A stretch of 64,000 bases of DNA. It comes from Geosiphon pyriformis (Eukaryota > Glomeromycota > Glomeromycetes > Archaeosporales > Geosiphonaceae). Positions 1 through 64,000 of the stretch are shown piece after piece. Where the stretch lies: positions 322,812-386,811 of the forward strand of contig JAAOMT010000082.1 in assembly GCA_016748015.1 (NCBI GenBank), given 5' to 3'. The stretch's first letter is position 1, and each line of letters begins with the position of its first letter. The notes under the pieces were generated by a model. It was given only the letters and a program-made list of their open reading frames with translations, searched no databases and was not told where the DNA came from. Made by a program: the position numbers and the translations under genes.

Positions 1-1300
1 ATACAAAATGGTTTATACATATCTAATTATAAATTTATTTATATCAAATTTTTAATTAATTTTTAATGAGTTAAATAATTAAACTTTGGAATTTTCACGA
101 TGTCGTTTAGCAGCAGTAATAATATAAAATTCAGAGTTGAAGGAATAAGATAAAAAAATTTTAGTTTGAATATTTGGAAAATATCACTTTGAGATAACAG
201 TTTCCTCAAAGAATTTTCATGAAAATTAGTTTCCTTACTAAACCTTAAATACATTCTCTCTAATAATATTAATTTGAAATGTGGCTATTAATAAAGAAAT
301 TATAAATATAATTTAAATCAATATATATGATTTCCTATTCGAAAATATTAATTTTTGATATATTAATCAATCCAATAAACAAAAAATATTGATTGCTGCT
401 AATCATTCAATTTTTTTCCTCTATAAATTCTCAGAGCTTCTTCAAAACTTCTTACCTTACTAATTGATTCGCAATTGCCCATTTCTACCCCAAAATAAGG
501 CCCATTATGAAATAATTTGCCCGGAACTTTATTTATTAATTGACCAGCATTGCACTCCTAAAAAATAAAAAAACCGATTTTTTAACGCTTTTTTACTGAA
601 AAATTCTAAATTCAATATAAATTAATACTAACCATATTCTCTTGAGAATACTGCGAATAGGGCCATTCTTTTCTTTGATCAATTGAAAGCGAAATAGAAT
701 TACAGTCCCAATACGTATTTGGGTCATCATCAGCAGGACAATCACAATTACTCAATGGCTCAATCCAAATTTCAGTACCAAAATGTTTCCACCCATTTGA
801 AGACGAAGGAAAGTGCGGCACATGATCATTTCCATGAGTAAAACGGCGATGAACGATTGCTATGTTGAAAGCATCGCTAAGGTGCTCATTTCCAACTCTC
901 GGAGCTCCATAAGTATAAATAATATGCCCTATTTCACCTATATTAATATCCGGCCAAGTATTCATTTTGGTAATTTTATATCTTTCCAATGCCCATCTAA
1001 ATGCAGCAATGCAGACATATGCTTATAATATATACATATATATAGTTAAAAAAATTTCAATGTTAAAAAAAATACTTGACTTTCAAATTTTAAAATAGAA
1101 AAATATTTAGGAAACTAACCTCCACCCAGACCATGTTCCGTAAATACAATATCAAGCTTTTGAGCTGATTTTGTGGATTTACTCAAAGATAATTTAATTT
1201 CTTGAAGTAAATTAGGAAATAATAAATTTACATCTTTTAATAATTGGGAGTCTACAAGAATTTCTTTGGCCAACTTTATATCATCATTAAAATAAAGTGA
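1..1300. repeat. Segmental duplication, copy A (partner at 35008-36255)
   Basis: This stretch is nearly identical, apart from small indels and point changes, to 35008-36255 in the same orientation. It covers the last exons of the lipase-like gene and about 400 bp downstream of it. Copy A runs off the window edge, so its true left limit is unknown. An insertion of about 30 bp near 365-390 and a T-rich tract near 410-418 distinguish it from copy B. Confidence 0.9.
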
Positions 1301-1958
1301 CACTTATCTTGGATTTCTAGCAGCCCATTGTTTTTTTGTTAATTTCTAATATAATTAAAGAAGTAATACTATCTCAAAATTTTACTTGAATTAAAATTTA
1401 AAAGCGGTTGAGATAATTACTTGTCCTGCAAACGCTATGATTAAAAAGCCATCAATTGGTGAATATTCGTAAAATTGAACTCCCACTAATGAACAATATT
1501 TGAAATATATATAATAAATTTTTTTTTAAAAAAAACTTTTATTTAAGACTAATTTCTTTTCAGATACCTTTAATTTGTAAACCAGGCACTGTCGAGCCAA
1601 CATTATTTAGACCAAGACAGTCAAATGTATTTATTATGAATGCAATATCCGAGGAAATCACTAACTCTTCATCATCAGTTAAAATTGATATTTTAAGTTG
1701 TGATTCTGAACGTTTTTTGGTTTGATTGATTTTTAGTGGAATATGTATTTTATTTATCCAATTAATCATAATAGGAGAGGTATAATTTATATCTAGTTTT
1801 TCATTGTTTTGAATTATTACTTTAGAGGCTATCCAGCTGCCGCTGTGGTTTTCACGTATCAAAAAATAAAAAACTGATACCACACAAATTGCGGTAATAA
1901 TATTAAATTTTCTCTGAAAATCAACCTTGAATCCTATTTGATTATTAAAAGAATCCAT
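399..1958 (-). pseudogene. Class-3 lipase-like gene with in-frame stop and Ser-to-Gly nucleophile
   Basis: Alpha/beta-hydrolase of the fungal lipase class 3 family (Rhizomucor lipase type). Five exons join in frame: 1568-1958, 1421-1485, 1120-1345, 633-1021 and 399-557 (410 codons). Residues about 18-36 are a hydrophobic segment near the N terminus, suggesting a signal anchor. FAGQ stands where the family usually has FRGT. The nucleophile elbow reads EHGLGGA, so residue 224 is Gly (GGT) instead of the catalytic Ser. TYGAPRVGN follows, then NDHVPHFP with the expected catalytic Asp (about 293) and, in the last exon, the expected His before YFG (about 374). A TAA at 1304-1306 interrupts exon 3 at codon 166; the duplicate at 36.2 kb has TAT (Tyr) there, so this is probably a nonsense mutation. 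A shorter product starting after the stop cannot be excluded. The family assignment is firm; lack of hydrolase activity is inferred. Confidence 0.8.
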
Positions 1959-2434
1959 TTTTTTGATTTTTAAGAAGGATATAAAAGAGTTTTATTTATA
2001 ATTTTTTAAAAGATACACTAAAGAAAGATACTATGTATCAAGCTTATTTGTTTGCTTAGAACATCTCATTTTAATAATATAAATAAATTAATGGGTAATA
2101 TAATTTTTATCCTCTTTTTGAAAATATTTTTCCTATCATACTATATCAAATTTTAATTAAATCCAATTTATAAACAAACCTATTATATTTTATTTTTATT
2201 ATATTTAAAAAATTATTGGTTAGCTAAAAAATTTTTAGAACGCAACTTCATTCACCATAATATAATTTAAAACTAGCACTCCCTTCTTCATAATAATTCT
2301 CTTCAGCATGCTGACAGAAACTTTTTTTTTAGGTTCAACTTTGAAAGTGTTTTCGAAGGGTCATCACCAAGAAGAACTAGGAAGTAGAGCGTTATACATG
2401 TAGTAGTACTTATGGTCAATAATACATTATAATC

Positions 2435-2870
2435 AAATTAGCTGATTATCCTCTTGCTGTAGATACCCAATCAAAATAGGGAGCTCGCCTTTAAAGAAAT
2501 TTCTATACTTAAAAAAGAAGCCCTCTTTTAAAAGTTCAGACTCGCACTAATAAAAGTTACTATAATATACGCAACAAAATAATATTTAGAGGGATTCTAT
2601 ACAAAGTTTAAAAGGAAAAAAGTTCACAATAGTTGATATTATTTATAGTTTAGGTGTATTATTATATGAATTGGCAACACAAATACCTTCCTTTTACGAT
2701 TATTCTCATGATGTTATTCTGATAATAGCTATTCTCAATAATAAAAAACTCAAATAACCTTCCCTCTTATTCCATCTTGTATTGATAAGCTCATTGAAAA
2801 GTATTATAATCCCAATTTATTGAATGGCTCAAATGCTAAGACGTATCATAAAAAGCCTAAAACTGAAAGC
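2435..2870 (+). pseudogene. Decayed protein kinase C-lobe fragment
   Basis: Kinase-like residues are recognisable but broken. LADYPLA near 2437 sits where an activation-loop DFG motif is expected. KGKKFTIVDIIYSLGVLLYE from about 2610 matches the subdomain VIII-IX region (usual form SDIYSLGVLLYE), followed by PSFYDYSHDVIL. A TAA follows at about 2755, and the next part (IPSCIDKLIEKYYNPN) continues in another frame. The N-lobe with the Gly loop and the VAIK lysine were not found. It resembles the large TKL/Sel1-associated kinase families of arbuscular mycorrhizal fungi. It is non-coding now, with at least one stop and one frameshift. Confidence 0.65.
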
Positions 2871-5403
2871 TACTGTTTATTTAATTAGAAAAACACAGCA
2901 AAATATCAACACCAGTGAAATAATGAATATATCGCATTTCAAGTTTCCAGAAAAGTGAAATATAAGATAGTTCATCTTTCTGCCTTTATTAAACAATTTT
3001 TTGGATTAATTAATTAATTAATTAATATGCTAAATTAATATACTTTTCACCAAATCTAGTGTATTAAAAAGTTAATAAATTTTATGGAATTATTTAATGC
3101 TTTTTTATCATCTAACATAGTTATTTTAAATTTTATAATGAATAAATAATTTGTTGAATCATTTTTCTAAATTTAATTTGAGGAGAACTTCTTTAATTCT
3201 TAAAATTTAACAAATTTATTGTAACTTTTAAAAGAAAGAATTAAAATATTTGTTAACTAAGTAATTAACTTTTTAATTATTGATCAACCAATAATAAAAA
3301 TATATTCTGATTTGAATTTTGTAAAAAAACAATTTTAAAATATTATTTAAACCTGTTATTCATTTTGAATTTTTTTAAATTATGCTATTGATTCCCTTGA
3401 TTTGTTGCATATTATTAAAGATTAAAAAATAAATATATTGTTTTTAATGGTGCCTATTAGTTTTTGAATAAATTTACAAAATTAGTCATTTTGATCTTAT
3501 TAAATTTAAAACTTAATGAAAATTCATAATACCCAATAAAGTTGAATAAATAAAGTATTTATCAAAAAATTGTAAAAAAAATTGTTTTTATTTATTATTA
3601 TTTGAAATAACTGGTTTGTTCATTAATTTTTAATTAGATATTTAAAAATTGTGAGAATTTTATAATGTTTACAAAGATTCTATTATGCCTTCTCAATTTC
3701 GCATATAAGCTGTTGTAAATTTTAAATATATATTAGAAATTATTTATTTTTAAAAAATTAGAATTTCTATATACTATACTTACATTTAATGCTGTTCTCT
3801 CATGCCTATTCCTAATATCTTTTCGAGGCTAATATTGACTAACCAACAATGCATCTTTAGTATCAATATCATTCTTTAAATTTTTTTCTCTTCTCTTTGC
3901 TTAATAGTAAAAATTTGATAAATCCCCCATTTCCAGTTATATCAACTGTCTTGCCAATTTATCCTTGGTATTTAGATTAATTTTATAATTTTCTGAAGCA
4001 TTTTAAAAAGATGTAAATTTCCAGATATTGCAAATTAATTCCAGAATTATCGAATGTATTAAAAGAAAATTCAAATATGCTGTACAATAGCAAAAAAGAT
4101 TAGAATTTGAGAAAATATTCTAGGAAAAATAGAATGCAGCAATATGTATTTGGTATTCGGCCTAAATTAATTGGTGCGAATATAGTTTTTGGCTAGAATG
4201 ATGTAAAGTATTTCACAATAGCCAGATGACCTTGAAATTATAATAAATTATAACATAAATATTAATAATTAATATTTGATAAAGCCAAGATTGATAAATT
4301 TATTTATTTTTAAAGCCAGATAAATACTATTTCAGCTATTTTTATTTTTTAAATTGACTTTGGTTCCAATTTGTACTAATTCTTTTGTGATGTCATTTTT
4401 TCTCTTCGTCACTATAAGAAAAATATCGAAATCAGAAATAAATCTGATAGAAAAACTAGAAAAGGTCAAAAGTATTAAATAGATTTATCCCCACCTGAAA
4501 TTATAGGTGCTCATCAACCATTTTACATACAATTTACATATATATATTCGAATGATAATATAAAAACTTGAAATATTCTAAATCATAAATTGGTTGCCTT
4601 CATGAGTTTAAAAAGATATGCTTATTTACTTAATCCAATACTAGAAACTTTCAAAAAAAGTGGTTATTTGAGTTTTTACATACCATAAACTTCTGTAACA
4701 TCTACACTAAATTGCTTTAAAACCAATTTCAAAAATATTTCGGATAGATAATTTTTGAATAAAGTAAAATAAATTGTTCAAATAAATGTTTCAAATTAAA
4801 ATTAAGTAAATAAAAAAAACAATATAATTATTTTTTGTTAGTTTAATTTGCTTAATAAAAACAGAAAAGTTTTATCAACAGCTGGATTCCTTATTTTGTT
4901 TGCCCTCGGTTTTTCTTTTAACCAAATTTAAATGCTTTAATCGAAAACTTTATCATAAATTATTTGATTAATCATTTATAAACCATTAATAATGAAGTAA
5001 ATATTAATCCTTTTATATATAATAATATTATAATTTCAAAAAAATTTAATACCATTTTTTAAGAGCCAGTCTTTTGAATTAATTTTTAAATTACGAATAA
5101 AATTAAATTAAAATTATATTAAAATTTAGGATTTAAATTTTAAAATTGAAAAAAAACCAAATTATCATAGAAAATTTTATTCATGTTTTTAAAACAAAGC
5201 AATATAATATATTTGATTTATAAATTCAATATTATTTAACCAACTTTTAATATTTATTAATTTGTCTAGATAAATAAAGTATTATTACATTTTATAAATC
5301 AAAATTCTAGTATACATCATTAAAAATAAATTATACTTATAATAATTTTATCGCTAATTAAAGTTTAAGTCAAATTCCTATTTCACATTAAAATAGCAAG
5401 ATA

Positions 5404-5493
5404 ATGAAGAATAAAGTTGCTATTTTATTCATTTCAGCGATTATTATTTTCTTAGAGATAAAAATTGATAAAACTATCTTCTACTCATTGTAA
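5404..5493 (+). CDS. Possible very small ORF with hydrophobic N terminus
   Basis: ATG at 5404 opens 29 codons starting MKNKVAILFISAIIIF, which looks like a signal peptide or membrane segment, and ends in TAA at 5491. It could be the first exon of a small secreted protein, since open sequence follows at 5633-5869, or chance in AT-rich DNA. Nothing confirms expression. Confidence 0.15.
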   Translation: MKNKVAILFISAIIIFLEIKIDKTIFYSL

Positions 5494-7199
5494 AATCCTT
5501 CCAAGAGTTTATGACCACCATCTTGAGTCAGAAATTTCCTCAACAGAAGATCTTAAATGAAATATATGAATGTAATTAATTTCATTAAATTCTGGTGTTA
5601 AAACCTAATAATAGAATATAACATTAATTAATTTGTCTAACTGGGCTTCTCGACTAAAAAAATTAACTTTTACTAATTATTTTTATAATCCTTTAATTAA
5701 TTTACCTTTGGCAGATATCGAGGCTCGCCCTTTAAATAAAATTACTACAGTTAAAAAAAATAATCTCTTTTCATGGCTTAAAAGTTCAAGGTTCAGAGCA
5801 AAAGATATTGATACCATTTGTCCAAATCTAATTTGTATTCTATTAACTTTAAATCACCTGAAATCTTAAAAAATAAAATATGAAAAATTTAGAAAATATC
5901 AAGTTTCATAAAATTTATAAACTTATTATTTAAAAATAGTGATAAACTTTTTAAGAAAAAAAATAAAATATTTTTTTAAATTAAATTTTCATTTATTGTA
6001 TTAAATAAATATTCCAAAAACAGTCATTTAAAAATAAAAAATTAATTTCTTTAATAAAAAATGCGCAAAACCCTAAAACACTTGTTAATGAGATTGTAAC
6101 ATGGATGATCAAATATTTATTCTACAAATTAACTATACTTCAATCTAATAGTGTAATTTACACTCTTAAAACCACTACAATATATGCAGTTATTGAACAT
6201 GGACACTCTAAATAAAAAATGCATTTATATTTAAAATTATTTGTATTTGTTGTTAATTTGATTAATTGATTGATAATTCTTATTTTATCGAATTTTATTG
6301 TCTGATAGCATTTTTAATAAATTAGGATTTAAGCCTTAAAATCTCAATTTAAAAATTATGTTTATATTTTTGGATGAAAAATGAATCAACCCACTTAAAT
6401 AGGCTAATTTTTATCGATTATATTTTAACTATTTATGATATATAATTAGCAATTTTATTTTTAAAATTAGTTGTTAAATAAATTGTTAACCTTATTAATA
6501 ACTTAATAATTTAACTTAATTTTTGACTTAGATAATTATTTAATTATCAAACAACTTTTTTATTTTTAAACTATGTGAAAGTCAGGAAGCAAAAATTGAT
6601 AACTGTGGAAATAATTCAAAAAAGGAACATAAGTGATTGAATAAAATTGGAAATTGAATAAAGAATAAAAATTAGCAAGTATAAAAGACCTAAATTCCCA
6701 GGCTTGAAATAAACAATTTTTAATATAAAAAATATAAGAAAAAAGTTTGCCTATGTAGCAAACTCAAAAATATGTATGAAATTACCACAAATTCCAAATT
6801 TTTACTAAACCTCCAACATAAATCAGCATGAAGAACTTAAAGGATCAAAGAGCACAGGTTTTTTATAAATTTGTCATGTATTTATAGCCGTTTTTATTGG
6901 AGAAAGCGAATTTTGAAATGATAAGTCAGTGAAATTTTACGATAGAAATATGGAGAGATTGATTGTAAGTTCTAGTCACAGATGCTTTATTTTCTTTTGA
7001 TGGCTCTAAACTATGAATCACGAAAAAGCATGGAAGTACTTAATCCGATAAACAACATTTTTTATTAGCTACATCACTATTTCGTTTGGTAATTCAATCA
7101 TTTTCGTCTTTGGTATAGAAAACAAAATAATAATACAAGAATGAGTTGCTTATACTACCACTAAGTATCGGTCAGTTATTTATACCCAAAATTCCAGAT

Positions 7200-7217
7200 G
7201 GTCACAGAAGTGTGACC
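7200..7217. repeat. Short perfect inverted repeat (7-bp arms, 4-bp loop)
   Basis: GGTCACA-GAAG-TGTGACC. The arms pair perfectly. It lies in otherwise AT-rich intergenic DNA and could be the end of a lost DNA transposon or chance. Confidence 0.4.
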
Positions 7218-8929
7218 AGAAAGGTGAACTTGAGGAATTTCCAATCTTGAACTTTGGAATTTGGATAAGAAATGAACTAATTTCCCACTTTCTTTTTAGG
7301 GTAGAAGATTGGAAACAAACTGATTAAAAATTTTAAGAAAAACTTTGAGGGTATAAATCCTTTTCTTCTGTCATTTGTGAAGGTTAGAAAATCAAAATTT
7401 GGTTGAATTAAATCTCATGTGAATAACCAATTTTCACTAATTTTTTCAATCTTTTATAATAAACCTAATTTCGTTAAATATTGATATATATTTTTGTTAA
7501 TAATTTAACTTAATATTCCAAAAAGGTTTGTGATCTTGCATAAAAGCTGATTCAGAACATCTACATTTCGTGTTTTAATAATAGGTGATCAGATAAGAAA
7601 AAAATGTGATGAGGTTTAGTATTATATGTCAAAAGAATTATCACTATGTACGATATCTCTCTAACTCTAAATGTTAAAACAAAGGATAGAACACTCAGTA
7701 GTCTTTTAAACAGTTTTTTTGAAAGAAATATTTAGTTTAGTGTATAAACGAATTATATTGGACTCTTCAATCCTATCACCCAATTAGGTTTGATCGTGTA
7801 ACTTTCAGTAATTTTAAAAACCTAAGTATACGGTATATGCTTTTAAACCAAAAGAAAAAATTATTTTTAAATTATATTTTTTTTAATCGAGAAATTGCTT
7901 TATTTTATTATGAAATAATTAAATTCAAGTGTGTTTAGAAAAAACACAAGATTTTTACAAATTTATTTGGAAATAAATATTTAGATTTATATATACGTTT
8001 TTTAGCTGATTTAGAGCCTAAAAAAACAAATTCTTAAAACAAAACAAGCTGAAAGAAACATTATTTAGGCTAACAATAGTTATAACTATTAAAATTCAGT
8101 TATCAGAAGACTATAATAATTTGAACATTTTTGTAACATATATTTAACAATTATAGTGTATGATGAGTTAAAAATGCCTGAAATAATATTAATTCAAAAA
8201 TGATTTAATGTGCATTTAAATATAATGAAACCTGAAAATAAATTGATTTTCAATTATGACTTTGTTGATATAAAAAATAATCTCCCACTTTATGTTATTA
8301 TTATGTGAATTTTGATCAAAGAACCTTGTCAATAACAATTTGGAAAAGTCTGGATTTATGTGATGAAAATGGTTATAATAAATATTGTGAAATGGAATTG
8401 AAAAATTATAGTAATCCTTGGCTTTAAAATTTTATTTTAGTTTTCATTTATAATATATTAATTTTGTAAAAAAAAAATTAATCATTAATCACGGGTTGTT
8501 ATAAACAAATCTGTAAATTAAATTATACCCTAAATGACTGATTTCCATCATGATAGTCAATATGGATCTAAATAATGGTAAATGAAACTTGGAAAAAACC
8601 AAGTCAAAAAGAATAATTTACATATCTTAAGATAAATATTTTAATTTTGAATGAAATTTTATCAGGAATGATGGGCACATGTATTAAAAAAATCTATTTT
8701 GATTGGATTAATTGAAAAATCAAATCGAAGCATGCCAACCTAAATCTTTAAGGATAGGATTCAACTCATTATTAATATTTAAAAAAATCATAAAAAATGA
8801 TAATAAATCACATGATATTTGTAAAAATTAATTTCGGAAAATAGAGGAAACTTGAAGCATCCCAATTATGTGAAATTTGGCTAAAACAGACTTTTATATG
8901 TAGGAATATAAAAAATTTCATTCATTTCG

Positions 8930-10440
8930 TTATTTAGCTGGGAAGAACTGCTGACAATTTCCAAAAGTTGTGCCAAACCATGGACCAAAATGTGCAACAC
9001 TGCTTGATCCATCTGTTCCTGCATTACATTCCTGAAATTTAGATTTAAATTTAAATTTTAGGTTTTCGCGAGAAATCTTACCCATTACGCATGATGAAAA
9101 TAATATTGATGCTAAAAAGCTTTTATTTGCAAATCCTTACCAAATTCTCACCAAACTGTTTCTGACCATTAGGTGAATATCCAGGACATTGGTAGACTTT
9201 ATACAAGCCATTCCCAATTTTTTGTCCAGCCATTGAACCACAATCGCAATCTTCAATACCCGTAATCCAATATTCAGTATCAGTATGCCAATATTGCACA
9301 TTATCTATAGATTTTTTTGGAAATTGGGAGACGTAGTCATTCCTATTGGTCACTCTGTAAATTTCTACCAAGTTCTCCCTATGAACTTTTTCAACAAATT
9401 TACTATCACCCATACGTGGTTGACCGAACGTAATAACCTGGATCTCAAATTTTCGGCCAAATGGATACCCCTCTACTAAACCACTAGATATGTAGAAGGC
9501 TGCGCTTAAAGCATATGCTTGAAATAGTTAATCAAAATTATTTTATTAGTCGAGAAATATTTTACATGAACTCGAAAAAAACAAATATTTGAAATTTGAA
9601 TATTATTATTTTTTACTTCCTCCAATTCCATGTCCAGTAAAAATTAATTTAATTTTAGATCCAGACATTGTTTTAGCTAATGTCATAACTCTTCCAATGG
9701 CATATTTGATTTCAGGATGTGAAGGTACTCTAAAAAATTTAGAGTCCATTTGTCCTCTCTTTTTAACTTCCGTTTTAAATAAAATGTTTTTACGTTTTTC
9801 CCATTGAAATCTTGTCATCTCTCGGCCTATGAGTCAAATATTAAGAATAATAGAAAATTAAAATCTTTGAATCGAGATTTGAAAATAACGATTAAAAACA
9901 CCTTCCTCTAAAATGCCCAATAATATGTTCCTTTTTTTCATCCAAGAATACTTCAGCTGAATTTGGCATGATAATATTAAAAAATTTCAGCAAGTTGGAC
10001 AATTTTTTTCGAAATTTAAATTTCATTAAAATCTATTACTCACCCTTTCTATTAATTTGTGGAAAACAATAAGGAATATTTGCTACTCGAGCCATTTCTG
10101 TAAAGAAATCAATTAAAGCTACATCAGTCACAAGTATTTTTGAGGGAGACGAGTTTTCGAGTTTGCCAAACCCTCGGTTTATTCGTTTTAATAGATGTGC
10201 TTTATTCCAACTTGAGGTAGAATTTAAAGATGGAATGCGTATTTTTATAGGTGGATTATAGGCACCATCCAATATTAGCTTCGTGATTGATGAAATGTTG
10301 CAGTGATTTGAAGATTGGGAATAAAAATTATTAGGGAAATAAACAAACAGAAAGTAGGACCCAATTATTGTAATAACTGAAAATGATTTAGAAACTTTCT
10401 TTATGAAATTTTCATAATTTTTAGACAACATTCCTATCAA
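8930..10440 (-). CDS. Class-3 lipase-like protein, catalytic Ser replaced by Gly
   Basis: Second member of the serine-less lipase family, divergent from the one at 399-1958. Exons 10044-10440, 9902-9956, 9617-9810, 9141-9517 and 8930-9031 join at GT-AG sites (introns 87-109 bp) to give 374 codons with no stop. A hydrophobic segment at about residues 20-36 suggests a signal anchor. IIGHFRGR corresponds to the family FRGT region. The elbow is GHGIGGTYA with Gly212 (GGA) at the nucleophile position. TFGQPRMGD follows, then NRNDYVSQFP (expected Asp, about 276), a Cys-rich DCDC segment, and AHFGPWFG with the expected His (about 355). The exon 2/3 junction is the least certain: the in-frame acceptor at 9811 drops a few residues that align with the paralog, while a stronger-looking CATAG acceptor just upstream would be out of frame. 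The intact frame argues the protein is maintained. It probably cannot hydrolyse esters by the usual mechanism. Confidence 0.8.
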
Positions 10441-12354
10441 AAATATTTTCTTAATATTGCCTGAAATATGTATGGTTTTGGAGATATCAAATGCCTGCTA
10501 ATTATTGATTTTCGAGCTCACATATCAAATATTTGATTTTATCACAATAAAAGTATATACATAATAATTTTCCGTTTTGCAGATTACGATATTATTGAAA
10601 CGATGAACGTAAATATTTAACTGAGCAAATCCAAAGGACGAGAATTTTACTTTATTCTTATCACATACGATGGAATAGAGAATTTTCAAATGGTGATTAT
10701 TTATAAAATTCTGACTTAAAGATATGAAATAATTATCCTAAAGAAATAATAAAACTAGGCAATATGTATAAATTTGTTTAAATTTAATAAAATTAAAAAA
10801 AGATATATTTTATATTACTTGTTTATTAATTATTACTTTATTTAATTACTATGATTAATTAAAAAATTATATAAAATTATGTATATATAACAGCTCTACT
10901 TTTTAATTTTCAAAAACTATTTTAATAAGTTTAATAAGCAAAAAAAAAACAATTAAATATATGGTTTAAAATATGTACATAAATCATTTTCTTGTGAAAT
11001 TACAGATATTACTAAACTTTTATAATATTATTTAAAGACTTTTTATTAAATAATATATATCACAATAAAAAAATATTATAAGAAAAAAAAAATGTTTAAA
11101 AAAATTACAGATCAATTAAAAAAATGGTTTAACAAATAAATTACTATTTTTTATGAATTTTTGGCAATTTAATTAGAAAACTGTATTTAAATTATTATTT
11201 TTATTAAAAATTAGATATTTAAACATATTAGACATAATTTTTTTGTCTTATATATATGATTTATAATTATTTATTAATCTAAGAATTATTCGTTGCTTTT
11301 AAATATTTTTTTTGCAAGTAGAAATATAATTGCAGATATTAAGTCTTGTTTAATAATTAAAACTATAAAAACATTATAACATCTTTAATCATGAAAATAA
11401 AGACCATTAAAAAAATAAATTAATAATATAACATAATATTTAATAATCAAATTTAAATATATTCATAAACTTTAAACCAAATTATTATTAATACCAAAAT
11501 TAATCTTGTTAAAAAGCTTTTTAAAAACATGTTTTGTTATAATTTTTGGCTTTTTAAGAATTAAGTTTAAAATTATTCTTATTATTAAGTTAAAACTAGT
11601 TTTTTTATCAAATATTCTTTTTTTATGTTTATATTTTCTGATTTTATAGTTTTTTAGTATTTAAACCAACTAATCTATTAACTAAATAAGCACCAAAAAC
11701 TGCAAAAACATTAATATTGGTATTAAATTTTTTTAAAATGTTACTTTTCTACTTTTTTTAACAGTTAAATCTATAAAAATTAAATTAACACCAAATTTTT
11801 TTGATTTTTTTTATAAAAAAATTATTAATATTATTAATGGTTTTGAATTTTAAAAAAAATAGTATAAAAATATTTAATTATTATATTTGTATTAATATTA
11901 TATAATTTAGTAATATAATTTTAAGTAATTATTATATATTATTTTTTAAATTTTGTTTTTTAATTATAATTTATATGCTTAATTATTAAGTATTTAATAT
12001 ATATAAAATAGTTTATTTTATTTGAAATTAAATTTTTATCTTATTGTTTTTGTATAATATAGCAATATGTTGTTTTTTAATCTTATATTTAACTAGTTGA
12101 TTTAATAATTTGTTATTATGTTTTTTTTGTTATTTTTGTAAAATTTAAAATTATAAACTATTATTATTTTTAAGTTTTTATTATTAGTTTATTTAAATAA
12201 ATTAGTATTTTTAATTTTATTAATAGTATTTTTTTTTATATATATTAATTTAAATAATATTTATTTAAATAGTATTTTGTTTTATTATTTAATAAGTAAA
12301 TAAAGCTAAACAAATCTTATTTTTATTGATTCTTATTGGTTATTTTTTTATTAC
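10441..12354. other. AT-rich intergenic DNA
   Basis: Contains the presumed 5' flank of the lipase-like gene, then nearly pure A/T sequence with homopolymer runs. No coding signal or structured repeat was recognised. Confidence 0.6.
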
Positions 12355-12475
12355 GCATTTAATGAGTGAAGCCCAACCGCTATCTAGTACATAGAGCCAA
12401 ACTAAGTGACCCAAACTAAACGCGACTTACGCACTTACTACATGTGGCTAGCCACTCGCTTATTTTGGCTAATAT
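12355..12475. other. Isolated GC-richer island with 12-bp palindrome
   Basis: About 120 bp of ordinary base composition, including several CpG sites, stands alone in kilobases of A/T. It holds the perfect palindrome GTGGCTAGCCAC at 12444-12455 and a near-duplicated motif (AGCCAAACTAAGTGAC / CCCAAACTAAACGCGAC). No ORF or RNA gene was recognised. It may be a transposon end that escaped decay. Confidence 0.5.
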
Positions 12476-15400
12476 TTTATAAAATATTTAATTCAATTTT
12501 TTTACTAATCTATTAATTTGTAAATAATATAATAATAATAATAATATTTTTTTATTTTAAATTTTTGGCTTAACATTATTTACAAAATATTTATATTAAT
12601 TTAATATTAGTTTTTTTAACATTTATATTAATAAATTAAAACTTAATATATAAATTTTGTTATTAATTTTGTATTAACTTTTTTTATAATTTTGGTTTTT
12701 AGTTATTTAATAAAATAATTATTTATTATTTGTTTTTGGTAATAATAAACAAAAATTGTTTTTTATTATTATTATTTTAAGTAAATAGTTTTATTTTTGT
12801 TAATTTTAAATAAAATAATTTTTAAATAATTTTTAAATTTTGCTTTGTTCTTATTAAAATAATTTTTTTTTAATTTAAAGTATTGTTAAATAATAGCAAC
12901 AAAATCAAACAAAGTAAATATTTGATTACATAAACTCAAAATAATTAGTGTAACTGAAAAATAACATTTTAATAGTTTTGTTTGATTTAAATTTCAATTG
13001 CATTTATCTTTATATAAAACTAATTTATATTAAATTCACTATAAAACCAAAGAATTACAGTATTATTAAAAGTATTTCACAAAAAAGCAAAAAAAATTGC
13101 TTTATATATTTTCAAAATTAATAATACCCAAACTTTTTAGAAATATCTAGATAAAACATAACTTTATTATCTACAAACTTACAATCAAATTTAGATAATA
13201 GCATATTTAATAATATTTTACTAAAACAACCAAAATATAGTGAATATGTATTTTATAAATTGTTTTTTATAAAAAGTAATAAAAAAAAGTTGACAAATTA
13301 AGTATTTTAATTATCGTAAATGTGTTACTTAAAATAACAACAAATAATATTTCTCATGCTATATGATTACAGAAACAATAATCTGAAAACCAAATTTAAT
13401 ATATGCAATTATTTTACAATGTAATATATCTTATAATACAAAAAAATACAACAAAATATAATTGTGCATACTATATGTTCTATTTTTTTTTCTCATAATT
13501 TAACAAACATAAAACCAACTAGAGAATATACTTTTTAATATATGAATGACCACTTTGATGCCTCTTACAATAAAATTAAAAAAAATACAATAAGCTGCAA
13601 CAAGGTAAACAAGCAATAAATACATATTTATTAAGAAAATAGTTTAAAAATTATTAATGTTATTGCAAAAAAAGCAGTTAAATATCATTAATTGAACAGA
13701 GCTAAAACATAGCAGAACTAAGTTATAACTTTGTTTTAAAAAAGACAAGAAACAGTATGAGTTAATAAAGAAACAATATAAGAAAAATAGTTTGAATATA
13801 TTGTAATATATATTAAAAAAAATAGTAAAACTGGTTAAATTAAAAGAAACAGAGGCCTTTTTTTGAATAAAATCTTGAAATACTATTTGCAATACTGGCT
13901 AAATTGGGCTTATTCATTTGTTTTTTATTTTGATGCTAATTTTACAGAAGAATCTTTAGCATCCAATCTGCAAAATAGTATCAATATACAGAAATTTAAC
14001 CTAAATTATAAATATTTTGAAAATTACATTTAGAAATACATTGATGAAATCTTGAAAAGACTACAATGATGTTTTTTTTACTATTTAAAACAATACACTA
14101 TAAGCTGGGCATTACAGTAGTTTTATGTTTCTTATATATTACTAATACAGACCAGCAGAACAGAAAAGTTCAGATTATTGCAAAAATTGGTAGTTAAAAA
14201 AAATGTTTTAATCATTTATATTTGTTTACATAGTTCTAAATCGAAAGGCTATTCAAATTATTCAGATATTGCCAATAAACTTACTAAAAAAGCATATTTA
14301 GAAGCTCATTATTTTTTCTTTTTAGTGGCTTTGTTTTGTAAGTGTTTAAAATTTGTGAACACACAATTTTAACTTTATAAAAAAATATTGAAAAAGACAT
14401 GTAATTATATATTTAATATTCTCATTAGTAATATTTGTAATGATATGTTTAATTTGCAAAAAAGTTTTTGAAACAATATAAAATATGAGATAAAATCAAG
14501 ATTTAGTAATACCAAAAAACCTCAGATCAAAAATATTCGAAAAAAGATAATAGAACAATATAAAAAACTTGAAATTATGTTGAAAAAGCTAAACAAACAT
14601 TTATTAAAAATGTTGTTGGCTTTTAATGAAACCAAAATGCTTACTAAAAATAATAATTTTTGTAATCTGTGAAGAGTACTACAGACTGTTTTAAACTTGG
14701 ATGATAATTGTTTTATGGTGTTTTTCACAAATATTTTATTAAAAGTTTCAAATTTTTCTTATGCAAATTTTCACAATTTGTTCACCAAAATCAGCTCTAA
14801 AAAACAAAAACTGTATAAATCATTTTATTTACTTAATGTATTAAACTGCCATATGTAAAAATTATTAGTTGTTACAATTTTAACAGCAATGAATCAAATT
14901 TACGATATAGGCTGTTTTTTCTGAACAGATATTATTAATCAAGCTATTATTGTATTTATTACAAAAAAAATTTTTTATAATAGCAAAAAAGCCACAACAA
15001 TACATGAAATTTAAAGTATTTTAATTATTAAAAAAGTAACAAAAGCACTAACAATTTTTAAATCACAGCTTTATTTGGAAATTTTGAGTCTTTTATAACA
15101 AGTATTTGAATTAGTCAGTAGCCATATAAGAATTTTGCATCATGTTAATAAGACATAAGAATTTTTTGTTACTATATATCTAAGTAAACCAGTATTAATT
15201 GAGACTATAAGCTATATAATAAACTAATTTGGAATTCTTATACAAGTTTTGGGCCACTTAGTTAACTTAATTAGAAATTATATTGTTGTCAATACAAGTA
15301 ATTAGAGTGAACTTTTTGATAAGATCTTGTGTTTTTTGGTAATTAACAAAGCAATTTAATCAAAACTCAAAGTTTGGAATATGTATTTACAGACCATTAT

Positions 15401-18049
15401 CATACAAAAATTTTTCGATGCACTTGTTGGTTAGAACTCTTAGAAAAAGCTTAATTCGATTTTTACTATTCAAGCCAACAGTATAATACTTTGTAATAGT
15501 AAAATTAAGTTTAATTATTTTTCATATATTAAGTTTATTTTTATAAGACTAGATTTTATCAAATTTTTTTTCATAGTATAGCAGTTTTATGTAAGCAAAA
15601 TCAAAAAAAGTAAATATTATCATTTTAGTTGTCATGGTTTAAGATAATGAAACTCTAATTATAAAAGAGAATATAATATTTATTGGTATTCAAGTTAGAA
15701 ATCATAAAGCTAATAGTTTAACTGGTAATAAAAAGCAGCAAAAAGGGAGCAAACAATCATTTAAACAACAAAAAATAAATAATATATTCAAACAAACAGC
15801 TTGTTATATTGACATTAATAATTATAAACTCTTCTTTTTATCTTACCTTAAGATTTACATAAGTCTTAATATAATATTTGAAAATATTGAATTCAATAAT
15901 ATTTTAAATATTGAACTAAAAACATTAACAAAAGCCAAGAACAGAATAGAACATTTAAGCATTTATGAACTCTTAATAAATATGTATATATGTTTTAATA
16001 GTACATATAATAATATAATAAAATTACTATTGCACAAATTATTAATATCTTATTTTGCTTTATTGAAAAAAAAAATGGCATTTTATAAGATAAACATAAT
16101 ACAAGTAATAAATAAATTCAATAATACAAAGAGATTGTAAAAAATATAAAGCCTTTATAATATAATTAAAATATATTAGTGTATTGTTTGTTTTTTTGTT
16201 AGATTTACTAATCTTCTGTTATGTTAAAAAGATGAGAAAAAAAAACACAAAAAACATAAATAGTATAATAAAAATAGAACAATAATTATTATTGAATTGT
16301 ACAATAATAAAATCAATAAAGCTTATTTAATTTGTCAAATATAATATAAAAAAATTACAAAATAAAAATTAATATATAAAATTATCTGTATATGAATAAT
16401 AATAATTACAATAGTTTTACTAAATATAAAAAAGCAATTCATTTTTTAGAAATAAATTGTAATTGTAATTGTTCAAAAAAAATTCCAAGAAAAAAGTTTG
16501 CTAAATTACATAAGACATTTTAGGTTTTTTTTAAATCTAAACAAAATATATTTTTAATTATTTAGCTAAAAATAATGAATAATAGAAAAATAACTATTAG
16601 TTAATATCTTAAAAATTAATTATATTTATTTGAAAAATATGAAAATTGCTTAATAACAAATATAATACTATGTATTTATAATAATATAAAACAAATATTA
16701 TAATAAAAGACAAATAATTATTATTATTATAATGAAAAATTTTTTTAAAAATTATATTAAAATTTATGGATTATCAAGTTTTAATAAAAATCTATTAAAA
16801 TAATATAAAATTTTAAATATATATAGTTTAATATTAAATAAATAAATTTATTTAAAACAGTTTTAATAAATAATAAATAGATTTATTTTTAATTATTTTT
16901 TAAAAATGAAAAAAATTACTTATAAAATATATTACAAATTTTTTTTTCAAAAAGTTATAAATAAAAAAGTTATTATATTATTTTTATTAATTGTATAATT
17001 AATAATTATTAAACTTTAATAAAAATTTAATTGTATATTATTAAGAAGCTAATAAATAAGTTTACTTAATAAAATTTTCCAGAAATTCAGACTTTTAAAA
17101 ATTGGCAAATTTAAAGCTTTAAAAAATAAAAATAAAGATTTTGTTATTTTTTATGTTTTTATGTTTTTATAAATATAAAAAACAAAAATATCTTTATAAT
17201 TATATTTGGAAATATTTTTAAAAATTAAAAATTAAAAAAAACATTATTAAAAATTGCAAAAAAATATTCTGTTTTTAATTTATTTATTAATAATAATTAT
17301 ATTTTATTATTTCTACTGTTACCTATAAAGTAATATAAAAAAACCGTTAATAATTAAATATAGCATAAATTAGCCAATTATATATTAGAAATTATTAAAT
17401 AATATAATAACAAAGATTTTAAAAATACTAATAAAAATGCCAAAAATTTTAGAAATAGTTCAGAAAAAGTATAAAATTATTAGAAATTCCAAAAATTTTG
17501 TATTATAAAATTTATATGTATATAATAATAACATTAAAAGTAAAAAATAATAATCAGTTTACTAGATTTTTACCAAGTAATTTCAACAATTAAAAATTCA
17601 ATACTTAAAGTAAATGCTTTTTTAATAAATTTATAATTAAATTATTTATTATTTAAATTACATAAATCCATATTTATTTTACTAAAATTTACATATTTTT
17701 AATTAATAATATTAATATCTATTTGACACTATTAACAATATTAAAACAATAATTTTTTGATTATAATTACTGACAAAATATTAATTTTTTATTTATTATT
17801 TTATTTATCTTCTTATATATTTTATTTTGTTGTATTAATTAATTAAAAACGTTAAAATCATAATATTAGAACTTATTTGATAAAAAACACAAAAATAAAT
17901 ATAAAATTGATTTATTGGATTACTTATTAAAAAAGTAAAAAATATCAGAATAAATCAATTATCATGTTAAAAAAGTTAGATATCAAGTATTGTTACCTGA
18001 ATAAAAAAACTAATCAGAAACTGTGGAAAAACAGGGATGGTCTTGTTCA
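12476..18049. other. Long AT-rich tract, probably decayed transposon DNA
   Basis: More than 5 kb with very low G+C, no ORF over about 80 codons and no domain signal. Similar texture at 41.5-50 kb and 54-57 kb can be aligned in part to a recognisable retroelement, so decayed transposons are the likely content here too. I could not align this tract itself by eye. Confidence 0.45.
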
Positions 18050-18051
18050 AA

Positions 18052-18055
18052 AACA

Positions 18056-18088
<33 letters not shown>
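18052..18088. repeat. (ATT)n microsatellite
   Basis: About 11 tandem ATT units followed by non-repetitive sequence. Confidence 0.85.
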
Positions 18089-18090
<2 letters not shown>

Positions 18091-18289
18091 GCTGAATTGG
18101 TTTTGTTTAATTTTAGAAAATATCTGGCTTAAATTTTTTTCAATCGTTGTATTAATAATTTCCAATTTTTCCGGTCAATCAAGAATTTCAATTGGCAAGA
18201 TTATTTTCTAAATTGAAGTTTTTTTTGGAAAGCTAATATTACAGATCGTTGTATGCCCACATATTTTTTCCTCGTCATTTTAGTATTTT

Positions 18290-18580
18290 TGATTACTCAA
18301 AAAAAAAAGCGTCTACACACTAGGTCACATAACCTTTCCTTTTTATAACTTCTTGACACGTTTTTGGCATCGAGTCTCAAAAGATTGCATTTGTAAATTG
18401 GTGCGTTATCTCACTTGAAATATTGCTTTTTCAAGGGTCATAATCATTGGATAAACTATATCTAATAAAAAGGGGTCCATATGCTTCATCAGTCATACGT
18501 GAAGGGTAAATCCCCATGACCAGCTGTAAAGCTCCCTTTTATGCCGAAGTTTTGCATATGAATCAGTGTTTACAGAGGGA
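18290..18580 (-). pseudogene. Tc1/mariner-like transposase C-terminal relic
   Basis: Reading the minus strand, the order matches the end of a Tc1/mariner transposase (DD34E/D superfamily). A poorly kept block (EAYGPLFIRY) is followed by DNAPIYKCN, which carries the second catalytic Asp in the usual DNAPIH context. After a frame change comes DSMPKTCQEVIKRKGYVT, typical of the domain's last helix. A stop sits just before DNAPIYK. The N-terminal helix-turn-helix part, the first Asp and the terminal inverted repeats were not found. It is a dead fragment. Confidence 0.65.
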
Positions 18581-19083
18581 TTTATCAAATTTTAAATAAA
18601 ATTGCATACAATTAATAAATTTTCTTTTTTGCCGAGTATATATATTTCATAAATGTTATAAGGCGTTGTTTAAATGATAAAATGTTCTATTTCTTTGTCA
18701 AATAGTCAAAACATATAAAATTAAGTGGTTAATCTAAAACTAAATTTTCATTGAAAATAGTAAACCGAATAAATTACTTTGAATATTCTTATACATCATA
18801 TTGTTATGATTAATTGACGAAACTGAATAAATTATCAATAAGTATCAGAAACTCTAGGAAACACGAATAAATTACTCGAATAAACTGTCAAAACCTATTG
18901 AATTATAAAACAGGTTTCTTTTTGAATACAGTTAATAATTTATGATTAAAATACCTTTCATAGGCTTATATATTTCTCACAAGAAATAAAAAGAAATAAA
19001 ATATAACCAATTATTTTCAGCAAGCTAATGTGCAATGAGTTTATATCAACAGGAGAAGTGAGTTCAACAATTAATATTTTACT

Positions 19084-19084
19084 A

Positions 19085-19183
<99 letters not shown>
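19084..19183. repeat. (AAT)n microsatellite, about 33 units
   Basis: Uninterrupted AAT units over roughly 100 bp. In one frame it reads as poly-Asn inside a short ORF (19028-19234), which I regard as an artefact of the repeat. Confidence 0.95.
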
Positions 19184-19339
19184 TGCTATCCGCAGTTAGA
19201 TAGCCTGACTCACTTTCATATATCTGATTGCTGATTAAAGAAATTCTTTGGTTTCATTCCTCTAGTTCCGAGAGTTTTTCTTATTCCGTAAATATATAAA
19301 TTTTATATATTCATAATCTTTCTATCATTATTATGGATC

Positions 19340-19500
19340 CAAAAAATTCATTAATTTACATGACAACACTTGGTATTAAAATCAAAGAAGGTTAAATAGC
19401 GTTCACAATCGAAAATGTGAAACGTGATGCAGCTGGAAGTTTTCTTCCAATTGATCTAAAAAATTCGTTTAAGAGGATTTCCTTCAGACTTTCAATCCAT
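19340..19500 (+). pseudogene. Possible decayed coding fragment, unassigned
   Basis: From ATG at about 19340 the frame stays open for 21 codons, meets one TAA and remains open beyond it with non-repetitive composition (for example IENVKRDAAGSF). The mixed codon use differs from the flanks. I do not recognise a family, and chance cannot be excluded. Confidence 0.25.
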
Positions 19501-20945
19501 AAAATACTCCTTTCATTCCGAGATATCAAGAAATCAAATACTTTTAACCTATAATTAAAATATCAATGACCTTGAAAATAAATATTTTAAAATTTAATTT
19601 TTATTACACAAAAGAAATTCTTAAAACTTTAATTCTTTTATCGTAAAATCAAAGATAAAAAATAAAATAAATAGTTTTCAAATATTTTCCCAATTTTTAA
19701 AATAAATAAATAGTACAACAATTAAAATAAAAAATTGAATTTCAATGAATCAATAAATATATAAATAAAAAGCACGTAGATCAAAATTATGAAATATTTC
19801 AGCCATATCAATTATTCTCAATCTTTTATTACTCGCAGTTTAATAAAATTAAAGTTAGAGCTATCCAATAAGCCATTTTTAACAACTAATTAAAGTTTTC
19901 CCTTTTTAATACCATATTAAGGAAAAACGGGATATTCCGAATTAGAATCATAAAATATTGTGCCAGTCTCAGTCGAGATTTTCATTTAAAAATGTTAAAC
20001 TCTATTTTTTTTTTTTGAATTTGAAATTTATTGAATACTGGGAACTTGTGAAATTAATAAAGAAGTAAAAATTTTGAAAATATGTGGACTTAAAATTCTT
20101 TTCATATATATAAATAAATAATTTATTATCAATTAAGTCTAGATTCTTTTCATATATATAAATTATAATTGACTTCTGGACGATTTTCAAAAATAAATAA
20201 ATTTTTCTATTCAGTATAAATCTTTTGATAAATCTTTTGATGCATTTTCTCGGGAGTGTATGAAAAAGTTTTTGAAATTTCCTTTGATAGTACAATTTCG
20301 TAATTTTTGCCAAGGTTCATTGTTGAAATAGGGTAACCATAAAAAGTTGCACTGAAATATAAAGTTTTGCTTTTTTTTCAGCTTTCCCTGAGTACACAGG
20401 TCATTTTGTCATCATGAAGAAATTTTTAAGGATTAAAATAAATTGTAAATATCTATGTTGGTAATTCCTGCACATGATGCGGGTTATCTTTTATATTCCA
20501 ATTTTCCCAATTCTTTCTAAAATGCAGGAGTCGGCATCCCGCATCCCGCATTCTGCATCCTTCATCTGCATTTGCATTTTTTATTTTTTATAAATTCCTA
20601 TATTGGTATTTGAATAAGATCCCGTGTGGCAAAGTTTTCCAATAATAGGTATAAACTAGCATTTTTAAAATAAGAAAATCTCAACTCAAATAACTGGGTT
20701 TTCTATTCAGTTTTAGATACTTTTAATGTACCACTTTTTAAAACCTATTTTTTTTTTACCATTTTTCCACTTTTCTGTATATCGATCTCCTTGAGACTTA
20801 CCGTCAAATATTGACGATCATTTATATTATGACGCCCTTTCAAAATAAGTGGGAAAGAATTAAAAAAAGAAAAATATATATATTTATATATATATACCCG
20901 AAATATTCAGATAAAAATTTTAAGGAAAAATAGGATAAAAGCACT
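19501..20945. other. Intergenic region upstream of the ABC transporter gene
   Basis: AT-rich with a minisatellite at 20534-20577 and an alternating AT tract (about 20874-20898) some 50 bp before the ATG, which could act in the promoter. No gene was recognised. Confidence 0.5.
20534..20577. repeat. GCATCCC-type degenerate minisatellite
   Basis: Six tandem units built on GCATCC/GCATTC (GCATCCC twice, then decaying to GCATTCT, GCATCCTTCATCT, GCATTT, GCATTT). The strand is C-rich in one direction and G-rich (GGGATGC) in the other. Function unknown. Confidence 0.7.
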
Positions 20946-23900
20946 ATGGACTATCTACATACACGAAATCAATTTGAGTTGAGCTCGACAAGAGCTCCCT
21001 CGAGTCAGTCACCTCAAAATTACGTTAAGCCACAATCATCCACCCATTCAATCAAATTATTTTTCGTGCAGTTATCCGCTATGCTTAAAAGAAATCTTAT
21101 TTTCCAGGTTAGTGATTCTAAAAGTTATTGTTATACTTTTAAACATTTCTATAAAATTTTATATCATAGATTCGATACAAAAGGTCGACAATTTTACAAG
21201 TTCTTATCGGTCCTCTTTTGATATTATCCGTTTTATTCATTCTACAAAAAGCTGATATGACTCAAGATGTACCTAACCTACATCCAAAATCCTATCCGTT
21301 ACTAGGGTTATTACCTTGCCAGGTTTGAAAAAATTATATTTAAACAATTTATAATGTTAAAAGTATTTTCAATACATCTTTTTAATTTTTTCTCACTTTA
21401 TAAGGGTTATAAAGATGATAATCGTTGTATTAATATTTTATATACACCCGAGACTGAGGAGAATAAAAAAATTATGCAAATTTTTTCCGCTAATAATGAA
21501 AAACGAACGAATAAATCTATTCCTTTGGAAGATATTGAAATTGGTAATTCAAGATACCTTAAATAATTTCAAAATATTTTTAAGAGTTGTCCCTAAAACT
21601 AATTTCATCTTTTTGCCACCCCCCAAGATATAAACTTTAAACCTGATAAAAATTTAGGCATCATCGCCGTACCGGATGCTTCCTTTATTTATGACTACAC
21701 ACTCTATAATCCAAATATTACCTTGTTTGGAATCGAGTTCACTACCGATCCCGGGCCACCAATCAATTATCGTTATCAAGTTTGGTTGAATAGTAGCTTA
21801 AGCAATAATGCTTCGAATGTATTTAGTGAACAATTATTATCTTTGCAACGGGGTATTGATGAAGCCATTGGTAAGACCGAATCAATAAATTTTGCTCATT
21901 AATCTCAATTTGTTCATTCATTTATTCATTCATTCATTCATTCATTCTTTAATTTAGTTACCGTGGCCACTAATTCGATACCCGGAAATTTTGATTCCCC
22001 TGCAATAAATGTGAGAATGAAGCAATGGCCTACGGTTCCACTAGGAAAGAAAAGTGATATGATGGTCACTCGGCATGGATCTTTGTTTTTCTTTAGTGTT
22101 CAAATGATCATTTTCATCGCTGTTTTGAACACAATCGTCATGGAAAAGGAAAAAAAATTAATCGCTAGTCTGGTGATTATGGGTCTCAAGAAAGAAGTCT
22201 ATTGGCTTGCTTATTTCATTTCAACAGCTTGGCTTATTATTATTTGTTCCTTAAACACTTGCGCATTCGGTTTAGCCTTTGATTTCTACGTATTTAAAGA
22301 TACCAATTTCTTGATTTTGCTAATAACATTTATCTTATTCGGTCTCGCTATGGTTGCACTTGCTTTCTTTATTACCACTTTCTGTCGCTCGGCTGATGCT
22401 GCTGTCCTCGTTGGTATATTATGTTTAATAATTGGGCTTCTGTTCCAGACCTTTGTATTTTCATTATCGTATATCGGCTACATTTGGTGGGATATATATA
22501 CAGGCAAAGTTGGTTGGATTCTTTTGATGTTCTTCCCATTCTTCAACTTTGGTAAAATTTATCTGGATATGTCACAATTAACCGCCCGGAATTTCGACTT
22601 TCTAACCAACAAAATTGTTTATGGACCCGGATTTCATTGGAATGATCTTTACCGCCCTCTTCCTTCCCATTATCTACCATATTATACTTATGCTGGTCGT
22701 AGACCTCACGTGCCAAACCCTATTCAAAGTTGGTACTTTTTACTGATGAATATTGGCTTCTATTTGCTTCTCACTTGGTACTTTGACAAAATTATTCCGG
22801 ATGAATTTGGCACATGTTATTCGACTTGGTTCTTTTTATCACCGAAATTTTGGGGATTAAAATTCTCAAAAGAGTATACATTGGAATCTTGGTTAACTAG
22901 ATATCAAAAAGCTAGCGTTGAGACTCATCTCGATGAAGATGTTGATATTGGAAAGGAACGATCGTTAACTTTTGATCCGAATCATGATGTTGTTCTTCGA
23001 ATTGGGAATTTGAGAAAAATTTTCAGAAAATCTTTATTATCTCATAGCAAACTAGATAAAGTGGCGGTGAATGATTTATGTTTAACCTTGAAAGAAAGTA
23101 AATGTTTAGCATTACTTGGGCAAAATGGTGCCGGAAAAACTACAACAATAAACATTTTATCAGGTCTACTACCGGCAACATCTGGTGATGCGTTCTTATA
23201 TGGTTTAAGTGTAAAAGAAGATATGAACGAGATTCGAAATATGATGGGTGTTTGTCCACAACACGATCTTCTCTTCGACGTTCTTACGGCTCGTGAGCAT
23301 ATTGAATTATACGCCAGGATAAAGATGGTTCCGGCTAAATATATCAAAAAATTAACCGAAGAACGATTAGCAGCAGTACGTCTTATTTCAGTCGCAGATA
23401 AACCCATTAGCACATATTCAGGTGGTATGAAGCGTCGACTGAGTATAATAATATCTACAATTGGTGATCCACAAATCATATTCATGGACGAACCTACTAC
23501 CGGTATGGATCCAGTGAATCGACGTCACGTCTGGAGATTTGTGGAGAAGTTCAAACGTGGGCGAGTGATCATACTGACTACTCATTCAATGGAGGAAGCG
23601 GATGTATTAGGTGATCGTATCGGTGTGATGGCACATGGACAATTACGCGCCTTGGGTACTTCTATTCATTTAAAGAATCGATTTAACATTGGATATCGCG
23701 TTTCTATTTTTACACATAATTCCCCACTTGTTAAAAATTTAATTAAAAATCGGATACCGAGTGCACTGTTAAAAGATGACTCATGGGGTGCCCTAATTTA
23801 TGAACTTCCGATAGCAGTGTTATCCTCCCTAATAGAATGGTTAGAGAATAACGAGGAGATAGATTCTAGTCAGCCGGATAAAAGTTTAATTATTAACTGG

Positions 23901-24079
23901 GGTGTAAGTCAGAAAGGTCTAGAAGAAGCATTTTTGAAGATGTAAGTATCAAAAATTTATATTATTATATTTTGATAAGCTAAAATTGAATTGATAAATA
24001 ATTAGCTAAACAAAATTTTTTATTTTCTAGTATTCGAGAAGCTAATCCGAACGGATACCAAGTTTCATATCTCAAATAA
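20946..24079 (+). CDS. ABCA-type ABC half transporter
   Basis: ATP-driven membrane transporter of the ABCA subfamily. Exons 20946-21107, 21170-21322, 21405-21543, 21658-21870, 21958-23941 and 24031-24079 join at GT-AG sites to give 900 codons including the stop (899 aa). Order: cytosolic N terminus; first membrane span at about residues 60-78 (VLIGPLLILSVLFI); an extracytosolic loop across exons 3-5; a cluster of membrane spans at about 260-520; then one nucleotide-binding domain. That domain has Walker A GQNGAGKTTT (about 610), signature YSGGMKRR (about 709, Tyr replacing the usual Leu), Walker B IIFMDEPTTG (about 728-737) and the switch His in TTHSMEEAD (about 765). Only one NBD is present, so it must dimerise. 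ABCA proteins commonly move lipids; the substrate here is unknown. No defects were seen. Confidence 0.92.
21912..21950. repeat. (CATT)n microsatellite in ABC gene intron 4
   Basis: About nine CATT/TATT units just before the 3' splice site of intron 4; the stretch also supplies the pyrimidine-rich tract. Confidence 0.8.
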
Positions 24080-27000
24080 TGACAAAACAACACATTGAAC
24101 AAATTTAAACTAAACGAAAAGAATGAATCATTGTCAAAAGAGAGTGAATAATTAATTTATGAGAATAAATTGTAGAAATCTTTAAAAGAACATTTATCTG
24201 TCTTTTGGAACGAATTTTCTGTATTAGTAGAAAAAATGGTTGATTAAAATTTTTAATAATTGCAAAAAAAAACAATTGATGTTTTATAAAAATTACTTTG
24301 TATTTCAACTTGGATTAAGGCTTTATTAATTTATTTCGTTTCATTTCAAGAAATAATATTTGATAAAATCATTAATAAGAAATATTTTTGAAAGAAAATC
24401 CTATTAAATATTAAAAAGTTAACTGATAAAACTCTAATTCTTTTTTAACCAGACACTTTTCCCCGAGAAAAACAAAATAAACATTGTATTGCTAAATTCT
24501 TTTAAGATTAAAGAAAAAAAAATTAATTCTCATATTACTCATAAAAATGATTTGTGAATAATCTTTTTAGTAAATTATTTCTATCGTATTTTCCTTTATC
24601 ATTTTCGGGTAATAGGGAATTTTTAGAATAGTAATAGTGTGAAGAGAAATATAGTTTTTGGTAAAAAAAAAAAGTCAAATTTTAATAATAATCACTGGAA
24701 CAAGTAACAAGTAAAAAAAAATCAATTTTTTTTGATTTTTTTTAATCTTTTTTTGGATGTAAAAAAATTTTTAATGAAAATTGAAAATATACTTGGATAA
24801 ATAATAAAAATTAAGTATGTAATTACTGTTAATTGTTTTTGAGAAAAATTTTTTTTTATCAATTATCAAATTTTTTATTTGACAATTACTTGCTTTTATC
24901 TTCTTCTTTTTTTTTGCAAATAAAATTATGCTGATATCTGAAGGTTGAGATTATTTGAACAAAAAAAATTATTCCTTTGGTTTAGGTTGCCAAGGCTGTG
25001 AAGAAGATAAAAATTTTTTTTGCGTTAAGGGAATAAATGAATTGTCAGAGAAAGGATGAGCCCTGAAAAATTGGCTTAAATGGGATCTAAAAAAAAAGTT
25101 TTTTTTTGTTTTGTCTCGATAAGTTTACCTTGGATAAACTAACAATTAATTAATCTATGCTACTAATTTATCTTCCTTTTTCTAATTAAAAAATAATGGG
25201 ATCAAATTAAGCATATCTGAAAAAATTTCAAAAATGCATTTAGTCCCCAATTTATTAATCAAGTAGAAGATGTAAAAGCGATAGAAATTGTCACTTTTGA
25301 TTTCTACTAGGGTAAAAATCAAGATTGCACATAAGTGAAATAATTAATTTTTAATTGTAAATACCCTATGCTTATATTTCTCTTGCGGTAATGTGTAAAA
25401 AGCTGAATACCACCACACATATTTAAATAATACTCTATAACATGAAAATTTGAAATGTTTAAAATTTTAAAGAAATTTTGCCAAGTGTTACAACAAAATT
25501 TAATTTATCATCATTATTATTATTATTATAATGGTTTTAATGGTGAAGTTTTAAAATCTATTTTTGAAACAAAACAAAACAATAATAAAATAAACTCCAC
25601 TTATTTACTCTCAGCCACTACAATAATTCATCATATGTTTTTAAGAAAAAAACTTTTTAATTAATTCTAGTCAAAATAAAAATTTTTCACCTGATTGTGT
25701 TATTATTATAGGTTTTATGAATAAATTGATCCTTGTTAGTCAAACTCTGAATTATAAAAAACTAAAATTAGAAACATGTAAGGATAAATGATTTACAAAA
25801 GGTGCAATACCGAAATATATTAAAGAATTTAGAACAAGTTTTATGAAGCTATAAAAAACATTAAATCTTGTTGTTTCAAAATTGCTAGCGTCTTTTTAAT
25901 AAATTAATTATATTGAGAATCAATTGTATTCAATCAAATAATTTCTGTTTAAACCACTTTTGCTAAACATTAACTCCAAGTCCATTGGCAAACTTTCTTT
26001 AGGAACTTTAAAAGATTGTCTAATTAAACTTCAATTTATATATTTTTACATTATTCAATCTATAAATAACCCAGAATTTCATCTATCTTATTATTTCTCT
26101 TTGAAACTAGTATAAAATTCCATCTAAAATTGTTGTACTTGTAAATTTTAAATTTACTCGGGTATTGAACAATAAGAGTTCAGAAATTTTTTATTACCAA
26201 CTTTGTTGTTGACAAAAATTTAAAAACATTAACCAAACTTGAAATTTTAAAATACCTTACTAACATTTTTATTCTTATTTTAAGCTTATGCATAATTACT
26301 TAAGCTCAACTTAAAATTTGACTTAATATTTGAAAGTTTTCAGCCATTATTAATCATATTTAGTTAGCTTTGCGTCGGTAATAACGAAATTGTAAATTTT
26401 GTAAGTTGCATATTGTGTTATCAATCAACAGATAAAATTTTTCACGAGTCAAAAGTGATTCAGTACATGATAGTTTGGAAATATATTGGAGTAGTGCCGA
26501 AGAACTAATTTTTAGTAAAATAAGTAAGTTATCAATTATAATTTTCTCAACTAATCTTTTTTATTTTAATTATTTGTTACCATACAAAAATGAAAAAACT
26601 TTTTTATGATAATTTGATTTTGATTATAATATTATGGCTGTGCAGTCAGAAAAAAGGTTGACAAACTTGATTTTAAAAGATAATTTTTTTTAGTTCATAA
26701 AAAAAAAAACATACTACTGTTTTTTTTACCAAAATCAACTAGTGAACAAGAACAGAGTTAAGAAATCCAAAGTCTTTGAAATAAACAACAGCATATTACC
26801 ACAAGTCAACATATTTGAATTTGACAACAACAACTTTATCAAACATTTCAAGAGCATTTTTAATGTTGAGTCTGTATATATTAATTTCTAGGATCAGATT
26901 GAAATTAAAAAGAATTTATTTTAAAAACTAGAAAAGTCATATTTTTTATCAAGGTGATTCTTATTTGGTATAAAAATTTTGATCAAAAGTTCATTAAATA

Positions 27001-27221
27001 TATTAGGTTTAATTTTCAAACGAATATTAAATTATAAAACAACTTTAAATTTTAAAAATTTTTAAAGATTTTATCTATTAATAAAATTAAAAATTTATTC
27101 GTTAAATTACAACTTTTTATTATATAGTTCTTTAAATATTGTATATTATAAAAAATTATATAAAAAAGCAATGTTAAGAACTTTTCATTATAACCTTATA
27201 AAAAAATGACATGTATATGAG
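24080..27221. other. Intergenic region after the ABC transporter gene
   Basis: AT-rich with many A or T homopolymers. The region just after 24079 must hold the 3' end of the ABC transcript. No other gene, RNA or repeat was recognised. Confidence 0.55.
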
Positions 27222-28005
27222 TAATTAAGTTTGTATTTGCAATTATTAAAGAAGAAAAATGTGCATGTGACATGTAAATGATAATTTTAGATCACATCCA
27301 TAATTATCTTGAAAAATCGCCACAAAATTCTTCCGAAAAAATCTTTTTTTTTTGTTTATTATTTATTATTTATTTTTTTAACTTTTTAACAAGTATAATA
27401 CCCAGCCAACCTCACCTTAAAAAAGTTACATCGGAACAAAGGACTTTTGCAGTAAATAGGTCATCTAAACAAAATGTATATATGAGTATTGTCACATGAT
27501 CAAGTTTGTATTTGCGATTATTGAAGAAGAAAATTGTGCACGCGACAAATAAAAGATAATTTTAGATCACCTCTATAATTATCTTAAAAAATCGCCACAA
27601 AATCCTTCCGAAAAAATTTTTATTTCTTTTTTTTTGTAACGTTTTAATTTTTAACAAGTACAATACCCAGCAAACATCACCTTAAGGAAGTTACATCGAA
27701 ACAAAGCGAGGGAGGAAGGACGATGAACTTTTGCCGTAAATAAGTCATCTATAAACAAAATGTAGTTATGAGTATTGTCACATGAACAAGTTTGTATTTG
27801 CGATTATTGAAGAAAATGTGCACGCGACAAGTAAAAGATAATTTTAAATCACCGCTATAATTATCTTAAAAAGTCATCACATAATTCTTTTGGAAAAATT
27901 TTTAATTTTTAATTTTTATCATTTATTTTTTAAACTTTTTAAACTTTTTAACAAGTACAATACCCAGTGAGCCTCACCTTGAAAAGTTGCATAGGAACAA
28001 AGAGA
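27222..28005. repeat. Threefold tandem repeat, unit about 225-280 bp
   Basis: Units at about 27222-27498, 27499-27780 and 27781-28005. Each starts around AAGTTTGTATTTGC, continues with a conserved GATAATTTTA block, a TCGCCACAAAAT or TCATCACATAAT block, a variable T-rich run and AATACCCAG. The first two go on to GTTACATCG...ACAAAG and TGAGTATTGTCACAT; the third is cut there and passes into a purine tract. No ORF spans the units. Confidence 0.85.
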
Positions 28006-28073
28006 GAGAGGAGGACGAAAAAAGGAAATAAGGAAGAAAAGGGGAACGAAAAAATGGAAGAAAGAGAGGCACA

Positions 28074-28109
<36 letters not shown>

Positions 28110-28182
28110 GATGAAGGAAGGAACGAAGGAAAGGAACGAAGGAAGGGAAGTGATAAATGGAAGCAAGGGAAATTTAAGATGA
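28004..28182. repeat. Long polypurine tract with (GAAA)n core
   Basis: About 180 bases, almost all A and G on the plus strand, with GAAA units at about 28075-28110 and degenerate GGAA units around it. It begins where tandem unit 3 meets its ACAAAG end; unit 2 has a short GAGGGAGGAAGGACG tract at the same place, so the purine tract appears to be a local expansion. ORFs on both strands here are compositional artefacts. Confidence 0.85.
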
Positions 28183-31100
28183 AAAAAAAGGCTGTTTTTT
28201 ATATATAAATTTTTCAAATTATTAGGTTATTCGTTATAAACATAGCCCCCTTCTAAATGATGTAATTAGTATATAAGGTCGTGTTGTTTTGATCAGGATC
28301 TTTAATTATAATTATTAATCACTAATTTATTAAGATGTCTATCAAGATCTGTCTCAGCTATCAGTGCTAAGTTACAACATTGGCATAAAGTACAAACTCC
28401 GAACCCTTAAAATTTTTCATCGCCCTGCCATATCCCTGCTATCATCTCCCTGCTATCCTTGTTAAATAATCATTATTGTTAATATTTTTATTGTTTGTAA
28501 ATAATATTCACTATCAGCTTTTACTATTAAGAAAAAGCCTATAGTACCCGGTCTTAATTATGAGGGTCCTATAGTAGGGGATATCATAGGTTGTGCTTTA
28601 TGGTAATCTTGATATTCACTGTTTTCACAAAGATTATCGTGATAAAATTTCGTTATGAATTTTTCACACAAGCCATAAAGGTAGTGGCTTGGTGTTACGG
28701 TTCTTTTTTTTCCTCGAAACGAGATAGAAACAAAAAATTATTTTTATATCAAGTGAAATATAGAGTAAAGTAATGATTTCTTATTTTAAAATATATTGTC
28801 TGAGTAAAAATAAAATATCAGAAATCCTTCAAGATTTAAGATAAATTAAACAAGTTAATTTTTTACTTTGATATACTTTTGAATGGTCAAAAGTATACTA
28901 TTTCCTTTTGATTTGTTTGAAATCGTAATTTCCAAAGAATTTGGATTTTTTCTCCGCAAATTTCGTGTTACTATCATAATCTATAGTTTTTGAGGTCATC
29001 AAGTCGCTCTTAATCTTGAAGTGCCAAAATAAATTTATTTGTGAATTTAGACGATTGGTTTGCAAATCAAATTTGATAATAAGCTTCGAAATTACTTTTC
29101 GATACATATATCTACTTAATTAGTTTCATTTACTACCTTGTATATCTATTTTTGGCTCTTATAATATCCTTTAATCTTTCAGACATAATATTAATTTCAA
29201 TATCAGTTTATATAATTTATGAAACTTTATCATAGCTCATATAAAAAGTATAGAAATATAAAACACTAATAATGGGTAGATATTATATTTTATATCATTT
29301 TCTAGTTGGCTAATTTGAAATCGGTAGAAGTCTGCATTAAATCATTCGCTAGTGAGAAATAGGTTCGCTTTTCCTGTAAATAATTAGTTTATATTATTAT
29401 TTTAATAAGTTTTTATAAAACTAATTATTTTTCCAATTCCATTTTCCCCTTGAATATACTTCACAGATTTTTGTTACATACTATATATAAATTAGTCTTG
29501 TAAACACCAAAAATTTATAACCGTTATAAATGAGAACAAGTAATTGATATAAACTAAATTAGGCATTAGTTTTAGAATGTATAAACTTTTAATTATTATT
29601 ATCATCAAGGTTTATTCATTGTAAAATTGGATATATAATTAGGTTGTAGCCTTTTTGTTTTTCTTATCATCAAGGTAAAAGGATGCAAAATATTCTATAA
29701 AAAATAGGTCTAACTCTAAATTCTTTATAATTACCGTTGACACTTTCCTGCCTGGGTACTCAAAAAATAAATTGTAACAAAAATTTAGGTCGTTTAGAAT
29801 TTACTAGTTATTCTCATGTATATATGTACAATATTAATTGATTTCATTCCAGTTTAACAAACCTAAAGTGCTTTTAAAATTTCCGTATGATAAGGTATTC
29901 CCCTTTTAAGTTATATAACCGAAGTTTCTACAACTTTGGGTTTATTAAGAGCAAAAGACCGAAAAGTACATCTCTAGCCTTAAATTTTTTAAAACTGAAA
30001 TTGGTTTATTTTTTGAAAACATGCTAAAATGAGGTTATCAATCAAAAGGAATAAGTTAGAAGGGTGTTTACTATAGTGGTGGGAACATACCGCCGTCATA
30101 CTCTCAAGCCATGAATAATATATCAATATTTGAACTTATATTATTGATTTTACAGTGGAACTGATTTTTTAATTTTGAAGAACGTTTTATTTTGGAGTAT
30201 AAAATCGAATTTTCTTTCAATAAAAGTTTATGAAAAAGAAAAGAAAAAAAAGGTGTGGCAATTATGATCATAAAAATCTTTTAAGAAAAGAAATCAAGTT
30301 CATAAACTAAAATATAGTTTATCAATAATATATTTTTTAGTTTAAATTGTTAAATGTTGGATTTATTAGTTTTTAGATTAATATTTTTATAATTAATTTA
30401 AAGTGCTAACACAATAAAATAACTAGTATTTAAAATTATTCAAAAAAATTATTGTTCAAATAATCAATTAATACAATTATAGTCATTTAAAAGTATTATT
30501 CATTACGAAAAAGTTTTTTAATAATTTTTAAATAAATATATTTTTTAAAGCTGTTAAAAAACAAAAATTGAATTAGTTTTAGTTCTAGCAAAAAATAATA
30601 GTGAAAAACTTTTTTATATATATTAATATCAATGTTACAATATACATAAAAACTAATATATATACTAAAATTTTTTTAAAAACAGTCCAATAAAATTGAG
30701 AAATGAATATATAACAATTATAACAAAGACAACATAAATTTTATTATTTTTAAATCAGATATTAATTAAATCAATAAAATAAATTTACACACATTATAAC
30801 ATTTTGAACTTTACTAATAATATAAGTTTTTTTAATCAAAAATTTTATAATCATTGTTATATTTATATAACATAAAAATAATATTAATCTTTTTGGCAAT
30901 TAAAATATCATAAAGTTTTGAATAATAAAATCAATTTTATTTTCGACATGTTCTTTACCTAGTAAAATTAATAGAAAGATAATTATTTTGTCGATGTTAT
31001 GTTTGTTTCAACAATAACTTTCATATAACTTTTTTTTTGTTAACATGTATTGTTAAATGTTAATAATTAATAAAAATATAGAATAAAATATTTTTGTTTT

Positions 31101-32224
31101 TGAATTGTTTATTAATATGGTATTTGACAAAGTGGCACAATATTCTTAAATATTTAATTAATTTTCAAATTTTTAAAGATCATAGATGGATTTCTCTCAA
31201 CAAAAAAAATTTTTAGATCAAGTGAGAACGGGAGAATTTGTTATTATTAAGGGTATATAAGAGAGAGGCAGGATTCTATTTCGGGAAACAAATTCTTTTG
31301 AAATGTCTTAAAGACAGCCAAAAGATCGAAGATATCAATTGAGCTGATGTATTTTCTTTCAAGAAACTATGTTGTTTTTATTATCGCTATTTCCTTGTAA
31401 CATTGAAGATCGTATCGGAATAGTTGCGCATTTTTGTTATGCCTATTGCAAATATATCATTGAATGCTATGGAACCACAAAAGAGTTACAACCAATGGAG
31501 TTTGATTTTAGATGAGATTTCGGGGTTAAACAGATGTTTTGGCATCTTATTGCTTGATTTTTTTAATTTCCAGGAGAACTCAACCTAGAACATTTATCAA
31601 TAATATATTTTTCACCACAATTATTCTTTTTAAATAACTACTATCTTTTTTAATGTTAATGGTTTAATACAAGTAGCAAACCGTTTAATAATGTGCAACT
31701 TTTTGCAGCAGATATATTCTGAAATTTTTTATTTATTCTTTATCTTAGAATTCAAAACAAGAAGGACAATCTTGCAATCTTGTATGGTAATTCTAAGTGA
31801 ATTAATTGAATAGTGGGTTACCTCTATATCAGGGTACCATCATAATACTAGAGAATCAATATTTCTCATTTTGGGATAGGAGTTTTATGAAATAATATAA
31901 ACAATAAATGATAAATATGTTTTTAGCAGCTATTATTAAATACAAAAGTGATAGCTAACTTCTAAAGCTCATTATTAAAATTATTTTTTTTTGATATATA
32001 GGCCTTTTGAAACCAAAAGTTTCACTCGGTTATAGTTCATTTTGGGTAGTAAAGTAATCTGGACTTTATCAAAAACTGAAAATTCGGCTGTTTAGATATT
32101 TCTTGGTTTTCGAATAAAGGCTTTAAATCTTCGAAGGCGATTTGATTGCAGATCTCGACTTAATTGATCAATTGATAATATGCATAAATATTGATACGTG
32201 GGAAAGGGATCTCACTGATTTCTC
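28183..32224. other. Intergenic region with one doubtful coding relic
   Basis: Mostly AT-rich. Around 31185-31560 (+) composition is closer to coding: a 24-codon ORF from ATG (MDFSQQKKFLDQ), then after frame changes an open stretch near 31375-31510 (LLSLFPCNIEDRIGIVAHF) ending in TGA. I cannot assign a family. No other feature was recognised. Confidence 0.4.
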
Positions 32225-33771
32225 ATGGCGCTCCAACAACACTTTCAAGCTCTATCCAATGATTTCGGAAATTTACTAGAGAGCCAAAAATTCTCTGATG
32301 TTAAGATTGTTGTTGGAGAAGCGCCCAATATCAGAACTTTTCATGCTCATTCGCAAATTTTAGCAGCAAGATCACCATATTTTGCCGTAGGACTCTCAAG
32401 TAATTGGGTTAAAAGGGAAAACAATGCCATTATCTTCACTAAACCTAATATTACACATAATATTTTTGAAATAATTCTCAGGTGAGGGTTTTCATTTGCT
32501 TTAAAGTATTTTGGCCAACATCAATTTATATTTTATTTTTCTTGCACAGATATATTTATAATGGCGAGATTTCTCTTGATGAACATGGAGTACCTGCCAT
32601 ATTAGAATTGCTTATGACCGCTGACGAGCTTATTCTAGAGAATTTGTTTGAACCCATTGAAGACTATTTGATTAAACACCATGCAAAAGAGCTGGAAAAA
32701 AATTTCGTCATTTTGCAGAAAACTTTATTTATGCATGATTCTTTCAAAAAGTTACAGAAATTCTGCACCGAGATAACTGCTAAAACTCCAGCTATAGTTT
32801 TCAACTCGCAAGATTTTACCTCCCTCAGTGAAAATGCTCTTTCCTCAATTTTAAACCGGGATGACCTAAATATAGAAGAATCTGAAATATGGGAAAAGAT
32901 TGTGGAATGGGGAGTTGCTAAATTGGAATCAAATATTCAGATGAAAAAAGTTCTTTACTGGACAGATGGAAACTTTAACGCCTTTAAGGAATCCATTGAA
33001 AGGCTTCTACCTTTAATACGCTTCTTTAACATATCTTCAGTTGACTTCTATCACAAAGTAAAACCATTTGCGAGAATCTTACCTGGAACTTTAAATGAAG
33101 ATCTTTTACATCATTATCTCGTACCAGATAGTCAACAAAAGTCTGCAAACGTTCGGCCATTACGATCAAACATTGATTCAAAGCTTCTTCAATCGCATAA
33201 TATAAAACAGCTAGATAATTGGATTCAAGGCAAAGACGAAAATATTCGTTCTGAATATCAAGTTAGAAATGATTTTAATTTGTTACTTCGAGGTAGTCGA
33301 GACGGATTCACTCCAGCCAATTTTCATCGATTATGTGATAATAAAGGAGCAACAGTCAGCGTAATCAAAGTGAAAGGAACTGGTCAACTAATTGGCGGCT
33401 ATAACCCGCATTCTTGGCACTCTGGGTATGGCATAAAAGATGGGACAGGAAGTTTTATTTTTTCTCTTGGAGATGGCAAAGCTGGAAAGGCTAAACTTAG
33501 CAAATTTGTTGGCTCATGTGGACCTTTTAGTGGGTCAAATCATGGACCCTCTTTTGGGGATGACAATATTTGTTTATATGGCGATGACTTTAAAAGTAGT
33601 CATTATTGCTATTGTAAAAAGACACGAGATTATGAGCATGTTATAATGCCTGGATCAGAAAATCAACAGATGAATTTCTTTGTCGAGGAGTATGAAGTTT
33701 TTCAAATCACAAAAAAAAAAAATTCGTTCAATTTATTTGATTATAAATCTTTTGAAGACTACATTATGTAA
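32225..33771 (+). CDS. BTB-BACK-TLDc domain protein
   Basis: Two exons, 32225-32481 and 32550-33771, split by a 68-bp GT-AG intron, give 492 aa. The BTB/POZ domain is at about residues 20-125 (FSDVKIVVGE, FHAHSQILAARSPYF, then YIYNGEISLDE across the intron), a BACK-like helical region at about 130-230 (AELILENL-type helices, ESEIWEKIVEWG), and a TLDc domain at about 305-485 (FHRLCDNKGATVSVIKV, GTGSFIFSLGDGK, FGDDNICLYGDD, FFVEEYEVFQI). BTB-BACK proteins often act as substrate adaptors for Cullin-3 ubiquitin ligases, and TLDc domains are linked to oxidative-stress resistance and V-ATPase binding. The pairing is expanded in arbuscular mycorrhizal fungi. The start is the first ATG and sits directly before the BTB fold. 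The last codons overlap a possible donor (ATGTAAGA), so an extra 3' exon is possible. Confidence 0.92.
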
Positions 33772-35007
33772 GAATTTTCTCTAGCAGAATATTATATAGA
33801 CTACTATTTTGGCCTTCATAATAAAGTTAAAATTTTTTTAGAACTTAAAAGTTATTTTGATAAAAAGGGATTTCTGAATTTTTAGGGATTATCACAAGCT
33901 AAAATCAAAACAGAAAACACTTTTTATGTGAGTAACAATAGAAATATAAATTTTAAATACATAGCTGTGTTTTTCCGCTAATTAAAAATGTAAATTTTGG
34001 TTGGTGTTTTAGGGTTTTATTGGGCAATGAAAAAAAATAAACTTTGGTAAATATTTAATAAGAAAGCTTTGAGAGCGTGAAAGTTTTCAATTAAAATATA
34101 ACTTCAACTTGGAGACACAAACTTTTTAATAAATATATTTGTCTAAACAATATTCTAATAAACTCGATATACTTCATTTTGCTTCATTCGTATTTTATTT
34201 ACGAGTTGTAAAATATTTTTTTAATTGAAATTATAATTCCCAATAAATCAATATCTGACAAAAAATTAAATTTTTTAAGGTTTGCCAAGGTAAAGCAAAA
34301 AACAAAAAATAGTTAGTTTTAATAAAAATATAAACTTATGGAGAAAATTTTTTTTATCTTTTTTTCCAAATTGCAATCAAGTTTTAAAAAAGGTATTTAT
34401 AGAAAGTTCTATTTCGCATAATAAACTTAGGTTTTATCTTTTTTCTTACTTCAATTGACTCAAAATTTTTTTGATGAACTTAATAGTTAGAACATATAAA
34501 TTTAATTGAGAAAATTTTTGATTTCATTATTTAAAAATTTTATTTCATAGTTCACCTCTTTTTTAAATTAAACATAAATGTTTGGATATAAAAAAATCCA
34601 AATTACTAATATTAACTTTTTTTCGCATAATTATTTTGTTATCTATATATCTTTTTAAAAAATTATATAAAAAATTTCTAAATACTATTTTTATCTGGTA
34701 AAATAATTTATTTATTATGTAAGTTGTGGTTTTCGAAATTATTTTTAAATTTTCACAATTTTTAATCATAATTAACTATTATTTTATTTGATTCATTAAT
34801 GTGTATTCTTAAAAAATTTAATTCTTTTTAAAACATATATAAAAGAATTCATTTTAGAAATTTAAAATTTGTGATACACTTAGCACCTTAAAAGATGAAT
34901 ATATTTTATTTTATTAACAGGGTTTTCAGAATAATATTATAAAGAAAAATATTCCCTTTCTAAATGAAAAAAGAAAACTATCTCCTACACTTTTAAGAAA
35001 ACGTTAT
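33772..35007. other. Intergenic region after the BTB-TLDc gene
   Basis: AT-rich with homopolymers; should contain the 3' UTR of the BTB gene. Ends at the left limit of duplication copy B. No other feature was recognised. Confidence 0.5.
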
Positions 35008-36255
35008 ATACAAAATGGTTTATACATATCTAATTATAAATTTATCTCTATCAAATTTTTAATTAATTTTTAATGATTTAAATAATTAAACTTTGGAATT
35101 TTCACGATGCCGTTTAGCAGCAGTAATAATATAAAATTCAGAGTTGAAGGAATAAGATAAAAAATTTTAGTTTGAATATTTGGAAAATATCACTTTGAGA
35201 TAACAGTTTCCTCAAAGAATTTTCATGAAAATTAGTTTCCTTACTAAACCTTAAATACATTCTCTCTAATAATATTAATTTGAAATGTGGCTATTAATAA
35301 AGAAATTATAAATATAATTTAAATCAATATATACGATTTTCTATTCGAAAATATTAATTTTTGATATATTGATTGCTGCTAATCATTCTCTATAAATTCT
35401 CAGAGCTTCTTCAAAACTTCCTACCTTACTAATCGATTCGCAATTGCTCATTTCAACTCCAAAATAAGGCCCATTATGAAATAATTTGCCCGGAACTTTA
35501 TTTATTAATTGACCAGCATTACACTCCTAAAAAATAAAAAAATCAATTTTTTAACACTTTTTTACTGAAAAATTCTAAATTCAATATAAATTAATACTAA
35601 CCATATTCTCTTCAGAATACTGCGAATAGGGCCATACTTTTCTTTGACCAATTGAAAGCGAAATAGAATTACAGTCCCAATACGTATTTGGGTGATCATC
35701 AGCAGAACAATCACAATTACTCAATGGCTCAATCCAAATTTCAGTACCAAAATATTTCCACCCATTTGAAGATGAAGGAAAGTGAGGCACATGATCATTT
35801 CCATGAGTAAAACGGCGATGAACGATTGCTATGTTGAAAGCATCACCAAGGTACTCATTTCCAACTCTCGGAGCTCCATAAGTATAAATAATATGCCCTC
35901 TTTCACCTATATTAATATCCGGCCAAGTATTCATTTTGGTAATTTTATATCTTTCCAATGCCCATCTAAATGCAGCAATGCAGACATATGCTTATAATAT
36001 ATACATATATATAGTTAAAAAAATACTTGACTTTCAAATTTCAGAATAGAAAAATATTTAGGAAACTAACCTCCACCCAGACCATGTTCCGTAAATACAA
36101 TATCAAGCTTTTGAGTTGATTTTGTGGATTTACTTAAAGATACTTTAATATCTTGAAGTAAATTAGGAAATAATAAATTTACATCTTTTAATAATTGGGA
36201 GTCTACAAGAATTTCTTTGGCCAACTTTATATCATTATTAAAATAAAGTGGTACA
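35008..36255. repeat. Segmental duplication, copy B (partner at 1-1300)
   Basis: Same orientation and order as 1-1300. Similarity fades just beyond the start of the third lipase exon, at about 36255-36300, so copy B lacks exons 1-2 and the promoter. Copy B lacks about 30 bp present near 365-390 in copy A. Confidence 0.9.
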
Positions 36256-36265
36256 TATGTTTTAG
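35383..36265 (-). pseudogene. 5'-truncated lipase-like gene copy
   Basis: Equivalent to exons 3-5 of the gene at 399-1958: 36071 to about 36265, 35602-35990 and 35383-35526, with the same splice sites. It keeps the EHGLGGA elbow (Gly instead of Ser), TYGAPRVGN, the NDHVPHFP Asp and the His before YFG. Codon TAT stands where copy A has the premature TAA. Exons 1-2 are missing, replaced by unrelated AT-rich sequence, so there is no start or membrane anchor. The C terminus differs because of a small deletion (ends RIYRE instead of RIYRGKKLND). Most base differences from copy A in exon 4 change amino acids (for example H/Y, P/S, D/H, E/V), as expected for sequence under little constraint. Confidence 0.8.
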
Positions 36266-36299
36266 CTCTTTTTTTTTGTTGGTTTTTTTAATTTCCCAG

Positions 36300-38809
36300 A
36301 GAGTTTGATGTTCTCTGTGTTTATTAATAATAGATTTTCAACTACTATTATTTTTTATTAGATAATCACCATTTTAAATTTTTAATGTAAGTAGTGGAAT
36401 CATCCAATAATTTGTGCATTTTTTGCATTGGCATGATTCATTAATAATCAAATTATTAATTAAGTTATTAATTAAATTAATAATTAATTTATAATAAATT
36501 TAGTTAAGAAAATTTTTGAAGTTTCATTTTAAAACTAACTAATTTGTTAAAGTTTTTTTGCTAAAAAAATGTATAAAAGTTAAGATAAAATAAGTTGAAT
36601 CTAAAAAACTGAATCTTTATACAAAATTTTTTGGCTTTTTTTATAATAGTCAAAACTTTTTTAATTATTTTTTTAATTGTATTATAAAAAAAATTTATTT
36701 TAACAGTTATATATTTAAACATGTATTTATTCAACTAATTGTCTTTTTGTAGCAGTTTTCTATAAATTGATAACAGAAATTTTCAAATTTATCTTTAATT
36801 ATAAGTTGTTTTTAAAAAGAAAAAATACTTTTTTGTTTAAAAATATAAAAGGCATTTTGAATATTTTAATTGAAAAAAATTTTATACTAAATAAAAATAT
36901 GTTTGTTTTGGTGTTTTGCTAATTGATATTATAAATATTACAATAACTAATCAATTAGGGTTTTTGTAATACTTTTTAATATATATACTATAAATAATTA
37001 ATTATTAAATATTGTTTTATATTAATATTATTAAATACATAAATTATTGTTTAATTGTAAATAGTTTTTTAACAACTTTAAAATTTATTACTAGAAATAT
37101 TGTTTTTATTAGATTAATATTTTATCAATACTTGAAGAAAGTAATTTATATATTATTTTCTTGTGAAATTTTTTTCGAAGCTGTTTTATTTTTTTATAAA
37201 CAATTGTTTATGCTTTTATTAAAGAATTAATATCATTCTAAATGTTTATTAAAAAAATTTTATATAATTACTTTTATTATTTTTTTAGTAAAAATAGTTT
37301 TAATATTTGTTTCGATAAGTAATATTGTCATATTTTTATAAAGTAAATAGAAAAATTTATAATTAGTAATATTATTATTAATTATTCAATAAGCAAAAAA
37401 TGCTAAAAACAAAAACATTGTTTTATAAATTTGGTTTTAATTGAAGTTTTACATAATGTTTAATTAAAAATTATTACTAATTTATTGGTATTAAGATAAT
37501 AAAAAGAAAATTTTTGTAATATACTTCAAATTCTTTACAAAGTTCTTTTATTAATTAATTAAAAAAAGCTTTTTTCTATTATATAATAGTTTTTTAAAGC
37601 ATTTATAATAGTATATATACTTTTTGTTTATATAAAATTAGCAATTATAATAGCTGTTGAATTAAATATTGCTTGGGCTTTTACCTATTTTATTAAATAA
37701 TCTATAAGATTTATAATATATTAAATATTTAATCAACAAAAATTAAATGAATATTTTTTTTGTTTGTTTATAATTTACAAGATTCTGGAAATAATATAAT
37801 AAACCTATTTAGATTGCTTTAGAAATTTTATACTCAATATCTTGATAAACTTATTTTCATTAAAAAATATTGTCGAAAGAAAAGAATAATGTAATAAATT
37901 TGTAATATATTATAAGATTGGTTGAAATATTTCGAAATATTCTGCTTGGTTTACAAATTTAATCAATAATAAGAGTATTCAGATATAAAAAAAGAAACCA
38001 ATTCTATTTTTAAAACAATTATTTCTTTTTATTATAAGAAACAAAAGATTATTTTAATGTTTACAACCGAAATAATTTATATTACATAAAACTTAATCTT
38101 CATTTATATTGCTTAAATTTGTTTTTTTTTGTTGAAAAAACAGCTTGAAAATTTTTGTGATTAGTTCTTCAACAAATATTTAGCAGAAAACCTATTCAGT
38201 CTATACTGTATATTTTTTCGACCATGTTTATTTTGAAGATATCTTTAAAGACAAAGACAATTACCCATATATTTAATGGAAAATAATAAATATATCATAT
38301 TAAAAATAATTGTAAACTTAATAATATTATTATTAGATTTATTTTATCATAAATATTTGATAAATTATATCAAAACTAACTCACCAAGTGATTTTTATTA
38401 AGTTAAATAAATAAATTAGATTTACATAATTTTAAATAATAATGTACAAAATATCTTATTGTCCAACATAAAAAAGAAAACTTTCAGAAACTCATATAAA
38501 AACAGAAAATTGTTATATTAATTATTTTTGTATTATAAAAAAGTTAATCATGATGATGTCCACTAAATTTTCAGGCATAAAAATAAAGATAGAAATGATA
38601 TTCAGCTTATTAATTCATAAAGAAAATGAATATTCTAATATAAATGTTTTGATAATCTTTCCCATCATCATGGGATCTTTATTATTCCCCAGTTTTTTAC
38701 ATAAATTACGATCTTTAATAATTAAAATTAAGACTTATTGATAGAGAAAAGTTTCGACTGTAGCTGTAAGTTTTTATTTAGTCGAGGATTGCTTCATAAT
38801 TCCCTTAAA
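36300..38809. other. AT-rich intergenic DNA upstream of the P450 gene
   Basis: Nearly pure A/T with many runs, then more mixed sequence over the last 250 bp. ORFs at 37012-37230 and 38550-38741 look like chance. No repeat or gene was identified. Confidence 0.5.
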
Positions 38810-40601
38810 ATGATTCCTTTTTCTTCTCTATCAGATGGCTATTTTGACCTCATCACTATAATAAGCATTCTCACTCTGATTTTAGCTCTTTACATCGGGC
38901 AATTTTATCTCGGTTATTTCACTCGTAAAAATCCACTTCCTGGTCCATTTCCCCTCCCATTAATCGGCAATCTTTATCAAAACAAGGGCCACTTTGCCGA
39001 GTGGATTCATCAACTATCCATTAAACACGGTGAAATTTTCGAGCTCTGGATCGGTTCACAACGCCAAATTTGGTTAAGTAATTTAGATGAGATCTCGAAA
39101 ATCAATCAACCCTCGACTAAGAGTAATTTCATTCGTCGATGGGCCTATAGCCAAGGATTAGAGGAATGGGGAACTTTGCATGGAATGGCTTATAACCGTG
39201 ATCTAAAAAGCGTTCTTTACTATCGAAAGATTACGGAAAAAGCTGTGACAATCCCGAGTTCTTTACAAGACATAATTTTGAATACGCAAAAAAGATTCGA
39301 AGACTTGGAGCAGTATTGGCATGAGATTGGCCAAGGCGGAAAAGTGATCATTGATTTGCCAGCTTGGATCGTCCCACTTTTTTCTGACCTTATGTATTTG
39401 TCTATGATGAGTAAAAAAACTCAGTTTACCGCACAACATTTTAATTCCCTGTCCAAAGACCTGAATAAGAAAATTGAAATTGACCCTATAATGGAAAAAT
39501 GGATGGAAAGATTTGTCACGGCGTTTAGTGAGATAAAATATGCAGTTCATTTCTTTACGTTATTCCCAACTTTTCTGAGATGGACCGTTTTTCGGCATTG
39601 GAAAAGCAAATACTTGAATTCATATTCCCAAGTAAAGGCTATTTTGATTGATTTGATTCGAGAACGAAAGAAGTCAATTGATGTGACCAGTTTTGATAAT
39701 GAACCCGTTGTGAACTTGGATATGTTGAGTCAATTGCTTACTATGAACACCGGAAGGCATGTGAGTTCAAGAAATGATAAGGATAGCATGTTAATCGAGC
39801 CGTTGAATGATCACGAAATTCAATCAATTTTACTTGAAACCATTTTTGGATCTATTAGCACAGTAAGTTAAAAATATATTGACGGAGAATTCTCCAATAT
39901 GTTTTGAGTTCCGAACTCATGCTTAAATATGATTTTTATTTTCTTTGATAGACTACAAATACTTTTGCATTTATTGTGGAATATGTTGGTCGAGATGAAA
40001 AAGTCTTGGAAAATATCAGACAAGAAATTGATGCAAAATTTCCACCTAATGAGGAATTTAAAATTTTTTATGAAGACTTAAATTCATTAAAATACATTCA
40101 GGCTGTAATTAATGAAAGTAAGTTTTTGAATTGAAATTATACACGAAAAATTTTACCTTGAATTTTTCAAATCTCACACAAAATATGGTATTTCGAATAT
40201 TTCCAGCGCTTCGATTGAGTCCGAGTGCCTCACTCTTATACCGAGCCAACGAAAAAGATGATTATGTAGGAGGCTACCTTTGGGAATCAGGGACTCAATT
40301 CGGGCTTAACCTTTTATCGTCACATTTGAACAAAAAATTATGGGAAAATCCTCAAAAGTTTATACCTGAACGATTTTTTAACCCAGATCATAAAAAAAGG
40401 GAACTTTATTCTTGGGGTGGTGGGTTAAGAATTTGTCCTGGTAGAGTTCAAGCTATTGTATTTTTGAAAGTGATGATTGTGTTGCTTTATCGCAAATTTG
40501 ATATTGAATTAGTGGATGCTGATAAACCAATCAAGACTAAGTTTGATTTTATTAATACGTGTCTTGGTGCTAAGGTTTTTATTAAGCCGAGAAAAAGTTA
40601 G
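38810..40601 (+). CDS. Cytochrome P450 monooxygenase
   Basis: Heme-thiolate monooxygenase, membrane-anchored. Exons 38810-39862, 39952-40117 and 40207-40601 join at GT-AG sites (two 89-bp introns) to give 537 aa. A hydrophobic anchor is at about residues 13-35, then the proline-rich hinge PLPGPFPLPLIGN (about 43-55). The I-helix region reads GSISTTTNT at about 347-355, with the conserved Thr but no acidic residue before it. The K-helix ExxR is ETLR at 406-409, made across the last intron. PERF follows, then the heme loop WGGGLRICPGR with the ligand Cys483; Trp stands where Phe is usual. An in-frame ATG at 38738 would add 24 residues, but the one at 38810 places the anchor correctly. Family and substrate cannot be named from sequence alone; sterol or lipid hydroxylation is only a guess. 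Confidence 0.9.
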
Positions 40602-41099
40602 TTCTTGTCATATAGTAAAATGCTGATTTTCATTTGGCATCATTATAAAAATCATGTTTAAATTTATTTGTTCGCGAAAACTTTAAATATTTTTAATTAG
40701 AACTCTAATTCTATTATTTCAAAACTCTTTTGTAACAAGAAATAAATTCTTACAAGACTAAAATATTTAAAATTATTCAAGTATTATATTTTATGTTTTT
40801 AAATTTATTCTATTAAACAAAAATTAAATAATTTATGTAGATAAAATGGTTAAGTTTTTCTATTTATATTTGATGTTAAATTTTATATGATTTTTTGGCC
40901 GAGTTTTTAAATTTAGTGTCCAATAGGAAGTTTTTGGCAGTAGTGTAGAGTAGTCCTGATGGTTGTCAGCAAATAAAAAATAAAGTACTAAAATTATAAA
41001 AATTTTAAGTTTAATTAAAAAGATTTTCATAAATAAAATAATTAATCACATTGGCTATTATTAGAAATATTAAATATTTAATAATTCATTTATTCTTTG
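40602..41099. other. Intergenic, 3' flank of P450 gene
   Basis: AT-rich, no gene recognised. The P450 transcript should end here. Confidence 0.5.
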
Positions 41100-41465
41100 T
41101 TAATATTATTATATATCACGTGCTTGATACGTGTAACCAGCCACCCAGACCAGTTAAGACTACTAACCAGCCAAACTATATATTCATCATAAACAAACCC
41201 TCTAAGCATTTGCAGCCATCTCTCTTAAACCACTCAAGTCCAAATGAATTAAGATGACTCTGCAAATCCTAACTGCCTTTCAAATCTCCGGTTGATTCCA
41301 TAGATTTCTCGTAACGACTCCATCGTTCGTGATCAAACAATTCCTATCACACTTAGCTCTATATCTTACTCGAGGTATCCAAATTTTTTCCCTATGCTTA
41401 TTGGCGAATTACTTAAGCTAAGCTCCTAGGCATCAAACTCTTCGCTAATGCCATGTACAAATCGT
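41100..41465. other. Unexplained island of balanced base composition
   Basis: About 360 bp with much higher G+C and a strong C-over-G bias on the plus strand, flanked by nearly pure A/T. It has repeated AACCAGCCA motifs (about 41136, 41166) and several CpG sites. Both strands hold frequent stops, and no rRNA, tRNA or protein family was recognised. It may be a fragment of a repeat or of a structured RNA gene. Confidence 0.5.
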
Positions 41466-44400
41466 TATCAAAATTTACGTTTTCATCTTTGAATTGGCGT
41501 ACCATTTTATTAATATTTGCTTATAATTACTAAAATTATTTATAAACTGATGTTAGTTTTTATAATATATAAAATAAAAAGAACTATTGCGAAAAAGTTA
41601 AAAAATATATGCAATCATATTTGTACAAGCCAAAATTAGGCAAATTGTTATTTTTTATTAACTTTATGAGCCCAAAAAATGAAAATATTATTTTTTTTAT
41701 TTAATACTCCATTAAAACACGCTTTATATAATTTTTTTTGATAATGATTATATCAAGATGGTGTTATTAATTGTAATTTGAACCAAAATTAACCTTAAAT
41801 TTTGATTAGTAATTTAGTAATTTATTATCTTACATTAATTATTTAATTATTGGTCATTTAACAATATTCAATATTTTTTTTAAAGAATTGAAAATATTGA
41901 TTTATATAATAAAATGTTATCTTGCATAATAATAAAATATAAAGTGGAACAGGTAAAACCAATTATTTTGTAAATTAGAGATTTTAATCCTACTTTGGAA
42001 CTGTAAATAAAAGCAAGTAAAAACTACTGATATTTTAGTTTTTTATGCTTTTGAATATGTATTATCAAAATTAATTACGCTAAGTAAAACTCTTATATTG
42101 CTTAATATAACTAATATACTATTAATTGGTACAGTAAAAAATTTTCGCACCAAGACAAATTAATTATTCTGTAAATAATTATTTCAAGATAATAAAAGTA
42201 TATGTGTCAACATTAGATATAAACTTAAATAATGAAGAGTTTACAAAATTTCTCAAAAAGTTATTTTTAGACAAAGAAAAAGATGCGATGTTATTTAAAA
42301 TCAACTAAAATTAGTAAAAACACTTGAATATATGCTTAATATCTTTCATCAATATGTAAAAATTTTATTTGCATTATTAATTTAAAATAATAAATTTTTA
42401 TTCAAAAGTAAAAAAAATGTAATATACTTATTAAATATAATTATGAACATTTCAAAAATAAATTTCACTGTAGTTTATAATTTGAAAATTAGTTGGAAGC
42501 CAAAAAAAAGGCAGATTAAATTAGCAACAAAAACTAAGTGCATTAAAGAGTTTGTTTTAGTTAAAATAGATGCCTAATTATCTATTAAAGATTTAATTTT
42601 TCAGTTGTAATATGTTATTTATAATTGAATTAGTATTTTTGCTTGAAATTGATTTTTCAATTTTTTATCAAGACTTTTGTATTATTTTTTGTTTCAATCT
42701 ATAAAAAAAACTGAACTAAATAAAAAAAATATTATTATACTAAGGTTTTAAATTATAATTAAAAACTGCTAAAACTGTTTATAAAAGCAATAAGTAAAAG
42801 TCTAAACCTTTTTATGATCCAAGTTTTAACGATAAAATATCATAATTTTTTGAATAAAAAATTGAAAAAGTTGTGCAAATGTGTTTCAATACAAATCATC
42901 TAGATTTTAAAATTGCATAAACCTATTATAATTAAAAATATTACTATTTGCAATAATAAAAAATAAATAATTACTTTATATTTAAATAACAGAATTGTGT
43001 AAAATTATAAACCATCTAAATGTCAAACTAAAAGAAATTCTATTTTCTTAGAAATTGTATAATATTTTTCACAAATGTTGTCTTTGTTAATTTTCTAATA
43101 TTTAGGAACCAGCTAAACAAGTCAAAAAATCTATAGATTTTATAATTACTTTTTGACAAATGACAAATATTTTTATTAATTGATTTATTCTAGTAAATTT
43201 GAAATGAAATAAAATAAAGCATTACTCTACAAATACAGTTTATAAATAAATAAAGGTTTTACCTTGAATTAAAATTTTTTTAGCTTCATAATTCTTTCCA
43301 TAATTTTAATTAATATGTGTTTCAATAGTTGTATTTATTTGTAAAAATAAAATTCAATTTACTACAAATCTTTATATATTTTTTGGCTATGCTAGCTCTG
43401 TTGAAAAAATGTAAAATGGTTATTATTATTACTATTTCCGATTTCATTTTTGTTTGCATCATTTTTATATCTATAATGATTCAAAGAATAATTTTTCACA
43501 ATAAAAATGTTTGAATATTCAAAAATTTGTATACTCTAAATTACAATTAAACACCAATTAGCATATTAATTTAATAATTTTTCTAATTCGGAGTTAAACT
43601 TTTTACAAATACTTTCAAAAAGATCGAATTCTGTTCAAAAGACATAATTTTTAACAATATAAATAACATAGCTTATTTAAATATAAAATTTCATTTGTAA
43701 AATAAAACATTAATGTATTGTGCATAATTTGTTCATTTTGTTGCAGATGCATTACATGATTTCTGTTTGTGTAATTTTACCTTAGTATAAGTTTAATACA
43801 TTTAAAGCTATTGATCTTTATCAAAAACTGAACAAAAAATATTTCACTTTTCAGTATTGCGTTATGTTTGCTTCTAAAAAAATTTACTCAAGTAATAATA
43901 AGCACCAAATAAATTTTACGAAGATAGTATCTAAAAGAATTCATAATATTTTGAAAAAAGCATAGTTAAAAGATAAGTTTTTGCATGTAGTGAGCCTAAA
44001 TCTAAAAAGTATTGTATATATATAAAGTTAAAATGTAATGAATAAATAGATTTTTCAGCTTTAAATATAAATGATTTAATTCGTGCCAATAAGGCAATAA
44101 AATCGAAAGAGTTGTTTTTCAATAATTAATTTTGACATATGATTATAGGATATTTATTTATTTATTGTTTTGAAATGCGCAAATTCGATACGCAATCCAA
44201 ACAAATAATAGTAAATAACAATAAATAAATAACAAAAGCAATTACATTCTAAATCAGGAGTGTAAATATAAACGAAATTAAGAAAGTTTATTATTCACAA
44301 GTTTTCTGCCAGAAATTTTCAATACTTGAATAGATGCAAAAAAAACCTAAAGTTCAAAATATTCTAAAAAAATTACAAAATGACTTCTGTAAACAATAAC

Positions 44401-46059
44401 ATAATAACAACACTATGAGCACATTCAACAAAAATTTAATATTTTAAACATATTTATTGAATAGTTGATAAGAATAAACAAGTTACTTACTTTTTGATAT
44501 TATACAATTACAAATCCTGAATTTAATAATGATAATACAAGCCAAATAATAATACAATCGTATTACACTTTTTATTAAAGTGTAAAAATTTTCTTAAAAA
44601 CAAATGGCTAAATATATGTTATTTTTTTGCTGAAGTTAAAAAGAGATAATATACAACAAATTAAATCTTTCATATCTTAAATTATATCAAAAATTATTTT
44701 GGCCAAAATTTGATTATATTATTGTAATTTTGATAAATTTTTAATGTACTGTGTCATAAATTATGTATTTTTTTTATAATATTATAATATTATAATATTT
44801 GATTATATTAACTTGTATTCAAAACAAAAAATTTTGTTGTAAATATTATTAAATTTTTTTTTGTATACAAATTATTAAATAATATGATTATTAATCTGTT
44901 TTACAATGTATATACATCTTTTTTGTTGCACAAAAATCACAAAATTCTCTTTGGGTTTAATATAACAAAGTACTTACACATTTAATTTGCTTTTTAATTA
45001 AATTATATTTACAGTATTTACAGTTTTTTTATTTGTTAAAATTTTATTTTAATTTGTAAAAATACTAATTTTTGACAAAACTAATAATTAGCAATAATTA
45101 TTTATTGGCTAATTTTTAATACTATTAGTAATAAATACAGAAATTACATCTGTAATTTGAAAACATTTTAATTTTAATTTTTAAATTAGCAAAGCTATTT
45201 AAGTTTTTAAGAAATTACAAATTAGAAAATATTTTATTTTTTTTAAAAAAAAGATTATTAACAATTTAACAAATACTATTTCACTAATTATCATAACTGA
45301 AAGCAAATTTTACCTGTAATATTTTTTTGAGCTAAATAAAATTAAATTCAATATTTTTCTATTTAGTAAAGTTATTTTAAATTCAAAAAAACTTTATTAC
45401 TGCTATGTACATAAATATTAAAACAAAAAATTAGCCTATTAAACTTAAATAATGGTTTAACAAAAAACATTATTGTTAAAAAATTTATAAACTAATTAGA
45501 TTACTAAATAAAATTGATAATTTTTTTTATATTAATTAAAATACTAATTATAAAAACTATTATTATTATTTAAAAATTAACAGATATTATAAATAATATA
45601 AGAAATTTTTTAATTATAAAAATAATAATCTTAAAAAAATTTACATAATAACAATTATTAATTAGTTTTAAAACAAATATTATATTATAATAACAGTATT
45701 TAAAAATTAAAATAAAATATAACAATATATTATTTTATAAAACAACAAATTTATATATATATAGTTATTTTAATATTAATAAAAAATATTTAATATTTAA
45801 TAAATTTTAAAATTAATTAAAAAATAATAATTTAACATTAAAATTTATTTGTATTTTTTATAAAATAAAATTATTATTTATTAGCTAAATCTATTAAAAA
45901 AATAATTTTAATTAATATTATTTATATTATTAAAAAACACTTAAAATTATTAATATTTTATATATATACAAAATAATTAAATTATAAAATTTTTTTTTAT
46001 TTATCCTAAATTTTTTAAAAAAACAATATTTTTTAAATTTTTTTTTCTGTTTTTGTTAT
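41466..46059. other. AT-rich tract, probably decayed repeats
   Basis: Nearly 4.6 kb of A/T-dominated sequence with only short chance ORFs. No alignable element was found by eye apart from general likeness to the neighbouring decayed retroelements. Confidence 0.45.
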
Positions 46060-48150
46060 ATTTTATTATTTAATTAGATTTTTTTTTAATTTTATAACTA
46101 TAATTAAAACAAAGAGTAAAAAAGCTATATTTGATATTTTTCTAAAATATCTAATAAAGTTTCAATTAAAAAAGTTTTCTCTATTATAGAAACAGTTAAA
46201 CAGAATATCTTAAAAACTTTTTTTTAAATAATAATAATAAAAGATTGTTTTTAGTAGTCTTTAAAGTATTTTTTTATTTTTGGTTGGCTTTTTATTAGTT
46301 AAAATTTTTTTCAAAAAATACACTTGGATCAATTTTAGTATTGTCTCTACTTTTATCAAAAGCCTAAAAGTTTTTAATAGTAAACTAATTAACAAGCTGG
46401 TTTTTTTAACTATTGCTATTATATTTAATATATTAGCATTATTTCTTTAAAAATAGGCAAAAAAATTAAAATTTCAAAAAATAAGAGCAATTATTTGCTT
46501 TTATTATTGTTATACCAAAATTTTTTATGTTTTAAATAAAGTTTTAGATGAAATCTTTATTGTATTATTTAATATATTATTTAAGATAGACTAAAACTAA
46601 TTATTAGCTATGTTGCTAATTATGATGTCTTTTAAAAAAATTTTACTAGTTTTAAAAGCAAAATTAAGATTTTTTATTGAATTATCTATTCTTAAAAACT
46701 AGATTAATTAGATAAAAACTAAATTATTTTTTTAGATTTTTAATGCTATTATTAATGGTGGTTGAAAAATTATTACTGGCTATTAAAGATTTATTAAGTA
46801 AATAGTCTTTATTTTAAAATTTAGTATAACTTTTAAAATTAAATTAACTTATATTAAAACTGTTTTTTAATTTGTATATAGTTTCTTGGATGTTAAGTTA
46901 ATTATAAAAGACAATATAAAGCTTTTTTATATAAAATTTGCTTCTCAAAAGTCTTTAAAAGCTGTATTTTTAATTAAGCTTAAAAGCTTTATTTATTTGG
47001 CCACTTTTAAGATTGCTAAATTTTTGGTGGTTTTTGAGTTTGGTTTTTTTCTGCTGTTATTATATTGTATAATATGCTTTTAAATATGTTTATTATTAAT
47101 ATTAAAATAGTGTTTGATGTATTTAAAAAAGTTATTTGTATTGTATTAAAGTTTGCTAGTATTTAGCAATATGTAGTTGTTTACTTTAAAAATTTGGATG
47201 CTGTTATATCTGCTTTAAATTATTAATTAATTTTGTTATATAAAAATAATATTAAAATCTTTTTTTTGGTAAATCAGAATAAAAATATTCTATTTTGTAA
47301 TAAATTTAAGACCAAATTAATTAATTTTTTTTTTGGCTGTATTGTTTTTAAAATCAGTAATATAATTTTTTAAGTTAATAATTAAACTTGTTTTATTTTT
47401 TACTTATCTAATTTTGATTATTGTTTCCAGTTTTTTTTGATTATATTTGGCTTATAAAATAATTTAGATATTGTTATTATTAAAACTGATACTTTGAAAA
47501 AATATTACATCTGAGAAAAAACTTTTGGATATTAATGCTGTTTTAAGTATTAAGACTTAAATTATTTGGTTATTGATTGTAAAATATTTCTATCTTTTTT
47601 TTAAAAAATTTTTATGATTTTTATGTTTTGTTTTATTGGTATCAATTTTTATATTAAAACTGCTACTCTTATGTTTCTTTTAGTTTTTAGTTTTCTGATT
47701 GATTTTTCTTTTTTTGTTAATATAAAAGCTAGTAATTTTATAATTTTTTCTTGGTTAATTTCTTTAAAATTTGATTTAACTTAGTTTTTTGTATTGGTTA
47801 AATTTATTATTAAGCTAATTAATTCTTTAATTGCTGTGTTTAAACAGTTTGTTAATGAGAATTTGGTTTCAAGTATTATACTTGGCTTTAAAGTTAATAA
47901 AGTTTTAGTATATATAGATATTTTTAACAAAGTAATTGGTAAGTTGAAGTAAAAAATAGTTGTTTTAAAAACTAAATATAACTATGAGAATATTAATATG
48001 TTTGGCTTTTATATAAGTTTGTTTGTAGTTAATAATAATATGTTTTCTAATTTAATATTGCTATAAAAACATGAATTTGTTAATATTAAAATTAATGTTT
48101 TAAAGACAGCTAAATAACTAATTAAATTGACAGAAATTACAAATTATAAC
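46060..48150 (+). mobile_element. Heavily decayed retroelement ORF1-like copy
   Basis: Aligns along its length with 57281-58765, for example the TTTTATAACTATAATNANANCAAAG start, the AACAAGCTGG segment and the RRM-like block. Most differences are C/T or G/A. It extends further than that copy: about 47500-47600 reads like a decayed zinc knuckle (DLNYLVIDC), followed by about 500 bp still readable in pieces (FVNENLVSSIILGFKVNKVL). Stops and frame breaks are everywhere. The source was probably ORF1 of a non-LTR retrotransposon (RRM-like domain plus zinc knuckle). Confidence 0.65.
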
Positions 48151-50500
48151 TGATTTTGATATTATTAAATTAATTAAAATACTATTAATAAAACACAAAA
48201 AACTATAATAAAATTAGATAATTAAAGCCAAATTAATTTTTTAATATCTTAATAATTTATTTTAATTAAAAAAATGTTATTTATATGATTCAATATTAAT
48301 AAATAATTATAAGATAAAAAAGATATATATAAAGCTTTGTTCTATATTTTTCTTATAGACATAAATATATATAATCTGTAAAATTTTGTTTTTTAAATAA
48401 TAAAAAAATATATGTTATTAATTATAATTTGATTAATTATTTCTAAGTTAAATATATAATTATTTGTTTTAATTTTAAAGATAGTTTATTAAAAATTTTA
48501 ATTACTATTTTATTATAAAAGATGTTTTTTTTATTGGTTTTGTTTAATTTTAGCATATTATTTAGCTTATAGAAAGTTTGATTATACTTTTTTTGTTTGT
48601 AATTTTTTTGTTAATAATCAATATATAAGTTAAAAACAGAACTTTTTATTAGATTTAAATAAAACTAAGTTAATAAATATTTATGCTGAAAAGTCAGCCT
48701 TTGTTTTTTATTTGGTTTTCTTTAATAATAAAACTTAAGTTTTAATTATTAATAGTTTTTTTTATGTGTTTTTTAGTATTTTATTTTAATTTAGTATTTA
48801 AATAAAATAAAATTTTTTTGTTAATGTTAAATAAAATAAATTTAAAATTTGCTAATTTGGAATGCAGTTTTGTAAGTTGGCTTAAAAATTAAATATACTT
48901 ATAATAGTAATTTTTTAATCTAGTCTTAAATACTAATTATTAATAATTTTTTTATTATAAAATTAAATAAATAATATAATAATAATAAAAATAAAAATTA
49001 ATAAAAATTTTATAATCTTAAAAAAATTTAATAAGTTTAATTTAAATAATAATATTTAAAAAAGCTTAAAATAGAAATTTTATACAAAAAAATTAAATAT
49101 TGTTCTTAATAACCAATTGTAAATTAAAATAATATAAAAAAACCAAAATATAATTTTAATATAAGCCAATTTAATTTTAATAATTTTATTAAATACTCAT
49201 ATAAAAACCATTTAATTAAAATTTTTTTAATAATTATTAAATTTATTAAGATTAACAGTGTTTTCGAAAAACAAAAAAAAAAGAAAGTATTTTATTTTTA
49301 TTTAATTAATTTAATTTTTAAATATTAGAAAAATTAAATAAAGCTAGTGTTTTATTTTTTATAAAAAACATGATTTTTTTTATAAATACAGATTATATAA
49401 AAACAATCAAATTAACTTGACTTAATTTAATATATTTAATTACAGACTTTAAATTAAAAAGATTGTTTTGAATTAAAAAGAAAAAAAATGTTTTTTGTTT
49501 AAATAATATAAAAAAAATAGTTTGGTTATTGGTTTGTTATTAAAAGTTTTATAACTTTTTGTAATATTAATAATTATATTAAAATTAATCTTAATTAAAA
49601 AAACTTTTTGAGTATTAAAATTATTAACAACAATAAAAAAATAAGAGCTGTTTTTAATTATTTTTGTTATGAAAAAAAACGTTTTTATAAATTAAAATGT
49701 TTTATATTAAACATTTAATTTGTATAATATAATGGTTTTAAATATTTAAAGCTTTTATTATTAAGTTAAAATTTATTAACTTGTGATAAGATATTATTAT
49801 TTATTTTAAAAGTTTTAAATTTGTTAATTTACTTTGTTTGTTAATTAATTTTAATAAAAAACAGCATTAAAATTTTTGTTTTATTGAATTAAAAAAAATA
49901 ATTCTTTAAATGTATAGTTAAACATATTTTATTTCTTAGTTATTTAAATTTAATTATTATTAAAAACATGGTATTGTTATTTTTAAGTTTTAAAAAGCTT
50001 TTATTATTATTATAATCAAAGATTAATATTTTTTCAAAATATTATATTTAATAAAAAATCTTTAAATATTAAATTTAAATTATCTGGTTTTGGTTTATTA
50101 AGCCATTTTTTTAATTTAATAAAAAAATTTTTAAATTATTAATTATTTTATTGGTCTAATTTTTTATGTTTAAACTATTATTTAATCAGTTGTGTTTTAT
50201 TTTTCCATATTTCATAAAAACTTTGAATTCAAATTAAATTTTAAAAAGCATAAACTAATTCAATTAATAAAGTTAACAATAAAACCCTTTGGTTTTTTAA
50301 TAATGCAAATTATTTTATTGTTGATTAATAAAAACAAATCCAATGCTAATTTGGAAAACCAATTTCTTTTTTAAAAACGATAATTTGTAGTTTTAACAAA
50401 ATAATATATATTGCTCAAGAATTGTTTTAAAGCTGAAATGAAACATAAATACAATTTTTTAAATACTAATAAAATAGATAATAATAATGAATCTTTGATA
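48151..50500 (-). mobile_element. Further decayed retroelement DNA, partly inverted copy
   Basis: At about 49100-49400 the sequence aligns with 55990-56190, both being minus-strand copies of the ORF1-like element. The rest of the stretch is equally AT-rich and ORF-poor and probably belongs to the same or similar copies, but I could not set its limits. Confidence 0.4.
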
Positions 50501-51670
50501 AGTAATAATTCTTTTTTTTGGTACTTAACTTAGTGTAAGTCCAACCGGCTGGTCACATGTAGAAAATGCATGATTCACGTCTAATTTTAAAACTTACAAG
50601 TTCCCAAACGGACTGTTCGAATGAAAAAGAGCATAGTTAATCTTTTCAAGATGGATAATTTTTTTAAAAATGCAATTAGTCTCTGACATTTCATTCATGA
50701 CATTCGACCAAGTAGAATTAGGCAAACAAATAGTGATAATCATAAATTTATCCCTTCTCTTCAGAGTGCGTGATCATTAATTTAATTCGCTCATTTTATA
50801 CTCATTCACAATACAAGGCATAGTATGTAAGACAGGGTGGCGATTAATCCCTAATAATGCCTTTACCGTTCTTTCATCTCTTTCTATTGATCATTTAGTT
50901 GTTCCCCTTAGAAATTGTCTCTAAAGTTGTTAATATAAAAATAAACTTCAACACAAATATTAATTTTACTGGAAAACTCTTCCAAAATAATGCAGCAATA
51001 ACCCAAAAAGTTTCACAATAGCCGGGTTACAAAATGCGTAACAATAAAATTACAAATTACCATTACCTAAATAGGCTGGCATACACTACATAGCCCAATA
51101 CAGTTATTTCGATACATTCCTTGAACCACAAAGCTCCTATTCGAAAATCCAAATTGTACGAAGTAGGCTGTGTATTAATGCTTTCCCTTGTATGCATGCA
51201 TAAACAGGAGGTGAAGGAGCGTTTAAATTTACAACAGAATACCCTGTTTTTGTACTGGTTCAGAGAACGCTTTTCTCGTCTCCTCTGGCTTTTATCATAT
51301 TTCTCTATCCAGTTTCAAGAGAGAAAAAGCCTCTTAATTGAGCTAAGGATAATTTTGAAGTTTTATCACTTTTTTCGACAATAGTAAAGGAATATATCTT
51401 GAAAGAATAATTACCACAATATTTGAACGAAGAAAAAATTGACTTAAAATCATAAAAGGCCTTTACCTGTTGATAATAAAATTTCGGATTTAGTATATCA
51501 AAATTCTATAACTAAAAAAACAGAGACTCCAAAGACTCAACCATTTTTTCAAGGACACTTCTCTTTCAGAAGAGAACAATTCAATAAACTTAGTACCTAT
51601 TTTAAGAGTGTTCAATACATTTCATGGCCTTCTAATAATTAAACTCAAAAATTATAATTTTTCTTCCAAA
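50501..51670. other. Upstream region of the secreted repeat protein gene
   Basis: Base composition returns to that of normal genic DNA at about 50520. There is no recognised gene; an open stretch at 51121-51384 (+) starts with TTG and has no family features. The presumed promoter and 5' UTR of the gene at 51671 lie here. A 13-base string TTTCACAATAGCC at 51011 also occurs at 4211. Confidence 0.45.
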
Positions 51671-53594
51671 ATGACACCAAACACAAAATTTCTCATGATT
51701 AGCTTAACAACCACAACTCTATTTCTATCCTTGTGTATCACTTTTCTTTTCTCACCAGGCCAGGTCTTTTCAGCACCATTGGATGTTGGCAGTAACAGAC
51801 TCGCCCGTCGTTTCCCGGTTCCTGTGACGCCGAAATACGATCTTACTGCAAACGGTAATGGTAATGGTAATGGTAATAGCAACTTTGGATCGAACAATGG
51901 AAATACAAATGGAAATGATAATACAGGTGATCTGAATGGTAATGATAATGGAAACGCGAACAAAGGTGATGCGAATGGGATTGGCAATGGAAATCTCAAT
52001 GTTGGAAATGCCAATGGTAACGCCAATGGAAATCTCAATATTGGAAATGCCAACGGTAACGCTAATGGAATCGCGAACAAAGGTGATGTGAATGGTAATG
52101 ATAATGGAAACGCGAACAAAGGTGATGCCAACGGTAACGCCAATGGAATCGCGAACAAAGGTGATGTGAATGGCAATTCCAATGGAAATCTCAATATTGG
52201 AAATGCCAATGGTAACGCCAATGGAATCGCGAACAAAGGTGATGTGAATGGCAATTCCAATGGAAATCTCAATATTGGAAATGCCAACGGTAACGCCAAT
52301 GGAATCGCGAACAAAGGTGATGTGAATGGCAATTCCAATGGAAACGCGAACAAAGGTGATGCCAACGGTAACGCCAATGGAATCGCGAACAAAGGTGATG
52401 TGAATGGCAATTCCAATGGAAATCTCAATATTGGAAATGCCAATGGTAACGCCAATGGTAACTATAATATTGGTAATCAGAACGGCAACCAAAACGGAAA
52501 CTTCGACTTGGGTTCATTTAATGGCAATAACAATGGAAACAACAACTATGGAAGTCAAAATGGGAATTTGGATGGAAATTTCAATATTGGAAACTATAAT
52601 GGTAATTCAAATGGTAACTATAATATCGGTAATCAGAACGGCAACCAAAACGGAAACTTCGACTTGGGTTCATTTAATGGCAATAACAATGGAAACAAAA
52701 ACTATGGAAGTGGAAATGGGAATTTCGATGGAAATTTCAATATTGGAAACTATAATGGTAATTCAAATGGTAACGATAATATCGGCAATTATAACGGCAA
52801 CGAAAACGGAAACTTCAACTATGGCTCATATAATGGCAATAACAATGGGAACAACAACCATGGAAGTGGAAATGGGAATTGTAATGGCAATAACAATGCA
52901 TATTTCGATTATGCTAGTTCAGAGAAAAATACTGATTATGAGGAAGGAAATAAATGTCCAATGTAAGTTTCTTGGTTTTTTTAACGCAATTGAGATGATA
53001 TTTTTGCTGAACGATTTTTTAACACTTATTTGATTTTCTTTTTTCTCTGCGCACATTAATTTTGCATATTTGATCATAATATCATCAAGCATTTCCATTT
53101 CAATCTCTTCAAAGACAACGACAACGACAACGACAACAACAAAGACAACGACAACGACAACAACTTCAAAGACAACGACAACGACAACGACAACAACAAC
53201 AACTTCAAAGACAACGACGACAACTTCAAAGACAACGACAACAACTTCAACTTCAACAACATCACCACCACCCAAATCTACTCCACCACCACCACCACCA
53301 CCCAAATCTACTCCACCACCACCACCACCACCACCACCCAAATCTACTCCACCACCACCACCACCTCAATCTACTCCACCACCACCCCCGCCACCTCAAT
53401 CTACTCCACCACCACCCCCGCCACCTCAATCTACTCCACCACCACCCCCGCCACCTCAATCTACTCCACCACCACCCCCGCCACCTCAATCTACTCCACC
53501 ACCACCACCTCAATCTATTCCACCACCACCACCACCTAAATTTACTCCACCGCCACCTCCAGAAGATACTGAAGTGGATACATGTGAATTGTAA
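51671..53594 (+). CDS. Secreted tripartite protein: Asn-Gly repeats, Thr linker, Pro-rich tail
   Basis: Exons 51671-52962 and 53090-53594 join in frame (598 aa) at a CAAT|GTAAGT donor and a CATCAAG acceptor. Residues 1-35 form a signal peptide (hydrophobic core about 7-27, likely cut after VFSA), with a dibasic Arg-Arg at 46-47 that could be a Kex2 site. Residues about 60-425 are 13-residue repeats of the form N-x-x-[I/K/L/Y]-G-x-x-N-G-N-x-N-G. A Cys-containing joint (NKCPI) leads to a Thr-rich stretch with SK interruptions (about 436-485), then repeats of STPPPPPPQ or STPPPPPPPK (about 487-590), and EDTEVDTCEL at the end. The first part may fold as a solenoid; the Thr part is likely O-glycosylated; the tail resembles plant extensin. 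An upstream ATG at 51608 is in frame but would bury the signal peptide. If the intron is not used, the protein ends at NKCPM. Function is unknown. Confidence 0.75.
51850..52910. repeat. 39-bp based tandem repeats with 78-bp and 156-bp higher-order units
   Basis: The first half is made of 78-bp units (two 13-codon repeats), several nearly identical between about 52146 and 52460. The second half has a 156-bp unit (four 13-codon repeats) at about 52460 repeated at about 52616. Near-identity at the DNA level shows recent duplication or gene conversion. Long antisense ORFs here come from the repeat. Confidence 0.9.
53106..53560. repeat. Low-complexity coding repeats (ACAACG and CCACCACC types)
   Basis: ACAACGACA-type units encode the Thr run (53106-53260). 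They are followed by 30-bp CTCAATCTACTCCACCACCA-type units, five nearly identical (about 53365-53515), encoding the Ser-Thr-Pro repeats. These lie inside the second exon of the secreted protein gene. Confidence 0.9.
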
Positions 53595-54199
53595 TCAAAA
53601 TAATAGTTATATTAGGTCTTTTTTAGCTAGTTTTTTTTTAGTTAATAAAATCTAGTCTTTTCGAATAAGTAGTTAAGATCTTTGAGTTTGGTTACAATTT
53701 TTTTCGCGTTTTTTTTGAACTTATTCGTTACATGAACAAACTTCGTATGGAATAGTAATTAGATAAATAATAATGCTTTTTCATGAATTGTCTCGGTATA
53801 AAAATTTTCTTGTTTTTATCAACGTTCGAAAAGTTTTTTGCAATAAATTTGACAATATGATCAATTGATAAGTAAAGCAGTTTTAACAAATTTTCATATT
53901 TGAAAAAATGATTTTTATAGAACAAAGTTGCAAATTTTGTTTTAAAATGATATAGTTTATATATTTTACTTTAAACGAAATAAACACAAATGTTATAATT
54001 AAAAATAACTTTTTTTATTATTTTTAATTTTTGTAATAGTTGTAATTTTTGAATAAACTTAAACATAAATTTACTTTTTATTTGTTTATTTTTTAATGTG
54101 CAAGTCCAATTACTATTTAATATAATATAACTACATAGAGTTTTAAATTAAATGTAATCATGTACTTTTTACATATAACCAGACATAAATTCAGCTAAG
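53595..54199. other. 3' flank of the secreted repeat protein gene
   Basis: AT-rich; no gene recognised. It passes without a clear border into decayed retroelement DNA. Confidence 0.5.
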
Positions 54200-54963
54200 A
54201 CTAAATTATATTAATTTTAAAGAAGAAAATTTGTTTTAAGATATATGTAATTAAAATACTACTATTGTTAATTATTTTACTTAACTATTTGGCAACATTA
54301 TTTAATCTTAAGAATTTAAAGCTATTATCTGAATAAATGTTTTTTTATTAATTTTGTTATTAAAAATATTTATATTTTTTAATACATTTATACTATAATT
54401 TGTTTTTAATTTATTAAACTTCTTATATAATTTATTCAATTTACAAAAGTATTGGCTTTTTTTTTAATTATATTATTATTATTTTTTAACTTAACATATA
54501 AAATAAAATAAATATTAAATAACTTGATAACCAAAATAATCAAAGCACTAATAGATTTAACAATAGATTTAATTAATTAAAACCAATTTAAAACTTTAAA
54601 ATTAATTAAAGACTTGAACAAAAACTTTTAAAAAAAAAATTGAAAATATTTTGCAATTAAATAATCTGAATTTTAACATCTAAAATAGCATTAATATTTA
54701 AGAATTTTTTACCAAATAACACTTTTTTAAAATACTGATTTTTTAATTACAACATTCAAATTTTTTTAAAAACCAAAAATAATAATTAAATATCTTAATT
54801 ACTAAATAAAATCAAAAAAATGCAGATGCAATTACAAACTTAAAAAATAATTTACTAATTTTATAAACAAAATAACCAAAAAAAAATTAATTAACTTGGT
54901 TTTAAACATATTATAAAAAGTGATAATTTTTTTTTAATTAACCAAAAAATTCTAATACTATTG
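54200..54963 (-). mobile_element. Decayed ORF1-like retroelement, distal part
   Basis: On the minus strand this follows the order of 58490-58760 and 47280-47600: the GTTTAAAACCAAGTTAAT segment, then the zinc-knuckle region (TTAATGCTATTTTAGATG). It is nearly all A/T. The left limit is uncertain. Confidence 0.55.
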
Positions 54964-55640
54964 TTACAAATTGGAATAACAAGCTATAGATAGCAAGGGA
55001 AAACAAGATTGTAGAATGATAAAAAGAATCAAAAAAAATTTAACTTCAAAAAGCAAATTGAATAAGTATAGATTTAATGTGCAAGATTAGTCTTATAAAA
55101 TATCTCAGTTACTATACTTTTCAAAAGATAACCAAAAAATCTGAAAATAGAGAAATAGTTCATACTGTCAACAAATAATTACATACTGGTATAATTCTAT
55201 GTTTTATGTCAGTGCTCTTAGAATTCAATATCAAGTATTAAATATATTCTTTAGTCACATTTTATTTAATAATTTTCAAATGTTACAATTACACATTTCA
55301 GAAAAAAAGTAGGAAATAACCAATAAATAATTTTTTATTCTAAGATATTTGAATACTTGAAGATAGGGAAAGAAAATTTAACAATAAAAGAAAGATTGAG
55401 ATAAAAGTTGTTATTTTATTTATTTTATTTTCTTAATTTTTGATATGCTTTTTTATAGCTAAGAGATTCATTGTTTATATAGCTATTAAAAATAATTAAT
55501 AATCAGATCAATAACTAGATCAATAATTAAGTCAATAGTTAGATTATTGATCAAGTTAATGATCATTATCTAAAAATAAGGTAGCTAATTATATAATATC
55601 AGTGACTAATACATGTGATAACTAATAAAAAGTATGAGTT
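54964..55640 (-). repeat. LTR-like sequence, decayed inverted copy
   Basis: The reverse complement aligns with 58768-59395 over its whole length, for example TTATTAGTTATCACATGTATTAG at one end (near 55610), GAATCTCTTAGCT, GATATTGAATTCTAAGAG, GAGATATTTTATAAGACT and TCCAATNTGTAACA at the other end. Differences are mostly C/T and G/A. Both neighbours are parts of the ORF1-like element, so it looks inserted within that element. Confidence 0.8.
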
Positions 55641-56815
55641 TTAACCATGACACTATTTTTATTATTAAAACTAATTAACAATTAAAAATAGCTGTAATTA
55701 TATTAAAAAACTTAAAATAAACAATAATATATTATAAAATACCAAAAAATTTTAACATATTTAAAATATTTAAAATATTAATAACAATAATACTTTTAAA
55801 CATATTTTATAAAACAATAACAAAAAAACAAAAAAATCCAAAAATTATCAAAAATTTGACAATTTTAAAATTAAAAAGATAAATAAAAATAATAAGTACA
55901 ACTTAAAAACAGTATTTAATATATAAAAAATAGATTTTATATAAAATAGCTTTATATTATTCTTAAACATAAATTTTATATTAATAAAGTTATATATAAA
56001 TTAAAAAACAGTTTTAATAAAAGCCAACTTAATTTTAAAAAAGTTATTAAACACTAAAATAAAAACTATTTATTTAAAAAAATTTCGATAATTAATAATT
56101 ATTTTTTAAGTACTATTAAAAACAATATTATTAATAAACAAAAAAAAATATCTTTAGTTTTTATTTGATTAATTTAATTTTTAAGATCAAATAACTTAAT
56201 AAATTAATTAATTAAAAACATATTTAAAAACATAAATTGTTTTGTTTCCAAAATTAATAAAAATTAATTAAAAATTAACATAATAAACAATATAACATAG
56301 TTAATTAAAATTAATTTTAACAAATATATTATTATTATTATTATTTAAAAAAAAATATTATTGTTTATAATTAAATTAGAATTAATATAATTATAACAAA
56401 ATTAATATAATTAGGAAAAAATTCAAATAAAATTAATGTTTGATTTTCTATAAAAAAACAGACTTTAAAAACTAAGTAATATTCTAAAAATTACAAAAAA
56501 AACTTTTTAAATATTTTAAAAAATTGATATTTTTAAGAAAAAAAAATAGTTTGATTATTTATATTAATATAAAAAGAGTAATAATAATAAAAAATATTTT
56601 AATTATTAATATATTATTAAAAATTTTAAAACTTTTTATAATAATAATAACAACATTAAAATTAAGTTTAAATTGTTTAAAAAAAACTTTAAGTAAAAAA
56701 TAACTTTTATTTAAAACCAAAAAAAAATGAGTTTTAATTATTTTATTTAAAAAAAAACATTTTTATAAAAAAAACAGATTATATGACAATAAAATAATTA
56801 AAAAGTAATTCAATT
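55641..56815 (-). mobile_element. Decayed ORF1-like retroelement, proximal part
   Basis: The minus strand at about 55900-56070 aligns with 58011-58140, and 55990-56190 aligns with 49100-49400. Extremely AT-rich with no surviving frame. It is separated from its distal part (54200-54963) by the LTR-like insertion. Confidence 0.5.
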
Positions 56816-57275
56816 TTAATGAATAATTGAATTAATAAAAATTTAATATGTAAAATTAATCTTATAAATATCTCAATTACTATTTTTTTTAAAAATTAAC
56901 AAAAAAATTTGAAAATAGAAAGATAATTTTTATTGTTGATAAAAATAACACACTAATATAATTTTATGCTTTAAATTAATACTTTTAAAATTTAATATTA
57001 TAAATTATATTTTTTAGTAAATTTTTATTTAATCTATTTTATAAAAACTAATAATTATACAAATTAAAAAAAATATTAAAAAAAATAAAGAAATTAATAT
57101 TATTGTATTGATTTTTGTTTTTAATAAATTTTAATTAAGAATAAATAAATTTTTTATAACTTTAATAAATTTTATTTATATTCTTAAAAGAAATTAATAA
57201 TTTAATTAATGAATAAGTTAATAATTAAATCAATTAACAAATTAATAATTATATTAATAATTAATTTAGCTTTTT
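56816..57275 (-). repeat. LTR-like sequence, most decayed copy
   Basis: Direct repeat of about 55050-55560, aligning at AATTTAATATGTAAAATTAAT versus the less changed ATTTAATGTGCAAGATTAG, at the AATATCTCAATTACTAT segment and at the run of AATAATTNAATNAAT units. Almost every G and C still present in the other copies has become A or T. Confidence 0.65.
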
Positions 57276-57280
57276 GTCTC

Positions 57281-58765
57281 CTTAATTTTATAACTATAAT
57301 CAGAGCAAAGAATAAAAAAGCTGTACCTAATATCTTTTCTAAGATATTTAATAAAATTTTAACCAAAGAAGATTTCTTTGTAGTAGAAGCAACTAGGCAA
57401 AACGTTTTAGAAGTCTTTTTTTTACCCAGTAATCATAAAAAGCTGTTTTTGATGACTATTGAAGCAATTTTTTTTATCTTTGGCTGGTTTTTTATCAGTT
57501 AAAATTCTCTCAAAGAGACACACTTGAGTTAGTTCTAGTATTGCCTTCATTCTTACTAAGAGCCCAAAAGTGTTTAATAATAGATGAGTTAACAAGCTGG
57601 TGTTTCTTTTCATAGCTTCAACATCTGGTGCTGCTAGTATCTTCTCTTCAAAAAAAAAGGTTAAAAAGACCAAAAATTCAGAAAAGTGGAAGCAGTTACT
57701 TATCTCTGCTATTGTTATACCAAACTTCTTTGTGGTTTCCAATGAGATCTTAGATAAGATCTTTATAGCATTATCTGGCATATTATCTAAGATAGGCCAA
57801 GATCAACTATTGGCTGTGTTACTAAATGTGGTGTCTTCTGACAGATTATTACTGGTTTTAGAAGCAAAGCAATCTCTTCCTGTTGGGTCATCTGTTCTTA
57901 AGAACTGGACTGACCAGATGAAAACTGAATCATCTTCTCTTCTGGTTTCTGGTGCTGTCATTGGTAATGTTTGAAAAATCATTACTAGTTATCAAAAATT
58001 TGCTGGATAAGTGGCCTCTACTCTGATACTTGGTGCTACTTTTAAGATCAAATTGGCTTATATTAAGGCTGCTTTTCAGTCTATACATGGTTTTTTGGAT
58101 GCAAAATTTGTTTCTAAAGACAATATAAAACTCTTCTGTGTTGAGTTTGCCTTTCAAAGTTCTTTGGATGCTGTATTTCTGGTTGAGCTTACAAGCTCTG
58201 TTTGTCTTGCTACTCTTAAAATTGCCAAGTTTTTGGTGGTTTTTAAGTCTGGTTTTTTTTCTGCTGCTGTTGCACTACATAATGTGCCTTTAAATGTGTC
58301 TGCTGCTAATATTAAGTCAGCTCTTGGGATTTTTGGTGAAGTTTCTCATGTCATGTTGAAGTCTACTGGTGTTTGACAATATGTGGTTATTTATTTTAAA
58401 GAATTGGATGCTGCTGTTTCTGCTCTTACTTATTGGTTGATTTTGGTGGGCAAAGATAGTGTTTGTATTCTTTTTTTTATCAATCAAAATGAGACAATTT
58501 TGTTTTATGATCAGTTCAAGACCAAGTTGGTCAATCTTCCTTCTGGCTGTACTACCATTAAGATTAGTAATATAATCTCCAAAGTTGGTGGCCAGACTTG
58601 TTTTATTCCTTGTTTGTCTAATTTTGGTCATTGTTTCCAGTTTGCTCTGATTACATTTAGTTCCCAAGTTGATTTGAATTCTGTAGTTGTCAAAACTAGT
58701 ACCTTAAGAAAATGCCATATTTGGTGGAAAACTTCTAGTTGTTGGTGCTGCTATTATGATTGAAA
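57281..58765 (+). pseudogene. ORF1-like retroelement gene, moderately preserved
   Basis: The least decayed copy of the element also seen at 46.1-48.1 kb and on the minus strand at 54.2-56.8 kb. One frame carries most of the reading from 57600 to 58761, broken by stops at 57972, about 58005 and 58374; the first 300 bp are in another frame. Around 58270-58400 the order NVPLNVSAANIKSALGIFG followed by QYVVIYFKELDAAVSAL looks like an RRM fold. The zinc knuckle expected next is cut off at the LTR border. ORF1 of a non-LTR retrotransposon is the likely identity, from domain order; no endonuclease or reverse transcriptase of this element was found. Confidence 0.6.
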
Positions 58766-58767
58766 TT

Positions 58768-59395
58768 TATAGTTTTTATTAGTTATCACATGTATTAGCC
58801 ACTGATGTCATATAATTAGCCACTCTATTTTTAAATAGTAATCATTAACTTAATCATTGACCACTTTTAATAGTTATATAAGCGATGAATCTCTTAGCTG
58901 TAGAAAAACATGTAATAACAAGCATCTGAATAATTAAGAATAAATAAAATAACAACTTTCATCTCAATTCTTCTCTTATCACTAATTTCTCTTTCCTTAC
59001 CTTCAAGTATTTGAACATCTTAAAGATAAAAAATTACTTGTTGGCCTTTTTTTGACATATATAATTGTAGCATTTGAAGATTATTTGAATAAACATGACT
59101 GAAAAACACAAGTTAATATCTGATATTGAATTCTAAGAGTGCCAATGTGAGGCATAAAATTATACTAGTGGTGATTAATTGTTGACAGTATAGACTATTC
59201 CTCTATCTTCAGATTCTCTAGTTATCTTTGAAAAGAATAGTGACTGAGATATTTTATAAGACTGATCTCGCACATTGAATCTATACTCATTCAATTTGCT
59301 CTTTAAAGTTGAATTCTCTTTTGATTATTTCCATCACCTTACAATCCTGTTCTCCTTTGCTATCTGTTAGTTTGTTACTCCAATCTGTAACATAA
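58768..59395 (+). repeat. Probable 5' LTR of Ty3/gypsy element
   Basis: About 630 bp shared with the two inverted copies at 54964-55640 and 56816-57275, and directly upstream of a gypsy gag gene. The shared part runs from around TTATTAGTTATCACATG to AATCTGTAACA. Exact ends, target-site duplication and primer-binding site could not be fixed. A TATATAAGC box near 58875 and an AATAAA near 58943 fit LTR transcription signals. Confidence 0.65.
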
Positions 59396-59950
59396 AAGTA
59401 GTGCTCTTTGTGAGGTTGTCAAAATTCACTTATTCCCTCATTGTATGAGTGATTATTCATACCTGCCACAACAATCAGAAGAACACTTTAAAGCACACAA
59501 CAAAAATGATCTAGACTTTATTGAACTCAATCCTTTGCCCTCCTGCTTGATTTGCTTCCCCATTGAAAAACAATCCAGCAAAACTTTTGGAACTGGTTCT
59601 TAAATGAGCATTCAGCTGAAACTTACACAGCTTATACAATCTATTACTTTGACTAAGCTTATTTTGAAGATGACTTTGAAGAAAAAAACAACAATATCAA
59701 TCAGCTTTTATATTCTGCAACCTTTGAACAACAGCCCTCTGATTTTGAATATCTGAATCATCAAATCCATATTTGGATTGCTGCCCATCAATTAACAGAA
59801 ACTCTTCTTGAAACAAAAGAAGAAAGCTATTAAACCACTCTTGTTTTTGATTTCTTTTCAAGTGAATCAGAACACTCTACACAAACAGTTACACCTGAAC
59901 CAATGGCTCAAGACTCTCTACAACAAAACATTCTGATTGCCCTCTAAGGT
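59396..59950. other. 5' leader of the gypsy element
   Basis: Lies between the LTR and the first gag ATG that stays open (59951). Parts read like degraded gag N-terminal sequence (for example a Glu- and Asp-rich segment near 59640-59900), with stops in all frames. Confidence 0.4.
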
Positions 59951-62900
59951 ATGCAGACTGCTTTAGGGCAAAGAAATAACACCCCATTACCATTATTTAG
60001 AGGTAATGTACAAGATCTAATTAAATGGTTGGATGACTTTGAGAGAGCTGCTACAGTTAACCAATACAATAATAAGTACAAGTTTCAAATTGTTGGTGGC
60101 TATCTTCAAGGCTCCCCTGCCACCTGGTTCTTACAAAAAACTGATGCCAATGCCCATCAAAGAATCATTAGATGGATGTCAGCAAATGCTGGAGAAAACA
60201 ATACCTCTTTTACAACCCAGTTTAAAAACAAGTTCAGAACCACAATCTTGATATCCAAGTGGCACATGGAATTAGAAAAAAAAACTCAAGGCCCTGGTGA
60301 AATTGTAACTGAATATGCTAAAGCAATCAGAAAGTTAATCAAGTGTGTAGACTCTGGAAAAAATTGGACAGAAGAGCAAAAAATTTATTCCTTCACAAAA
60401 AGATTGAGAACCGATTTATCTTATGCTCTTTGGCTTCTCTTGGCCCTGAAAAACAATCCTACAATAGACATGGCCATTGAACTTGCCCAATGAATTGAAG
60501 ACAACCAAAGAATACATTTGGAATCTACACTTCCAGTTTTTGCTTCTGCTCTTGTCATAGCTCCTGCTCTTCAAATGACTGCTGCCTCTTTTGCTGCCCA
60601 AACTTAAGATCCAAATGAACAATTAATTGATAAACTTACAGCCAATTTTGCCCAGTTATTAGAACCTTTGGCACAAGCAGTTAGAGATAACCAACAACCA
60701 CAAAGACCCAGATATGAATTACGTTTTAATCAGCCCTAGCAACCTCCTTATCAAAGACAGCAAAATCGTGATTTTTTTGTATGTTATAGATGTGGATTAA
60801 CTGAACATTTCTCAAGAGATTGCAACAATTCTCCTTTATTTTCTCCAGTCCCCAGAAATAATGATAATCAAAACAATAGATCCATTAACAATAATACTCC
60901 CAATCAAAGACCCAACCATGCCAACATCAATTTCTTTGGAGAGGATCCTCTAGTTGAAGCCACAGTCTATTAGCCTTTAAACTGGTAGGTGCACCTCCAA
61001 AGGGTAAGAGTGCAAGCCAACCAGAAAAAAACCCCTTTTTCACTTTTAACTTAACTAATAATGACCATGACATGAATGAATTAGCAATCAACACTTCTGA
61101 ATCAACCAGAAAAAAGAAGAAAGCCAAGATTGATTTCATTCTAGATCCCAACAAAGCCTCAACTTCCACTGCTGATAACAATGAGCCACCAAAAGCCAAA
61201 GTTTTTAAGAACCCTCCAAAGTTGGAACCCCCAGAAATTGTACAAAAATCTGGACCTTATTCTGTTGTCAAAGATCTTATAGAAACTCCAGCACATATTA
61301 CCTTTGGCCAGTTAATAATCTATTCACAGTTCAGAAAAAATCTTCGCAAATCTCTAATCTCCAAGAAGAAAACACCAAAGACCAATAAACACTCTCGCCA
61401 AGCTGGACTTGCTGACAACAGCAATGTCACTCCTCTAATTTGCAAAGCACAAGTGGCTGGTTACTTCATTAACTTGATCCTAGACAGTAGATTATCTGTT
61501 AGTGTAATTGCCAAACACTTTCTTGAAGCAATTGGCAGAAAAATTGATGAGCCTTCTACCTGACCAATGACCAATGTACATGATGACAAGAAGAAAGGTC
61601 TGAGTATTGCCAAAGCTATTTCTGTTTGCATCAATGGCATTAGTATTGAAACTAACATGGAAGTTTCTGAAGCTAAAGAATACACTATTATTGTTGGCAA
61701 TAAGTGGCTCAAGAAAACAAAAGCCTTACTCGACTATGAACTTTGTGAGCTAATCATAAGATGTGGTGAAAAACTCATTGTGGTTAAATGTCACCATTGG
61801 ACAACTTCTCCAGCAACCAAACAAAATCAAGAAGATGAGCAATCAGAGGAATCAGATGATGAAGAGAGTGATGAAGATGATGAACAAGAAGAACAAGAAG
61901 AAACTGCTGAACTTGCCTACACCACTTTTACCAGCAATGGCAAACTACTAGACAATGTTAAAGCTAATAGAGAGGGAATCATTGTGAATGGCAAGCTGAT
62001 CTGCTGGCCCTACTATGATATCCTTAGAAGAATCTTTGACCAAAAACCTGGCAAAAAAGCCAAGTACTGTTATTGGTGGCATGGTCTTTGTGCCCAGTGC
62101 TGGTGCAATAAATCTTTGTATTCTTCAAGTGATGAATGCAAATCATGTCTAATCTATTACAAAGATTGAGAACCAATCAGTTTGATACCTAGAGAAGAAT
62201 TGAAAGAAGTCCAAAAGTCCTTTAAAAATGAACCACCTGAGATCCAATCACTAGTTGTAGAACAAAGAAAACTCTCTTCAGAAGAAAGAAAAATAGACAT
62301 TGAAAATCTGCTGGCTAGAAACAGTCCAGTTATCTCAAAAGAAAGTAATACCTCTGGACAAACTCATGTGATACAACACACTATCACCACCAAAGAAACT
62401 CACCCCATCCATTTAAAGCCATATTAATCCAATCGCCACAATGATGAGTTCATCAAGAAAGAAATAAAACAAATGAAAAATCTTGGATTCATACAAAAAA
62501 CCAAGAGTGAATGAGCTTTTTCAGTTGTAGTGGTATCCAAGAAAGGTGGAACCTTGTGCTTCTGTGTCAATTATTGCCAATTAAATGTCATCACTGAAAG
62601 AGACATGTATCCACTTCCCAAAATTAATGCAATGCTAGATCAATTCAAGAGTGCTGCTTTTTTCTCAACCATTGATCTAACTGTTGAATTTTGGCAAGTA
62701 GAGATGAATTCAGAAAGTTAGAAGAAAACCGTCTTCATAACCAAGTATGGCATCTATGAATTCACAGTTATGTCTTTTGGTCTTATCAATGCCCCTCCCG
62801 CTTTTCAATGCTTAATGGATAAAATATTTGAATCAGTGAAAGAAAACTTTGTTCTGGTCTATTTGGACGATATAATGGTGTACTCAAAAACCTGGGATAA

Positions 62901-63500
62901 ACACCTTGAACATTTACAAAAGGTTTTTAATCTTCTCAGAAATGCAGGTCTCAAGATCAACCCAATCAAATCTTTTTTTGGAAGACAATCCACCCAATTC
63001 CTTGGCCATCTTATTACAAAAGATAGAATCTTCCCTGATCCAGCCAAAGTGAAAAAAGTTCAGAACATAAGACAACCAATAAATGTTCATAAGTTATGTT
63101 CTTTCTTTGGTTTGGCCTCCTATTATCGCAAATTTGTTAAGAATTTCTCCAAAATTGCCTCTTCACTTAATCAGCTACTCAGAAAAAATATCAACTACCA
63201 TTGGGGCACACATCAGCAGAAAGCATTTGAAACTCTCAAAGAAAAATTGGTTACAGAATCTATTCTCAAGCAACCTGATCTGGATCAACTTTTCATCTTT
63301 CACACTGATGCATCTGGTTATGGACTTGGTGCTGTTCTCTCACAAAAAGATGAAGATGGCAGAGAACATACAATAGTCTATGCCAGTAGAACCCTTACAC
63401 CAGCAGAAAAGAATTATTCAGTTACTGAGCAGGAATGCTTAGCAGTAGTTTGGGCTACCAGCTACTGGGATAAGTATCTCCTTGGTGTTGTTACCAGTAG
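59951..63500 (+). pseudogene. Ty3/gypsy gag-pol, stop-ridden and missing integrase
   Basis: Gag capsid region at 59951-60490 (LPLFRGNVQDLIKWLDDFER, then YLQGSPATWF), broken by TGA at 60491, TAA at 60605 and TAG at 60737. The CCHC zinc knuckle CYRCGLTEHFSRDC is at 60782-60823. From about 60970 reading continues in the -1 frame: aspartic protease with DSRLS where DSGSS is expected (about 61480), TGA at 61561, an acidic stretch at about 61835-61910, TGA at 62167 and more stops at 62425, 62512 and 62719. Reverse transcriptase has FSTIDL and the catalytic YLDD (about 62860). RNase H has FHTDASGYGLGAVLSQ and YASRTLTPAEKNYSVTEQE (about 63297-63435). The text stops at KYLLG; integrase and 3' LTR are absent. 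Several stops fit CGA, CAA or CAG changed by a single C-to-T. Not mobile on its own. Confidence 0.9.
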
Positions 63501-63519
63501 AATTTTAGCTATTAATTAG

Positions 63520-64000
63520 CATGAAATTTCCTTTATAATTCCTATCATTAATTAGCATATATTATTATCGTTTTGAATTTCACTTATTATTTAATCAAAT
63601 TAGCAATTATCATCATTTAATCAATAACCCGATTTGGACCATAGAAATTGAGATGATCAATTTACACAATACCCTGAACCATATAACATAGCCAAAATTT
63701 GCCGAAATTAATGAAAATTGGCCGAAATAATTCATAGTTCAGCGAAATAACTTGTAGTTCGCCGAAATGTATCTTTAGTTCACCGAAATTCTAGAAAAGA
63801 GAAAAAGTGCAAGTTCAAAGACTAGTACTACAACAAGTTGTATAAAAGAAGAGCTTTTCTCTTCAAGAAAATGTATCTTCTGATATCTTACCATAGTATC
63901 TTACTTTAGGTATCTTAATTAGAACAAATCACTTTTTACATATCTCAAATAAAAATTAAATATTCGAAAACCAAATCCTTTGATTATTACACTTGAAATT
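63520..64000. repeat. Unassigned repeat with GCCGAAAT units
   Basis: After the gypsy break, 63697-63795 holds five degenerate units of about 20 bp built on (G)CCGAAAT with a trailing ATAGTTC or TTAGTTC. A TATAAAAGAAGAGC box follows at about 63841, then a region with repeated GTATCTT. This looks like a promoter-bearing end (LTR or other) of a different element running off the window. No ORF was seen. Confidence 0.5.

Follow-up and report, generated by a model that had tools for sequence, protein, structure and literature searches.

The question raised by this locus is what a lipase-like protein does when glycine stands in the place of its catalytic serine. The window, meaning the whole stretch of 64,000 nucleotides analysed, carries three such copies. 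They belong to a class-3 (TlL/RmL-type) lipase-fold family that is large, intron-split and has Gly in place of the nucleophile Ser in most members. Since the catalytic residue is replaced and the remaining active site is kept, these hundreds of lipase-like genes probably bind fatty molecules or signal, and do not digest fat. In the reading we prefer, with a probability of roughly 0.5, the family would be a lineage-specific expansion of membrane-anchored or secreted pseudo-lipases, probably belonging to an arbuscular mycorrhizal fungus, that hold lipid in a Gly-His-Asp pocket which has been kept.

The intact copy in the window, gene 2 (8930..10431, minus strand), is a Lipase_3-like gene of 377 aa. 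It gives a complete reading in five exons (10431-10044, 9956-9900, 9826-9617, 9517-9141 and 9031-8930), with GT donors and AG acceptors as read from the sequence. The weakest call in this model is the exon 2/3 donor (T/GTTTTT); the relative L061 is arranged alike. The protein queried against Pfam and solved structures has 378 aa, one residue more than the model. It matches the Lipase_3 profile (PF01764) at 58.6 bits, above the curated cut-off of 22 bits. The elbow motif TGHGIGG aligns with GHSLGG of the Thermomyces lanuginosus lipase, so that the Gly codon of gene 2 (9629-9627, minus) occupies the place of the nucleophile Ser. The Asp context (NDYVSQFP) and the His context (AHFGPWFG) are both present. 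Among the solved structures matched is 1gt6, the T. lanuginosus lipase without its nucleophile (Ala in the same place), which we take to hold oleic acid.

Gene 1 (399..1958, minus) follows the exon plan of gene 2 (1958-1568, 1485-1421, 1345-1120, 1021 to about 633 and about 557-399, splice sites likewise read from the sequence), and is broken by an in-frame TAA in exon 3 (1306-1304, minus). Part of it matches Lipase_3 at 47 bits, against the same cut-off of 22 bits. Its Gly codon lies at 1132-1130 on the minus strand (motif TEHGLGG), and both the Asp context (NDHVPHFP) and the His context (FHNGPYFG) are present. The third copy (35008..36250, minus; Gly codon 36083-36081) arose by recent duplication of part of gene 1 together with its 3′ flank and is truncated at the 5′ end; identity is 98.1% over 364 bases and 94.8% over 881. 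It therefore provides no independent evidence for the Gly elbow. The preliminary description was right to read Gly at the elbow in all three copies, to see the Asp and His contexts remaining, and to expect Gly in at least one intact frame, which is that of gene 2. The weight it placed on three copies is reduced, because one is broken by a stop and another is the duplicate of that one.

A genome-wide search for the elbow followed by a splice donor gave 321 matches, 230 with Gly, 35 with Ser and 56 with other residues, while backward controls gave 0-2 matches. Within this genome, elbows lacking Ser are roughly eight times as numerous as those with it (286 vs 35); up to 7 of the 286 have G-second codons, and two of these 7 are seen as Cys. 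Many copies are clustered; for example, eleven Gly elbows lie within 249 to 310 kb of contig C252. Among relatives in prokaryotes and on viral contigs, Ser is found in 158 of 159 readable elbows and Gly in one. These relatives were found with an alignment query, 80 of 87 confirmed prokaryote loci and 80 of 101 on viral contigs being kept; a scan of prokaryote genomes with a single-sequence query found none.

Could the missing Ser be supplied by another exon? The Gly codon ends 10 bases before the GT donor, inside its exon, and the following exon stays in phase, as A/T-Y-A/V at the window copies and altogether in 63 of the 73 elbows found, the other 10 matches having been left out as lacking an acceptor or a downstream exon. 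Splicing therefore brings in no Ser, and this explanation is ruled out. Nor do the Gly rows contain, among columns over 55%, a strongly conserved Ser column that could provide another nucleophile. Within GHGxGG, 34 of the 38 Gly models have V, I or L as the residue x.

The 63 gene models come from a non-random sample, in which L009-L048 were taken by Lipase_3 score, L049-L063 as Gly, and L064-L078 as Ser or other elbows; L027 and L073 were left out, and the trees and topology test were also run without L026. Where Gly rows have letters at the site, the catalytic Asp is kept in 37 of 37 and the catalytic His in 23 of 25. The His lies in HxGPYFG, which aligned with HLTYFG of 6a0w when a Ser member from the same genome was the query. 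The pseudoenzyme-like family proposed from the window thus proves to be very large, with its Asp and His kept. The GxPRxG core is kept in the family, as is a CxC pair typical of Gly rows, whose conserved cysteines look like disulfide partners. The first exon encodes a strong hydrophobic stretch in 10 of the 12 Gly models considered, and a hydrophobic stretch is also present in all 5 Ser models; this fits a membrane anchor and, equally, a signal peptide. We take the Ser/Thr after RG to be the defining place of the oxyanion hole; it is present in 2 of 36 Gly rows vs 7 of 16 Ser rows, a few rows running into an intron there. As judged from these alignments, the Asp and His of a catalytic class-3 lipase are present; its GxSxG Ser is absent from the window copies, and its oxyanion Ser/Thr from nearly all Gly rows.

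The His exon is present or absent in a ratio of 36:1 for Gly elbows vs 1:5 for other non-Ser elbows, where it could be counted. This link, together with the kept Asp and His, would also suit an enzyme of an unusual kind, in which water or a substrate group sits in the Ser space and is activated by the His-Asp dyad, so that an ester is hydrolysed or transferred with no covalent intermediate. The kept His-Asp is also compatible with catalysis, a point against lipid binding. Such an enzyme is nevertheless unlikely, as the oxyanion Ser/Thr is missing in 34 of 36 Gly rows and a precedent was not found among the literature matches listed. It also speaks against lipid binding that, among 213 columns, Gly ranks 71st in conservation and is less conserved than Asp and His (9th and 24th), a ranking that includes five rows picked for their non-Gly elbows.

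Purifying selection on the Gly copies, for which the preliminary description had proposed a check, is borne out in five of six close pairs, with dN/dS of 0.37-0.55, significantly below 1 (p 0.00003 to 0.004). The sixth pair, gene 1 and its duplicate, has a dN/dS of 0.57 (p 0.23); that it is not distinguishable from neutral is a further point against the lipid-binding reading. Together with the stop in gene 1, the broken second exon of L053 and the downstream exon not found for 10 of 73 elbows, this pair would be consistent with most Gly copies being pseudogenes or drifting without function. We regard such general decay as very improbable in view of the five constrained pairs, the splice-consistent downstream exon at 63 of 73 elbows, the 35 of 38 Gly models within the length check, and the retention of Asp and His across deep divergence. 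Both marks of a pseudoenzyme family are thus present: a residue essential for catalysis has been lost, and close pairs of copies without it are, in five cases of six, under purifying selection. To our knowledge, pseudoenzyme families usually consist of one or a few genes.

The change to Gly had been thought to predate the split of the window paralogs. At least five Ser/Gly changes are needed on the family tree, and the topology test rejects placing all Gly copies in one group (p-AU 0.012), so a single origin has to be given up, although both window lineages do lie in the main Gly clade. On this tree, Gly arose more than once, mostly within that clade. The repeated switching and the few Ser rows that fall inside the clade are also observations against lipid binding.

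An acyl-enzyme could not be formed by these proteins in the usual way, because the nucleophile and nearly always the oxyanion Ser/Thr are missing. In the lipid-binding reading, the pocket would still accept an acyl chain or a monoacylglycerol, whose head group would be hydrogen-bonded by His-Asp. The proteins would then work at the surface by binding, sensing or carrying lipid, and duplication would have diversified them. In the lipase fold, Gly eases the strain at the nucleophile elbow, and this may explain why it is the usual replacement. For a symbiont thought to rely on host lipid, it is tentatively possible that the Gly-His-Asp site of some 300 lineage-specific cell-surface genes is itself selected, for capture, sensing or hand-over of host monoacylglycerol or fatty acid, or for hydrolysis without a protein nucleophile. 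If the organism is an arbuscular mycorrhizal fungus, to which the many TLD genes of this genome point, the members of the family are testable candidates for the handling of host lipid.

The dN/dS of the Gly pairs (0.37-0.57) is higher than that of the few unsaturated Ser pairs (0.21-0.31). This, and the hundreds of diverged, often clustered copies, could point to recognition, with the fold kept as a scaffold, duplicated rapidly for recognising self or partners or for decoying host molecules, and lipid in the pocket optional. A precedent exists in the plant EDS1 family, where the class-3 lipase fold serves immune signalling (PMC12069366), and EDS1 and PAD4 are weak matches of gene 2. We consider this rather unlikely, since a pure scaffold explains neither the near-invariant active-site Asp and His nor why a Gly elbow and the His occur together. 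According to the same source, hydrolase activity is not needed in EDS1/PAD4/SAG101, the triad is not conserved in SAG101, and the genes are few per plant (11 in soybean), compared with hundreds here (PMC12069366). EDS1/PAD4/SAG101 also have a C-terminal EP domain, whereas gene 2, when scanned against Pfam up to E 1, showed Lipase_3 alone and no EP domain.

The family shares with fungal class-3 lipases (PF01764; T. lanuginosus, R. miehei) a common sequence family, the elbow context, the GxPRxG core, Asp and His. It differs from them in Gly for the nucleophile Ser, the mostly missing oxyanion Ser/Thr, the His of VHxGF often being Asp, the extra CxC and the anchor-like N-terminus. Gly at the nucleophile position of the alpha/beta-hydrolase fold also occurs in neuroligins and Drosophila yolk proteins, which are other families of the fold with few genes. 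A literature search, with most subscription papers outside its scope, gave no Gly-elbow class-3 lipase family among the matches listed. Profile annotation names the Gly copies lipases, and therefore the numbers of lipases given for early-diverging fungi may be misinterpreted. Entomophthora muscae, another early-diverging fungus with a very large Lipase_3 set, has 348 such genes, described as digesting host tissue (PMC11105155). The likeness is one of gene number, the role described there being digestion and elbow residues not being mentioned in the available part of that source (PMC11105155).

The genome that carries the window comprises 124.7 Mb in 406 contigs, and the GC content of the window is 24%. 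Gene 2 fits a five-exon model of 377 aa on the minus strand (exons 10431-10044, 9956-9900, 9826-9617, 9517-9141 and 9031-8930). Its introns, read from the DNA, have GT donors and AG acceptors; the weakest splice call is the exon 2/3 donor, and the arrangement is matched in a relative, L061. Gene 1 (1958-399, minus strand) follows the same exon plan and contains an in-frame TAA in exon 3 (1306-1304, minus strand). A recent segmental duplication relates window positions 1-1299, which include a portion of gene 1 and the adjoining flank, to about 35008-36250 (98.1% identity over 364 bases, 94.8% over 881). The duplication boundary lies just beyond the gene 1 stop. Since gene 2 is complete, gene 1 has a stop and the copy is derived from gene 1, only one of the three Gly-bearing copies of the preliminary description is an intact gene; the others are a disrupted gene and its recent duplicate.

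The Pfam Lipase_3 profile matches gene 2 (8.1e-16) and part of gene 1 (3.2e-12). Among solved structures, gene 2 matches the T. lanuginosus lipase (E 6.5e-8), and in this alignment its elbow Gly pairs with the Ser of GHSLGG; structure 1gt6 has Ala at the same nucleophile place. For a canonical Ser member in this genome, the match to the R. miehei lipase reaches 1.3e-34, and the HxGPYFG of this member pairs with HLTYFG of 6a0w.

A whole-genome search with a DNA pattern for the nucleophile elbow GHxxGG plus splice donor gave 321 matches (2 with the reversed pattern as a backward control), including 230 Gly elbows (control 0), 31 Ser elbows with AGY codons (control 0) and 15 codons with A, C or T at bases 1 and 2 (control 1), four of them Ser. 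A further pattern gave 48 matches (control 0). With both patterns pooled, the remaining elbows are Ala 25, Asp 10, Asn 4, Glu 3, Tyr 3, Phe 2, Leu 1 and Ile 1; seven elbows are left with G as the second codon base, at least two being Cys among the matches listed. The counts are lower bounds because the pattern misses elbows such as those of gene 1, where Glu precedes the elbow His, and of gene 2, where A precedes the donor. Many of the 25 Ala elbows are nearly identical in DNA sequence at GHAIGG, suggesting that copies with Ala multiplied in a younger burst. Prokaryote loci (80 of 87 confirmed), retrieved by an elbow-independent pattern, have Ser in 79 cases and Gly in one, the GHGLGG of a Gemmatimonadetes MAG (L142). 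Among viral-contig loci (80 of 101), retrieved with patterns that admitted Gly at the elbow, the residue is Ser in 79, and one elbow is unreadable. Ignoring relatedness, 230/321 Gly in the genome versus 1/159 in these prokaryote and viral-contig loci gives a Fisher p of 1e-59.

Splice-aware two-exon models cover 63 of 73 elbows (loci L001, L002 and L009-L078, and the window): 38 Gly, 19 Ser and 6 other. Among rows with letters at the site, the catalytic Asp is kept in 37/37 Gly and 18/19 Ser rows, and the catalytic His in 23/25 and 11/13, respectively. The R of GxPR is present in 38/38 Gly rows. The cysteines of CxC are found in 34/34 and 33/34 Gly rows and are mostly a gap in Ser rows (16/19). 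At the His place of VHxGF, 26 of the 38 Gly rows have Asp and 3 have His; among the 19 Ser rows, 13 have His and 2 have Asp. When the 213 columns of a 42-row Gly clade are ranked by site rate, the elbow His is first, CxC 8 and 12, Asp 9, the catalytic His 24 and Gly 71; the Gly column is more variable than the His-Asp dyad, although five rows had been chosen for their non-Gly elbows. The elbow Gly is kept though the third codon base varies (GGA 17, GGT 16, GGG 3 and GGC 2 in 38 rows).

The His-exon pattern has 317 matches in the genome (control 0) and the same pattern without His 443 (control 9), an excess that belongs in part, by position, to TLD genes. From contig C8 to C227 at 249,987, the stretch common to both sets of listed matches, 61 Gly elbows are followed by 36 His and no non-His exons, 7 Ser elbows by 5 and 1, and 10 other elbows by 1 and 3; three added non-His sites, with a codon starting with C (read by eye, up to C177), follow one Gly, one Phe and one Tyr elbow. 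The His:non-His totals, 36:1 for Gly versus 1:5 for other non-Ser elbows (Fisher p 3.7e-5), leave out elbows without a detectable exon (24/61 Gly, 4/10 other) and come from related, hence non-independent, copies. Among the matches listed, a non-His exon lies downstream of 4/100 Gly (of 230), 3/35 Ser and 7/49 other elbows. Retention of both residues beside Gly could also mean that the His-Asp dyad itself performs catalysis, which we consider rather unlikely.

Purifying selection on the Gly copies, which the preliminary description had suggested testing, was borne out for five of six close pairs by Nei-Gojobori dN/dS and one-sided Fisher tests versus neutrality: L050/L057 (0.43, p 0.003), L037/L038 (0.38, p 0.0001), L049/L062 (0.37, p 0.00003), L022/L036 (0.55, p 0.004) and gene 2/L061 (0.43, p 0.00008). 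Gene 1 and its duplicate gave 0.57 with p 0.23. Some exon-A stretches may hold intron codons, which would raise dN. Unsaturated Ser pairs have dN/dS of 0.21-0.31, at far greater divergence. Decay of the copies, as the stop in gene 1 might indicate, appears very improbable for the family beside the five constrained pairs.

The Gly change had been thought to predate the paralog split. On a 60-row tree built without the nucleophile column, at least five Ser/Gly changes are needed (bootstrap 5-6; three forced by starred branches), and a single group of all Gly rows is rejected (p-AU 0.012); what stands of the claim is that both window lineages fall, in a rooted tree, within one 43-row clade with 35 Gly, 3 Ser (L064, L069 and L072) and 5 other rows. 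L033_p6431 and both L020 rows are Gly rows outside it, and L072 sits with Ser rows in the 60-row tree. Rooting by fragments of three lipases (a quick tree with SH-aLRT only and one misplaced outgroup row) places RGT-bearing Ser genes basally, then other Ser genes, then the 43-row clade (SH-aLRT 89). Thr after RG is present in all 7 canonical Ser rows; because it is missing from the other 9, it was probably lost earlier than the nucleophile Ser. Ser follows RG in 2/36 Gly rows, a few rows reading into the intron.

First exons, found for 19 models, encode a strong hydrophobic stretch in 10/12 Gly and 5/5 Ser cases, and by eye in both window genes. A signal peptide or a signal anchor would account for this; the domain would then face outward, a setting in which CxC would be disulfide-bonded. 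Gly in place of Ser is known from neuroligins and yolk proteins. Taken together, the sequences favor, at about even odds and over all rivals, a putative family of lipid-binding pseudo-lipases that retain a Gly-His-Asp pocket; our literature searches found no earlier description of a Gly-elbow class-3 lipase family. A recognition or decoy role is a lesser possibility. EDS1, PAD4 and SAG101 are described as class-3 lipase-like, with hydrolase activity reported as non-essential for immunity and the triad of SAG101 as not conserved (PMC12069366). Lipase_3 is also expanded in Entomophthora muscae, with 348 genes (PMC11105155).

Elsewhere in the window, a TLD-matching open frame lies at 32482-33771 (+); its match, at G000:C268:355986-356519 in genome coordinates, is one of at least 148 TLD matches in this genome, a number suggestive of Glomeromycotina. 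Two open frames at 38738-40601 (+) resemble, by eye, a split cytochrome P450. Adjoining open frames at 51608-53594 (+) have long NGN repeats beside Thr/Pro-rich repeats, and those at 59951-63519 (+) resemble, also by eye, parts of an LTR retrotransposon (gag, protease and reverse transcriptase).
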